Origin: a virus
Reading direction: 5' to 3' (one strand)
Length of the DNA: 45,645 nucleotides
Virus record (IMG/VR): IMGVR_UViG_3300017605_000491
Coordinates: 1 to 45,645 of that record
Part shown: piece by piece, positions 1 to 45,645 of the stretch
How the letters are laid out: every line of letters begins with the position of its first letter
Position numbering within the stretch: the first letter of the stretch is position 1
Program-made: the position numbers and the translations under genes
Notes under the pieces: generated by a model
Database searches by the model: none
What the model was told of the DNA's origin: nothing
Seen by the model: only the letters and a program-made list of their open reading frames with translations

Positions 1-378
1 ATCCGGCTGGGCATCGACCTGAGCGAAGAGCGCCGGAAGTACGGCGGGAACACCCGCGCACTTGTGGCGGCTGCTATGCGGCTCTTGAACAACGCCACCC
101 CCCGGACGTCCGAGGAGCTGTTGCGCGAGGACGCGCCGCCGGCCGGGGCGTTCGACGGGGTCAACACTGTTTACACGCTGTCCGGGCCGGTGGCCGGGCA
201 GAACGTCCGGGTGGTCTACGGCATCGGCGGGGGGAATACCCAGCCGCTTGTCAAGACCCAGCAGAACCCCCCTGGCGCACTCCAATTCTTCTTCGATGTC
301 AACGACCCGACCACCATCGTTGTTGGCACACCGCCGCAAAGCGGTGATATACTTATCGCTACGTTTCGGACTCGGTAG
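1..378 (+). CDS. 3' part of a virion-region protein (5' end outside window)
   Basis: The frame is open from the first base of the window to a TAG at 376-378, giving 125 residues, so the gene begins upstream. The visible part starts with a charged helix-like stretch (LSEERRKYGG) and continues as a Gly/Thr/Val-rich region of likely beta structure ending GDILIATFRTR. An internal GTG at 64 is possible but needless, since the frame stays open upstream. It sits 8 bp before the next late gene, which has a strong AGGAGG-type site, so it belongs to the same late operon. I do not recognise a family; a tail or fibre component fits the location. A GTTTACAC word lies inside it (169-176), read as Val-Tyr-Thr. 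Confidence 0.7.
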   Translation: MRLGIDLSEERRKYGGNTRALVAAAMRLLNNATPRTSEELLREDAPPAGAFDGVNTVYTLSGPVAGQNVRVVYGIGGGNTQPLVKTQQNPPGALQFFFDVNDPTTIVVGTPPQSGDILIATFRTR

Positions 379-386
379 GAGGAGCT

Positions 387-1427
387 ATGGCTTTCAACGT
401 TGGCGGCACACTCACTCGCGGACAGACCGGCGGCGGTTTCGGCGTAGGCTCCAGCTTCGGCACGATCATCAGCGGGAGCAAGCCACCCAATGCGGCCATC
501 AAGCCGCCCAAGGTCGGCATGCCCACCAAGTCCGACTACGGCCCGGACCCGACGCGTCCGATCGTGGGGGCGACGTCACCCATTCCCACACCCAAGCACA
601 GCGACTTCGGGCACCCGGACAAGACCGGCATCCAAGAGGCGGCCAACGTCGCCAACCAGGCCGCGAAGAATTTCAACGATCCCACCAATAGCCTCGCGTT
701 CAAGAACCTGATGGGGCTCGCGTCCGAGAAGGGCGCCAGTGCGATGAGTGAAGTGGAGCGCAACGCGCGCAACTCCGCGTCGAAGGCGGGGTACACCGGG
801 GGCTTCAACGCGATCACGCAACAGGCGGACGCGGAGCGGTTCCACGCGCTCTCCGAGGCGGGCTTTGCCGGCGCGCAAACGATCCGTGAGGGCGAGGCCG
901 ACGTGTACGGACACGCGTCGTCGTCCCTTGCCTCACTCATGAGCGCGTACAACGCGTCGATGACCGCGAGCAACGTGGCGTACGGTAACGCCGTGGCCGA
1001 CGCCAACAAGACCCAGGCGGAAATCAACGCCGACGCGAAGAAGCAACAGGCGGTGCTCGACCTGGGATTCTCGCAGCTCGTGCAGCAGAAGAACCTGTCG
1101 TTCGCCGACGCCACGAACGCGGCGCGCCAGCTCCAGGCGCAGCTCGACCAGGCGTACAACGGCAGTCTCATCGACAACGCGAAGTACAACCAGATGTCCG
1201 CGTCGCTCCAGAACCAGCTCATGATGGAGCAAGCCCGGCTGAAGGAACAGGGGCGGCAATTCGACCTGACACGGGCGGACTCCAAGGAAGCGCGTGACCT
1301 GGCGCTCGAAGAGGCCGCGAAGCTGCGACGTGAGCGCGGGGTGGACCCGAACACCGGGCAGCACTTCGGCGAGACCCACACCCCGCATCAGGTCGGCAAG
1401 CCGGGCAGCGTGTTCCAGAACATCTAA
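387..1427 (+). CDS. Ala/Gln-rich helical virion protein, ejection-protein-like
   Basis: This 346-aa frame has a strong ribosome site (AGGAGGAG) about 7 nt before ATG 387. Residues 1-70 are Gly/Pro-rich and disordered-looking. About 85-320 are long Ala, Gln, Asn and Lys-rich helices with coiled-coil character and no cysteine. Large helical Ala/Gln-rich proteins next to tail and lysis genes are typical of phage internal or ejection proteins (P22 gp7/gp20 type), which leave the capsid with DNA. That assignment rests on composition and position, not on a recognised domain. The stop TAA overlaps the ATG of the next gene (TAATG), implying coupled translation. Confidence 0.6.
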
Positions 1428-3211
1428 TGCGCGCTGCCGTCCGCATGGTGTTGCTCGTCATCCTCACGTGCCTCCCGACACGTGTGTGGGCAACATCGGA
1501 CGGGAACACCACATTCACCGGTAACGGTGGTACCGGTACGCTTCAGGCGGACTTCTTCGCCGGCCGAGGCGTCACGACTAACTCCCAGGTCGACGATCTG
1601 GTGTACTGGATCACTGGCGAGGCGGTTCGCAACGTCACGATCTTCGTGCAACTCGGTGGTGTGCCCGGCGTGGGGAATGGTTGGGATGTCCACCTTCTCT
1701 ACAACGAGACGGCATTGCCAGCCGGAACGTCGTGTCAGGACGACTCGGCGAACATGGAAGACAGCGGGACGATCTTCTCGATCACCGGCACGAATGGATT
1801 CGGCGGCCCGACGTCGTTCGACCTGTTCAGCGTGGGCACGAACGTCGGCGCAGCGGCGCACTCGTGCATGAGCCTCAAGTTTGTGGAGACCGGCACGGCC
1901 AACGACGCCTCGGCGGTGTTCTCCGCGATTGCGTTGAACCCGGACGGGCTTGACGGCGACGCGGAGTACGTCACCGGCACGAATTCGACCTTCAGCGCGA
2001 CGTCATACCTCGGGCCAATCCCGAGCACGACAGTCGGCGACGTGAACACCTTTTTCTTGGCCCCGTTGGCGTACGAAGGGTGTGCGTGTGGCTTCTCGCT
2101 CGATACGGCGCCGGGCGCCGGCCAGAGCTGGACGTACGACTTCGAGCAATCGACGGCGGCGTTGACAGGCACCCAGATAGTCACGGACCTGACGTACACG
2201 CGGATCGACAATCTGGCGACGATTGCGAATACCAACCAGAGCGGGAATTGGGCGCGCAACACCACGGATATTTCCATCCCGCAGTTTGGCGCGTGGCGCG
2301 TGCGTCAGGAAGAGACGAGCGCGAGCACCGGCACCGGCGGTGAGATGTTCCATTGTGAGTGCTCGCCGGATACCGGTTCGCCCTTCGACACCGGCGCGTT
2401 TACACTGTACGGCGCCGCGACGAACCAGGCGATTACTGCACTCAAGATGGGGCGCGTGGCCGGCGCGTTCAATACGTCGGGCAGCCGTCAAGTTACGCCG
2501 TACCAGCTCGGGACGTGCACGGGTATCGTGTCGATGGGCACGACCCCGAGCGCCGGGACGTGGGACATCAAGGTGGAATATGGTGACACATCCGGCACGA
2601 GCTGTGCCGCGTCGACCACGTACAACTCGACGAGTACCTTGTGTCAGATCAACACGACGACGAACACCCACACGTGCACCTTCACGAATCAAGCCGTGAA
2701 CGTGCCGGCCGGACGATGCGTTGCGCTGACAGGAACGCGCGTCGGGCATACCGATGGATCGGGGAGCCTCCAATGGGCGATGGAATGCAACTTCGGCGGG
2801 GCGACACCGACCCCGACACCAACCGCAAGCCCCACACCAACTCGGACGCCTACACCGACGCCTACCGTGACTGTTACCGCGACGCCTACGCTAACCCCTA
2901 CACCGACCGCAAGCCTGACGCCGACACCAACGCTGACGCCAACCTCGACGGTGGCAGCGACCGCAACCGCAACGCCCACGCCGACCGTAACAGTGACGGC
3001 GACGCGTACGGCGACCCCGACTCCGACGCGGACAGTGACGCCGACGCCGACGAAGACCGCGACACCCACACCGACACGTACGCCGACGCCTACCCCGACG
3101 TGTCCCTTCGATCCGCTGTGCACGTTTGAGCATCCGTGCGCGACGCGGACGCGCACGCCGACACCGACCATGACGGTCGGTACCCCACAGGCCACCCCTA
3201 CGGTGCAATGA
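1427..3211 (+). CDS. secreted protein with long Thr-Pro repeat linker
   Basis: A 594-aa protein. Residues 1-22 form a Sec-type signal peptide: basic start, core [10 protein letters not shown], and a VWA cleavage site. About 23-455 are Gly/Thr/Ser-rich with paired cysteines and look like beta domains. About 457-558 are an almost pure Thr-Pro repeat (TPTPT, TATATPT). A short tail then carries three cysteines (CPFDP, CTFEHPC) and more TP repeats. Such linkers occur in surface proteins of some GC-rich bacteria and are odd for a phage. The stop forms an ATGA overlap with the next gene, which has the same design. It could be a virion surface or fibre protein, or a protein that alters the host envelope. 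Confidence 0.65.
2797..3110 (+). repeat. Thr-Pro coding low-complexity repeat
   Basis: Imperfect tandem ACN-CCN units code for Thr-Pro with Thr-Val and Thr-Ala interruptions. The mixed third bases (ccg, cca, ccc) show that protein composition rather than DNA identity is kept. The repeat produces long false open frames in other frames and on the other strand. Confidence 0.85.
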
Positions 3212-4581
3212 TGCGGCGAATAGCCCTCCTAATCTCCGCAAGCATCTTGGTGGCCACGCTGGCGTACGCCGTGGAGCCCATCGCCCCGAACGCGATCTTC
3301 GCCCCCGATCACACGTGGGCGAACGGGGATTGCCCGGTGGCGCAGGGGAACAAATTCGTGTGGGGCGGGACGTGCGGCAACAGCGTCAGCTCTGCGACGT
3401 GCCACAAACACCACTGCTCGGACGAGCTGTGTTTCAACCCGATTCCGTGTCCGAGCGGGTACGTATCGACCGGTATTGGCACGAACGGCGACGCGATCTG
3501 TGAGCTGGCAACGAATTTCATTCCGACGCCCACACCAACCGAGACGGCGACTCCCACGGCCACGTTAACTCCCACGGCCACGGTAACGGCAACGCCGACT
3601 GAGACGGTTACGCCTACGGCCACGGCTTCATTGACACCGACACCTACCGCAACCGCGAGCCCGAAGGCGGATCGCGATTTGTCATACCTGACGGTCACTG
3701 GTGCGGGCGGCATCCTTCCGCAGTCGCGGCAGCTTAGTGTTTCATCTGGCATCGACAGCCTGGACGGTGGACCGGGAAACGTGTTCTCGCTGTCGTGCTC
3801 AACGGCTGATGCGTCGACCAAGGGATGCGTAACGACGTTGGCTCAGGCGTTTGCCGGCGATAAGACGTTCAATGACGACATCACGGCGAAGGATCACGTT
3901 TACATCGCGCCGACCACGACGCCCACGCCGACGAATACAAGCGCGACAGATACTCCGACGCCTACCACGTCACCATCACCCACCGCTACGGTTACAGGGG
4001 TGGCGACTTCAACAGTGGCGGCCACGGTTGCGGCTACGCCCACCCCGCGCCCGGAGCCACGTATCGTGAGTGGCGGCCGTCCGATCAACGGCACGTGCTG
4101 GGCCGAAGGCGGCCCCTATCAGAGTTTTGGATCGAGCGGGACCGGCGGCGGTATTGGCGGCAACCCGATTGGATACGCCTCGGCCTTCGTGTCGTGGCCC
4201 TTCGATGTTGTGGTGGCAAACGTGACGTGCACGAAGAACAGCGTCTTCGTGTGGGGGCGTACGTTCTACTCTCGCTTTCAAACCGCGCTGAAAGCGTCGT
4301 GCCGCCCCAACTGGCCGGCAACGACGAACCTCATATGCGATTGGACCGACCGCCGCGATGGACCGTATTGCACGCTCACGGGTGACAGCAATTCCGTCGT
4401 CATGTGCTCGTCGTCGGATGATCTTGGAGTGACGTCGTACAGCAATCAACCGTTGTATGTACCGGCCGGTACTGTGTACCGGTTGCTGGCTCAAGAAGTC
4501 CCGACGAGTGGCTCCGCAGTCGGCACGTGCACCTGGCTAGCGTGCATGGCTGCTGGGCCGCCCGATCCTATGGCACCATGA
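3208..4581 (+). CDS. second secreted Thr-Pro linker protein with fibre-like segment
   Basis: Start ATG 3208 is chosen because it overlaps the previous stop (ATGA) and is followed at once by a signal peptide ([21 protein letters not shown]). An upstream in-frame start would only add the antisense-like tail of the repeat. The 457-aa product has a Cys-rich domain (about 22-105), a Thr-Pro/Thr-Ala linker (105-152), a middle segment containing [18 protein letters not shown] (152-232), a second linker (233-286) and a Cys-containing C-terminal domain (287-457). GDKTF-type segments are common in tail fibres and trimeric surface proteins. A virion-attached or exported adhesin-like role is inferred only. 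Confidence 0.65.
3523..3663 (+). repeat. Thr-Pro/Thr-Ala coding repeat
   Basis: This short low-complexity tract codes for [16 protein letters not shown]-like sequence inside the 457-aa secreted protein. The degenerate third bases suggest selection for the linker rather than recent DNA duplication. Confidence 0.75.
3907..4065 (+). repeat. second Thr-Pro coding repeat in the same gene
   Basis: A Thr/Pro/Ser/Ala-rich tract ([18 protein letters not shown] and onward) separates the fibre-like middle segment from the C-terminal domain. Confidence 0.75.
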
Positions 4582-4859
4582 CGGAGCAATTACCCATGAC
4601 CAAGTACATTCCTCAACTTGCTGGTGCGATCGTCACCCTCTTTCTCGCCATCGTCGGCGCGTATCTCGCCGTCGATCGACACGTGGTGGCTCTCGCCGCG
4701 ACGTCGCTCACCACGACACAGGTTGAGCACATCATCGACTTGAAGACGGTGGACAAGCTGGATGAAATCATCAGGCGGCTTCAACACATAGACACGCAGA
4801 TCGACCGCTTGCAAAACACCGTTCCACGTACTAACGTGGCAGTTTCACAGGAGAAATGA
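4578..4859 (+). CDS. small N-terminal transmembrane plus coiled-coil protein (i-spanin or holin-accessory candidate)
   Basis: ATG 4578 overlaps the previous stop (ATGA). The 93-aa product has one hydrophobic segment at about residues 10-36 (LAGAIVTLFLAIVGAYLAV) followed by a heptad-like helix (KTVDKLDEIIRRLQHIDTQI). An N-terminal membrane anchor with an exported coiled coil is the layout of inner-membrane spanins. The gene lies in the lysis neighbourhood, 1.2 kb before the lysozyme. No partner lipoprotein was identified, so a holin accessory role is equally possible. A second ATG at 4596 is an alternative start. Confidence 0.55.
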   Translation: MTEQLPMTKYIPQLAGAIVTLFLAIVGAYLAVDRHVVALAATSLTTTQVEHIIDLKTVDKLDEIIRRLQHIDTQIDRLQNTVPRTNVAVSQEK

Positions 4860-4860
4860 C

Positions 4861-5070
4861 ATGCTGGACATCGTCGGCAAACGGTTCCTCGGCTACCTCG
4901 TGACCCTCGTCGCAGGGCTCGGTGCGGCTCGGTTCATCTCGGACGGCATCCAGTTGGAGCACTTCTACAGCTTCAGCTCGACGCTGTTCGGCATCTACGT
5001 CGCGGGCCAGAGCGTCACCGACTCGGTGGCGTTCTTCAAGGGCCTGAAGACCCTCATCCCTGGTGTTTAA
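4861..5070 (+). CDS. small membrane protein, holin candidate
   Basis: A 69-aa protein with two hydrophobic stretches, YLVTLVAGLGAARFI and TLFGIYVAGQSVTDSVAFF. Its length and two-helix layout fit a class II holin, the pore-former that releases the cytoplasmic lysozyme. AGGAGA precedes the ATG at good spacing. It is placed between a membrane-anchored coiled-coil protein and the region leading to the GH24 lysozyme, which has no signal peptide and therefore needs a holin. The function is inferred from topology and place only. Its stop lies in a GTTTAAAT word (5065-5072). Confidence 0.5.
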   Translation: MLDIVGKRFLGYLVTLVAGLGAARFISDGIQLEHFYSFSSTLFGIYVAGQSVTDSVAFFKGLKTLIPGV

Positions 5071-5433
5071 ATGATGAAGCCCCCGACCAAGCCCGGCGCT
5101 GGGTTCGCGTCGATGTTCGACCCGTGGAAGCCTCGTCCGTGGATGAGCCCCTTCGGCGCGGCGGCGATGCCGTCCGCTGCGGGGCCGATGCCGCAGGCGG
5201 CGCCACCTACGGCGAGCCCGGCGCAGGCGCGTCCGGCCGCGTCGCCCCGGATGGCGGCCCCCGGCAAGCCGACCGTGATGCCGAACGGCACTCCGGGCTC
5301 GCCGGTCAACATGCCCGTACCACGCAACGCGGACGGTAGCGTGAACCGGAACCCCGGTGACGCGCCCATCCAGGCGTCTTATAGTGGTGAAGCCACTGGA
5401 GTACACGCCAGCCCGTTTGCACGTCGCGGCTAG
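5071..5433 (+). CDS. Pro/Ala-rich protein of unknown function
   Basis: This 120-aa frame starts directly after the previous stop (TAA then ATGATG). It is dominated by Pro, Ala, Met and Gly (GPMPQAAPPTASPAQARPAA) with no predicted compact fold. Tight packing in the late operon supports translation. No family is recognised; such proteins can be disordered virion or assembly factors. Confidence 0.5.
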   Translation: MMKPPTKPGAGFASMFDPWKPRPWMSPFGAAAMPSAAGPMPQAAPPTASPAQARPAASPRMAAPGKPTVMPNGTPGSPVNMPVPRNADGSVNRNPGDAPIQASYSGEATGVHASPFARRG

Positions 5434-5449
5434 GCCACAGGAGACAACC

Positions 5450-5773
5450 ATGAAATTCCTTCGCTACCTCTCAGCCAAGTTTTTCTCGTTCATGCACGGT
5501 CCCGGCGGGCGCATCCTTTCGGACGCGGTCGCGTCGATCATCGCCGAGGCGGGCGCCGTTGGAGCGTCCGTGCTGCTCGAAGAGGCCAAGCGCCGGGTCG
5601 GTACGATCGACGCAGCCCCCGGACGCGGCTCGATCAAGGCGGCCAACGTTCAGGAGTACCTGACGGCGTACGCGGAGCGCGTCGGCATCGAGGCGTCTCG
5701 TTCTCTCATCAACTACACCGTCGAGGCGGCCTTGCGCGCCGTTCGCGCGGAATCCATCACGGAGGTGAAGTAA
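5450..5773 (+). CDS. unknown helical protein, 107 aa
   Basis: ATG 5450 is preferred because CAGGAG lies 7 nt upstream; longer upstream frames lack a site and overlap the previous gene. The protein opens with MKFLRYLSAKFFSFMHG, a basic amphipathic segment that could bind membrane, followed by Ala/Glu-rich helices with a small-residue stretch (AGAVGASVLLEEA). It ends 1 nt before the next ATG. No family is recognised. Its place among membrane and lysis genes suggests an envelope-related or virion role. Confidence 0.55.
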   Translation: MKFLRYLSAKFFSFMHGPGGRILSDAVASIIAEAGAVGASVLLEEAKRRVGTIDAAPGRGSIKAANVQEYLTAYAERVGIEASRSLINYTVEAALRAVRAESITEVK

Positions 5774-5774
5774 C

Positions 5775-6044
5775 ATGCCCGGTGACGCATTCGCATCCAT
5801 CCTATCGAAGAAGGAACAGCTCAAGCAGGCCACGGAGGACACCGACATCGGTGTGCGTGGCCCGCGTAAGGCGGCAGTCGGCGCCAAGCGCGGCATCGTC
5901 GAACCCGAGGCGACGGAACCCGCGCCGAAGGACGACAAGCGGCCGACCAAGTACAACATGCCCCGCAACAAGGGCGAGTCGATGGGCGACTACGCCGATC
6001 GTCTCGAAGCCGCGCAGAAGGCCGAGCGCGCCGAGCGCAAATGA
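5775..6044 (+). CDS. small charged protein of unknown function
   Basis: An 89-aa, Lys/Glu/Asp/Pro-rich protein without hydrophobic core segments, apparently disordered with a C-terminal helix (GDYADRLEAAQKAERAERK). The upstream sequence GGAGGTGAAGTAAC gives a strong ribosome site. The stop overlaps the lysozyme ATG (ATGA), so it may be coupled to lysozyme synthesis. No family is recognised. Confidence 0.55.
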   Translation: MPGDAFASILSKKEQLKQATEDTDIGVRGPRKAAVGAKRGIVEPEATEPAPKDDKRPTKYNMPRNKGESMGDYADRLEAAQKAERAERK

Positions 6045-6511
6045 ATGACGATACCCGAACGTCCGACGCCGGACTCCGACTCCTCACCCGCGTCGAAGGC
6101 TTCCGTAGCCACGTCTACGACGACGGCGCCGGCTTCGCCACGATCGGGTATGGGCACCTTATCCATCGGGGTCGTCCCGGCACTAACCCCGACGCAGAAG
6201 CGCCTTTTGCTGATGGCATCTCGGAGAACGAAGGGCTGTCGCTCCTGCGGAAAGACATCGAGGTAGCGGAGAGTGTCATCAAGCGGTGCGTTCAGGTGCC
6301 GCTGCGCCAGCATCAATTCGACGCGCTCGTGTCATTCGTGTTCAACGTGGGAGAGCCGGCGTTCACCGGCAGCACGCTCTTGCGACGGCTCAACAAGGGC
6401 GAGTGGGCTCAGGTGCCCGGTGAATTTCAACGCTGGACGTACGCGGGGGGCAAGGTGATGCCGGGCCTCCTCAAGCGTCGTCGGCTCGAAGCTGATTTGT
6501 TCGGAGGATAA
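6041..6511 (+). CDS. GH24 endolysin (T4-type lysozyme / muramidase)
   Basis: This 156-aa lysozyme would cut the beta-1,4 bond between N-acetylmuramic acid and N-acetylglucosamine in peptidoglycan. The GH24 active-site pattern is clear: Glu19 in VEGFRSHVYDD, Asp28 at +9 and Thr34 at +15 in FATIGYGH, the same spacing as T4 lysozyme Glu11, Asp20 and Thr26. Later family features include the aromatic and basic helix QFDALVSFVFNVG and the tail GLLKRRRLEADLF. There is no signal peptide, so release should depend on a holin, with candidates just upstream. The start overlaps the previous stop (ATGA). Confidence 0.93.
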   Translation: MNDDTRTSDAGLRLLTRVEGFRSHVYDDGAGFATIGYGHLIHRGRPGTNPDAEAPFADGISENEGLSLLRKDIEVAESVIKRCVQVPLRQHQFDALVSFVFNVGEPAFTGSTLLRRLNKGEWAQVPGEFQRWTYAGGKVMPGLLKRRRLEADLFGG

Positions 6512-6513
6512 CC

Positions 6514-8136
6514 GTGGCTCTTTCACTCGAAGACTTGGTGAATCTCGGGATGGGTAAGCGCGGGGTGTCCGTCGAGGGCACTGGCGCGGCCGAAGCGATC
6601 AAGGACGCCCAATATGAGGCGGACGTGGCGGCCATCAAGAAAGAGAAACTCGGCCGCAAGGAAGCCGCTGCGGCGCGGCGCGCTGCCGCGTACGGTCCCG
6701 CCGACGCCAACCGCAAGGGCCTGGCGCCGGGGATGGACAAGACGCTCACCGACCAAGTGAAGGGCACCGGGCCGGAGAATCCGGGCTTCGACCTGTTGGC
6801 GAAGTCCGCGCCTGAGAAGGCGGCGGCCGAAGTCGACAAGTACGAGCAAGCGTACGGACTCGCTCCGCGTGCCTCCGCGCCCGGCACCGATGACATTTAC
6901 ACCGACGCGCCGGCACGTGCCGGTGGCCGCCCCGAGATGATGAAGTACAACGGGGCGGTCGAGGGTCTTCGCGGTGTCGATGTGCGGCGGTCTGCTATTC
7001 GGCAGGAGTTTGGTGGCACAGCGGACGACGCGGCTGCCGTGTCGTACTCTGACAAGCCGGGTGCCGGCATGCGTCCCGTTGATACTGGCCTCGGGAACGT
7101 CAGTGCCGGTGTAAACGAAGAGCAGATGGACCCGCGTCGTCGCGAGGTGGTCCAACGCATCCGCATGGCGCGCGATCAGATCGCCCTCGGCGAGAAGTCT
7201 CAGGACGTCGTCGACAAGGAAGTGGTGAAGCACCTTCCCGGCGCGATCAGCGACTTGAAGAAACTCGGCCCCGAAGAGGCCGGCAAGAAGTGGCTGGGCA
7301 TGGTCGCGAGTGGCGACTTGAGTGACGCCGCGTACCGGCGTATCGGCGCGGAGTCGGCCGAAGAGGCGAAGCGACAGGACGAGTCGGCGTACGCCAAGAC
7401 CCGTGAGAAGTACATCGACACGGCGCGGGAGACCGGCGTGGGTCGCGCCATCGACGTCATCAACAAGAACCGCAAGTACGGCAAGTCGGACCCGCAACAC
7501 CTGGCGCGCATCGAGCAGGAGCTACGCCACCTGGGCAAGTCCTCGCTCGATCCCGAAGCGATCCTGACGCCGAACGCCTTCTTGCCGCTCTCGAAGGCAG
7601 ACGTTGGCTTCTTCCGGCGTGGCGGGAACAACACCCCCACGAAGTCCGACAAGCCCGACGCCGACGCACCACCGACGATCAGCAACGTTCACAACGGCAA
7701 GACCACGCTTCAGCTCGCGGGCGAACAGGCCCAGGCTGGCGCGGATCAGGTAGAGCAGCGCGTGACTGCCCCCGACATCGTGGGGAAGCCCGCGCGCCCG
7801 CTGTCTAGCTATCTTGGGCTGACTGGCGCCACAGGCGCCCCGGAGCCGGCGAACACGTCCGGCAACACCGTGCCCACGGCTGAGACGGCGCTTTCGTTTC
7901 TCGAAGGCGGCGGCAACGTGCAGAAGGGCCGCGAGCTGCGAAAGAAGCGTGGGCGAACGCTCGACGAGACGCGCAACAGTCAGCCGCCGTTTAAAGACAT
8001 GCCCCCGCAGGTCGGCGAGACCAAGAAGATCCCCGGTGGGCAGGCCACAGCGGTGGGGGCCGGCACCCTCGGGTACCAGATCAACCCCGAAAGCGAGCTG
8101 ATGGCATGGCTTCTTCGCGGCGGACGGAGTAAGTAA
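6514..8136 (+). CDS. large virion-region protein of unknown function, 540 aa
   Basis: The start is GTG 6514 with GGAGG 6 nt upstream. The product is hydrophilic, rich in Ala, Lys, Glu, Gly and Asp, largely helical (EAAAARRAAAYGPADANR) with disordered Pro/Gly segments near the C-terminus. No catalytic motif is seen. It lies between the lysozyme and the 1099-aa protein. Large hydrophilic proteins in this position are often internal virion proteins, but nothing in the sequence proves it. It contains a reverse-oriented GTGTAAAC word (7109-7116) and a GTTTAAAG word (7989). Confidence 0.6.
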   Translation: MALSLEDLVNLGMGKRGVSVEGTGAAEAIKDAQYEADVAAIKKEKLGRKEAAAARRAAAYGPADANRKGLAPGMDKTLTDQVKGTGPENPGFDLLAKSAPEKAAAEVDKYEQAYGLAPRASAPGTDDIYTDAPARAGGRPEMMKYNGAVEGLRGVDVRRSAIRQEFGGTADDAAAVSYSDKPGAGMRPVDTGLGNVSAGVNEEQMDPRRREVVQRIRMARDQIALGEKSQDVVDKEVVKHLPGAISDLKKLGPEEAGKKWLGMVASGDLSDAAYRRIGAESAEEAKRQDESAYAKTREKYIDTARETGVGRAIDVINKNRKYGKSDPQHLARIEQELRHLGKSSLDPEAILTPNAFLPLSKADVGFFRRGGNNTPTKSDKPDADAPPTISNVHNGKTTLQLAGEQAQAGADQVEQRVTAPDIVGKPARPLSSYLGLTGATGAPEPANTSGNTVPTAETALSFLEGGGNVQKGRELRKKRGRTLDETRNSQPPFKDMPPQVGETKKIPGGQATAVGAGTLGYQINPESELMAWLLRGGRSK

Positions 8137-8141
8137 CCCGT

Positions 8142-11100
8142 ATGGGCCTCTTCAGTCAGATCCTCGAAGGCGACAGCGAAGCGGACGTCTATGACGATCC
8201 GCGCGCCTACGGTTCGCGCCGGCTGAACCTCGACGTACCCGAGGTGCTCAAGCGCGACGTCATCAAGAAGACGCAGCGCGACCTGGAAGGCAAGAGTTTC
8301 ACCGGCTTCCTGGGCAACGCCGCGTCGGACGTCGGGCGCTTCGCGTCCGGGCTCGGGGCGATCCTCGGGCAAGTCCTGGTGCACCCCGTCAAGTCGGCCG
8401 AAGCGGTCGGAGAGGCCGCCGTCCACCCGGTAGAGACGGCGAAGATGCTCGCGGAGCCGTTCGTCGAGAACTACACACCGCAAGAGGGCGAATCTGTGCC
8501 GGGGATGCTTCTCCGGCGTGCCTATGAGCACCCATTCGACTCCCTCGTCGATGCGTCGTTCATCGTCGGCGGCCCCTCGGGCGTCGCGGCCAAGATCGCC
8601 AAGGCCACGGGCTTCGAGCGCACCGCCTCGCTGATGTCCCAGGTTGCGGAGCGGGCTTCGCAGCTCGATCCGATCACGCAGGCGCAGCGCGGCGGCCGGT
8701 ACCTTCTGAAGACGACCGTGCCCGACGCGTACGCGCGCATGCGGACGTCGTCCGCCCTCGCCGACAGCACCGCTCAGGAAACCACGCGCCAGGAATTCCT
8801 GATGAACAAATTCAACAGCGATTTGTCCGAGGCGCAGGCACACCTGAACACCGCCGAGATGCGGATACGCTTCCCGTATGCCGAGGGGCGCATCCCGCTG
8901 ATGAAGGACGACATCATCACGGAGATTACGCACCGGGGCACGCTGGAGTCGCGCAAGGTCGAAGCGGGTGTGGCGCTCCGGCCCGAGGCCCTCGACCTGT
9001 TCCGCGACAAGTACCACGCGCTTCAGCAACGCTACGAGATGGAAGCACGCATCTCCCCCGAGCAAGTCGCCACGGGCGAGGCGCTGAAGGCCGAGCGCAG
9101 CTTGGCCGACAAGCTGAAGGAAGACCCGAGCTACGTGCCTGATGAGACCCCCGAGGACGTTTACACGCGGGCGTTGGGCGAGGCCCAGGAGCGCAGCGCC
9201 AAGCGCGCCGCGAAGTCCACGTGGACGGCCCTCGACGTAGCCAAAGAAGAGGACTTTCGAGCCCGCGTTGCGAAGACGGCGACCGAACAGACCACCTTCG
9301 ATCTGAACGAGATTGCCGCGATGCTCCCGCGCCAGGCGCCCACGAGCATGAACGAGGCCCTTGAGCTGATGGGTCCGAAGGGCGGCATCATCGTTCCGCA
9401 CAGCGCCGAGGTGCTCACACGCGACCAGTCGACCGTGCGCAACGTGCTCACGAAGGTAGGTGAAGCCAATGTCTATAAAGAGAACACTGGTGCGATGTTT
9501 CGCGGCGGGTTCTTGGAGAACCTTGATCCGGCGGCTGCGCTTAGTCGCGCGTACCGTGCGGCGATCCGTGGTGACTCGTTCGCCAAGGTCGCGGACGACG
9601 CGGCGCAGGTAGGCGTCAAAGAGGGCTTCGTCACGCAGATGGGGAAGGACTGGAAGCCGCACCTGGACCCCGACGTCCGGGCCGGCACCCACCAACCCTT
9701 GCACCCCGGCTCGATCCACCTGGACGGCTCCGTAAGTGAGCACTTCGAGCGGCTCAAGACTCGCTTGGCGGAAGTCGCAGAATTCGACGACGCGGCGGCC
9801 AACGTGAACCTGGGCGACGTTGCCGAGGCGATGGCGGCCCGCGCCCACGACACCTTCCCGCTCAACCAAGCGATGCTCGCGAAGGTCTACAAGGTGCCCA
9901 CGTCGATGGGTGACGAGCTGGCGTTCTACAAGCGATCCTTCGAGCCGGCCACCAACCCGCTCGCGCAGATCAGCGACAAGTGGGTGATGCAACCGTACAA
10001 CCTGCTCAACCTGAGTGCGAAGGGCACGCGTGTGCTGAACAACGCGTACGGCAACACCGAATTCATCGCGATGCAAGGCTTGCACCCGTTCTCGTTCCGA
10101 GGCATGGACGCGCTGCTCACCACGGGGCGTGCGATGGCCGGACGGTTCGGCCTCCTGACCGACGAGGTGTCACAGAAGTTGGCCGGCGTGCTCGATCTGC
10201 CCGGCGTCTCGGGCGGTCTCGAAGGCACCGAGGCGTTCTCCGCTGCGCGCGGCCTCGGCGAGAAGCTGGCCGAGCACGGCAACCCGCTGCTCCGCACGTT
10301 CGGCAAGTACACGCAGATGATCTCGAAGGCCAACAGCAACCTCGAAGACATCTACCGTGCGGCGTCGACCATCTACGAGCTGAAGCCCGGCGGCATCGAG
10401 TCGGTGCGCAACCTCATCAACGGCTCCGCAAGCATGGCCACCTTCGCCGATCGCATCGACGAGCTGACCAAGATGGGCGTTGGGGCGATGGACGAGCCCG
10501 TGTTGAAGAACGCCGTCAAGAACATGAACCGGTGGTTGAACGACTACAAGCGCACCACCGCTTTCGAGCGTCAGGTGGGCCGGCACGTGTTCCCGTACCA
10601 CAAATTCTACAAGCACAGCGCCGAGCTGCTCATGCGCTTCCCCTTCGAGAAGCCCATCAAGGCGCAACTGGCGCGTGCTATCGGCGGCGCCGCGATCCAA
10701 GACGCCAAGGACACGCTCGCGTCCTACGGGTTCGATTGGGACACGATGGTGCCGGACTTCATGCGCGACAGCATCCCGATCAGCGCGACGGAAGGGCCGG
10801 ACGGCACCCCGAGCATCATGATGCTCAACACCAAGGGCATGAACCCGTTCTCATTCGTCGCGGGCAACGACGTAGGGGAACAGGGGATAGGCGCGCTTCA
10901 CCCACTCGCAAAGATCGCCATTGAGCAAGCCACTGGCATCAACCTGTTTACACGTGAGAAGTTTCAAGGTCCGATGTCCACCTTCAGCGGTCGGCGCGTC
11001 AACCCAGAGACCGGCGCTATCGAGGAAGACTACAACCGGCCGGGCCTCGTCGATCACTACCTCCGTCAGTTTTGGCCGTACCAAACGATGCGGGACTTGG

Positions 11101-11441
11101 CTGCCCATGGTCGCGTTGCGAACGATACTGCGGGTCTCTTGGATCTGATTGGGAAGGGGGCGCCAGGCACATACCAGCTCGATGATCGCGGCCTCCAGCG
11201 CCGGAAGCCGATGGCTTTCGGAGCGGCGACGCCACTCGTCCGTGCTATTGGCCCGGTACCTCAAACGTTGCAGGCTCCGACGAAACAGCAAACCGCTGGG
11301 CGCAAGGCGATCACTTCGAGCCAATTCGCCGATCTGCTCCAGCAGCACCCGGAAGCGCGCGAACGTATCCTTGCGGAGCTACGCGCCTCTGCACAAGCGT
11401 ATAGGCCGACGCGTGGATCAGTCCGACCCCGGCGCTACTAG
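8142..11441 (+). CDS. very large internal virion / ejection-type protein, 1099 aa
   Basis: The longest gene in the window, starting ATG 8142 five bases after the previous stop. Residues about 45-110 hold a glycine-rich amphipathic or hydrophobic region (FLGNAASDVGRFASGLGAIL and HPVKSAEAVGEAAVHP) that could insert in membrane. The rest is mostly helical, with a hydrophobic patch near SLVDASFIVGGPSGVAAKI and a basic C-terminus (RPTRGSVRPRRY). No lytic or nuclease motif was recognised. Size, late position and amphipathic start fit proteins that leave the capsid with DNA and span the cell envelope, as known for P22-like and T7-like phages. This is inference. Confidence 0.65.
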   Translation: MGLFSQILEGDSEADVYDDPRAYGSRRLNLDVPEVLKRDVIKKTQRDLEGKSFTGFLGNAASDVGRFASGLGAILGQVLVHPVKSAEAVGEAAVHPVETAKMLAEPFVENYTPQEGESVPGMLLRRAYEHPFDSLVDASFIVGGPSGVAAKIAKATGFERTASLMSQVAERASQLDPITQAQRGGRYLLKTTVPDAYARMRTSSALADSTAQETTRQEFLMNKFNSDLSEAQAHLNTAEMRIRFPYAEGRIPLMKDDIITEITHRGTLESRKVEAGVALRPEALDLFRDKYHALQQRYEMEARISPEQVATGEALKAERSLADKLKEDPSYVPDETPEDVYTRALGEAQERSAKRAAKSTWTALDVAKEEDFRARVAKTATEQTTFDLNEIAAMLPRQAPTSMNEALELMGPKGGIIVPHSAEVLTRDQSTVRNVLTKVGEANVYKENTGAMFRGGFLENLDPAAALSRAYRAAIRGDSFAKVADDAAQVGVKEGFVTQMGKDWKPHLDPDVRAGTHQPLHPGSIHLDGSVSEHFERLKTRLAEVAEFDDAAANVNLGDVAEAMAARAHDTFPLNQAMLAKVYKVPTSMGDELAFYKRSFEPATNPLAQISDKWVMQPYNLLNLSAKGTRVLNNAYGNTEFIAMQGLHPFSFRGMDALLTTGRAMAGRFGLLTDEVSQKLAGVLDLPGVSGGLEGTEAFSAARGLGEKLAEHGNPLLRTFGKYTQMISKANSNLEDIYRAASTIYELKPGGIESVRNLINGSASMATFADRIDELTKMGVGAMDEPVLKNAVKNMNRWLNDYKRTTAFERQVGRHVFPYHKFYKHSAELLMRFPFEKPIKAQLARAIGGAAIQDAKDTLASYGFDWDTMVPDFMRDSIPISATEGPDGTPSIMMLNTKGMNPFSFVAGNDVGEQGIGALHPLAKIAIEQATGINLFTREKFQGPMSTFSGRRVNPETGAIEEDYNRPGLVDHYLRQFWPYQTMRDLAAHGRVANDTAGLLDLIGKGAPGTYQLDDRGLQRRKPMAFGAATPLVRAIGPVPQTLQAPTKQQTAGRKAITSSQFADLLQQHPEARERILAELRASAQAYRPTRGSVRPRRY

Positions 11442-11613
11442 CTTCACCCGGTGGCTGTGGGCATGGCTCGCCAGCGGCGCAGCCAAGAACCGCGAGGTAC
11501 TCCCACCGGGACCAGGCGCGGAGCCCAGCACAGGCGAGAGCGACTATGAGGCCGCTCAGAAGGCAGCCAAGCCCGACTCGATAAAGTTTGCGAAGTGGAC
11601 CTGGCGATGGTGA
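11413..11613 (+). CDS. small hypothetical protein at the end of the left late arm
   Basis: A GTG at 11413 inside the end of the 1099-aa gene opens a 66-aa frame ending at 11613. It contains a Trp-rich stretch (FTRWLWAWLASGAAKN) that could contact membrane, and ends KFAKWTWRW. The ribosome site is weak. It is the last plausible plus-strand gene before the convergent minus-strand genes. It could be real or accidental. Confidence 0.4.
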   Translation: MDQSDPGATSFTRWLWAWLASGAAKNREVLPPGPGAEPSTGESDYEAAQKAAKPDSIKFAKWTWRW

Positions 11614-11670
11614 GGCGGCTGTGTATGAGCATCGCTCGTGGCAGCATTCTGGTGGTGTGTATTGCATTGC

Positions 11671-12027
11671 TCAGTCTCCGTCTCGCCGAATATCGTCTGG
11701 AGTGTAGGCTGTCAGCTTGCACCACTCGTCGTAAGGGAGCGCCTCGCAGCTAGCGCAGCGGCGTTTCCCTTCGTCCCGCTCCACGTACGTCATCGTGAGC
11801 CCGCAATCGGGGCACCACGCCGGGAGCCAGTCCGCAATCCCCTTGATCGCGTCGATGGTCTCCTGGGTCTGCACTTCCCACCACGTGTACGAGTGGATCA
11901 GGTCATCGAGCACGGCCTTGGCGTTTTCCTCGCCGTTTAAATACAGGACCATGTCGATGTGCATGCGGTTCATCTCGTGTTCCAACGCCCGCGTGAAGCT
12001 GGACGTCGGTCGCTTATACGCCGGCAT
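11671..12027 (-). CDS. small zinc-ribbon protein of unknown function
   Basis: The 118-aa frame from ATG 12027 overlaps the end of the HEFGH gene by 14 bp. An N-terminal helical part (TSSFTRALEHEMNRMHIDMV) leads to CPDCG and CASCE about 20 residues apart, a four-cysteine zinc ribbon. A Leu codon TTA sits in a TTTAAAC word (11935-11942). It is the promoter-distal gene of the minus block. No function is assigned; DNA or protein binding is the usual role of such folds. Confidence 0.7.
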   Translation of the reverse strand: MPAYKRPTSSFTRALEHEMNRMHIDMVLYLNGEENAKAVLDDLIHSYTWWEVQTQETIDAIKGIADWLPAWCPDCGLTMTYVERDEGKRRCASCEALPYDEWCKLTAYTPDDIRRDGD

Positions 12028-12376
12028 TGCGCACCCACCGTCTCGCGAACAGCTCTGCCTTGGGCTCCGCGTTGGCCCAGAGGTAGTAGTGGCCGAATTC
12101 GTGGAGCACCATGTGCACCCACGTGGCGGCACTCCGGCCCTCGCGTTTCCACACCGCCGGCTTGAGGATGTCGATGCGCCCGTCCTCGAAGCACTGGCCG
12201 GCGCGGTTGGCCCGGATGCGGTTGCGCAGGTAGACCTTCGGGTACGGTATCTCGTACGCCTGGGCCATCCACCGGATCGCGTCGGTGAAGTACCCAACGT
12301 CGTCGGTGGCGAACGCCATGTGAAGGTGCGTCACCACCTCGCGGCGGCGGCGCACGCCGGGCATGTGGATCTTCAC
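12014..12376 (-). CDS. HExxH protein, putative zinc metallopeptidase-like
   Basis: GTG 12376 overlaps the previous stop (GTGA). The 120-aa product contains HMVLHEFGHYYLW with His92, Glu93 and His96, the zinc-binding and catalytic pattern of gluzincin and SprT-type peptidases. Upstream residues (YLRNRIRANRAGQCFEDGRIDI) match the beta-strand plus helix layout seen before HExxH helices. The protein is shorter than most peptidases, so a minimal or inactive zinc protein is possible. It is distinct from the larger SprT-like protein at 29.1-29.9 kb. Confidence 0.65.
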   Translation of the reverse strand: MKIHMPGVRRRREVVTHLHMAFATDDVGYFTDAIRWMAQAYEIPYPKVYLRNRIRANRAGQCFEDGRIDILKPAVWKREGRSAATWVHMVLHEFGHYYLWANAEPKAELFARRWVRNAGV

Positions 12377-12549
12377 GAGGACACCGCCGGGTGGTTGCGC
12401 GCGTGGCCGCGTGCGATCGAGCGCGCCATGTGCTTGCGCTTCTTGTAGACGTGGTCCTCGCACCACGTGCACGCCTTCACCGGCATCCCGAGGAACGCCT
12501 TGGACGTGCACTTGTGGACGTTCGCCGCGCGGATCGGGGTAGGCATCAT
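12373..12549 (-). CDS. small basic Cys-containing protein, 58 aa
   Basis: ATG 12549 overlaps the exonuclease stop (ATGA) and the gene ends in a GTGA overlap with the next. It is rich in Arg, Lys and His, with Cys in VHKCTSKAF and ACTWCED, possibly one zinc site. Its coupling on both sides is the main support that it is expressed. No family is recognised. Confidence 0.55.
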   Translation of the reverse strand: MMPTPIRAANVHKCTSKAFLGMPVKACTWCEDHVYKKRKHMARSIARGHARNHPAVSS

Positions 12550-13307
12550 CCGGTGATCCCCTGGAAGCGTTCCGGGCGCTGCGCCTTCACGCTGTGGCAC
12601 GAGCGGAACCACGAGCCGCAGTCCTGGCACTGGTACCGCGCGTACATCATGACCTGAGTGCGTGCGATGCCGCGACGGTTGACGTGGGCGCTGCCACACG
12701 TGGGGCACACCGACTCGTCGATGATGTTGCCGACGTTGGGGTGCGACTGAATCCACGGGCGCAGCTTGAGGTACAACGTTTGGAGTAGCGCCACGTCCTG
12801 ACGGTTGTACTTCTCCATGGTCGCCCACGCCGTCTTGTCCTTGGCCATGCAGTCGACCCACATCTTGAAGCCGGGGTGGCGCTCTTTGGTGCCGAGCCCG
12901 AGTTGCTTCGAGACGTAGTCCAGCTTGTTCGACGAGAAGCGGAACGCCTTACGGACGGCCAGCAACAAGTCGACTTGCTTGTACGGCTCCGGCGGTCCCA
13001 TCCCAATCTCGACGAATTCCTTGTTGAGCGTCGGCATGTCGAACGACGTGCCGTTGTAGTGCACGACGATGTCCGCCTTGCAGAGCAGCTTGTGGATGCG
13101 CCGGAGCATGGTCTTGGGGCGCGACTTCATCACCGAGTCGAACATGATGGCGTCGTCGTCCAGCCACTTCGCGGACCAGCACATCACGTACCCGCTGTTG
13201 ACGATCTTGTCGATGCTGATGTCCTGCTTCCAGAGCCCCCACACGTAGGCGAGGTTCGGGGCGGTCTCGATGTCGAGCAGCAGGATGCGCGGGGCCTTCT
13301 TCAGCAT
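12546..13307 (-). CDS. DnaQ/RNase H-like 3'-5' exonuclease with C-terminal zinc ribbon
   Basis: ATG 13307 is preceded by GGAGGA. The 253-aa product begins with a DEDD exonuclease fold: LLLDIETAPN (Asp12, Glu14), VVHYNGTSFDMPTLN (Asp90) and YNRQDVALL (Tyr167, Asp171), the Exo I, II and III motifs. Residues 201-230 form a CPTCG and CQDCG zinc ribbon. It likely degrades DNA or RNA 3' ends in phage replication or host nucleic acid turnover. It is separate from the exonuclease encoded beside the polymerase, so the phage has two DEDD nucleases. Confidence 0.82.
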   Translation of the reverse strand: MLKKAPRILLLDIETAPNLAYVWGLWKQDISIDKIVNSGYVMCWSAKWLDDDAIMFDSVMKSRPKTMLRRIHKLLCKADIVVHYNGTSFDMPTLNKEFVEIGMGPPEPYKQVDLLLAVRKAFRFSSNKLDYVSKQLGLGTKERHPGFKMWVDCMAKDKTAWATMEKYNRQDVALLQTLYLKLRPWIQSHPNVGNIIDESVCPTCGSAHVNRRGIARTQVMMYARYQCQDCGSWFRSCHSVKAQRPERFQGITG

Positions 13308-14038
13308 GCTTCCTCCGGGGGGCAGTGGACCCACGAGCCGCCGTCAACGCCGCTCGGGCAGCGTCGCTCGCCGCAGCGTGGGCAGGTTTCGCCGTCCGGC
13401 AAGGCGCCGTCCGGGCAGAGAATGGGAACAAACGGAGACGTTGCGCCGGCCGCCGCGTCGAGGGCTTGGGCGATGGCATCATGCTCGTTGCTGAACGTGC
13501 CGAGGGTCTCGATGTCACGGCGGCTCAGGTCGTCCGCGTTGACTACTACCGCACGCACCGGGGCGTCAAGCCCAAGATGCGCCGAGATCACGTTCCTCGG
13601 CGTTTCCCGCGCGACGAGCCGAGACGCAGCACCAGGGGCGGGACGGTCGTCGATGAGGTTCCCCGTTTCCAGCGCATCGAGCACAATGCCCAGGCATGCC
13701 TTAGCATGTCCAAGATGATGGACGGGTGGATCAGTGTCAGAACTAAAAGAAGCACCGTCGAGATACTCCAAGAGATGACGCATGCAAGCCGCGACGTAGA
13801 CGGTCGCACGAACCTTCTTGGATCGCCAGTTGTAGGGGTCATATTTCTTCGCTCCGTTCTCCATCGCCATCGCCTCGTGAATGATCGAGGCCGGCGGCAC
13901 GAGCGCCAGGTTGACCTTCTTGTCACCGAGCGCGTCTTTGGGGTTGGTGTCATCAGGCATCGTCTCGCGAACGAGAAGACACGCGCCTGCGTGGCCCTGT
14001 CCTTCGCCCCGACACTTCGGACAATACACGTTGGTCAT
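13301..14038 (-). CDS. DUF5664 (MazZ-like dATP/dGTP diphosphohydrolase N-terminal domain) protein
   Basis: Start ATG 14038 overlaps the DUF4406 stop. The 245-aa protein has a CPKCRG zinc knuckle at the start, then the DUF5664 core: NPKDALGDKK (32-41), LVPPASIIHEAMAMENGAKK, ATVYVAACMRHLLEYLDG and HHLGHAKACLGIVLDAL. It ends with CPRCGERRC. The family name comes from MazZ of the Z-genome phage S-2L, which removes pyrophosphate from dATP and dGTP. DUF5664 also occurs in many ordinary phages. The next gene is a deoxyribosyltransferase-like protein, consistent with nucleotide metabolism. Catalysis in this protein is inferred, not shown. Confidence 0.75.
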   Translation of the reverse strand: MTNVYCPKCRGEGQGHAGACLLVRETMPDDTNPKDALGDKKVNLALVPPASIIHEAMAMENGAKKYDPYNWRSKKVRATVYVAACMRHLLEYLDGASFSSDTDPPVHHLGHAKACLGIVLDALETGNLIDDRPAPGAASRLVARETPRNVISAHLGLDAPVRAVVVNADDLSRRDIETLGTFSNEHDAIAQALDAAAGATSPFVPILCPDGALPDGETCPRCGERRCPSGVDGGSWVHCPPEEAC

Positions 14039-14454
14039 GCGTGCACGTAGATGGTCGGCCCGGCCATCCTCCGTTGCTCGAAGTCGAGCACCGCCCGCTG
14101 GGTCTCTTCGTCCCAGATGTAAACGTCCTTGCCCGTCACCTCGGCGACGTAGCGTTCCGCCTGAGCACCAACGCTGTGCTGCCACCCCGGTAGCATCACG
14201 ATGCCGTTCGATTCGAGGATGCGCGCGAAGTCCCACCGGAGGGACTTCTGCAAGTCGAATTTCGGGCACGTGTTGGTGTCGCCCTGCGCGAAGCCCGGCC
14301 ACTTGTCGATGTCCGGGTACTCGCATTGGTCGTTCTCGGAGGGGTTGAACACGACGACGCCGGAGTTGCGCAAGAGCTGCGCCACGGCGTCGAAGCGGGG
14401 GAAGTTGAATTGCGGGAAGCCCCGCATCGGACCACTGATGTAAACGCGCATCAT
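14035..14454 (-). CDS. DUF4406 / nucleoside 2-deoxyribosyltransferase-like protein
   Basis: ATG 14454 overlaps the previous stop (ATGA). The 139-aa protein starts MMRVYISGPMRGFPQFNFPR, with the ISGPM motif and following Phe-Asn of DUF4406. Later it has FNPSEND, a DFARILESNGIVMLPGW segment and HSVGAQAERYVA, matching the conserved Asp/Ser/Glu region of the 2-deoxyribosyltransferase fold. These enzymes exchange bases on deoxyribose or cleave nucleoside bonds. The position between DUF6899 and DUF5664 genes supports a role in nucleotide pools. Two Val-Tyr codon pairs carry TGTAAAC words (14117 and 14438). Confidence 0.8.
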   Translation of the reverse strand: MMRVYISGPMRGFPQFNFPRFDAVAQLLRNSGVVVFNPSENDQCEYPDIDKWPGFAQGDTNTCPKFDLQKSLRWDFARILESNGIVMLPGWQHSVGAQAERYVAEVTGKDVYIWDEETQRAVLDFEQRRMAGPTIYVHA

Positions 14455-14708
14455 CGTACGTCTCCGTTCTCTTCGATCTTCGCGTCCTCGTAGGGCGCGA
14501 GCAGTCTGCGGTACAGCTCCAGCTTGCAAGATTCGAGCACGCCCATCACCTCGTTGAAGTCGGCGTACCCACATGCCGCGATGCTCCCCAAGTACCCGAG
14601 CACCACCCGCGTGAGCACGTAATTCAGCTCCCCCGGCGTCTGCGCCTTCAGTCCGAGCGTGTACGCTTCGGCGAAGTGTGGGCGCCGTGCCTGCGTGATG
14701 TACGGCAT
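14451..14708 (-). CDS. DUF6899-like conserved phage protein
   Basis: ATG 14708, 85 aa. The pattern MPYITQARR, PGELNYVLTRVVLGYL, YADFNEVMGVLESCKLELYRR and APYEDAKIEENGDV matches a family widespread in phages and named DUF6899 to my knowledge. Its function is unknown. The C-terminus overlaps the DUF4406 start by ATGA. The small conserved helical fold and location beside replication genes suggest a replication or nucleotide-related partner, without direct evidence. Confidence 0.72.
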   Translation of the reverse strand: MPYITQARRPHFAEAYTLGLKAQTPGELNYVLTRVVLGYLGSIAACGYADFNEVMGVLESCKLELYRRLLAPYEDAKIEENGDVR

Positions 14709-15061
14709 CAGTGGATACCCGCGACTTCGGCGTCCCGCTTCATGGCGTCGGGCTTGAGCGTGATGTCCAGCGTGATGTCGCTCACGTCGTTGCTGCATCG
14801 GACGGGGATGCCGGCGAACATCGCGTCAGCCGCGCAGAGCGGCCGGTGGGCGATGGCTCCCTGGTAGAAGCGGACGAACGAGTCGGGCGGCATGAGAATG
14901 CGCTTGATGGAAAAGGCACGTTTGCACCCCTGCTCCAACACGTCAATCATCAGTTGGATCTGGTCCAACATCATCAGAAAGGGAATCCTCGGGTCGTCGT
15001 CCGGTATCGGGCTCCCGTCCTTCTCGAAGTATCTCGGTTGCACTCTCGGGTGTTGCGTCAT
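14708..15061 (-). CDS. unknown protein between helicase-like ATPase and DUF6899
   Basis: The 117-aa frame starts ATG 15061 with AGGGAG about 9 nt upstream and overlaps the end of the ATPase gene by 119 bp. A later start at 14974 (MMLDQIQLMIDVLEQG) would reduce the overlap. The N-terminus is charged and Pro-rich, and the middle contains FYQGAIAHRPLCAADAMFAG. It ends in a TGATG overlap with the next gene. No family is recognised. Confidence 0.5.
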   Translation of the reverse strand: MTQHPRVQPRYFEKDGSPIPDDDPRIPFLMMLDQIQLMIDVLEQGCKRAFSIKRILMPPDSFVRFYQGAIAHRPLCAADAMFAGIPVRCSNDVSDITLDITLKPDAMKRDAEVAGIH

Positions 15062-16364
15062 TGGTGATGCTCCCTTCGCGGTATTGTGGTGCGGTGACTA
15101 GATCCTTCAGGTGGTCGGCGATCTGGATGCCGGTCTTCTTCCCCTGGCCCTTCTCAACAATGGTGACGAGCCCCGTGACGGCTAGCTCGCGCATGTACCG
15201 GAGCGCGGTGTTACGCGTCGCGCCCATGTGCTCCATCATATCTGCCGTCGAGGCGGCGCCGCCAGCGGCGAGCACCGCCGCAAACGCACGCCCGCGAGCG
15301 CCAATCCCCGACGACAAGACGATGTGCCGAATCATTGCCAGGTCGTACGTGGTCGCCGTGGTGCGCCCGTGCGCAATCGCGGAGGCCCGCACGATCCTGT
15401 TTAAATTCCCGAGAGCCCGGAACGGTCGCTCGGGCTTGTCGACTAGCTCAAGCCGGGGGGTCGAATCCTCGTAGTCCTCGATCCCATCGGGCGCCTCTTT
15501 GCTAACCTTGACTCCAACACGGAGCCCGCAAAGGGCGCGTGCCCACTCGACGAGTTGCAGTTGAAGGTGCGGCGCCACCACGATTCGTGACGTATGAAGC
15601 GATGCACACGGGTGCTCGCGATAGAGCGTGAGCACGTATTGCACCATGGCCGCGCGGCAAGCCCGCTTCGCCCGCTCGTTATCTGCCCCGTCGTCGATGA
15701 GACCGAGCAGCGTCGCGTTGTCGTCCGCCCGGTCGACGATCTCATAGTATAGAATACGTGGACCCAGCTTTGACATGGCGGCGAGCACTTCGGGAGACAC
15801 AGGAGTCGTCGCGCCAAGCCACTGAAAATTGTGGGGCTTGGCGTAACCGCGAGAGCCATGAGTGCCCGCGTCAGTGACCAAGCCCTGTCCATCGAGAACC
15901 TTGACGAGCATCGACATCCGTTCAATGAAGTCCTCCCGACGCCCGGCGAACACCGGGGCTAGCTCCGGTGTGATGAGCGTCTTGTCCTTGATCTTCGGCA
16001 ACAGGTCGACGTCGCCCAGGTGCTTCTTCTTCGTGTCGCCGTGCTGGCTGACGAACGACGCCGCCGTGAATTTGTCCGAGCGGTGGAAGTAGGGAGTAAG
16101 CGGGTCATCATCTGGCTCTCCGTCGTCATCGTCGTCAGGAGCGCCGTCTGGTATATCTGCTTGAGGAGTGAGCCACTCCAGCACCATGGACTTGCCGCTC
16201 GACGGCGGGCCGACGTAGATGAGGCTCGTGGGTTGCGTGTTGTTCGCAATGCAGCGCACGGCGCAGACCGTGGCCGCCGCACGCGCCGCGTGCTCGACGT
16301 CGGGGTAATACTTCTTGACCGTTGCGAGCATACGGCCCATCGCTTGTTTGACGGCGTCATTCAC
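14943..16364 (-). CDS. P-loop ATPase with C-terminal winged helix, putative replicative helicase
   Basis: GTG 16364 is chosen because AGGAGG lies 4-5 nt upstream and it forms a GTGA overlap with the polymerase stop. The 473-aa protein has Walker A GPPSSGKS at 52-59, an acidic insert (DDDDDGEPDDD), an AAA+-like body with KLGPRILYYEIVDRAD, and near the C-terminus a winged helix (STADMMEHMGATRNTALRYMRELAVTGLVTI). The tail after about 430 is disordered. Position directly after DNA polymerase suggests a helicase or loader, since no DnaB-type helicase is seen in this window. A terminase or transposition ATPase is less likely here. Confidence 0.65.
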   Translation of the reverse strand: MNDAVKQAMGRMLATVKKYYPDVEHAARAAATVCAVRCIANNTQPTSLIYVGPPSSGKSMVLEWLTPQADIPDGAPDDDDDGEPDDDPLTPYFHRSDKFTAASFVSQHGDTKKKHLGDVDLLPKIKDKTLITPELAPVFAGRREDFIERMSMLVKVLDGQGLVTDAGTHGSRGYAKPHNFQWLGATTPVSPEVLAAMSKLGPRILYYEIVDRADDNATLLGLIDDGADNERAKRACRAAMVQYVLTLYREHPCASLHTSRIVVAPHLQLQLVEWARALCGLRVGVKVSKEAPDGIEDYEDSTPRLELVDKPERPFRALGNLNRIVRASAIAHGRTTATTYDLAMIRHIVLSSGIGARGRAFAAVLAAGGAASTADMMEHMGATRNTALRYMRELAVTGLVTIVEKGQGKKTGIQIADHLKDLVTAPQYREGSITNDATPESATEILREGREPDTGRRPEDSLSDDVGPDPTDD

Positions 16365-17728
16365 GCGGCCTCCTGCCACTCCGTCATCGCCGACCACGAC
16401 ACATCGCTGGCCTTCATGTCGACGCCGTAGCTGACAAACTCTCCCCACTGCCACACTACGTACATCATTTCCTCGCGGACACATGCCATAACGGCGGGGA
16501 AGATGTCGGCCGGCGCGTGCACCATCATCGAGTCGTGGATTTGCATGACCACATACTTATATGCCCACGGGTGGTACACCGCCAAACGCTTTATGATGCA
16601 ATTCATAATCTCGGCGCCGGTCCCTGACACGATCGTGGCAATCGCTTCCTTGAGGGGGTCAGCGCCACAGAGGACACGAGGACGACCGAGTGCGTTATAC
16701 ACCACCCGCCGCTCACCGGCTGCAAGCTGTTGTTCCAACTGTAGCTCAAGTCTCTCCAGCGAATCCGGCATCTCGGGGTACTCGTTGAAGATCGTTTCAC
16801 GGAAGGCTCCCATCTCATTTAAACTGAAGAATTCGTCCTTCTTCGCCAGTGCGATCTGTAGTGCACGATCCCCGCCACCACCTCGCATGCCGTAGATCAC
16901 GTTCTTCATCGTGCCCCGGCGCTTCTTGCGGATCTCTTTAGGCGCGGCGTCGAAGACGGCGGGAGACCACTGCAAACGCGCGTGATAGGTATGTGGATCG
17001 GCGCCGGGTTCGGTGAGGCGGTCGATCAGCTTTTGACACTTCATCCACTTGGCCTGAATCATCAGCTCGAAGGCGCGCATGTCCAGCTCGCCGAGCATCC
17101 AGCCAGGGGTCGGCACAAACACGTCCTTCACGTTGATGCCCAGCTCCGTATTGTCCTTCGGAATATTCTGAAGGTTCGTGCCGTGACGACCCCACGATCT
17201 GCATGTTGGACAGTAGCCGGGTCGATTCTTCCGACCCCAACCGGACGACGCGTATCGCGCCGTCGCGGTAATTGAAGATTGTAACCGAGTGCGTAAGAAC
17301 CCATCCTCGCACGGACATAGCGCCTCCATGTTGGTGCGGGCCTTGGTGAGCCGCGCGTGGTCGATCAGATCCTTGAGGAACGGGAACCGTTGGGGCTTCC
17401 CCGCACGTTCGCGTTCGGTGTTGTACTTGAAATTCATCCGCCCGAATATCTCCAGGTCGGTTTTGAATTGCTGGCCGGACTCGGTCATCACTTCGAGCGG
17501 CACGCCCAGGCCCTTGAGCTGCCAGCCCAGCTTCATGCGCGAGCCAAACTCCGTGATGCCATCACGCCGAAGGGCGGCGGCCTTCTGCCCCTGCTTGAGC
17601 GTCAGGTCGAAGATCATGTCATCACGGAGGGCGCGGTCGATCGGCACCCCACGCAAGCCAATCTCACCCACGATCGGGATGAGGGGCATGCTGATGACGT
17701 CGTGGATGACGCGGCAGTGGAGGCTCAT
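16361..17728 (-). CDS. family A DNA polymerase (polymerase domain only)
   Basis: ATG 17728 overlaps the Tat-protein stop (ATGA). The 455-aa enzyme copies phage DNA. Visible motifs are TARYASSGWG followed later by GTNLQNIP (the usual TGR-LQNIP region), motif A GELDMRAFEL with Asp216, motif B RRGTMKNVIYG with Lys275 and Tyr279, and motif C MQIHDSMMV with His398-Asp399. A cysteine cluster (CPC at 138, CPTC at 173) is inserted between TARY and LQNIP and may bind zinc. There is no 3'-5' exonuclease domain. It is encoded two genes upstream in the same operon, so the usual single polypeptide is split. Confidence 0.9.
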   Translation of the reverse strand: MSLHCRVIHDVISMPLIPIVGEIGLRGVPIDRALRDDMIFDLTLKQGQKAAALRRDGITEFGSRMKLGWQLKGLGVPLEVMTESGQQFKTDLEIFGRMNFKYNTERERAGKPQRFPFLKDLIDHARLTKARTNMEALCPCEDGFLRTRLQSSITATARYASSGWGRKNRPGYCPTCRSWGRHGTNLQNIPKDNTELGINVKDVFVPTPGWMLGELDMRAFELMIQAKWMKCQKLIDRLTEPGADPHTYHARLQWSPAVFDAAPKEIRKKRRGTMKNVIYGMRGGGGDRALQIALAKKDEFFSLNEMGAFRETIFNEYPEMPDSLERLELQLEQQLAAGERRVVYNALGRPRVLCGADPLKEAIATIVSGTGAEIMNCIIKRLAVYHPWAYKYVVMQIHDSMMVHAPADIFPAVMACVREEMMYVVWQWGEFVSYGVDMKASDVSWSAMTEWQEAA

Positions 17729-18000
17729 GCGTGCTCGACCGTGCAAGAATTGTGGAACACCACCTCGAAGGCGTCTACCTCGGGGTCGAAGGGTGTAAAC
17801 GGGAACGGCGTGTCGTCCCACTCGAAGGTCTGCCAGGCCCCGAGGCTATCACCGGCCTCGACCAGCGTGCCGGGGAACACGTCGTACTGCGTGGTGAACG
17901 GCACGAAGCGCGGAGCCGCCGGCAGCAGCGGCGCCAGCGGCATCGCGACCACAGCCGCAGCCCCCGCGAGGGCGTGCTTGAGGAAGTCGCGGCGTTTCAC
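17725..18000 (-). CDS. small protein with twin-arginine (Tat) signal peptide
   Basis: GTG 18000 overlaps the previous stop (GTGA), and the gene ends in ATGA with the polymerase start, so translation is tied to both. Residues 1-30 are a textbook Tat signal: VKRRDFLKHALAGAAAVVAMPLA with RRDFLK, a mild hydrophobic core and an Ala-rich end. The mature part, about 60 residues, is rich in Phe, Asp, Glu and Pro (TFEWDDTPFPFTPFDP) and has one Cys. Tat exports folded proteins across the inner membrane. No enzyme fold is recognised. A folded, exported superinfection or envelope protein is a guess. Confidence 0.68.
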   Translation of the reverse strand: MKRRDFLKHALAGAAAVVAMPLAPLLPAAPRFVPFTTQYDVFPGTLVEAGDSLGAWQTFEWDDTPFPFTPFDPEVDAFEVVFHNSCTVEHA

Positions 18001-18245
18001 CGGACACTCGCGACGACGAGGTTCGCGCTGACACCGCCCAGCACGTATATCTCCCACCGCTTGTGTGTGTAATTCCAGAACCACGACGTGCCGCTGGTAT
18101 TGGCCGGGCGTGCGGTCTTGAGCCCATGACGGGCTCCGTCGCCGCCGAAGTGCCAATTCATCGAGTACGAGTTGCGGCGGTTACGATCGTTGAAGCGTTG
18201 GGTTGTCCAGCCGTTCGGCACATAATGGGTCCATTTTACGCTCAT
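17997..18245 (-). CDS. small aromatic-rich protein of unknown function
   Basis: The 82-aa frame starts ATG 18245, overlapping the exonuclease stop (ATGA), and ends in GTGA with the Tat gene. It is rich in Trp, Asn, Arg and Gly, with repeated aromatic turns (NWHFGGDG, SWFWNYTHKRWEIYVLGG), suggesting a small beta-sheet protein. It has no signal and no cysteine. Its coupling in the exonuclease-polymerase operon suggests a replication-linked role, but nothing specific is seen. Confidence 0.58.
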   Translation of the reverse strand: MSVKWTHYVPNGWTTQRFNDRNRRNSYSMNWHFGGDGARHGLKTARPANTSGTSWFWNYTHKRWEIYVLGGVSANLVVASVR

Positions 18246-19042
18246 GACATTTCCTCGACGAGCACGTTCCAGCTCACCGCTTGGGCAAAGTTGTCGTTCA
18301 AGTTATACACCCGTGTCTTCTCATCGGGACGTTCCAAGATCCGTACCCACTCGGGTTTGCCTTTGTCGGGGGTATCGTCCTCGTCATCGTCCTCCCACAC
18401 CGCCAGTTTAAAGGGGTTCATATCCGTCGTCATACTGGCGACGAAGCTGAGTGACGTCTTCAGCTCGGGGAAGCACGTGTGGTGCGCTGCCATGGTGTCA
18501 CCCACTACGCCGACCACGTCGATGTCCCACGCGGTTTTGATGAGGCTGCGCGCGTTCCACTTCTCCCCTGAGCCGGGGTCGATGTACCCGCAGTCGTAGC
18601 CCGTCAAGTTGTGGCCGATCTTCTCGCGCGTGGGGTCAGTGAAGAAGTCGACGAGGATGGGGAACACCTCGGCCCACTCTTCGTCGGTCCAGTAGTTGCC
18701 GCCACCCTGCGACAGCACGGGCACGCAGAGCCCCCGGCGCTGCATCGGGTTGTGGCACGACCAGAAGCCGACGCACACCGGCCGACCGTCCAGCGTGGCC
18801 TCGAAGTCGACCGACCACGGACCTGGATCGTCGAGCGTCGTGAGTGCGAACCAGCGGCGCACCGTCTCGACAACTGGCTTCCACTGCCAGTCAAGTACGG
18901 GCGGCGGTATCCGCGTCGGCCCCTCGCGTTGGATGCGCCCCGCCTTCCGCCAGTCCTCGTGCATCGCGAACGCGTACGTCTGGTTCGTGAAGACGGACTT
19001 CGGATCATGAATCGGAAGCAGGAAGGTGCCGCGTGGTCTCAC
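18242..19042 (-). CDS. DEDDy 3'-5' proofreading exonuclease, separate from the polymerase
   Basis: GTG 19042 overlaps the previous stop (GTGA) and has GAGG upstream. The 266-aa protein holds Exo I WSVDFEATLDG (Asp79, Glu81), Exo II-like HNLTGYDCGY (Asp150) and GDTMAAHHT (Asp182), and Exo III VYNLND (Tyr246, Asp250). Phe-Lys codons carry a TTTAAA word (18406). It matches the exonuclease half of a PolA-type enzyme and should remove mispaired 3' ends for the polymerase encoded two genes later. The split is not a frameshift, because two complete genes sit between. Confidence 0.8.
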   Translation of the reverse strand: MRPRGTFLLPIHDPKSVFTNQTYAFAMHEDWRKAGRIQREGPTRIPPPVLDWQWKPVVETVRRWFALTTLDDPGPWSVDFEATLDGRPVCVGFWSCHNPMQRRGLCVPVLSQGGGNYWTDEEWAEVFPILVDFFTDPTREKIGHNLTGYDCGYIDPGSGEKWNARSLIKTAWDIDVVGVVGDTMAAHHTCFPELKTSLSFVASMTTDMNPFKLAVWEDDDEDDTPDKGKPEWVRILERPDEKTRVYNLNDNFAQAVSWNVLVEEMS

Positions 19043-19311
19043 AGGTCCTCTAGCTCGTCCCGGCGCAGCGCACACGCTGTCACCACTTCGGAGCTGATGC
19101 GCGCGATGCGCTCCAGCTCGGTCTTCTGCTTCACCAAGATCGTGCGGATGGTATCCACCAGCTCGCTCATCATCTCTTCGAGCCCTTGGCACCGCTTCTC
19201 GTGCATCTCCGTGCGCTTCTCCCACAGCGCCTTCTCGGCGAGCAGCAGCTTGCACGCGGTGCGAACGTCCTTCACGGACGCGGCGTCAACCTCGGCCTCG
19301 CTGGTCAGCAC
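19039..19311 (-). CDS. coiled-coil protein of unknown function
   Basis: GTG 19311, 90 aa. The chain is one long charged helix with heptads (LLAEKALWEKRTEMHEKRCQ and MMSELVDTIRTILVKQK). It ends DELEDL, with a GTGA overlap onto the exonuclease. Small coiled-coil proteins in phage replication operons often tether other factors; no family is recognised here. An ATG alternative is not available near the start. Confidence 0.6.
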   Translation of the reverse strand: MLTSEAEVDAASVKDVRTACKLLLAEKALWEKRTEMHEKRCQGLEEMMSELVDTIRTILVKQKTELERIARISSEVVTACALRRDELEDL

Positions 19312-19433
19312 GGGCAGCTCAACAGCATACCGAGAAGGAAGAGCACCAGCAAGATCAACGAGCCGGCGGCACCCGCCAGCATCATGACACCCGCGTACGC
19401 AATCCCTTCGTGCCAGTCCAGCCCGCCGAACAA
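19305..19433 (-). CDS. very small membrane protein
   Basis: From TTG 19433 the frame gives 42 residues ending AGAAGSLILLVLFLLGMLLSCPC, a clear single transmembrane helix near the C-terminus. ATGs at 19385 and 19382 could start shorter products that keep the helix. It fills the gap between two supported genes and ends 7 bp inside the next. Composition is convincing but the ribosome site is weak. Confidence 0.42.
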   Translation of the reverse strand: MFGGLDWHEGIAYAGVMMLAGAAGSLILLVLFLLGMLLSCPC

Positions 19434-19440
19434 CGGCGTT

Positions 19441-19791
19441 CTACTTTCGCCGCCCACGGTTCTTCTTCTCGGACTTCGTGGCGCGCTTCGTCGAGGCGCG
19501 ATCCGCCAGGCGCTTCGGCTCCATGAGCACCATCCAGCGCCCACCAGCGAAGCCGACCTGGAGCACCTGACACTCGTAGCCGTTCACCACGAGGGTCGTG
19601 CCTTGTCTAAACGCTCGCGCCCAATCCGGCGGGTCCTGGCCGACGCGCTCATCGACGTCGGGGGTCGGGTCGTCCTTGTCCGCCCACGCGGACGTCTTCT
19701 TCGGCCCGAAATTCTCAGGCGCGTCGGGGTCGATCGGTTGCGGGGTCTCGGTACTCCCCGAGATCGGGGTAATGTTGTCGGACGAGTGCAT
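19441..19791 (-). CDS. acidic-start, basic-end small protein of unknown function
   Basis: ATG 19791 is preceded by CAGGAGAA at good spacing, although this places the start 77 bp inside the upstream zinc-finger gene. The 116-aa product has a disordered Pro/Asp/Glu N-terminus, a small beta core (LVVNGYECQVLQVGFAGGRWMVLME, likely SH3-like) and a very basic tail KKNRGRRK. The basic tail suggests nucleic acid or membrane contact. No family is recognised. Confidence 0.6.
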   Translation of the reverse strand: MHSSDNITPISGSTETPQPIDPDAPENFGPKKTSAWADKDDPTPDVDERVGQDPPDWARAFRQGTTLVVNGYECQVLQVGFAGGRWMVLMEPKRLADRASTKRATKSEKKNRGRRK

Positions 19792-20047
19792 GGTGTTGTT
19801 CTCCTGTCAGTAGGGTGTGTTCCTGTGCTTCACGGAGGGACGTGGTCTCGAAGCGGCAGCCGCCCGCGCAGTCCCACTTGAAGCCCAACGGGGTTGGGGT
19901 GTCGATCGGCACGCGGCACTTCGAGAAGCCCTGACGGCAATGCGCGTTCGCCGCGTCGGCCTCCGGCGACTGCTGCCGGTTCTCGAAGTACATGCCCGAG
20001 AACTTCGTCCCGCAGGCGGGACAGAAGTATGTAAACGCGTGACTCAC
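19715..20047 (-). CDS. zinc-finger protein of unknown function
   Basis: GTG 20047 overlaps the previous stop (GTGA). The 110-aa protein has CPACG near the start and a CAGGCRFETTSLREAQEHTLLTGEQHH-type segment, where two Cys and two His are spaced like a C2H2 finger. The rest is polar. A TGTAAAC word lies at Phe-Thr (20029-20036). Zinc fingers in phage early genes often bind DNA or host proteins; nothing more can be said. Confidence 0.6.
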   Translation of the reverse strand: MSHAFTYFCPACGTKFSGMYFENRQQSPEADAANAHCRQGFSKCRVPIDTPTPLGFKWDCAGGCRFETTSLREAQEHTLLTGEQHHALVRQHYPDLGEYRDPATDRPRRA

Positions 20048-20259
20048 CGCTTCGGGACTTTGTCGATGAACAACTGTTGGTCGTTGGCGAAGGTCACGAA
20101 CCGGTCGTGGAGCATGTTGCGGGCCTCGACGGGAAACTCGGCCCACTTCACACTCAGCTTCACGCTGAACACCATGTGGTCGGTGTTGATGACGGGGAGC
20201 AGCACGCGGCAGCGTTCTTCGCCCTGTTGGGCTGCGGTCGGTCGGTCTTCGGGGGTCAT
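20044..20259 (-). CDS. small protein of unknown function, 71 aa
   Basis: ATG 20259 has CAGGAGAG 6-7 nt upstream and overlaps the previous stop. Sequence PEDRPTAAQQGEE leads into a compact beta/helix part (VINTDHMVFSVKLSVKWAEF). It ends in GTGA with the next gene. No family is recognised. Confidence 0.55.
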   Translation of the reverse strand: MTPEDRPTAAQQGEERCRVLLPVINTDHMVFSVKLSVKWAEFPVEARNMLHDRFVTFANDQQLFIDKVPKR

Positions 20260-20753
20260 GGGACTCTCCTGACGATTTTGAATTCGGCGCGCAGCTTCAT
20301 CGCGACGTCTTGCTTGGCCTGGCTCGGGTGATCCATGAGCCAGCGCCACACCTCTTGCTCGGTCACTTCGGCCTCGACGATGGGCTCGGCCATGTGTCGA
20401 GACACCGACTCACGGAACGCGTCAGCGACGACCGCCCAGGCGCCGGGGTCGAACCCCACCGAGGGCATCGCACGCACGAGCTGTGTAAACGTGGCCCACG
20501 CGCGACTGATGGGGTCCTCCTGCGCATGGGTGATGGCGAACCCCGAGGTTGGGAGCGGCACGCCCAACATGGTCAGCTTGCCCTGCGAGTCGCCCCAATA
20601 CGTGTGCCCATCGGCGAGCTGCACGACGAATTGCATGTCGTCGCCCGGCACGTCGTACCACACGCCGTTGATGACCACCTTGTCTCGATAGGTGTCATCG
20701 TCGATCATCCCGAGGAGGCCCATGGGCTCTTCCTCGTAGGATTTGTCACTCAC
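20256..20753 (-). CDS. unknown protein, 165 aa
   Basis: Start GTG 20753 overlaps the end of the winged-helix gene by 8 bp. A later ATG (MGLLGMIDDD) is possible. Residues about 25-60 form beta structure (VVINGVWYDVPGDDMQFVVQLADGH). The C-terminal half is helical with EVTEQEVWRWLMDHPSQAKQDV, which could be a small helix-turn-helix. A GTGTAAAC word spells Thr-Phe-Thr (20483-20490). Function unknown. Confidence 0.58.
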   Translation of the reverse strand: MSDKSYEEEPMGLLGMIDDDTYRDKVVINGVWYDVPGDDMQFVVQLADGHTYWGDSQGKLTMLGVPLPTSGFAITHAQEDPISRAWATFTQLVRAMPSVGFDPGAWAVVADAFRESVSRHMAEPIVEAEVTEQEVWRWLMDHPSQAKQDVAMKLRAEFKIVRRVP

Positions 20754-21009
20754 CGACGACGACCCACACGTCCGCCATGCACCCGCTGCGGGTACGGCGG
20801 CGCTCGCCGGTCTTGCGAATCAGTCCGGCCTTCGCCAGATCGTAGCGGCGCGGCGAGTAGCTCTGATGGTTCCAGCCCATGACGGCTTCGCCCTCGTCGT
20901 CGGTCAGTCCGCCCTCTTTGACGGCGGTGAGCGTCGCCAACACAGCGGCGCAACGCTCGTTGATGTACGGCTTCACGGTCTCGTGCGCTTCGATGCTATT
21001 CGTGTTCAT
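20746..21009 (-). CDS. winged helix-turn-helix protein
   Basis: The 87-aa protein from ATG 21009 shows the common phage wHTH pattern GLTDDEGEAVMGWNHQSYSPRRYDLAKAGLIRKTGERRRTRSG: helix, recognition helix with SPRR, then the beta wing. The N-terminal part EAHETVKPYINERC is a leader helix. Such small proteins regulate transcription or act as DNA-end adaptors. It overlaps the UDG-like gene end by 14 bp. DNA binding is well supported by fold; the target is unknown. Confidence 0.68.
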   Translation of the reverse strand: MNTNSIEAHETVKPYINERCAAVLATLTAVKEGGLTDDEGEAVMGWNHQSYSPRRYDLAKAGLIRKTGERRRTRSGCMADVWVVVGE

Positions 21010-21853
21010 TCGTCAGTCCCTCTTTCTTGGCGGCACGCTTCAGCGCCGCGAGTTGTTTCTTGTAGACCTTGGTCCAGTCGACGACCCACGCGTTTGCTGC
21101 GAGCACTTCCGCCTCGCCTGCCTTCTTCGCTTGCGTCGCCAGATGTCGCTCGGCCTTGCGGTACAGCTTGATGAAGCCCTTCAGCCACGCCTCGAAGGCG
21201 GGCCACCACTCTTCCTTCGGCTTCTTACCTCTACACACTGCCTTGATGATGTCTAGCTCGGGCTCGTTCGTGAGCATCCGGTCCCACTCGTGATCGGTGG
21301 GACCCAGCTCGTCGCCGTGCACGTTCCCCACGAAGCGACCCCGATAGGCGTCGATGGCGGCCTTGGCCTGGAGCACGGACGTCAGCGCGTAGCCGCCGCA
21401 GGGGTGTATCGAGATGTCCTTGTTTAAATGGCGTCGCCGCCTGATCCACGCTCGGAGTGAGTTGGCACAACACCGCCGGGCCTGCTTGCTCTCGGGCTTC
21501 TTGCCCTTCGGATCGCCGGGGTTGTGGCACATCGCTACGTTCATGATCTGCGCGTTGGTGAGCACGACGTCCGGCCACACCTTGCCGGGGCGCTTGCGAA
21601 TCTCGGCCATGCCGCCCGGCACGAGGTTCTCCAGCTTCCAGTAGTACGCGGCCCCCGAACGGGCGGGCCTGCCGTACGCGTATCCGGCCGCGACGCCTAG
21701 CTCTGCGTCGTCCTTCTCCGGCATCGAGAGCACGATGAGATGCTCCGCGTCTGCCGGCCCATCGGCCCCGACCTTGCGCTGGCCGTTTAACGGGCACACT
21801 TGACACAATGAGCCGTGTCGCAGGCGCCAGGCAACAAGGTCGGGGTGAGACAT
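20996..21853 (-). CDS. UDG-like protein (family 4 style Fe-S uracil-DNA glycosylase fold)
   Basis: The 285-aa protein starts ATG 21853 with GAGAGG upstream. It carries LCQVCPL (Cys17, Cys20), then LIVLSMPEKDDAELG and a GRPARSGAAYYWKLENL segment, VVLTNAQIMNVAMCHNP (Cys109), RRCCANSL (Cys128/129) and SIHPCGGYAL. Order and cysteine spacing follow family 4 uracil-DNA glycosylases, which hold a 4Fe-4S cluster, except that the water-activating and final His motifs are altered. It could remove uracil or a modified base, or be a non-catalytic relative. The C-terminal 100 residues are helical and Lys-rich. A Leu TTA codon lies in a TTTAAAC word (21422). Confidence 0.62.
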   Translation of the reverse strand: MSHPDLVAWRLRHGSLCQVCPLNGQRKVGADGPADAEHLIVLSMPEKDDAELGVAAGYAYGRPARSGAAYYWKLENLVPGGMAEIRKRPGKVWPDVVLTNAQIMNVAMCHNPGDPKGKKPESKQARRCCANSLRAWIRRRRHLNKDISIHPCGGYALTSVLQAKAAIDAYRGRFVGNVHGDELGPTDHEWDRMLTNEPELDIIKAVCRGKKPKEEWWPAFEAWLKGFIKLYRKAERHLATQAKKAGEAEVLAANAWVVDWTKVYKKQLAALKRAAKKEGLTNEHE

Positions 21854-21901
21854 CAGTGCACCTCTCGGATTTCGACGTGGGTCACGAGGCGTCCTCTTGC
21901 G

Positions 21902-22279
21902 TCAGGGTGCAACAGCCTGAACCGTAACACCCGTGACTTGTCCAGGGACAGCCGGCGCACGAAACGTGACCGGCGCGGACGCCGGCCCCCCTTCACCAAT
22001 CGCGTTTACACCTCGGAGGGTGGCACTGTGGTTCTGCCCCCGAGCGATGGTCGCCGGGAACGGCGCGTTCTTGCAGCGGACGCCAGCCGCCGCCACGCTA
22101 CCCGCGAGTACGTCCGGGTCCACCACGAGGGTGCCCACAGAAAACTCGATGGTCTTGGTGTCGACGTCGATGGCGTCGGTGTAGCACACACGCAGCGAGG
22201 CGGCGTGCGCCCAGGTTGGCGGGATGGCGATGGTGAGTGCGATCACCAGCGCCGTCAGCATTGCGAAGCGTTTCAGCAT
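21902..22279 (-). CDS. Sec-secreted small beta-domain protein
   Basis: ATG 22279 with CAGGAGA upstream. The 125-aa protein has a signal peptide (KRFAMLTALVIALTIAIPPTWAHA) and a mature domain with two cysteines (RVCYTD, VRCKNA) likely joined by a disulfide. Its end VTFRAPAVPGQVTGVTVQA resembles the start of a fibronectin type III strand. A reverse-oriented GTGTAAAC word codes Gly-Val-Asn (22004). It is isolated from its upstream neighbour by the structured leader at 22290-22440. An exported protein inside a replication block may change the envelope against superinfection; that is inference. Confidence 0.65.
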   Translation of the reverse strand: MLKRFAMLTALVIALTIAIPPTWAHAASLRVCYTDAIDVDTKTIEFSVGTLVVDPDVLAGSVAAAGVRCKNAPFPATIARGQNHSATLRGVNAIGEGGPASAPVTFRAPAVPGQVTGVTVQAVAP

Positions 22280-22289
22280 GGTCTCTCCT

Positions 22290-22440
22290 GTCTAGTGGAA
22301 CGAGCGGCCCCCCGTCGCTTTCGGGGGAATTTGTTGGTGCAGGCGCAGCACGCCGCCGCCCGTCTCGGTGGAACCAGCGGCACCCTGTCGATTCAGGGGG
22401 GCACGCAATCGTTCGGACGCCGAGGTGTCCGCCGCTGGTC
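22290..22440 (-). promoter_or_regulatory. structured leader with two homologous hairpins and an enclosing 9-bp stem
   Basis: Between the SSB-like and secreted genes (176 bp) the sequence holds two related blocks 73 bp apart, both GTGGAAC-AGCGGC followed by a C-rich/G-rich hairpin: CCCCCG/CGGGGG at 22311-22326 and CCCTG/CAGGG at 22383-22398. Stem bases differ in a compensating way. ACCAGCGGC (22373) pairs with GCCGCTGGT (22431), enclosing the second hairpin and a GGAC/GTCC hairpin. On the minus transcript this sits in the 5' leader of the secreted gene. A leader RNA, attenuator or processing signal is possible. No T-run marks a simple terminator. Confidence 0.45.
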
Positions 22441-22455
22441 TGTTTCACGCGGGTG

Positions 22456-23115
22456 TTAGTCCGCGTCCTTCTCGCGACGACCGGGGTAGTACGGGCGCCC
22501 GATGCTCTGGCGACGCTTGTACTTCCGGCCGTTCTTCTCGCTGGCGGGGTCGACACCGATGTCGGTCTCGAAGGACTTCCCCTTCAGCTCGTCGTTGAGC
22601 AAGGTGACGAGCGCCGCGTGGAACGCGCCCTTCTTCTTGCTCCGGTCGGTCACGTCCTTCACCGCGAGGAACGCCGGATCGAGGAAGTTGTCGACCGCCG
22701 GGTCCTTGAGACCCTTCTGGTAGACCGCCGCCACGAGGCGGGCGACCTGACGCGTGGTCACTTCCCACGCGCTGCTGTTGCTGCCCTCGTTGCGGGCCGT
22801 CTTCAGCCACAGGCGCGGCTTGAAGTTGGTTTCGTCGCCCACGAATTCCGGCGGCGCGACGACTTCCAGCGAGATGGCGATGCACTCGCTGCCCTTCTTG
22901 CGGTCGTACAACTGGAACCCGGCGATGCCGAGTGTGACCTTGGTGTCCTCGTCGATGATGCGGCGCTTGGGCGCATCGTCGGCGTTGCCCAGCTTACCGG
23001 CAGCTTCGTAGCCGGCAAACTCGTCTGCGGGAACCGCTTCGCCGTCCTCGGACTCCAGAACCTCGTCCGTGAATTCGTCGTCGGCTTCCGCTGCGGTGTT
23101 GGTAGCGTCGTTCAT
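22456..23115 (-). CDS. putative single-stranded DNA-binding protein
   Basis: ATG 23115 with AGGAG 7 nt upstream. The 219-aa protein has an acidic N-terminal tail (about 1-45). The core (50-180) has beta strands TKVTLGIAGFQLYDRKKG and CIAISLEVVAPPEFVGD, FKPRLWLKT, then helices and LKGKSFETDIGVDP. The last 30 residues are basic (RKYKRRQSIGRPYYPGRR). The layout fits phage OB-fold ssDNA-binding proteins of the kind beside Sak4 recombinases and Cas4-like nucleases. I cannot see a diagnostic motif, so this is moderate. Its job would be to coat single strands during replication and annealing. Confidence 0.5.
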   Translation of the reverse strand: MNDATNTAAEADDEFTDEVLESEDGEAVPADEFAGYEAAGKLGNADDAPKRRIIDEDTKVTLGIAGFQLYDRKKGSECIAISLEVVAPPEFVGDETNFKPRLWLKTARNEGSNSSAWEVTTRQVARLVAAVYQKGLKDPAVDNFLDPAFLAVKDVTDRSKKKGAFHAALVTLLNDELKGKSFETDIGVDPASEKNGRKYKRRQSIGRPYYPGRREKDAD

Positions 23116-23124
23116 GCGTGTCTC

Positions 23125-23394
23125 CTAGCCCCGATGGGGGGCGGGTTGTGGTGCGCGCTCGGCGTTGTCCGAGGCGTACTTGTTGGGCTCCCTCTTGGTG
23201 TCCGCGCGGCAGCAACGACATTGCGGGCCACCCTTCTTCGTCATCCAGTGGATGACACCTCCTGGTGCGAGCAGCGTGACACGCCACCCTCGCCAGCCTC
23301 GACACCGCCACTCAGGACGGGTGTACGGTTCGACTGTGTAAACGCTAGAGCCCCACACGGTGCGGGCTCTACTGTGTGCTTGTGCAGGACTCAT
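23125..23394 (-). CDS. small Cys/Arg/Trp-rich protein of unknown function
   Basis: ATG 23394, 89 aa. It is basic, with RCRGWRGWR and a CRCC cluster after GGPQ, possibly metal-binding. The ribosome site is weak, but the gene lies snugly between two supported genes (6 bp and 9 bp gaps). A GTGTAAAC word codes for Val-Tyr-Thr (23336-23343). No family is recognised. Confidence 0.48.
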   Translation of the reverse strand: MSPAQAHSRARTVWGSSVYTVEPYTRPEWRCRGWRGWRVTLLAPGGVIHWMTKKGGPQCRCCRADTKREPNKYASDNAERAPQPAPHRG

Positions 23395-23399
23395 GCCAA

Positions 23400-23837
23400 C
23401 TACCGGGCGCTGCGGTCGTCCAGCTCGATCACGTGCATGTCGATGCCGATGTCACGCAACGTGTTGACGATGCTGGCGATGGAGCCGGGAGCCGCCGCTG
23501 GAGCAGGCGTCGCCTGCATGCGGTTGGTGATGTTGGTCATCGAGCGGAAGATGCTGGAGTACGTCCGAATCAGATCGGAGGACGTCGGGTCCGCGTCGAT
23601 GGTGTCGCACACGTTGAGGAACACCTGCGGCGTCAGCTTCGAGATCCGCGCCGCAACCTCGGGCACCGTGCGGGGCGGGTTCTCGCAGAACATCATGCCC
23701 ATGACGGAGCACAGCATGTCGTACGTCTGTTCCTTCGTCGCCGGCTCGAAGAACCGGAGAAGGGCGAATGCCTGGTGATCCTCGTAGGTCAGGGTGCGAC
23801 CGGTCTGCGTGCCGGCCTCGGATTGCGTGTTGTCCAT
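23400..23837 (-). CDS. unknown helical protein, 145 aa
   Basis: ATG 23837, with GAGGGAGA about 10 nt upstream. A mostly helical protein (EDHQAFALLRFFEPATKEQTY, VPEVAARISKLTPQVFLNVC) with an Ala/Pro linker (APAAAPG) and a C-terminal helix-strand. It lies beside the Cas4-like nuclease and SSB-like genes, so a recombination accessory role is possible. A GTGTAAAT word sits in its leader at 23838-23845. No family is recognised. Confidence 0.55.
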   Translation of the reverse strand: MDNTQSEAGTQTGRTLTYEDHQAFALLRFFEPATKEQTYDMLCSVMGMMFCENPPRTVPEVAARISKLTPQVFLNVCDTIDADPTSSDLIRTYSSIFRSMTNITNRMQATPAPAAAPGSIASIVNTLRDIGIDMHVIELDDRSAR

Positions 23838-23865
23838 GTGTAAATCTCCCTCGGGGTTGGTCGCG

Positions 23866-24789
23866 CTAGTCCAGCGCGCTCGTGTCCGCGTCGACCGATT
23901 CCGATGCGGGTTGCTTCGCTTCTTCTTCCTGAAGGCGCCGCCACTGGTTGCACAGCCCTGCCTTGCCGACCGCGCAGTACCGAATGCACCGCACGCTCTC
24001 GCCGCCGCGCTTCTCGACCCACCACCCCTCGTTGCCCTCGATCATGTGCTCGGCTTCGCCTTTGATGTCGCACAGCTTGACGGCACTCTTGCGCTTCGGC
24101 TTCATGACCGCCCACTTGACGTCACCGACGTAGCGTTCCTCGTCGTCGCAGTCAGGTAGGTCGTCGTCCTCCAGCTCGCGCGCATCGACGTGCGCCGCTA
24201 GCCGCTTCATCAGGTAGTCTTCGGCGTGCTCGGTGGGCCACACTTCGATCGGGAGTGCCACCACAGCCTTCTCGGGGTACTTCCCCTTGCCGCCCTGGCG
24301 CCACATCCAATCCTGTAGGAGCGCGGTGATGCGCAGCTTGTCGATCACGTACCCGAACAGCTCGATGAGCCCAAGCCGATACAGGTTGACCTGCGCCGTC
24401 CACTCGTCCTTCGCCCCGTCGAGCACTGCCCAGACGCGTGTGTATTTATAGTCGTCCAGCAGGCCCTTGTTGGTGAGGACGAGCGAGTCGCCTTTCCCGC
24501 TGATCGTGTAAACGCGGCCCTTGTACTCACGCTTCAGAAAGAACCGCTCGGGTACGGCCAGCATGTCGGCACGCTCAAGGATCTGGTGGCCGATCTGCCC
24601 ATACAACGACCACAGCCGATCGCTCACGTCCTCGACCAGCTTGTCATCGTGACGCTGCAAGAGGATCTTCTGGCGGACGGGACCGATGAGCCCCGTCACG
24701 CTGAAGTCGGCATCTCCCTTGTCGTAGGGGTCGTTCGTGACAGCACGGACGATCGCCTCGGGGAGTTGTAGGTCGTTGGTGAACCTCAT
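23866..24789 (-). CDS. Cas4/RecB-like PD-(D/E)XK exonuclease
   Basis: The 307-aa protein from ATG 24789 has GQIGHQILE (His68), a GKGDSLV turn (Asp101), LLDDYKYTR (Asp113, Lys115) and WTAQVNLYRL (the QxxxY helix at 133-137), which together are the PD-(D/E)XK RecB/Cas4 nuclease signature. The C-terminus has RCIRYCAVGKAGLC, cysteines positioned like the Fe-S ligands of Cas4/AddB-type nucleases. It would resect DNA ends to give single strands for the Sak4 recombinase two genes upstream. It has no link to CRISPR here. A GTGTAAAC word codes Val-Tyr-Thr (24506). Confidence 0.83.
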   Translation of the reverse strand: MRFTNDLQLPEAIVRAVTNDPYDKGDADFSVTGLIGPVRQKILLQRHDDKLVEDVSDRLWSLYGQIGHQILERADMLAVPERFFLKREYKGRVYTISGKGDSLVLTNKGLLDDYKYTRVWAVLDGAKDEWTAQVNLYRLGLIELFGYVIDKLRITALLQDWMWRQGGKGKYPEKAVVALPIEVWPTEHAEDYLMKRLAAHVDARELEDDDLPDCDDEERYVGDVKWAVMKPKRKSAVKLCDIKGEAEHMIEGNEGWWVEKRGGESVRCIRYCAVGKAGLCNQWRRLQEEEAKQPASESVDADTSALD

Positions 24790-24792
24790 GGG

Positions 24793-25026
24793 TCAGTCCT
24801 CGTGCGGGCCGTCTTCGGTGACAACCAGCTCGGGAGGCATCGCGCAGCCGGCTTGCGCAAACTTGCGCGTGACAGCTAGCTTCAGCTCGTCGTCCTCGAC
24901 GCGCAGCCGGGCCATGATGCAGTCCATGGCCGCGAGGATGCAGATGAGCGCGACACCCGCAGGCGTCTCGCCAAACTTGTAGTCACGCGAGGGCTCTGCC
25001 TCGGGCTTCTTCGCTTCGTCGGTCAT
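24793..25026 (-). CDS. small protein between recombinase and nuclease
   Basis: ATG 25026 overlaps the Sak4 stop (ATGA). The 77-aa protein has a disordered charged start, a hydrophobic helix (AGVALICILAAMDCIMARL) and an acidic tail. The helix could be membrane-associated or a dimer helix. Coupling to the recombinase and 3 bp before the nuclease suggests a partner of that pair. No family is recognised. Confidence 0.6.
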   Translation of the reverse strand: MTDEAKKPEAEPSRDYKFGETPAGVALICILAAMDCIMARLRVEDDELKLAVTRKFAQAGCAMPPELVVTEDGPHED

Positions 25027-26045
25027 TTCGTTTCCTCCGCAGGCGTCGCCGCGACGGCGAGCCGATCGTTGAGAGCCGCGAGCATGTTTACACCCTCGGG
25101 CTCGGTGAGTGCCGCTGTGGATGGCTTCTGAAACATGCTGGTGAGCAGTGCACGTGCCGTGCCACCCCCATGCTTCTTGTCGACCTTGGCGCCCGTGTTC
25201 AGGCACGCCACGTACGTCTCGCGGCTGATGCCGCCGCTGATGATGGTCTTGTCGTTCACGACGAACGACCGGGAGAATTCCGGCGGGAGCCATTCGCCCG
25301 GAGGGGCGTTCAGCCACTCGCGCAGTTGGCGCCCGAGTGCCAGCCCCGGCTTGACGATGACGGCACCCTCCAGCCACGAGTCGAGCGCGTCGCCTTCGCC
25401 TGGGTCCAGCGTGCGCGCTTTCGTCACTCGCAGCGTGTGCGTCTGGTCCATGCTGCCGAGGATCGAAAACTCGTAGTCGAACCCTTCACGTTGGATGGGC
25501 TGAAGGCCGATCTTGCGCGGGGCGTTCTTCCCGTTCTCGTCCTTCTCGATGACGTAGTCCGACTTGACGCGCATCGTGACGATCACGTGGAGCGGAGCGC
25601 CGATCACCGCCTCGATGAAGCGGGTGTGTTTGGGTGTGGCCTTCCGCCAGCCCTTCTTGCTGAAGAACGCGTCTTCACCCGCCTGCGTGTCGACGTATTC
25701 GAGGATGCCATTCTTGCCGGCCCACTCGTGTGACACGCTGTCGATGAGCAGCCCGTCGTACCCGGCCGCCGCTGCGGCGTTGATCGCCTCGATGTACGTC
25801 TCAGCGGAGCAGTCGTTCAGAGCCACCATGTCGAAGCCGGTGGGCTGACGCGTGCCGGGAAACACCCCGGCGTACTCCAGTATCGACTCTTTCTCGGTGT
25901 CGACCACTGCGAGCCGCCCGTCCGGGCCGACGACACCACGAAGGATCGCCAAGCCGGAGACACTCTTGCCGGAGCCCGAAGGTCCGTCGATCGCCATACG
26001 CAGCTTGCGCTTGCGGCGCTCTGCGGGTTTAAATTCTATCCCCAT
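25023..26045 (-). CDS. Sak4-like RecA-family ATPase / recombinase
   Basis: ATG 26045 starts 340 residues: MGIEFKP then Walker A GPSGSGKS (21-28), ILRGVVGPDGRLAVVDTEKES typical of Sak4/AAA_24 proteins, and Walker B GLLIDSVSHEW (Asp102). Sak4 proteins bind single strands and promote annealing together with phage SSB. Here the Cas4-like nuclease and SSB-like gene follow in the same operon, giving a complete recombination set. The C-terminal 100 residues are variable. A reverse GTTTACAC word codes Gly-Val-Asn (25086), and a TTTAAA word spells Phe-Lys right after the start. Confidence 0.85.
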   Translation of the reverse strand: MGIEFKPAERRKRKLRMAIDGPSGSGKSVSGLAILRGVVGPDGRLAVVDTEKESILEYAGVFPGTRQPTGFDMVALNDCSAETYIEAINAAAAAGYDGLLIDSVSHEWAGKNGILEYVDTQAGEDAFFSKKGWRKATPKHTRFIEAVIGAPLHVIVTMRVKSDYVIEKDENGKNAPRKIGLQPIQREGFDYEFSILGSMDQTHTLRVTKARTLDPGEGDALDSWLEGAVIVKPGLALGRQLREWLNAPPGEWLPPEFSRSFVVNDKTIISGGISRETYVACLNTGAKVDKKHGGGTARALLTSMFQKPSTAALTEPEGVNMLAALNDRLAVAATPAEETK

Positions 26046-26154
26046 GTGTAGCTCCCTCGTGTTCGGTCTTTGGTCACGGTGTCGTAACCAGTTGTGTCGG
26101 AACAGGGCCGACATACCCGTGTAGCCATCAGCCCCTTACACCTGGGGCAACGAG

Positions 26155-26230
26155 AGGCGGGGGCAGGAGTCGAACCTGCGTCTACCGGCTTATGAGACCG
26201 GCGCTGTCGTACCACGTTAGCTACCCCGCC
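26155..26230 (-). tRNA. tRNA with CAU anticodon (Met or Ile2)
   Basis: On the minus strand a full cloverleaf forms: acceptor GGCGGGG/CCCCGCC, D stem GCT/AGC, anticodon stem CCGGT/GCCGG (one G-U) with loop CTCATAA, and T arm GCAGG-TTCGACT-CCTGC. CAU reads AUG, or AUA if the C is lysidine-modified. Base 1 pairs with 72, so it is not an initiator type. The discriminator base is U, unusual for these tRNAs, and CCA is not encoded. It lies 5 bp below one coding region and 109 bp from the recombinase. Confidence 0.88.
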
Positions 26231-26235
26231 GCGCT

Positions 26236-26793
26236 TTACCATGGTGGGTCCTCTCGATCGGCACGACGTTCGTTCCACAAGCGCCGTGCCTCGTCGTCTA
26301 CGCGCTGACGTTCACGTCGGCGTGCCCACTCTTCTTCATGTTCGGTGCGCCACGGAGACATCTCTGGTGGTGGGTAGCCGCCCGGCGGACGCAACGAATT
26401 CAGATACGGATAGGGCTCGTTTAGATATGTGTTCTCGAATGTGGGGCTGGGCTTGTCGATGATCGGTTTCACCTCGACCATCACCTCCCGACCCATCTCC
26501 AGCTCGATGGTCTCCATGTCCGTCGCTCGGCTCGAAGCAGGCAACGGCGGCAGATGTATAAACGAGTCGCACCCGTTGGGCACCTCGGTCCCGGTCACGA
26601 CCATGTACGGCTTCACCCCGTGATGCTTCAGGAAGTCAAGCAGCATTTGGCCGCCGATCGGTGGGCACTGGAGAATGATGTACGTGTTGGTCATGTGTGG
26701 TCGTCCTGTCCGATCCCATTCGTCGATGAGCATGCGTCGGGCGCGTAGCGCCTCCCGATTCATCGCACGCCGCTTCTTCGTCTCAGCACTCAC
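26236..26793 (-). CDS. unknown charged protein, 185 aa
   Basis: GTG 26793 forms a GTGA overlap with the tiny membrane ORF before it. A later ATG 26694 (MTNTYIILQCPP) is a plausible alternative, which would leave a basic leader. The protein is Pro/Arg/Glu-rich with a folded middle (GVKPYMVVTGTEVPNGCDSFI) and a highly charged C-terminal helix (EEEWARRRERQRVDDEARRLW). It ends just above the tRNA. No family is recognised. Confidence 0.55.
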   Translation of the reverse strand: MSAETKKRRAMNREALRARRMLIDEWDRTGRPHMTNTYIILQCPPIGGQMLLDFLKHHGVKPYMVVTGTEVPNGCDSFIHLPPLPASSRATDMETIELEMGREVMVEVKPIIDKPSPTFENTYLNEPYPYLNSLRPPGGYPPPEMSPWRTEHEEEWARRRERQRVDDEARRLWNERRADREDPPW

Positions 26794-26867
26794 AAGCCGA
26801 TTTCCTCGGCCATCCACGCGAGCAACGCGCAGAGGGCTACGAACAACACGGTATCGAGTCCTGTCAT
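26790..26867 (-). CDS. 25-aa membrane peptide
   Basis: ATG 26867 has AGGTG upstream; the frame reads TGLDTVLFVALCALLAWMAE then EIGL and stops in a GTGA overlap with the next gene. One transmembrane helix makes up almost the whole peptide. The perfect overlap, shared with most genes of this block, argues for real translation, though the size keeps confidence modest. Confidence 0.45.
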   Translation of the reverse strand: MTGLDTVLFVALCALLAWMAEEIGL

Positions 26868-26886
26868 AGCAACACCTGTGCCAAGG

Positions 26887-27000
26887 CTACTTCTGCGATC
26901 CCAGGCACATAGCGAGGATCACGAGTAGCGGCATTGCAAGAACCAGGATGAGGCCCACGAATGCTTGCAGCTTTGCCGCGCGTTTCGTCACTGTCAGCAC
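26887..27000 (-). CDS. 37-aa membrane peptide
   Basis: GTG 27000 (or GTG 26991, in frame) opens a peptide with a basic start (TKRAAKLQ) and a hydrophobic helix (AFVGLILVLAMPLLVILAM) ending CLGSQK. It overlaps the end of the upstream coiled-coil gene. Two tiny membrane peptides in a row suggest a membrane-targeting set, for example inhibitors of host envelope functions. This is inference. Confidence 0.42.
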   Translation of the reverse strand: MLTVTKRAAKLQAFVGLILVLAMPLLVILAMCLGSQK

Positions 27001-27350
27001 CCGTAGCAACCGCGACACGTCTCACTACAGAAGCCGTCGTCGTGGTATGCGTCCTTGCGCTTGATGGTCTCGCGGGGCTTCATCGAACATAGTGCGGCGT
27101 TGTATCGCTCGATGATGCTGCGCACGCCGTTGTCGCCCTCGATCGCGAAGTCCTTGATGATGGCGTCGTGCTCCACCTTCAGCTCGTCGCGATCTTCGGT
27201 CATGTTCTGGAGCGCAATTCGGAGGTTGTGGTTGCGGTCGCGCAGCTCGTCGTTGCGTGCATAGGCATCGTCACGCTGCTGCGTCGCCTCGTTTAAAGCC
27301 GCGCGCATCTCTTCCACGCGACCCGCCCATTCTGCTGCTGACGGGGGCAT
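26994..27350 (-). CDS. coiled-coil protein with Cys-rich tail
   Basis: ATG 27350 overlaps the previous stop (TGATG). The 118-aa protein is a long coiled coil (EEMRAALNEATQQRDDAYAR, LRDRNHNLRIALQN) and ends GFCSETCRGCYGC, four cysteines in 11 residues that could bind zinc or iron-sulfur. A Leu TTA codon lies in a TTTAAAC word (27291). Function unknown; a DNA- or membrane-tethered oligomer is possible. Confidence 0.6.
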   Translation of the reverse strand: MPPSAAEWAGRVEEMRAALNEATQQRDDAYARNDELRDRNHNLRIALQNMTEDRDELKVEHDAIIKDFAIEGDNGVRSIIERYNAALCSMKPRETIKRKDAYHDDGFCSETCRGCYGC

Positions 27351-27508
27351 CAGGTACTCCGCACCCACGCTGTCCGCACCTCGGCCAGCACTTCGATTGC
27401 TCGGACGATCAGCGCAATGCGCGCCTGAAGCCCGATGCCTACGTGAGCGGCGGCGTACAACAGATCGTTCGCCTCGTCAATCCGCGACTGCGCTTCTAGC
27501 TCATCCAT
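27350..27508 (-). CDS. small helical protein, 52 aa
   Basis: ATG 27508 just inside the previous gene; the frame DELEAQSRIDEANDLLYAAA ends with a TGATG overlap on the next gene. It is short, helical and acidic. The double overlap is the main evidence that it is coding. No family is recognised. Confidence 0.5.
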   Translation of the reverse strand: MDELEAQSRIDEANDLLYAAAHVGIGLQARIALIVRAIEVLAEVRTAWVRST

Positions 27509-27809
27509 GTTGCGCTAGCTCCTCTTTCATCCGGGCGATGCGTGCTCTGCTCACCTCGCGCTGTTCCTCGCGCCAGGGTGCGACCGCATCGGCATTGGCC
27601 TTCATCGCGCAACGAGTGCAGATAGTAAACGCGGGAAAGCGATTGTCAATCCCCTCACTACACACGTGACACGGGTGTGTGAGGATCTCTTGATATGCGG
27701 CTTGATCCATGAGCAGCCGCATCTTCTCCAATTCCTCTTCGGATCTCAGCTCGGGCGGCACGGGCATTTTGCTGCCACGTGGCGCGCGTCGCTTAACTCG
27801 CTGGCGCAT
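27501..27809 (-). CDS. zinc-finger protein of the DksA/TraR-like size class
   Basis: ATG 27809, 102 aa. The N-terminus is basic, the middle helical (RSEEELEKMRLLMDQAAYQEI), then CHVCSEG and CTRCAMK about 17 residues apart form a four-cysteine zinc finger, followed by a helical tail ending RMKEELAQHG. The size and helix-finger order recall DksA/TraR regulators of RNA polymerase, but the usual acidic tip pair is not clear, so this is only a suggestion. Confidence 0.58.
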   Translation of the reverse strand: MRQRVKRRAPRGSKMPVPPELRSEEELEKMRLLMDQAAYQEILTHPCHVCSEGIDNRFPAFTICTRCAMKANADAVAPWREEQREVSRARIARMKEELAQHG

Positions 27810-28008
27810 CGTTCATCCAGTCGCCGCGACCCACTTGTCCCTCGACCAGCGGACGGAGGCGAGCACGCTCGCGTTTACACGCACCGGGACGGTCGTTGCA
27901 GCGTTGCCACCGACCCATCGGTGTGAGCATGGCCGACTCGGCTCGGCGTGCCTCGGCGCTCGCGCGTCGTGTCTCTCGGGCTTCGCGCCCTCGTCGCATG
28001 TGTCTCAT
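27793..28008 (-). CDS. small Arg-rich protein
   Basis: ATG 28008 overlaps the previous stop (ATGA). The 71-aa product is very basic (MRRGREARETRRASAEARRA) with cysteines in QRCND and GACKRERA. It may bind nucleic acid. A reverse GTTTACAC word (27873-27880) falls in frame as Cys-Lys-Arg. It overlaps the next gene by 17 bp. No family is recognised. Confidence 0.5.
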   Translation of the reverse strand: MRHMRRGREARETRRASAEARRAESAMLTPMGRWQRCNDRPGACKRERARLRPLVEGQVGRGDWMNDAPAS

Positions 28009-28181
28009 GTCGTGCCGCCTTTCGCTAGCTCTGCGGCTAGCTTGTAACATTCGTTTTTGGTGAGCCGATGTGTGTCACGTTCCAAGGCTAGCTCACGCTT
28101 GAGCCGCGCCACCTCTCCACGTGCCTTGTCTCGTTCGGCCTCTAGGTTCAACACCTCTGCTGCGATGCCGTATGCGTTCAC
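28005..28181 (-). CDS. small coiled-coil protein, 58 aa
   Basis: GTG 28181 has a perfect GGAGGTGA site 5 nt upstream and a GTGA overlap with the previous gene. The product is one coiled coil (LNLEAERDKARGEVARLKRE) with a short C-terminal helix. It ends in ATGA with the next gene. Strong translation signals support it; function unknown. Confidence 0.62.
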   Translation of the reverse strand: MNAYGIAAEVLNLEAERDKARGEVARLKRELALERDTHRLTKNECYKLAAELAKGGTT

Positions 28182-28426
28182 GATGTCACCTCCGTTGCGA
28201 CGATGGCCACTAGCTCGCTCTCGTCGCTTGCGATGCGTACGCGATTCTCTTTGCCGGGGTACCAGAAGACGGCCGACCAGTGACGCGGATAGATGGGGCT
28301 GCCAGGCATTGCAACGGCCGGCACACCCGGCGGATAGATCGCAACGTTTTGGTGCCCGTAGCTGGCCGACCAGCAAGCCGCATATCGGGTCCCGTCTTCT
28401 CGTGCTGTCCAGCGAATCACGCTCAT
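28178..28426 (-). CDS. small aromatic-rich protein, 82 aa
   Basis: ATG 28426 with AAGGAC upstream. The sequence MSVIRWTARED, ACWSASYGHQNVAIYPPG and PRHWSAVFWYPGKENRVRIA suggests a compact beta fold with many Trp and Tyr. The C-terminus is acidic (SDESELVAIVATEV). It ends in GTGA with the next gene. No family is recognised. Confidence 0.58.
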   Translation of the reverse strand: MSVIRWTAREDGTRYAACWSASYGHQNVAIYPPGVPAVAMPGSPIYPRHWSAVFWYPGKENRVRIASDESELVAIVATEVTS

Positions 28427-28449
28427 AGTGAAGTCCTTCCGTGCAAGGG

Positions 28450-28845
28450 TTATGCCGCGAGTCGCCTTCGTTCCACTAGCTCGGCGTCGTCGAAGCGAAA
28501 CAGACATTGACGTTTGCCCACCAACACGTCGCGGCGCGGTACGCGGTAGATCGCGAGTCGATACCCCGCTTCGTGGAGCAGCAACCGCACACACCCGAAC
28601 CACAGATGCGCGAGCCGCTTATGTGGGAAGCCGCAATAGTAGTCTTCCAGCTCGTCGGCGCCCTCGAAGACGCGACCGCCCTCGAAGCGTTCATAGTTGC
28701 CAGTCCAATGGCGTTTGATCGTGGGGCGCTCGCGAGTCGCACCGTTTAAATAGTCTGGGAAGCCCCACCATACTTGGTCTTCTGACCCGATGTAGGGACC
28801 ATGCCCCGAATCATTCTCGATACGATATACCAACACGAATCGCAT
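28450..28845 (-). CDS. unknown protein, 131 aa
   Basis: ATG 28845 follows AGGAGGA at ideal spacing. Residues MRFVLVYRIENDSG and WWGFPDYLNGATRERP suggest a beta-rich start, then ELEDYYCGFPHKRLAHLWFGC and a basic C-terminus. A Leu TTA codon lies in a TTTAAAC word (28744). Function unknown. The strong ribosome site contrasts with the overlap style of neighbours and may reset translation. Confidence 0.6.
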   Translation of the reverse strand: MRFVLVYRIENDSGHGPYIGSEDQVWWGFPDYLNGATRERPTIKRHWTGNYERFEGGRVFEGADELEDYYCGFPHKRLAHLWFGCVRLLLHEAGYRLAIYRVPRRDVLVGKRQCLFRFDDAELVERRRLAA

Positions 28846-28854
28846 ACGTTCCTC

Positions 28855-29127
28855 CTATACTGCCAGGCTACGCACCTCGGCATCAGTGAGACACAATGCA
28901 TGAGGCATGCCCATGGGGCACGCGGGACCGCCGTCCATTTCGATGTCCACCATGAGGCGATACAAGCCACGTGCGGCAGCGATGTGCCATGCACGAGCAC
29001 GTGACGTAGTCGCCTCTTCAGCTAGGGCAATGTGCCGCAAGTAGCGCGCACGCATCACGGGGGTTTCGTCGCTGGCCACGGCACCCACCCCGCCTACATC
29101 GGGGGTGGGTGCAAGCGTCGTGCTCAT
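28855..29127 (-). CDS. unknown helical protein, 90 aa
   Basis: ATG 29127 overlaps the metallopeptidase stop (ATGA). After a Gly/Val-rich start it has a helical core (RARYLRHIALAEEATTSRAR, WHIAAARGLYRLMVDIEMD) and ends with CPMG and CLTDAEV. Tied to the SprT-like gene, it may be its small partner. No family is recognised. Confidence 0.57.
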   Translation of the reverse strand: MSTTLAPTPDVGGVGAVASDETPVMRARYLRHIALAEEATTSRARAWHIAAARGLYRLMVDIEMDGGPACPMGMPHALCLTDAEVRSLAV

Positions 29128-29885
29128 TCCGTTGCCGCTTCCAATGCGAAGAGACTTCCGCACGTACACGTGGGAAGCCCACGGCTTGCCCATTTCATCG
29201 TCACACGCACGATGTAGCCGCACGAGGGGCACGACGCTTTGAGTAGGCGCGTCGTCTGCGTCGGCTTGGGTGGAAGCGGGGGCAACGTGGGACCATTGTT
29301 GCTCGGACCCACCGTGACGTTGACGCCGCCGCTCGGCGGGGGCGGTATCAGCGAGGCGTGCGGGTACGGGGGCAGCCCCGCCGCATCTAGGGCAACGGCA
29401 AGCGTCGCTTGCAAACGATCGTTCGGGTACGCTTGCGCCGGCCACGTTCCCTTGTGATCGCGTCCCGACTTGGTCAGCCCTAGCTGCGAGCAGAGGGCGC
29501 CAAAGTGGTCCGCGTCGTGATCGTGCTCCGTTCCCACCGTGGCGTGCGCTAGCTCATGAAACAGCACGCACAGCACGTCAAGCCCGTTGTCAAGCGTTGG
29601 GCTGATAAATATTTCGGTCGTGCCGGCGCTCGACGATGCCGGCGGGTAGCAGACACCCAACGTGCACCCCTCGTACCCCGCACCCGTCCACCCGCACGAG
29701 ACTTTGAAGGGGGGCACCGTGCGCCCCGCTTCCTCGAATCGAGGGACGAGCACGGCAAACGCGGCTTCCATGAGCCACGCCTCACGCGTGGGCTGCGAGT
29801 CAATCCATTCGCGCCAAGTCGGCTCGGCGCATTCGCCGTGCTCGTCAAGGTCCGGGGCGCATTCGACTGCCGTTGCTTCACTCAT
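29124..29885 (-). CDS. SprT-like zinc metallopeptidase-fold protein with zinc ribbon
   Basis: ATG 29885, 8 bp inside the VWA-like gene. The 253-aa protein has FHELAHATVG (His110, Glu111, His114) with a later His127 in HDADHFGAL as likely third ligand, the SprT/gluzincin pattern. Near the start FKVSCGWTG, YEGCTLGVC and TEIFISPTL give the strand and cysteine context seen in such proteins. The C-terminus carries CPSCG and CTCG, a zinc ribbon after a Pro-rich linker. SprT and Spartan relatives cut DNA-bound proteins, and related phage proteins sit beside MoxR and VWA genes. Catalysis is expected but not shown. Confidence 0.75.
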   Translation of the reverse strand: MSEATAVECAPDLDEHGECAEPTWREWIDSQPTREAWLMEAAFAVLVPRFEEAGRTVPPFKVSCGWTGAGYEGCTLGVCYPPASSSAGTTEIFISPTLDNGLDVLCVLFHELAHATVGTEHDHDADHFGALCSQLGLTKSGRDHKGTWPAQAYPNDRLQATLAVALDAAGLPPYPHASLIPPPPSGGVNVTVGPSNNGPTLPPLPPKPTQTTRLLKASCPSCGYIVRVTMKWASRGLPTCTCGSLFALEAATE

Positions 29886-30780
29886 AACAAGTTTCCTCGC
29901 CTTCCGCGTCGTCGGTGCAATCCACGCCGAGACGCTGTTTCACTAGTGCCAAGAGGGACGCGCACGTGGGCGCAACGTCGCCATTGTAGAGGGACGGGAT
30001 GTAAACGCATCGGTCGCCCCACGTTTGCGACACGACGGCCGGAGTCAACGCGAGGGCTGACCCGTACCCGAATTCGTATTCGGCCGAGACATCGGCACGA
30101 GGCGTTAGCTCCTGAAGTCGGAACATGACCCGACGCAGAAAAGCGGGGTGCGCCATCGCAACGAGGCGTTGCGAGTCAATGGGTTCGCCCGCATTGTTGA
30201 CTTGCACGGCGTTGCAATAGGGGAGGGCGCCGAACCCTTGCGAGTCAATGGCGATCACTTCAATGGGATTGCCGTTCGCCTCGATCACGAGGCATGCCGC
30301 CGCGATGGCGCACATACGCGCCTCGATCACGGCGGCACGCACGTGGGCGCTCGTCCCTAGATCCACGATCATGCGAACCAAGCCGCGTTCGCCTGCCCCG
30401 TTCGGGGTGGGTGCAAGCCAGCATTCCGGCCGTCCCTCGATCACGGCCGGCATGTCGAAAAACGCGCCGGTCGTGTCGTATGCGTAATCGTAAAACGCAC
30501 GCGTTTGGATCGCCTTTGCGGCTTGCTCGCGTGCCGTTTGCTCTATGCTCCGTTGCCCCGCCTTCCACTTGGTTCGCCCCATCGTCAAGTCAACGGCGCC
30601 GCTGTAGCCCATGTCAAGGTCCCACGTGCGGCGGGGTTCGGTGTAGAGGGCTGCGCATCGGGTGCGGAAGTCGCCCGAGACTTCCGACGTCAACGCATGG
30701 GTCAGCCGCTCCCATGAGTAGTGGCGGAAGTCAGCCCACGTGATCGCGGGCTCGGGCGTCGGTGTCGTGCTTTCGCTCAC
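29878..30780 (-). CDS. VWA-like (DUF7192-type) partner of the MoxR ATPase
   Basis: GTG 30780 overlaps the MoxR stop (GTGA). The 300-aa protein has a short disordered start, a WADFRHYSWERL segment, then in the middle a VWA-like core: RMIVDLGTSAHV with a degenerate MIDAS (Asp140-x-Gly-x-Ser144), helix RMCAIAAACLVIEANG, and strand IEVIAID. This order matches DUF7192-like phage proteins to my knowledge. In bacteria MoxR ATPases act on VWA partners to load metals or remodel complexes. The pair is followed by an SprT-like gene, forming a trio at the start of the early operon. Confidence 0.68.
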   Translation of the reverse strand: MSESTTPTPEPAITWADFRHYSWERLTHALTSEVSGDFRTRCAALYTEPRRTWDLDMGYSGAVDLTMGRTKWKAGQRSIEQTAREQAAKAIQTRAFYDYAYDTTGAFFDMPAVIEGRPECWLAPTPNGAGERGLVRMIVDLGTSAHVRAAVIEARMCAIAAACLVIEANGNPIEVIAIDSQGFGALPYCNAVQVNNAGEPIDSQRLVAMAHPAFLRRVMFRLQELTPRADVSAEYEFGYGSALALTPAVVSQTWGDRCVYIPSLYNGDVAPTCASLLALVKQRLGVDCTDDAEGEETCYE

Positions 30781-32009
30781 GGCTTCACCTTGATTGCCGG
30801 CATGGGACATGCCGCAAGAATTTTCGAGGCGACTGCGCCCTCAATTCCTTGGAACAACGCCGCGTCAGCGATCATGCGAAGTGACAAGCCACCCCGCCCT
30901 AGCATCGCAACGCCCGAGTAAATGGCACGAGGCGAGCACGTCAACGCGGGGTAATCGGTCGCGCAATAGGCGCGCACGGCGTGCACCCATTGCGCCCACG
31001 CGTCGGCTGCGTCGGGAAAGTCAGGGAGCATGCCCCGTGCAATCGTTCGCTCGTGCTCGGGTGCGTACGTCCACGCGAGGAAGGCGAACCGATCGCGGAA
31101 AGCACGATCGAGGGGGCGCCGCTCGGGAAAGGCGATCGTGGGACCCATGCCGGGCGTGTTACCCGTGGCGATCACGACGCAATCGGGGTGCCTCGCGATC
31201 ATGCCGTCAGGGAACGATGCGAGCCCGTTCGCGAGGGCTGAATTCAACGAGGCGAGTAGGTTCGCGTTCGCGTTGTCTGCCTCGTCAATGGCGAATACCC
31301 CGCCGTGCTCGTACACGTGGCGGAAGTCGGTGGACACGTAGCGTCCCTGTGCGTCCATGTAGCCCGTCAGGAGGGACGGCATCGCCATGGGAGTCAGGGA
31401 CGCGTACCGGTAATCCAAGCCGAGGGCTTGCGCCACGCTCGCACTAGCGTAGCTCTTGCCGGCACCGGGTGCACCGTGCGTGTAAACGTTGCGGCACGCT
31501 TCCACCATGGTCAGGAGGGACGCGAATTGCGGGTGCGCGTCGGGAATGGTCGTGCTCGTACCGTCCGGTCGTTTGGCGATCACGTGCGTTCGGGTCAGCA
31601 CGTTGTCGCGCGTGCCTCGTGCGAACCCCGCACGCTCCATGATCGGCATAAGCCCACGTGCGAGGGCTTCCATGGCAGGGTCCGCCGTCGTCGGCGGGGT
31701 GCCGGCATCGTTGCACGAGGGCCGCGCCTCGATCACGTCCGGGGTGGGTTCGGTGCCGGCCGTCATGTCAATTTCATCGTCGGCCGGAATGTCCACCGTC
31801 GTGCCGCCGGCCGTCGTGTGCGTGATGCCGCCGGGCGTGGCGCCGTCCGGTGCCGGGGCGCACGCGTCGTGATACGCGCGTCCCTTGGGCTTGCGCCCCG
31901 CCGTGAGCGGCTCGTCCGGCCGCTCCCATGTGATCGCCTCGCCTGCCGGGAACGGTCGCCCGCACCCTACGCAGACACCGGGAAACTTCGATTGCATCCT
32001 ACGTCGCAT
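30777..32009 (-). CDS. MoxR-type AAA+ ATPase with N-terminal zinc finger
   Basis: The first gene of the minus block, ATG 32009 with GAGG upstream, 410 aa. Residues 13-16 CVGC and a later HDAC form a zinc finger. After a disordered linker (about 55-115) comes the AAA+ core: Walker A GAPGAGKS (179-186), pore-side TGYMDAQGRYV, Walker B FAIDEAD (239-245), sensor ATGNTPG (281-287) and PLDRAFRDRFAFL arginine-finger region. This is the MoxR/RavA subtype. It likely remodels the VWA-like partner. A GTGTAAAC word codes Val-Tyr-Thr just before Walker A (31480). Confidence 0.88.
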   Translation of the reverse strand: MRRRMQSKFPGVCVGCGRPFPAGEAITWERPDEPLTAGRKPKGRAYHDACAPAPDGATPGGITHTTAGGTTVDIPADDEIDMTAGTEPTPDVIEARPSCNDAGTPPTTADPAMEALARGLMPIMERAGFARGTRDNVLTRTHVIAKRPDGTSTTIPDAHPQFASLLTMVEACRNVYTHGAPGAGKSYASASVAQALGLDYRYASLTPMAMPSLLTGYMDAQGRYVSTDFRHVYEHGGVFAIDEADNANANLLASLNSALANGLASFPDGMIARHPDCVVIATGNTPGMGPTIAFPERRPLDRAFRDRFAFLAWTYAPEHERTIARGMLPDFPDAADAWAQWVHAVRAYCATDYPALTCSPRAIYSGVAMLGRGGLSLRMIADAALFQGIEGAVASKILAACPMPAIKVKP

Positions 32010-32949
32010 CGTGCTGCCTCACTTTCCGCCGTCGACTCCATGGGACGGCACCCATCCGACGTGCAAACGGCGTGCCCCATGTAAACGTAGGAAAGTCAAG
32101 GGGGCGCCGGCCGGCATAGCGGCACGATTGGCACACTATGGTGCAAACGTGACACACGGCGTGCCATCGGCGGCACGAGGGACGAGGGACGCGGGGTGCG
32201 TGCGTGCTGGCGTTCGTGGGACTGACGACGCACGCTTGACGAGGGGGCAAGCGGGGCAAGAGGCGTGTAAACGTTGGGGCTGCCTCGCCTCGCGTGCTCG
32301 CGTCCCATCGCAGCGTCGAGTACAGCAATCAAGGAATGCAAGAGCCGTGCCATGCGGAGGGTGACGTGTCGTGCGCCGCGTCGGGCGCTATGGTGCGGAG
32401 CACATGGCCCCCTTTGGGCCTGCCGCATCGAATGGTGGATGTCACGCCTGACGAATCCGCAGCAAAATTGCGGGTTTCGTCACAATGACGCCCATGCGGA
32501 GGGCACAGCACGCAGGTCGAGGAGAGCCGCATCTGGGCACTTGAGGCGCGGAGGGTGTAAACGTCCCGTGAAAACGCCCGTTCCGGGGGCCACGGAACGC
32601 CCTTCGGCGGCGTCCGGCGGCGTGCGCTCCCTCCGGTCGCGCGGGGGCGGGCGTCGTAAGGGTGTGAATGTAAACGAGTGGTGCGCAGGTGCCGTGCGTT
32701 CTGCTGGAGACATGTCAGCCAAACGGCGCGGTGACGTACGGCGAGAGCCCGGCATCCCGGCGCCCAACTCATCAGCGAAACAACCGTTAGAGCACCACGA
32801 AGAACTAAGGGGTTGTATTCGCTGCGCTTGCCCCGAAATTCGTCTAACTGCCGGCTCTTGGGGGTACGTCTCCGCGCGGTTTCGCTGACAAGTCCTCATC
32901 AACCCGCAGGTTGCCCAATTCGTAGAACAGGGTTGCACACCAGGGCGAC
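32010..32949. other. divergent non-coding region between early and late operons
   Basis: About 940 bp without a convincing gene, between the minus-strand MoxR start and the plus-strand small-terminase start. Long open frames exist (for example 32274-32888) but are Arg/Cys-rich, have no ribosome sites and look like shadows of a GC-rich sequence. It should contain the divergent promoters and perhaps an origin. Seven same-direction TGNAAACG elements are the clear structure; no confident -35/-10 pair was found for the minus strand. Low gene density and repeats make it the best regulatory or replication-control candidate. Confidence 0.7.
32061..32677 (+). repeat. array of seven TGNAAACG elements, all same direction
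   Basis: Sites on the plus strand: GTGCAAACGG 32061, ATGTAAACGT 32079, GTGCAAACGT 32141, GTGTAAACGT 32265, GTGTAAACGT 32554, GTGAAAACGC 32567 and ATGTAAACGA 32668. The shared pattern is RTGNAAACG; read on the minus strand it is CGTTTNCAY. Spacing is irregular (18, 62, 124, 289, 13 and 101 bp), unlike classic iterons. None lies at a -35/-10 pair I could recognise. A phage protein that binds this octamer, for gene control or replication start, is the simplest reading. Confidence 0.65.
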
Positions 32950-32950
32950 G
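32910..32950 (+). promoter_or_regulatory. possible late promoter block upstream of the small terminase gene
   Basis: TTGCCCAATTCGTAGAACAGG followed by GTTGCACAC lies just before GTG 32950. It shares AATTC and GAACAGGGTT in the same order with the promoter-like block at 38381-38409. A good -10 is not evident here, so an activator site or variant promoter is possible. Confidence 0.35.
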
Positions 32951-33585
32951 TGCGTTACACGTGGGGGGTGAACGACGAGACGGGCACGGAAGTTGCTACG
33001 TCGCCGACCGAGCCCGACGTCGTCGAGCACGAGATCGAGCGGCGGTACGCGTGCGAGAGTCTCAATGAGGGCGATAAGCAAGCCCTCCGGCGTGCAAAGG
33101 TCCTGAATGAGACTCTGAAGGCGGGGCAGACGATTGCCGAGGCCGCTCGGGCGCTCGGCGACATCAGCCGCTCGGCGCTTTCGCGATTCGCGAACAGCGA
33201 TCTATACCCCGCGTGTCTCCGCATCCTCGCGCGACCCAAGGACGTGCTCCAAGCCGAGGAGGCCGAGAGTGCGATCAGCCGCGCCAAGCACATCCTCGCG
33301 CTCACGCTCCCGAAGGCGGTCGAATATCTGCGGTCGTGTCTGGAGAACGACGTCACCACCGGGCGGCCGGCGGACGATTCACTCGCGCAGTGGGCGACAC
33401 AGGAGCTACTGAAGCTGGGCGCGTTGAAGCAGGATGGTGCGGTGGCCGGCGCTGGCGCCGTCATCACCCCCGAGGCGATGCGCGTGTTGCTCGGCGCGAT
33501 CCGTGGCGACGACAAGAAGCGCGAAGGGGCTGTCACCGTGACGGCGACCGTCGTGCCTGCACTCCCCGGACCCGTCAGTGGTTAG
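32950..33585 (+). CDS. terS: putative small terminase subunit (terS)
   Basis: GTG 32950 has AGGG at about 5 nt; a GTG at 32968 is the alternative start. The 211-aa protein is helical with a helix-turn-helix-like stretch (AGQTIAEAARALGDISRSALSRFANS), a coiled-coil region and a basic end. It lies directly before an HNH protein and the large terminase, the usual position of the packaging recognition subunit. It would bind the pac or cos site and hand DNA to TerL. Assignment rests on position, size and the HTH, since small terminases are poorly conserved. Confidence 0.6.
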   Translation: MRYTWGVNDETGTEVATSPTEPDVVEHEIERRYACESLNEGDKQALRRAKVLNETLKAGQTIAEAARALGDISRSALSRFANSDLYPACLRILARPKDVLQAEEAESAISRAKHILALTLPKAVEYLRSCLENDVTTGRPADDSLAQWATQELLKLGALKQDGAVAGAGAVITPEAMRVLLGAIRGDDKKREGAVTVTATVVPALPGPVSG

Positions 33586-33925
33586 CCCGCGTCGTCCCTC
33601 CACGCCGCTCACGCGCCGTCGTGTGCGCAAAGCTGGCAGCACGTACCGTGTCGATCTTCGGCGCGAGATGATAGCCGCGTACGGCGGCATGTGTACGTGC
33701 TGCTCAGAACCTCACCCGGAATTCCTCTCGCTGGAGCACACCGCCGGAGACGGCGCGGAGCATCGGCGCAAGGTCGGCAAGAATGGCCAAGCACAACTCG
33801 TAGATCTGAAGCGACGCGGCTGGCCCAAGGACGGGTACACCGTCCTCTGCTTCAACTGCAACATCGCGAAGGGCGCGCACGGGAAGTGCCCGCACCAAGT
33901 CGAACGCGAGGCCGCTCATGAATAG
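33578..33925 (+). CDS. HNH-type zinc protein next to terminase
   Basis: GTG 33578 overlaps the terS stop by 8 bp. The 115-aa protein has GGMCTCCSEPHPEFLSLEHT then a later YTVLCFNCNIAKGAHGKCPH, with two Cys pairs and the His of an HNH beta-beta-alpha fold. Basic N-terminal residues favour DNA binding. HNH proteins beside terminases are known to help cut DNA during packaging in several phages. Its end overlaps the terL start by 8 bp, so the three genes are coupled. Confidence 0.76.
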   Translation: MVSPRRPSTPLTRRRVRKAGSTYRVDLRREMIAAYGGMCTCCSEPHPEFLSLEHTAGDGAEHRRKVGKNGQAQLVDLKRRGWPKDGYTVLCFNCNIAKGAHGKCPHQVEREAAHE

Positions 33926-35783
33926 CGACGCGTTCGTTGAAGAGATCATGGCGCCCCTCGGAGGCGTCGAGAAATGGTACTACCGCCGCGATACGGATTA
34001 CTCGAAGCATGGGTCTTACCTCATGCCACGCCAACCGCCGACGCGGTTCTGGCTCGATCCGGCGCTTACCGGGCGTCCGGTTGCCGAGGCCCGCCGGTTG
34101 GCCGACATCGTTCGTGCGATCGACAACAACGAGGAGCTGTTCCAAGGCGACTTCGTGGACTACATGCGCCTGCGCGGCCTCGCAGACTTGTTCTTCTTCG
34201 CGAAGTACCTGTGCGGGCACAACTGGCTGGCGCCGGACCTTCACGGCCCGCTCGCGTGGGCGTGGCAGGCACCGAACGGGTGGCAGTCGCCGGACGGGCA
34301 GACGTACGACAAGTACCGGCTCGCTATCCTCGCACGGTCGCACTTGAAGACTACGCTGCTGACGCAAGACGCGGCGCTGTTCGATGCGATGCGCGATGTC
34401 GAGGAACGCATTCTCATCTTCACCCACTCCCTCGGCTTCACCCAGGACGTTATGTCGCCGATGAAGACGCTACTCGAAGGCGAGGGCAAAGGCGCGGAGC
34501 TGTTTCACTTGTGCTACGGCGATCGTATCCCCGAGCCCCACGAGCGCGGCAAGAAGTACAAGTGGGACATGCTCAACCTCACGCTCAAGCGCGAGGGGCG
34601 CTACACGGACGCGACCATCAAGGGCTCCGCAGTCGGCGCGAAAGTCACCGGCACGCACTCGACGAAGCAGTACGTGGACGACTTGGTGGGCGAAGAGCTG
34701 GGCCGCACGCTGATGGAGAAGACCATCAAGCAGCTTGAGAACCTGACGTACTGTTACCACTCACTGGCACTCGGTGAGCGGCGCATCGTCGGCACGCCGT
34801 GGGGATTCTGGGACCCCCTCGCGTACTCGCGTCGGCACTGGCCGGACGCGATGGTCGCGCGTCTCCCGTGGCGCCGGCCCAACGGGGAGCTGCTGTTCGA
34901 CAAGTGCGACGTGCCCGAGGCGCTTCGCATCAAGAAGCAGAACCCGTGGTTCTTCTCGTGTCAGTACGACGTGTGGCCGAAGGACGAGGGAAAGAACGGC
35001 TTCCAGTCGGATTGGTTTCGCAACTTCGTGCGTGACGATGACTACCTCGTCCGCTTGGATGCAGAGGGCAAACGCGGCAAACGGGTGCGACTTGAAGATT
35101 GCAATGTGTTCGTCATCATCGACCCGAACACGGGTCGCGTGCCGGGTCAGAAAGTCTCGATGGACGCGAACGCGCCGACGTCGCGTGCGCTGGATTATGC
35201 GGGCTTCATCACCGTCGCCGTTGATCGGGAACGCAACTACTACGTGCTGTCCGCGATCCGTCGCCGTTGCAATAGCGCGGAGCTAGTCGACCTGACGTTC
35301 CAGCTCGTCAACATCTGGAACCCGAAGAAGGTCATCATCGAGCAACGCGCGGCACAGATCCTCTTCGTGGATCTATTCAGGAACGCGTGGCGTCTCGGCA
35401 AAAAGCCGTTCATTGTGGACGACTTCCCCGGCGGCCACGCATCCAAGGAAGAGCGCATCAAGGGCCTCATCCCGCTGTTCGCGAACGGGCTCGTGTACTT
35501 CCGCGAGGGCGGCGGTGCCGAAGTCCAAGCGGGTATGACGGCGCTCGAAGGCGAGCTGACGGACTTCCCCAACGCCGAGTTTGACGACCTGTCGGACGCG
35601 CTCTCGGTTGTGCTGAAGAAGTGTTACGCGCCGGGCGAGCCAGCCCCCGCGATCGAAGGTGCGAGTCGTGACGAGCGTTTCGAGGCGAGCATTGCGGCGT
35701 TGGATGCCGGCTCGCGTCGTGCCGCACGCGGCTGGCAGAACCGTAAAACGAAAAACAACAACGAGTTTTTTGCCGAGGGCTAG
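33918..35783 (+). CDS. terL: large terminase subunit (terL)
   Basis: ATG 33918; 621 aa, a normal length. It is the packaging motor and headful or cos nuclease. The ATPase half has ARSHLKTTLL (139-148), a P-loop variant known in some TerL groups, and KQYVDDLVGEE (250-260) as Walker B. The nuclease half has VIIDPNTG (Asp402), KVIIEQ (Glu475) and EFDDLSDAL (Asp557-560), the three acidic groups of the RNase H-like domain. The C-terminal tail is charged and Asn/Lys-rich. It sits with terS and HNH before the portal, as in tailed phages. Confidence 0.93.
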   Translation: MNSDAFVEEIMAPLGGVEKWYYRRDTDYSKHGSYLMPRQPPTRFWLDPALTGRPVAEARRLADIVRAIDNNEELFQGDFVDYMRLRGLADLFFFAKYLCGHNWLAPDLHGPLAWAWQAPNGWQSPDGQTYDKYRLAILARSHLKTTLLTQDAALFDAMRDVEERILIFTHSLGFTQDVMSPMKTLLEGEGKGAELFHLCYGDRIPEPHERGKKYKWDMLNLTLKREGRYTDATIKGSAVGAKVTGTHSTKQYVDDLVGEELGRTLMEKTIKQLENLTYCYHSLALGERRIVGTPWGFWDPLAYSRRHWPDAMVARLPWRRPNGELLFDKCDVPEALRIKKQNPWFFSCQYDVWPKDEGKNGFQSDWFRNFVRDDDYLVRLDAEGKRGKRVRLEDCNVFVIIDPNTGRVPGQKVSMDANAPTSRALDYAGFITVAVDRERNYYVLSAIRRRCNSAELVDLTFQLVNIWNPKKVIIEQRAAQILFVDLFRNAWRLGKKPFIVDDFPGGHASKEERIKGLIPLFANGLVYFREGGGAEVQAGMTALEGELTDFPNAEFDDLSDALSVVLKKCYAPGEPAPAIEGASRDERFEASIAALDAGSRRAARGWQNRKTKNNNEFFAEG

Positions 35784-35786
35784 ATC

Positions 35787-36137
35787 ATGGGATGGTTTAC
35801 ACGCAAGCCAGTCATCGACCCCGTTGCCGTGCTCAAAGAGTCGCACGAGCGCGTGCAAGAGGGGTATGAGCGTCAGATCGCGCTCCTGCAAGAGCAGCTC
35901 GCGGACGCGCGGGCGGATGCCCAGCGTCATTGCGAGCGGGCGGACCACGCGGTCGACTACCTTTACAACAAGATCGGGCTTCAGGCGATCAGCGAGAGCG
36001 GCAAGCGGGACGCGATGGAAGTCGCGGAGCACGTACGCGCACGCGCGGAACGGGTCGCCACGTTCGATCCCTTCGAGGATCGCCCATTCGACTCCGGTGA
36101 AGGTGTGTACTCGAAGATCGAAGAGGCAATCATCTAA
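35787..36137 (+). CDS. coiled-coil protein between terminase and portal
   Basis: ATG 35787 with GAGGG upstream; 116 aa, one long coiled coil (KESHERVQEGYERQIALLQE, LADARADAQRHCERADH). Its stop overlaps the portal start (TAATGG). A GTTTACAC word spells Trp-Phe-Thr at 35795. Small helical proteins in this position may be portal or scaffold accessories. No family is recognised. Confidence 0.62.
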   Translation: MGWFTRKPVIDPVAVLKESHERVQEGYERQIALLQEQLADARADAQRHCERADHAVDYLYNKIGLQAISESGKRDAMEVAEHVRARAERVATFDPFEDRPFDSGEGVYSKIEEAII

Positions 36138-38359
36138 TGGCTGACGCGAAGATCATCGGCGTGACCGAGACGAAAGCCCCGAAGACGCTCAATCAGCGCG
36201 TCACGGACTATCACAAGCAGCTCGTGGAGAAGTTGAGCCAGGGGCGGCTCGAAGTGATGCGCAACGCCCTGGAGAACGTGCTGTACTTCCTCGGGCACCA
36301 GTGGATCACGTTCGACGCGATCCTCCACAACTTCCGTGGGACCAACGTGTCGAAGGGCACGCCGCGTCCCGTCGTGAACATCTTCAAGGCGAAGATCAAG
36401 AAGTTGATCGCGCTGCTGGCGAGCATCGACCCCGAGCTGGGCGCGAGCCCGACGAACGACACGGAGATTGACCGCCTGACGGCGGACTCGTGTCTCGACA
36501 TCATCCAATTCATCGAGAAGTCCGTGGGCTTCGACGAGCTGCGGCTGGCGCTCGCCACCACAGTCGGTCTCTGCTCCAACGGCTTCCTCATCACCAGCTA
36601 CGACCCGGACGGCGGCTCCGTCGAGCGTATCCCGAAGTGGGAGTGTGAGAACGAGCACGTGTGCTCGGCCGACGACGCGCAAGAGGCGGGCCTGGCGTGC
36701 CCCGAGTGCGGCAAGCCGTTGGCTCCGAGTACGACCGAATTCGACGAGATCCCGCAAGGCGGCATGGTGTCCGAAGTGTCCACCGTCTTCGAGACGTGGG
36801 TCGACTGGACGATCCCCCGCCAGCGCGATCAGCCGGCCTTCCTGTTCCGCCGGATGCGTCCGCTGGAGTGGGTGCACGAGCGGTACCCCGAGATGGTCGG
36901 CAAGATCCCCGAGGACTCCGCGCCTTCGGACATCGGGCTCACGTACCTCCAGAACATCATCCGGCTGGCGCCGACGCTGGGCGGGCGCTTCGGCGCGTCG
37001 GGTCGCTTCACGCGCTCGTGCGTGGTCGACGACATGTACGTGATGCCGTGCAAGGAATTCAAGAAGGGCCTGTGGGCACGCATCCTGATGGACGGGCGCG
37101 TGTTGGAGTCGAAGCCGCTGATGTTCCACGACGGGACGGAAGAGGCACCCGGCAAGCCCTTCCTGCCAATCACCCACTTCGGGTTCGACAACGTGCCCGG
37201 CACGATGCTGTGCGTGGGTCCGGCCGACGATCTGAAGTCGCCGCAGCGTGAGCGCAACCGGCTGCTCGCCTCGGTGTCGCTCTACTTCGCGCGCACCGCC
37301 AACAGTATGGTGTGGCTGCCCGAGGGCATCGACGTCACCAGCGTCTACGGCATCGAAGGCGCGGTCCTCCGGGGCAACACCACGGCGGCCGGCGGCGGCG
37401 AGCCGAAGCGCATCGAGGCGGCGGCCCTCTCCGCTGCGTTCGTCCAACGCTTCGATCAGATCGACAACGAGATGAACGAAATCATCGCGCTGTACGAGCT
37501 GCAAGACGAGGCGCCCCGGATCGACTCGGGCTACGCCATGCAAGTGCTCGAAGAGAAGAAGCACCAGGCGCACATCCCCCTCTTCAAGAAGTGGGAAGGG
37601 TCGTACGTCGATTGGGCACGCAAGGCGTTCTGGATCTGGCGCAACTTCGCTCCCGATTCTCTGTATGCGAAGATCGCTGGTGCAAACGCTCGATGGACCT
37701 TTAAACAGATCAAGAAGGCCGACCTTCGTGGCGGCGTCGACATCGACATCGAGCCGGGCTCGGGCTTCCCCAAGTCGCCTCTGAAGAAGCGGGCGATGTA
37801 CGAGCAGATGGTGCAGATGGGGATTGCCGACCCCGTCAACGATCCGAAGACCAAGTGGATGTACGCGCGACTGTTCGGCGCTCCCGAGCTGAACCAGGCG
37901 TACGACCGCGACATGCGCCACATCGCGCGAGAGCACGACATGGTGGTGGCGTGGAACGCGGAGCACTTCGACGAGCAGGGGCAGCCGAAGGACGGCGACG
38001 TGGCACCCGAGCAGTCGTGGCCGGTGTTCGTCGACCCCGACATCGACAACCTCCAGTTGCACTGGATGGAACACCGTTCGTGGATGATGACCGAGGAATT
38101 CATGAACCTCGCGCCCGCCACGCAAGAGCTGTTCCGCATGGTCCACTTCCAGCCGCACGCCATGCTGCTCGGCATACAGATGCAGATGCCGAACGGCCCG
38201 CAGGCGGTCGACGCCGAGAACCCTGGCCAGAACAGCGCCGGGCAGGCGCAGGCGGGTGGACAGGCCACCAGTAACGCAAACTCCGCAGCAACCAAGACCG
38301 CCGGGGGCGGCGGCTACGCGGCACGATCCGAGTCGGATCGCGCAGATGCGGCCGAATAG
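36137..38359 (+). CDS. portal protein with inserted zinc-ribbon motif
   Basis: A 740-aa protein, the length of P22-type portals, forming the 12-subunit ring through which DNA enters. The N-terminus KTLNQRVTDYHKQLVEKL and FYLGHQW-like region FLGHQWITFD leads to RPVVNIFKAKIKKLIALLASIDPEL, typical of portals. Residues 170-191 hold CENEHVC and CPECGKPL, a four-cysteine zinc ribbon as an insertion, then FETWVDWTIPRQ. The C-terminus is Ala/Gln/Gly-rich. The start overlaps the previous stop. The zinc insert is seen in only some portals and its role is unknown. Confidence 0.85.
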   Translation: MADAKIIGVTETKAPKTLNQRVTDYHKQLVEKLSQGRLEVMRNALENVLYFLGHQWITFDAILHNFRGTNVSKGTPRPVVNIFKAKIKKLIALLASIDPELGASPTNDTEIDRLTADSCLDIIQFIEKSVGFDELRLALATTVGLCSNGFLITSYDPDGGSVERIPKWECENEHVCSADDAQEAGLACPECGKPLAPSTTEFDEIPQGGMVSEVSTVFETWVDWTIPRQRDQPAFLFRRMRPLEWVHERYPEMVGKIPEDSAPSDIGLTYLQNIIRLAPTLGGRFGASGRFTRSCVVDDMYVMPCKEFKKGLWARILMDGRVLESKPLMFHDGTEEAPGKPFLPITHFGFDNVPGTMLCVGPADDLKSPQRERNRLLASVSLYFARTANSMVWLPEGIDVTSVYGIEGAVLRGNTTAAGGGEPKRIEAAALSAAFVQRFDQIDNEMNEIIALYELQDEAPRIDSGYAMQVLEEKKHQAHIPLFKKWEGSYVDWARKAFWIWRNFAPDSLYAKIAGANARWTFKQIKKADLRGGVDIDIEPGSGFPKSPLKKRAMYEQMVQMGIADPVNDPKTKWMYARLFGAPELNQAYDRDMRHIAREHDMVVAWNAEHFDEQGQPKDGDVAPEQSWPVFVDPDIDNLQLHWMEHRSWMMTEEFMNLAPATQELFRMVHFQPHAMLLGIQMQMPNGPQAVDAENPGQNSAGQAQAGGQATSNANSAATKTAGGGGYAARSESDRADAAE

Positions 38360-38380
38360 CAAGAACCGTACCAGGAGGGC

Positions 38381-38409
38381 TTGACAATTCCGCGAACAGG
38401 GTTCTATCT
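38381..38409 (+). promoter_or_regulatory. sigma70-like promoter after the portal gene
   Basis: TTGACA (38381-38386) and CTATCT or TATCTT (38404-38410) are 17-18 bp apart, a near-ideal spacing. The predicted start lies only a few bases before ATG 38419, implying a very short or leaderless mRNA. The stretch between the boxes shares AATTC and GAACAGGGTT with the block before the small terminase gene. Confidence 0.55.
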
Positions 38410-38418
38410 TGGTGGCTC

Positions 38419-38595
38419 ATGCCGCTGACACCAAAGGGCAAGAAGATCATGGCGCGGATGCGCGCGGAGTATCCCAACGAGAAGAAGGCCGAGAGCGTGT
38501 TTTACGCCTCGCGCAACAAGGGCACTATCACCGGGGTCGACCCCGAATCGTCGGGCAAATCGCTCGGCGACCACTTCAAAAAGGCGAGGAGCTAG
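38419..38595 (+). CDS. small conserved phage protein (KGTITGV type), 58 aa
   Basis: ATG 38419 to TAG 38593. The sequence MPLTPKGKKIMARMRAEYPN, then VFYASRNKGTITGV and FKKARS, matches a small protein found in many phage head regions (MPLT-KGKKIM and VFYAS-NKGTI patterns). Its function is unknown. It stands directly after a promoter-like sequence, so it is the first product of a new transcription unit. Confidence 0.78.
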   Translation: MPLTPKGKKIMARMRAEYPNEKKAESVFYASRNKGTITGVDPESSGKSLGDHFKKARS

Positions 38596-38596
38596 C

Positions 38597-38848
38597 ATGA
38601 CTCTCACACGTGTTCTCAACGACGCTCGTGCCACTGCCGTTTCGGCTGGTGCGCGTGATCGGGGCAAGGAAATGTCCAGTGCGGTGACGGAAGCCGTCAC
38701 GGACGCGAAGGGTCCGGTGTATTCCATCGGGCGCGGCGTCAGTGACCCGTCCATCACGTACCTGGCGCTGTATCGCGCCGGCACCGTCCGGTACCTCTTC
38801 AGCAACGAGGCCGGCGACGGTCTCGAAGTCTCGCTGGTGAAGCCGTAA
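38597..38848 (+). CDS. small beta-rich protein of unknown function
   Basis: ATG 38597 with AGGAG upstream, 83 aa. It has a helical start (LTRVLNDARATAVSAGARDR) and a beta hairpin (SITYLALYRAGTVRYLFSNE). The stop overlaps the next ATG (TAATG). A head-assembly helper is possible from its position between portal and scaffold; no family is recognised. Confidence 0.55.
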   Translation: MTLTRVLNDARATAVSAGARDRGKEMSSAVTEAVTDAKGPVYSIGRGVSDPSITYLALYRAGTVRYLFSNEAGDGLEVSLVKP

Positions 38849-39228
38849 TGCGCGCCACCATCCTCTTCACGCTGAAGCTGGCGGTCGCCGTGATGGTCGT
38901 CATGACCATGCTTGCCATTGCGCTCGATTCCGGGGCGACCAACACCGCCGTGCCGATCGGGCCGAACGCCGATCCGGTGGCCACACGCACCGCCAAGCCG
39001 GATGCCAATTCCGGCGGGTACAACCTCCGCAGTCCGCAGCCGTCGTGCGGTACCACCGAGGCATCCAGCTACAAGGATGCGGTCGGATGTATTTACGACT
39101 GTTCGGGCGGGCGCATTACGGCGCGTTCCCGGTCGCTGTTCTCCGCGTGTGCGTATCCGACGACCGGTGCCACAGCCACTCCGACTGCGACGCCTACGGT
39201 CTCTGCGACTCCGACCGCTACGGCCTAA
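38848..39228 (+). CDS. membrane-anchored or secreted protein with Thr-Pro tail
   Basis: ATG 38848 overlaps the previous stop. The 126-aa protein begins with a hydrophobic signal or anchor (KLAVAVMVVMTMLAIAL), then a Cys-containing domain (PQPSCGTTE, GCIYDCSGG, FSACAYP) and ends in TPTATPTVSATPTATA. The tail matches the linkers of the two secreted proteins at 1.4-4.6 kb. It lies between portal and scaffold, an odd place for an exported protein. Confidence 0.55.
   Translation: MRATILFTLKLAVAVMVVMTMLAIALDSGATNTAVPIGPNADPVATRTAKPDANSGGYNLRSPQPSCGTTEASSYKDAVGCIYDCSGGRITARSRSLFSACAYPTTGATATPTATPTVSATPTATA
39163..39225 (+). repeat. short Thr-Pro/Thr-Ala coding repeat
   Basis: ACN-CCN and ACN-GCN units at the end of the exported 126-aa gene, of the same kind as the repeats near 2.8-4.1 kb. 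Confidence 0.7.
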
Positions 39229-39230
39229 TC

Positions 39231-39686
39231 ATGCCGACTCTACGGGCACGCTATTCGTTTACACTCATCTCGGGAACGGTTGGGCAGGAGTTTGCCCAGC
39301 CGTTCATCCCACCGTCGATCGAGTTGGACAGCGCGCCCCTGCGCTACGTTGTGGAGGTTCCCGCCGACAGCACCGTGACCATTTGGGACGCGGCTGCTGG
39401 CGGCGCTAATCCCACGGCGTTCAAATTCCTGCTCATGCACTCCGACATCGAAGTCGAGGTGGAGCAGACCGTGGAGGCGGCTGGACCGCTGACATCCCTC
39501 TCTACGTTTACACTTGCCGAGAACCACATCCCGTTCATCCTCGGCAGCGACATCGCTCGGGCCTCGGCCGACTTCGACGGTGACGCGTTCGCCAACGGGA
39601 CGCTCGGCGTCATCACCAAGCTGCGCGCGAAAAATTCGAGCACCGACACCAGTGCCTTCATCGAAGTCGTGGTGGGCGGTGCGTAA
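39231..39686 (+). CDS. beta-rich late protein, decoration or head-associated candidate
   Basis: ATG 39231 right after the previous stop; 151 aa. Rich in Val, Thr and Ala with alternating strands (FTLISGTVGQEFAQPFIPPS, VEVPADSTVTIWDAA, IEVEVEQTVEAAG), like capsid decoration or tail-needle type domains. Two GTTTACAC words spell Phe-Thr-Leu (39257, 39506). Position before the scaffold suggests head association, but no family is recognised. Confidence 0.5.
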   Translation: MPTLRARYSFTLISGTVGQEFAQPFIPPSIELDSAPLRYVVEVPADSTVTIWDAAAGGANPTAFKFLLMHSDIEVEVEQTVEAAGPLTSLSTFTLAENHIPFILGSDIARASADFDGDAFANGTLGVITKLRAKNSSTDTSAFIEVVVGGA

Positions 39687-39770
39687 CACTGGCCATAACC
39701 GTTCGTGGGGCGTTGCTCTGCGGGCACCAAGTCCGAGGACAGACCCTCGTTAAAAACTGACAAGGACCCA

Positions 39771-40778
39771 ATGGAAACCATCGACAATAGCAACCCCGAC
39801 TACACGGAAGTCCGCCGCAATGGCTTCACGTATCTGTACCTCAAAGACGGCTCTGGGAAGATTCTCCAGGTGCCGGCTGGGGGCGTGGGCGAAGGCGACG
39901 GAACGGGGGATGAGGATGCCGGCGCGGCCGGTGACGCGGGTGGGACTGGTGCGGACGACGATGGCGCGGGTGACAGCGCGCAAGATGACGACGGTGACGG
40001 TGAAGTAACCGCTGGTGGGCGTGACGCCGACGATACGGGCGAGAAGGCAACCACCAAGGGACTTCAGAAGCGCATCAAGGCGCTCGCCGCCAGCAAGCGG
40101 GAGTACAAAGAGCTGGGCACGCCGGAGTCTCTCCGTGCGATGAAGGCCCGGCTGGCCGAGTACGACCGTTATGAAGCGGAGTTGGATCGAGAAGAGGCAG
40201 CACGCGCTGACGCGGCTGCTCGCAAGGCGGGGGAACCTACCGTCGCGGAGCAGAATGCGGCGCTCGATCGCATGCTCACCAATCGGTTCGGTGAGGGTGC
40301 GCCCGAGGACTTCCAGTCGTTTCGTGAAACGCGACGGATGGAAGTGCAGCGACACACCAAGGAAGGACTCGATCACCTTCGCAAGATGCTCCGAGAGCAC
40401 AACTTGCCAGACGATGACAAGACGGTGGCCGCCTACGAGAAGCACATCGGCACCGAGTTGCTCACCGACCTGGAATTGAAGGGCCGCTTTCGGGACCCTG
40501 TCACTCAGAGTGCGGCACTCACCGACGCGTTCAAGCGTGTGCGTGCCGATCTCGTCGACCCCGCGCTCGTCGCCGTAGGCGCTTCCAAGTTGGAAGCCGC
40601 CCGAAAGCGTCGCGCCGCAGCCCCTTCCTCGGCAGGCCAGGCGTCTTCGCCGCGCTTCGTCGAGAAGGAATTGAAGCCACCGAAAAACGCGACCCCTGAG
40701 CAGCGTGCGAAATTCTGGGACGACGCCGTCACCGACGCGCTTCGTGAACAGGAAGAGTACGACGCACTCGGGTCCTAA
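39771..40778 (+). CDS. scaffolding protein
   Basis: ATG 39771 with AAGGA upstream is preferred; a start 66 bp earlier has no site. The 335-aa protein has an acidic, Gly/Asp-rich first 100 residues (DEDAGAAGDAGGTGADDDGA), then coiled-coil helices (RLAEYDRYEAELDREEAARA), and a basic C-terminal end. Acidic helical proteins immediately before the coat gene are scaffolds, whose C-terminus binds coat. It should guide procapsid assembly and leave or be cut later. No protease gene was seen nearby. Confidence 0.78.
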   Translation: METIDNSNPDYTEVRRNGFTYLYLKDGSGKILQVPAGGVGEGDGTGDEDAGAAGDAGGTGADDDGAGDSAQDDDGDGEVTAGGRDADDTGEKATTKGLQKRIKALAASKREYKELGTPESLRAMKARLAEYDRYEAELDREEAARADAAARKAGEPTVAEQNAALDRMLTNRFGEGAPEDFQSFRETRRMEVQRHTKEGLDHLRKMLREHNLPDDDKTVAAYEKHIGTELLTDLELKGRFRDPVTQSAALTDAFKRVRADLVDPALVAVGASKLEAARKRRAAAPSSAGQASSPRFVEKELKPPKNATPEQRAKFWDDAVTDALREQEEYDALGS

Positions 40779-40790
40779 CTAGGAGAGACC

Positions 40791-42080
40791 ATGCAGACCA
40801 TGACCAACGCGGCCGGTCTCCTCAAGACCGTGTACCGTCAGATGTTGACGGACATGTGTAACAATGAGACGGCCATCCACGATCGCTTCCGCAAGATGCC
40901 TTCCGAGCTGTGGGAAGGCAAGGAAGAGGGCATTACCTGGGCGTTCCGTAGTGGGCGCACCCAGGCGTTCGGCTCGTACCGCCCCGGCGGCCCGCTGCCG
41001 GAGTCGCAGCACCAGCCCACCCAGAACATGAAGGTACCCCTCAAGTTCTTGGGCGGACGTATCGGCATCGACACCCCGACCATGAAGGTCTCGCGTTCCA
41101 ACCGTGGCTCGTTCAAGCGCGCGTGGGACTACGAGATGGACATGTTCAAGGTGGACTTCGTCGACTACATCAACGAGATGTCGTGGGGCGATGGCCGTGG
41201 CGTCGTCGCCATGGTGTCCAGCGTCGGCACCGGTACCACGACCATTTCGGTCGACAGCCCCATGGGCGTCGCGGGCTCCATCAACGGGGCGCGCTTCCTC
41301 CAGCCCAACATGCGTATCGCGTTCCTCGACCCTACGGGGGCGGCGGTTCTCGCGGTGCGTCGTGTCGTCAGCGTCTCCGACGATGGCGACTCGGTGGTGT
41401 TGAACGCCGCAGTTTCGGCGATTCAGGCCCCCGACAATGCGCTCATCGTGCGCGCTCCCAACATGAGCGTGACCGAGGTGGCGGACGTTTCGTACAATCG
41501 TGATCCGATGGGTCTCATCGGCATGATCGACGACGGCACGTACGTCAACAACTACATGGACGTGAACCGCACCACGACTCCGCTGGCGCGCTCCACGGTC
41601 ATCCCGAACGTGGGTCCGTTGAACCTCGACGTGATCCAACAGTTGCTCGATACCATGGCGCAGGTTGGCCGTGGCCGGGCGAAGGAACACTGGATGTCGT
41701 ACGACACCCGGCGTTCGTACCTGGCGTTGACGGTAGCGAATCGCTCGTTCATCAGCACGGGTGGCGCGACCAACAACGACATCGGGTTCAAGGGCAACGC
41801 GATCGACGAGGACCCCCGCTTCGGTGGGGCGCCGATCAAGTGCGACAAGGATGCGCCCTACGGCATCTGGTTCGCATGGGACACCGCGTACGCTCTCAAC
41901 TTCGAGAACACGCCCTTCGAGTGGGCCGACGAGGACGGGGCGATCATGTCCCGGCTCGACGGTGTCGACGCATTCGAGGCTGTGGCCCGCATGTACTTCA
42001 ACCGCTGCGACGAGAAGCCCAACGCGTCCGGCCGGTTGGATGACATCGACACCAACGTCGTGGTTGCCCACATCCGGTAA
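40791..42080 (+). CDS. major capsid (coat) protein
   Basis: ATG 40791 with AGGAGAG upstream; 429 aa, the size of P22 coat. It has a helical start (LLKTVYRQMLTDMC), the N-arm and spine helix (NRGSFKRAWDYEMDMFKV), beta strands with DAVNVAS-like TGTTTISVDS, and an AFEAVARMYFNRCDEKPN end. Such features fit the HK97 fold. It follows the scaffold and is followed by a strong hairpin. It would form the icosahedral shell. The family name is inferred from order, size and strand pattern. Confidence 0.82.
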   Translation: MQTMTNAAGLLKTVYRQMLTDMCNNETAIHDRFRKMPSELWEGKEEGITWAFRSGRTQAFGSYRPGGPLPESQHQPTQNMKVPLKFLGGRIGIDTPTMKVSRSNRGSFKRAWDYEMDMFKVDFVDYINEMSWGDGRGVVAMVSSVGTGTTTISVDSPMGVAGSINGARFLQPNMRIAFLDPTGAAVLAVRRVVSVSDDGDSVVLNAAVSAIQAPDNALIVRAPNMSVTEVADVSYNRDPMGLIGMIDDGTYVNNYMDVNRTTTPLARSTVIPNVGPLNLDVIQQLLDTMAQVGRGRAKEHWMSYDTRRSYLALTVANRSFISTGGATNNDIGFKGNAIDEDPRFGGAPIKCDKDAPYGIWFAWDTAYALNFENTPFEWADEDGAIMSRLDGVDAFEAVARMYFNRCDEKPNASGRLDDIDTNVVVAHIR

Positions 42081-42095
42081 TCACTCAACCCCTGA

Positions 42096-42126
42096 GCGGC
42101 CCGCTCCCCTTGGCGGGGCGGGCCGC
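42096..42126 (+). terminator. strong hairpin after the coat gene
   Basis: GCGGCCCGCTCC pairs with GGGGCGGGCCGC across CCTTGGC (12 pairs, one G-U). It sits 16 bp after the coat stop. No T-run follows, so it may be a processing or stability structure, or a factor-dependent terminator that lowers downstream expression. Confidence 0.6.
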
Positions 42127-42144
42127 GCATGAAAGGATACGCAC

Positions 42145-42621
42145 ATGGCAGGACTCAGTACCGGACAGGACCAGGGGTTGCGAGCCGCACGGAACCAGCA
42201 TCGTGGTGCCGTGGGCTCGGAGCCGTTGGCCAGTCTTCTGGAGGCTCTGAAGCGTCTCATGGGGAACGAAACCGTTCTCCCCGACGTCAAGACCCAATCG
42301 TTCACCGCGCAGACGTCTACGGCATCGACCGTGGTCGGCTCGGCATGTCGGCTCTACGGCGTGCGGGTCGACTCGGGCAATGCGCTCACGTCCACGCTCG
42401 ACGTCATCGTGCAACTGCTCGATGGCTCGGTCGTGGTCGCGTCGACCAAGTGCACCACGGAGCAGGCTTCCGAGGCGTACTTTTTCGGCGGCACCTTCGG
42501 CGTCGGCATTCCCATCTCTTCGAGCGGTCTCACCGTCAAGGCTGTCGCGGCGGCGGATGGCAGCTCCAACCCGGCGGCCGGTGATCGGCCGCTCGTCACC
42601 GTGTTCTACGGCGTCGAGTAA
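42145..42621 (+). CDS. virion protein of unknown role, 158 aa
   Basis: ATG 42145 with AAAGGA upstream. The start is polar and helical, then strands (STVVGSACRLYGVRVDSG, LDVIVQLLDGSVVVAST, FGVGIPISSSGLTVKAVA). It follows the coat gene and its hairpin, and has no signal peptide. Such proteins are often decoration or head completion components; this is inference. Confidence 0.58.
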   Translation: MAGLSTGQDQGLRAARNQHRGAVGSEPLASLLEALKRLMGNETVLPDVKTQSFTAQTSTASTVVGSACRLYGVRVDSGNALTSTLDVIVQLLDGSVVVASTKCTTEQASEAYFFGGTFGVGIPISSSGLTVKAVAAADGSSNPAAGDRPLVTVFYGVE

Positions 42622-42635
42622 GAAAGGACACGAGC

Positions 42636-43034
42636 ATGCAATCGGATCTGGAACGTAAACTCTATTCCGAGAAGGTCATCGTGATCCCTCTCGGGACACT
42701 CACCAATGTCGACGCCGACGCCGACAACGTGGTGGCGACGATGATCGTCCCACGCAACTTCAAGCTGAAGGGGGTGGGCATCAGTTGGACGTCCGCCACC
42801 GGCACCACGCCCTCACTCACCGCGAAGGTCACGGACATCGCCGCAACTGTGCTTGCGTCGAGTGGCGCGGCCACCACGATCACCACCGAGGGCGGCATTT
42901 TCACCGAGAACGTGGACGTTCTCGTTAGCCGAGGTGACATCCTCAACTTCACCATCCGCTCGGCCAACGACGACAACGACTTCGTTGCGGCGGCCATCAC
43001 GGTTCTCTTCGAGGCCCCCAAGACGGACGACTAG
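42636..43034 (+). CDS. beta-rich virion protein, 132 aa
   Basis: ATG 42636 with AAAGGACA upstream. Predominantly strands (VIVIPLGTLTNVDADADNVV, FKLKGVGISWTSATGTTPSL, RGDILNFTIRSANDD). It resembles its upstream neighbour in composition, and the two may be related beta-sandwich decoration proteins. Two hairpins follow. No family is recognised. Confidence 0.57.
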   Translation: MQSDLERKLYSEKVIVIPLGTLTNVDADADNVVATMIVPRNFKLKGVGISWTSATGTTPSLTAKVTDIAATVLASSGAATTITTEGGIFTENVDVLVSRGDILNFTIRSANDDNDFVAAAITVLFEAPKTDD

Positions 43035-43040
43035 TAGGAC

Positions 43041-43058
43041 GGCACGGGTACACGTGCC
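43041..43058 (+). promoter_or_regulatory. small hairpin after the 132-aa gene
   Basis: GGCACG and CGTGCC form a 6-bp stem around GGTACA, directly before a larger hairpin. Tandem structures suggest an RNA processing or termination site between head and connector genes. Confidence 0.4.
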
Positions 43059-43059
43059 T

Positions 43060-43097
43060 GGCTCCCGGCGGGTTCCCTCCCTCGCCCGCCGGGGGCC
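43060..43097 (+). terminator. strong hairpin, terminator-like
   Basis: GGCTCCCGGCGGG pairs with CCCGCCGGGGGCC (13 pairs, one G-U) around a 12-nt loop. A short CTCTTC follows rather than a T-run, so termination may be partial. The next gene starts 49 bp later, after a GTTTAAAG word. Confidence 0.55.
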
Positions 43098-43145
43098 TCT
43101 TCAGGGAGAGGGACAGCCAGCGTTTAAAGAAGAGGGAGACTCACC

Positions 43146-43736
43146 ATGGGAACGCATCTCACCATCGCAGAAATCGCCGACGAGGCGCACATCAAGAACC
43201 GGTTCACGCAGGAGAAGGTCAGCATCGTGTTCGACGGTGTGCCGCAGGAGTGGGCGCCCGGCCAGACGCGCAGCTTTCCGCGCTGCTATGCCGACTTCTT
43301 CATCCGGCACTCGGTGCTCAAGCGCACCCAGAAGGGCCAGGCCAAGGTCCACGCGCTCGTCATCCTGGGCATCGGCAAGGACGAGTCCGACCTGGATGCC
43401 GCGCCGTTTCTGGAGACCCACGAGCTGATCGAGCGGGACCCCAACACGCCCACCATGTTCGACGACGAGGGGCATCCGCTCCGCGCCGTCATCATTCCGG
43501 TGACGGGTGTGGCCGGCGTCGCGCAGGCCGAGAACGCGGTGAAGAATCGCGAGGACAGCGAGAACGACACGAAGGCGAAGGAAGGGCGCGCGGAGACCAC
43601 GGAAGCAGTCGCCGACGTGCTCACGTCCGCCCCCGACGAAGTCATCGAGCAGCTCGACACGGCGGCCCAGGAAATCGCGGCCGGCAAGCACGGCGGCGGC
43701 CCGAAGTTTCAGGGGCTCAAGAAGCCGCAGGCGTAA
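43146..43736 (+). CDS. unknown protein, 196 aa, before connector genes
   Basis: ATG 43146 with AGGGAGA upstream. The first half is folded (KVSIVFDGVPQEWAPGQTRS, RCYADFFIRHSVLKR); the second is disordered and charged (KNREDSENDTKAKEGRAE) with an Ala/Gly-rich tail. It lies between coat and head-tail genes. No family is recognised; a head-completion role is possible. Confidence 0.55.
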   Translation: MGTHLTIAEIADEAHIKNRFTQEKVSIVFDGVPQEWAPGQTRSFPRCYADFFIRHSVLKRTQKGQAKVHALVILGIGKDESDLDAAPFLETHELIERDPNTPTMFDDEGHPLRAVIIPVTGVAGVAQAENAVKNREDSENDTKAKEGRAETTEAVADVLTSAPDEVIEQLDTAAQEIAAGKHGGGPKFQGLKKPQA

Positions 43737-43738
43737 CC

Positions 43739-44209
43739 ATGCAGCTCCCTCGGAAGTACAACGAGAAGTTGCAGCGGGTCTTCCCGCAGCTTCGCGTCCG
43801 CTGGTCGTTCATGAACGAGCGGTGGATGATCGAAGAGAAGGTCTCGTTCAAGCGCACGGTGGACCCGAACCGGTATCCGTCGAAGGCGTTCGACTCGTTC
43901 ATCCGCTTCAGCCAAGGGTACGCCCTTCGCTTCGAGCTGGAGCCGCGCGAGTTGCCTTCGGTCGACCGGCTCATCACCGGACTGCGACAAGGTAGCGCCC
44001 AGCGCATCATGGACGAGCTGGGTGTGAAGAACGCGGCACAGTGGGCGGCGTTGCTCGACGCGCGTGACAAGGCGAAGCGCGACGCCAAGTGGCTCAAGGA
44101 CAAGGAACGCGGACGCGAGTACGCCGGGCAATTCTACGACGATCTGGCGTGGATCGAAGGTCGCACCATCTCCGGCTCCAGCCGGCGTAACTGGCACCGG
44201 AGCGCGTAG
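43739..44209 (+). CDS. unknown helical protein, 156 aa
   Basis: ATG 43739 after the previous stop, with a weak site. Sequence KYNEKLQRVFPQLRVRWSF and NERWMIEEKV is followed by Arg/Lys-rich helices (DARDKAKRDAKWLKDKERGR). Basic and helical, it may bind DNA or the head-tail interface. It ends 8 bp before the adaptor-like gene. No family is recognised. Confidence 0.55.
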   Translation: MQLPRKYNEKLQRVFPQLRVRWSFMNERWMIEEKVSFKRTVDPNRYPSKAFDSFIRFSQGYALRFELEPRELPSVDRLITGLRQGSAQRIMDELGVKNAAQWAALLDARDKAKRDAKWLKDKERGREYAGQFYDDLAWIEGRTISGSSRRNWHRSA

Positions 44210-44217
44210 GAGCCATC

Positions 44218-44982
44218 ATGCCATCGACGGAAACAGTCAGCCATCTTCTCACGCGCATTCGTGAGCGTCTCGACGAGGATCTGGACCCAGAGGGAAACCT
44301 GTGGACCAACCACGAGCTGACGGACTACACCAACGAGGGCATTCGAGAGGTACATCAGACGATGCGGGAGGCGCATGAGTCGTGGTTCACGCGCACTCTC
44401 CGCAGTGACGCCGGCATCGTGGCGATCAACGGGCGCAACTTCGACACCGGCCTTCTCCAATTCAAGACCGATCGGAACGAAATTCGGCTCCCGCCGGACT
44501 TCGCAGAGTTGCGGTTCTTCGAGGTGGAGCCCACGTCCGACGACAGCATCGACACGCTCGTCTTCGAGTATCGGCCGATGCAACACCCGGACTTCCGTCA
44601 GTCGGCCCTGAGCACGAGCACGCAGAACGCACGCCACTACTTCTACGACATCGAACGCCGGTCGGACGGCGCGGTGTTGATCCTGTCGGCGATCCCCACG
44701 CTGGAGACGGCCCGCACGGTCGTGCTCAAATACGTGACGTCGGCGCCGGAAATCACACAGCTTCAGACCTTCGAGGACACCGGCTTTGAGCCGTTCATGC
44801 TCGACGCCGTGATTGCGTATGCGGTCCTCCGGGCGCGCGAGAAAGAAGGCGACCCCGACAACGTGGCGCTCGCCGGGAGTGATTGGGAACGCAAGCGAAC
44901 CTTCGCGCTTCGAGCCGCCGGCCCGAAGCAAACACGAGACCCCGAGGTAGTCATTGGCTTCCTCGAAGACGAAATCTGGTAG
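44218..44982 (+). CDS. putative head-tail adaptor protein
   Basis: ATG 44218 with AGGAG; 254 aa. The N-terminal helix pair (TRIRERLDEDLDPEGNLWTN, ELTDYTNEGIREVHQTMRE) resembles adaptors that dock on the portal. Then strands (EIRLPPDFAELRFFEVEP, VLKYVTSAPEIT) and a C-terminal helical bundle. Order, size and the DYTNEG-type helix match tail-tube or connector proteins of short-tailed phages. I call it an adaptor with moderate confidence; exact family not recognised. Confidence 0.6.
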   Translation: MPSTETVSHLLTRIRERLDEDLDPEGNLWTNHELTDYTNEGIREVHQTMREAHESWFTRTLRSDAGIVAINGRNFDTGLLQFKTDRNEIRLPPDFAELRFFEVEPTSDDSIDTLVFEYRPMQHPDFRQSALSTSTQNARHYFYDIERRSDGAVLILSAIPTLETARTVVLKYVTSAPEITQLQTFEDTGFEPFMLDAVIAYAVLRAREKEGDPDNVALAGSDWERKRTFALRAAGPKQTRDPEVVIGFLEDEIW

Positions 44983-44991
44983 GAGACCAAC

Positions 44992-45396
44992 ATGGGCGGC
45001 ACCGGTATGGAGTACAAGAGCACGTTCAACCTCGCGTCGGCGGCGGGCTCTCTCGTCACGACGTACGACACGCTGAACCCTCCGCGCGGCATCCCGAAGG
45101 CGGCGAACCAGAATGGTCGGCGCTTCCGTGGCGTCGTGTCGCCTCGGCGCAAGCTGTCGGTGGTCAACGTGACGTTCTCGCAGGCGGCGTCTCAGGTCAT
45201 CACGGTGAGCATCGTGGACCGGGACGGCACGGCGCGGGTCATCAGCACCACGACCACGTCGAGTGCGACGGCGTACGCGTACGAGCCGACGCACGAGTAT
45301 TGGATCGGGCCGAAGGAAAACTTCCGCGTGGACGTCGCCAATAGCGGCACGCCCTCCACGACCGGTACCATCACGATTTTCACGAACGAAGCGTAA
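44992..45396 (+). CDS. beta-rich virion protein, 134 aa
   Basis: ATG 44992 with AGGAG; an ATG at 45007 is an alternative. Residues strand-rich (RRKLSVVNVTFSQAASQVIT, VSIVDRDGTARVIST, GTITIFTNEA) with Gly and Thr turns. Follows the adaptor and precedes a probable tail protein, so a connector or tail component is likely. No family is recognised. Confidence 0.55.
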   Translation: MGGTGMEYKSTFNLASAAGSLVTTYDTLNPPRGIPKAANQNGRRFRGVVSPRRKLSVVNVTFSQAASQVITVSIVDRDGTARVISTTTTSSATAYAYEPTHEYWIGPKENFRVDVANSGTPSTTGTITIFTNEA

Positions 45397-45407
45397 GAGG
45401 CGCGCCG

Positions 45408-45645
45408 ATGGCGCGTCAGCAACGACAGACGCAAGATAGCTTCTGGCGCGGGATTCTCCAGCGCCCGACGCCTCGGGCGCATGCGGCGGGATACACGCCG
45501 AAAACGCTCAATCTTGTATTCCGGGGAGGCGTTCCGCAGTCCCGGCCAGGGTTGCGCCCGTTCCACGGGGCGACCTTCTCGGCGCCCATCCGGGGGCTGG
45601 GCTTCCACGTGGACGCGGACGGCGTGCCCACGCTCCTGGCGGCGG
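45408..45645 (+). CDS. 5' part of a probable tail nozzle or tail stabilization protein (cut by window end)
   Basis: ATG 45408 opens a frame that runs off the window (79 complete codons seen). The start MARQQRQTQDSFWRGILQRP and LNLVFRGGVPQSRPGLRPFH resembles openings of tail-nozzle proteins, which often contain GG-x-SRPG turns early. It follows the adaptor cluster. Identification needs the missing part. Confidence 0.5.
   Translation, partial: MARQQRQTQDSFWRGILQRPTPRAHAAGYTPKTLNLVFRGGVPQSRPGLRPFHGATFSAPIRGLGFHVDADGVPTLLAA

Follow-up and report, generated by a model that had tools for sequence, protein, structure and literature searches.

The divergent region and its sites

The window, that is, the whole stretch of viral DNA analysed here (45,645 nucleotides, IMG/VR record IMGVR_UViG_3300017605_000491), contains a non-coding gap of 940 bp (32010-32949) between two divergently oriented genes. 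The leftward gene on one side encodes an AAA protein (CobS/MoxR-like; 30777-32009). The rightward gene on the other (32950-33585) gives a weak HTH match and is followed by HNH (33578-33925) and TerL (33918-35783) genes; the gap precedes the TerS, HNH and TerL genes.

The original prediction, made from the window alone, described seven same-direction copies of RTGNAAACG in this gap, and all seven are present on the plus strand (Table 1). Six of them read RTGYAAACG, where the genome's own density leads one to expect about 0.4 (Poisson P = 5e-6), and nowhere else in the genome are the putative binding sites packed so densely. The start-to-start spacings of all seven sites are irregular (18, 62, 124, 290, 13 and 100 bp), the GC content of the bin 32001-33000 is 64%, no AT-rich stretch was seen in the sequence, and the GC skew of the window tracks only the change of gene direction. 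Scans yielded no promoter or terminator matches and no Rfam families, and the motif copies have no conserved flanks, which argues against sigma-promoter sites as well as against the iteron and cosB readings considered below.

Table 1. Positions of the sites, repeats and protein features in the window
Feature	Position	Strand	Remark
Cluster site 1	32061-32069	+	GTGCAAACG
Cluster site 2	32079-32087	+	ATGTAAACG
Cluster site 3	32141-32149	+	GTGCAAACG
Cluster site 4	32265-32273	+	GTGTAAACG
Cluster site 5	32555-32563	+	GTGTAAACG
A variant	32568-32576	+	GTGAAAACG; probably chance match
Cluster site 6	32668-32676	+	ATGTAAACG; matching place in L051 (2771-2779) holds ATGCAAACG
Hairpin-forming stretch	32402-32492		conserved, 77% identical
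28-bp stretch	32621-32648		identical in L009, GC-rich; cosN candidate
Three-copy repeat upstream of TerS	32709-32894		L051 2796-2995; L009 953-1135
SprT-like protein gene	29124-29885	-	253 aa; phrog_6361 (PHROG E 3e-28); proposed site reader
HExxH metalloprotease motif	29544-29558	-	HELAH, residues 110-114
C-terminal module	29163-29264	-	QTTRLLKASCPSCGYIVRVTMKWA...; proposed DNA-reading part, predicted separate fold; presence/absence matches sites
Site upstream of SprT-like gene	29999-30007	+	ATGTAAACG; ~120 bp (121 bp) upstream
Scattered RTGYAAACG	2397-2405	-	
Scattered RTGYAAACG	3897-3905	-	
Scattered RTGYAAACG	5414-5422	-	
Scattered RTGYAAACG	7109-7117	+	
Scattered RTGYAAACG	9158-9166	-	
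Scattered RTGYAAACG	14117-14125	+	
Scattered RTGYAAACG	14438-14446	+	intergenic
Scattered RTGYAAACG	14919-14927	-	
Scattered RTGYAAACG	17793-17801	+	
Scattered RTGYAAACG	20029-20037	+	
Scattered RTGYAAACG	20483-20491	+	
Scattered RTGYAAACG	22003-22011	-	
Scattered RTGYAAACG	23336-23344	+	
Scattered RTGYAAACG	24506-24514	+	
Scattered RTGYAAACG	27872-27880	-	
Scattered RTGYAAACG	31480-31488	+	
Scattered RTGYAAACG	37680-37688	+	
Scattered RTGYAAACG	39256-39264	-	
In-gene site	39505-39513	-	GTGTAAACG; kept exactly in L051
Sister word MTTTAAAC	5065-5072	-	
Sister word MTTTAAAC	7989-7996	-	
Sister word MTTTAAAC	11935-11942	-	
Sister word MTTTAAAC	15399-15406	-	
Sister word MTTTAAAC	16817-16824	+	
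Sister word MTTTAAAC	18406-18413	-	
Sister word MTTTAAAC	21422-21429	-	
Sister word MTTTAAAC	26027-26034	-	
Sister word MTTTAAAC	27291-27298	-	
Sister word MTTTAAAC	28744-28751	-	
Sister word MTTTAAAC	37699-37706	+	
Sister word MTTTAAAC	43122-43129	-	

Enrichment of the word in the window

The core was also correctly predicted to be scattered through the genome: 20 copies of RTGYAAACG lie outside the cluster, giving 26 in all against 0.9 expected. Related forms are likewise in excess, with 21 copies of TGTAAACG (0.29 expected), 31 of TGNAAACG (5.4 expected) and 28 of RTGNAAACG (2.5 expected), the last a count reached in none of 100 shuffles. When the genes were shuffled by codon, keeping every protein and the codon usage, none of 300 shuffles reached the 21 observed copies of RTGTAAACG; the mean was 5.5, which includes the non-coding copies, as these cannot be shuffled. 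An R stands before the core, and the third position is taken by T or, weakly, by C. The C and A variants named in the original prediction hold up only in part: C is weakly enriched (7 vs 5.0), whereas the A form TGAAAACG occurs once against 1.9 in the codon-shuffle null, so that GTGAAAACG in the cluster is probably a chance match. The true core in the window is RTGTAAACG.

The scattered in-gene sites fall in more than one reading frame, which makes a cause at the DNA level likelier than one at the protein level; together with the codon shuffle, this argues against codon usage and protein repeats as explanations of the excess. Nineteen of the 20 scattered RTGYAAACG lie inside genes, and 14 of 17 scattered RTGTAAACG run antisense to their host gene (P 0.013 against a proportion of 0.5, but P 0.08 against 0.6, the value for an assumed 3:2 codon-frame bias). 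The evenness with which the sites are spread in the window is not significant (P 0.19). A sister word, MTTTAAAC, differs from the first at one base and occurs 12 times, the codon-shuffle mean of TTTAAAC being 1.6; in other phages it accompanies the first word, as GTTTAAAC.

The word in other phages

A pattern search of IMG/VR for two GTGTAAACG near each other returned many contigs. Of 147 matches, 98 were coding repeats with a spacing that is a multiple of 3, and these served as controls. A second class comprised contigs that are unrelated to one another (39-75% GC) and in which the sites are scattered, many GTTTAAAC being frequent besides. The core of the scattered motif is GTGTAAAC, with GTTTAAAC as its sister word, and taken across phages it reads GTKTAAAC. 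The excess can be large, as in a contig of 74% GC with 13 GTGTAAACG against 0.06 expected. Moreover, in most genomes tested the sites are spread more evenly than at random, for instance in G059 (P 0.002), G079 (P 0.003) and the Streptomyces phage LazerLemon (CV 0.57, P < 0.0005), with several other genomes below 0.05.

According to BLAST, the only proteins common to the window and the second-class contigs are the SprT-like protein of 29127-29885 and, in some, a distant TerL. The family of the former, phrog_6361, whose phage members are annotated as SprT-like proteases, was found in 23 of 37 second-class contigs, including all eight motif-positive ones above 30 kb that were fetched whole, but in none of 10 coding-repeat controls. 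Two second-class contigs, L131 (101 kb) and L118 (30 kb), are without phrog_6361, yet have 4-5 sites. Another 44 contigs, for which the criterion of choice was not the motif but an exonuclease or a distant terminase, hold 0-2 GTGTAAACG and 0-5 GTKTAAAC, with no clear SprT-like gene and one marginal match.

A SprT-like protein with a C-terminal module

SprT/SPRTN (Spartan) metalloproteases consist of a SprT-like domain with an HExxH motif, followed by a zinc-ribbon-like tail. The window protein resembles them in both respects, although the SprT-like family of Pfam is reached by the homolog from phage Dismas and not by the window protein itself. In an AlphaFold2 model (alignment of 14 sequences, mean pLDDT 67), a fairly confident SprT core (approximately residues 34-170) precedes a linker that is disordered (184-211), after which a compact element at the C-terminus (approximately 212-250, pLDDT ~80) lies apart from the SprT domain. 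The protein is taken to be a predicted Spartan-type zinc metalloprotease domain that a flexible linker connects to a small C-terminal module, zinc-ribbon-like in type. What distinguishes the phage tail from those of the SprT/SPRTN family is its signature, TR[ML]LK...CGYxVRxTxKW (in the alignment, K.[QT].TR[ML].K...C..CGY.VR.T.KW), the presence of which is tied to that of the sites. Its invariant residues are Q210, T212, R213, L215, A217, C219, Y224, R227, K231, W232 and A233.

This tie emerged from named phages that were chosen by their SprT-like protein alone and in which distinct GTKTAAAC places were counted. The motif is met again, in many cases at even intervals, among phages that infect Microbacterium, Arthrobacter, Streptomyces, Dinoroseobacter, Klebsiella and others; of the window proteins, only the SprT-like one is common to all motif-bearing phages. 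The SprT-bearing phages split by site count because the module is present in some and absent from others. All 11 with the module have 2-41 places (LazerLemon and Crosby 41 each, Zeta1847 22, Caron 19, Emotion 17, Dinoroseobacter R5C 17, MaGuCo 15, Arya 7, ECO1230-10 5, Mano 4 and F_TK1718 2 in 29 kb), whereas all eight without it have none (Dismas, Quenya, Bachaco, Celaena, Brahms, Epa5) or one (MW2, CN1); the Fisher P of 1e-5 is overstated, as few lineages are involved and all module-less SprT phages fall into two groups. The same division holds among Microbacterium phages. No sites occur in phages without a SprT-like protein (GMA4, Triumph, Isolde, Partridge, MW202554), and site density is 0.36 per kb in module-bearing phages but 0.003 in those that lack the module or the protein. 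The reversed pattern is near zero in all phages save Klebsiella KA2-1, where it has 5 matches against 15 for GTKTAAAC. LazerLemon has 40 GTTTACAC against 0.04 expected and R5C 17 GTTTAAAC sites, while ECO1230-10 (5 vs 1.0 expected) and Arya (7 vs 1.0) exceed expectation only modestly. Module-less proteins end differently, for example in KSRSGKSIKL...GEDYVVSISKARL. In a prediction made in advance, the module was represented by alignment coverage, and this misplaced Bachaco and Quenya, the sequences of which then proved module-less; for both, the module rule was therefore applied after the fact.

Non-coding DNA makes up only 9% of the genome of the temperate Microbacterium phage Caron, yet 10 of its 19 sites are intergenic (P 1e-6), and most of these lie 9-38 bp before a start codon. 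Given this bias and the even spread elsewhere, regulatory and genome-wide structural roles are both possible.

Two side observations concern the same phages. In Bachaco, Quenya and Celaena (L262, L263, L266), which have no sites, a gene with a ParB-like nuclease domain directly follows the SprT gene. The Arthrobacter phage Emotion (L259-L261) has, besides GTGTAAAC, an excess of GTTTCACG (20 against 0.8 expected) and of TTCACGTG (14 against 0.5), which together resemble the bacterial parS half-site.

A site beside the SprT gene

Fifteen of 20 genomes have a site between -150 and +90 relative to the start of the SprT gene, often 25-45 bp before it, where density alone would, by rough arithmetic, account for two to four. 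These offsets are approximate, as starts in unannotated contigs were taken from open frames. Even phages with only 2-7 sites (F_TK1718, Mano, ECO1230-10, Arya) have one at this gene. A site near the gene of its own reader is the usual mark of autoregulation, which ties the sites to the SprT gene; we infer that the SprT-like protein controls its own gene through the adjacent site.

Proposed mechanism

As the sites occur almost only in phages with a module-tailed SprT-like protein, that protein probably reads the word. The explanation that we consider best, and hold to be moderately probable, is that it recognises the site (core RTGTAAACG in the window, GTKTAAAC across phages) through its C-terminal module and regulates its own gene through the adjacent copy, as well as other genes. 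The cluster would serve as its principal operator region, placed where the early operon, which runs leftward, and the late (terminase) operon, which runs rightward, part from each other; there, the bound protein may silence or switch the flanking promoters. At the scattered sites, it may be held along the genome, there to block transcription, to organise the DNA or to place the protease. Direct binding by the module and the operator function of the cluster are both inferred from sequence comparison, and the reader could also be a partner or host protein with the same specificity. The earlier idea that a single protein reads both cluster and scattered copies is probably correct, although the comparison between phages points to the zinc-ribbon-like module of the SprT-like protein rather than to the early wHTH and zinc-finger proteins that had been proposed.

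Two other readers deserve closer attention. A host protein, such as a replication, segregation or recombination factor, might read the sites in a Chi-like manner, with the SprT-like protein as a co-travelling helper that, for example, removes the host protein from DNA. The more-than-random evenness of the sites in most genomes tested would suit such an architectural or recombination role, but the hosts span actinobacteria and proteobacteria, the Microbacterium phages have sites only where they have the module, and the site beside the sprT gene suggests autoregulation; we thus regard a host reader as rather unlikely.

Slightly less likely still is a stoperator-type system, in which a repressor of the phage would prevent initiation at the cluster and stop elongation wherever the scattered sites lie. 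In this manner, Cluster A mycobacteriophages such as L5 and TipsytheTRex carry more than 20 short asymmetric sites in promoter regions and genome-wide, all read by one phage protein (PMC9283540). This reader is a two-domain HTH repressor, and its 13-bp sites, the stoperators, lie in short intergenic spaces and are oriented with transcription (PMC9283540). The window resembles these phages in having asymmetric sites dispersed over the genome, in similar number (~26 in 46 kb) and with copies in a promoter region; the antisense orientation of most scattered RTGTAAACG and the position of the sites before start codons in temperate Caron would also agree. It differs in that nearly all scattered sites lie inside genes and not before them, which would be unusual for a classical regulator, in that the linked protein is SprT-like, and in that one word is common to very distant phages with very different hosts, unlike those of immunity repressors. 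Furthermore, the orientation bias weakens against the assumed codon-frame bias, no integrase or repressor was recognised among the window proteins scanned (a subset of the ORFs), and the palindrome GTTTAAAC, which many phages use, has no direction.

Close relatives and a packaging-like region

Only four contigs with a closely related terminase were found, and none of the relatives found was in a bacterial genome. L051 (the same contig as L010; TerL 74% identical) contains three RTGYAAACG that point the same way within the homologous gap and a single copy in the remainder of its 13.4 kb, and shares an exact 11-bp match (ACGTTTACACT) around the GTGTAAACG at 39505, in a host gene that is only 64% identical. 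L009 (TerL 82% identical), by contrast, has no RTGYAAACG in 4.2 kb. Of the proposed master regulatory zone, it is the regulatory role at the early/late divide that fits, with L051 having its sites there.

An origin of replication with iterons, as originally suggested, would explain why direct repeats are gathered in a single non-coding stretch where two operons diverge. It is nevertheless very improbable, given the irregular spacing, the high GC content without an AT-rich zone, the absence of sites from L009 and their thinness in L051, and the scattering of the same sites through genes.

The most conserved non-coding blocks of the gap are the hairpin-forming and 28-bp stretches. Upstream of TerS, the window, L051 and L009 share a repeat of two direct copies and one inverted copy, the first two being 56-58 bp apart; the sequence of the repeat varies between the three phages and agrees within each. 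This is the pattern expected of small-terminase (cosB-like) sites, and the repeat is probably a better target for TerS than RTGYAAACG; with the 28-bp block, it resembles a cos region in which recognition sites and terminase have changed together. RTGYAAACG was therefore not assigned to TerS. That the cluster sites themselves are cosB sites, as their place before the terminase genes and beside a candidate cosN might suggest, is the most improbable of these readings, since a separate repeat varies in concert across the three phages and L009 retains the packaging layout without any RTGYAAACG. A conserved 19-mer (GGGTTTCGTCACAATGACG) was set aside, as its probe matched an unrelated gene.

Relation to known systems

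To our knowledge, no member of the SprT/SPRTN family has been described with a cognate DNA word. Likewise, no description of a pairing of this module and motif was found among the open-access papers listed for TGTAAACG, GTTTAAAC and GTGTAAACG in phages. Another phage with many repeats throughout its genome is Corndog (Cluster O), which is not obviously temperate and has more than 30 copies of a 17-bp repeat of unknown function, about a third of them in coding DNA (PMC4351075). That repeat is a dyad, TGTTCGG-N3-CCGAACA, is confined to Cluster O and has no known reader (PMC4351075), whereas the enriched words of the window are TGTAAACG and TTTAAAC.

If the SprT-like protein does read the word, it is possible, and we propose it tentatively, that this represents a system widespread among phages, with a protease of the Spartan type that has its own sequence-specific module, matching sites genome-wide and autoregulation, and that is stationed along the phage DNA. 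A protease so placed might remove proteins that are bound or crosslinked to the DNA, protect the genome or organise it. The comparison gives a large group of phages, with hosts from Streptomyces to Klebsiella, a common DNA word that seems to have gone unnoticed, together with a named candidate for its reader. What SprT-like proteins, annotated in phages without known function, do there becomes directly testable, and a way opens to study the control or protection of phage genomes as a whole.

Other genes and words

The protein encoded at 14943-16484, an AAA+ orphan whose C-terminus weakly matches a winged helix, was rejected as a reader, as no relatives were found and its model (pLDDT 34) was useless; it lies beside the polymerase and may be an initiator or helicase. 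The Family A DNA polymerase itself seems to be split over separate genes (16361-17821, 18242-19255 and 12546-13334), with the exonuclease part approximately 3 kb from the polymerase part. Finally, the contigs L012 and L024 have over-represented words of their own, which are GGGGCTAGCGGG-like (GGCTAGCG, 14 vs 0.5) and CCCGTGTTGGTCGC-like (CCCGTGTT, 15 vs 0.4).
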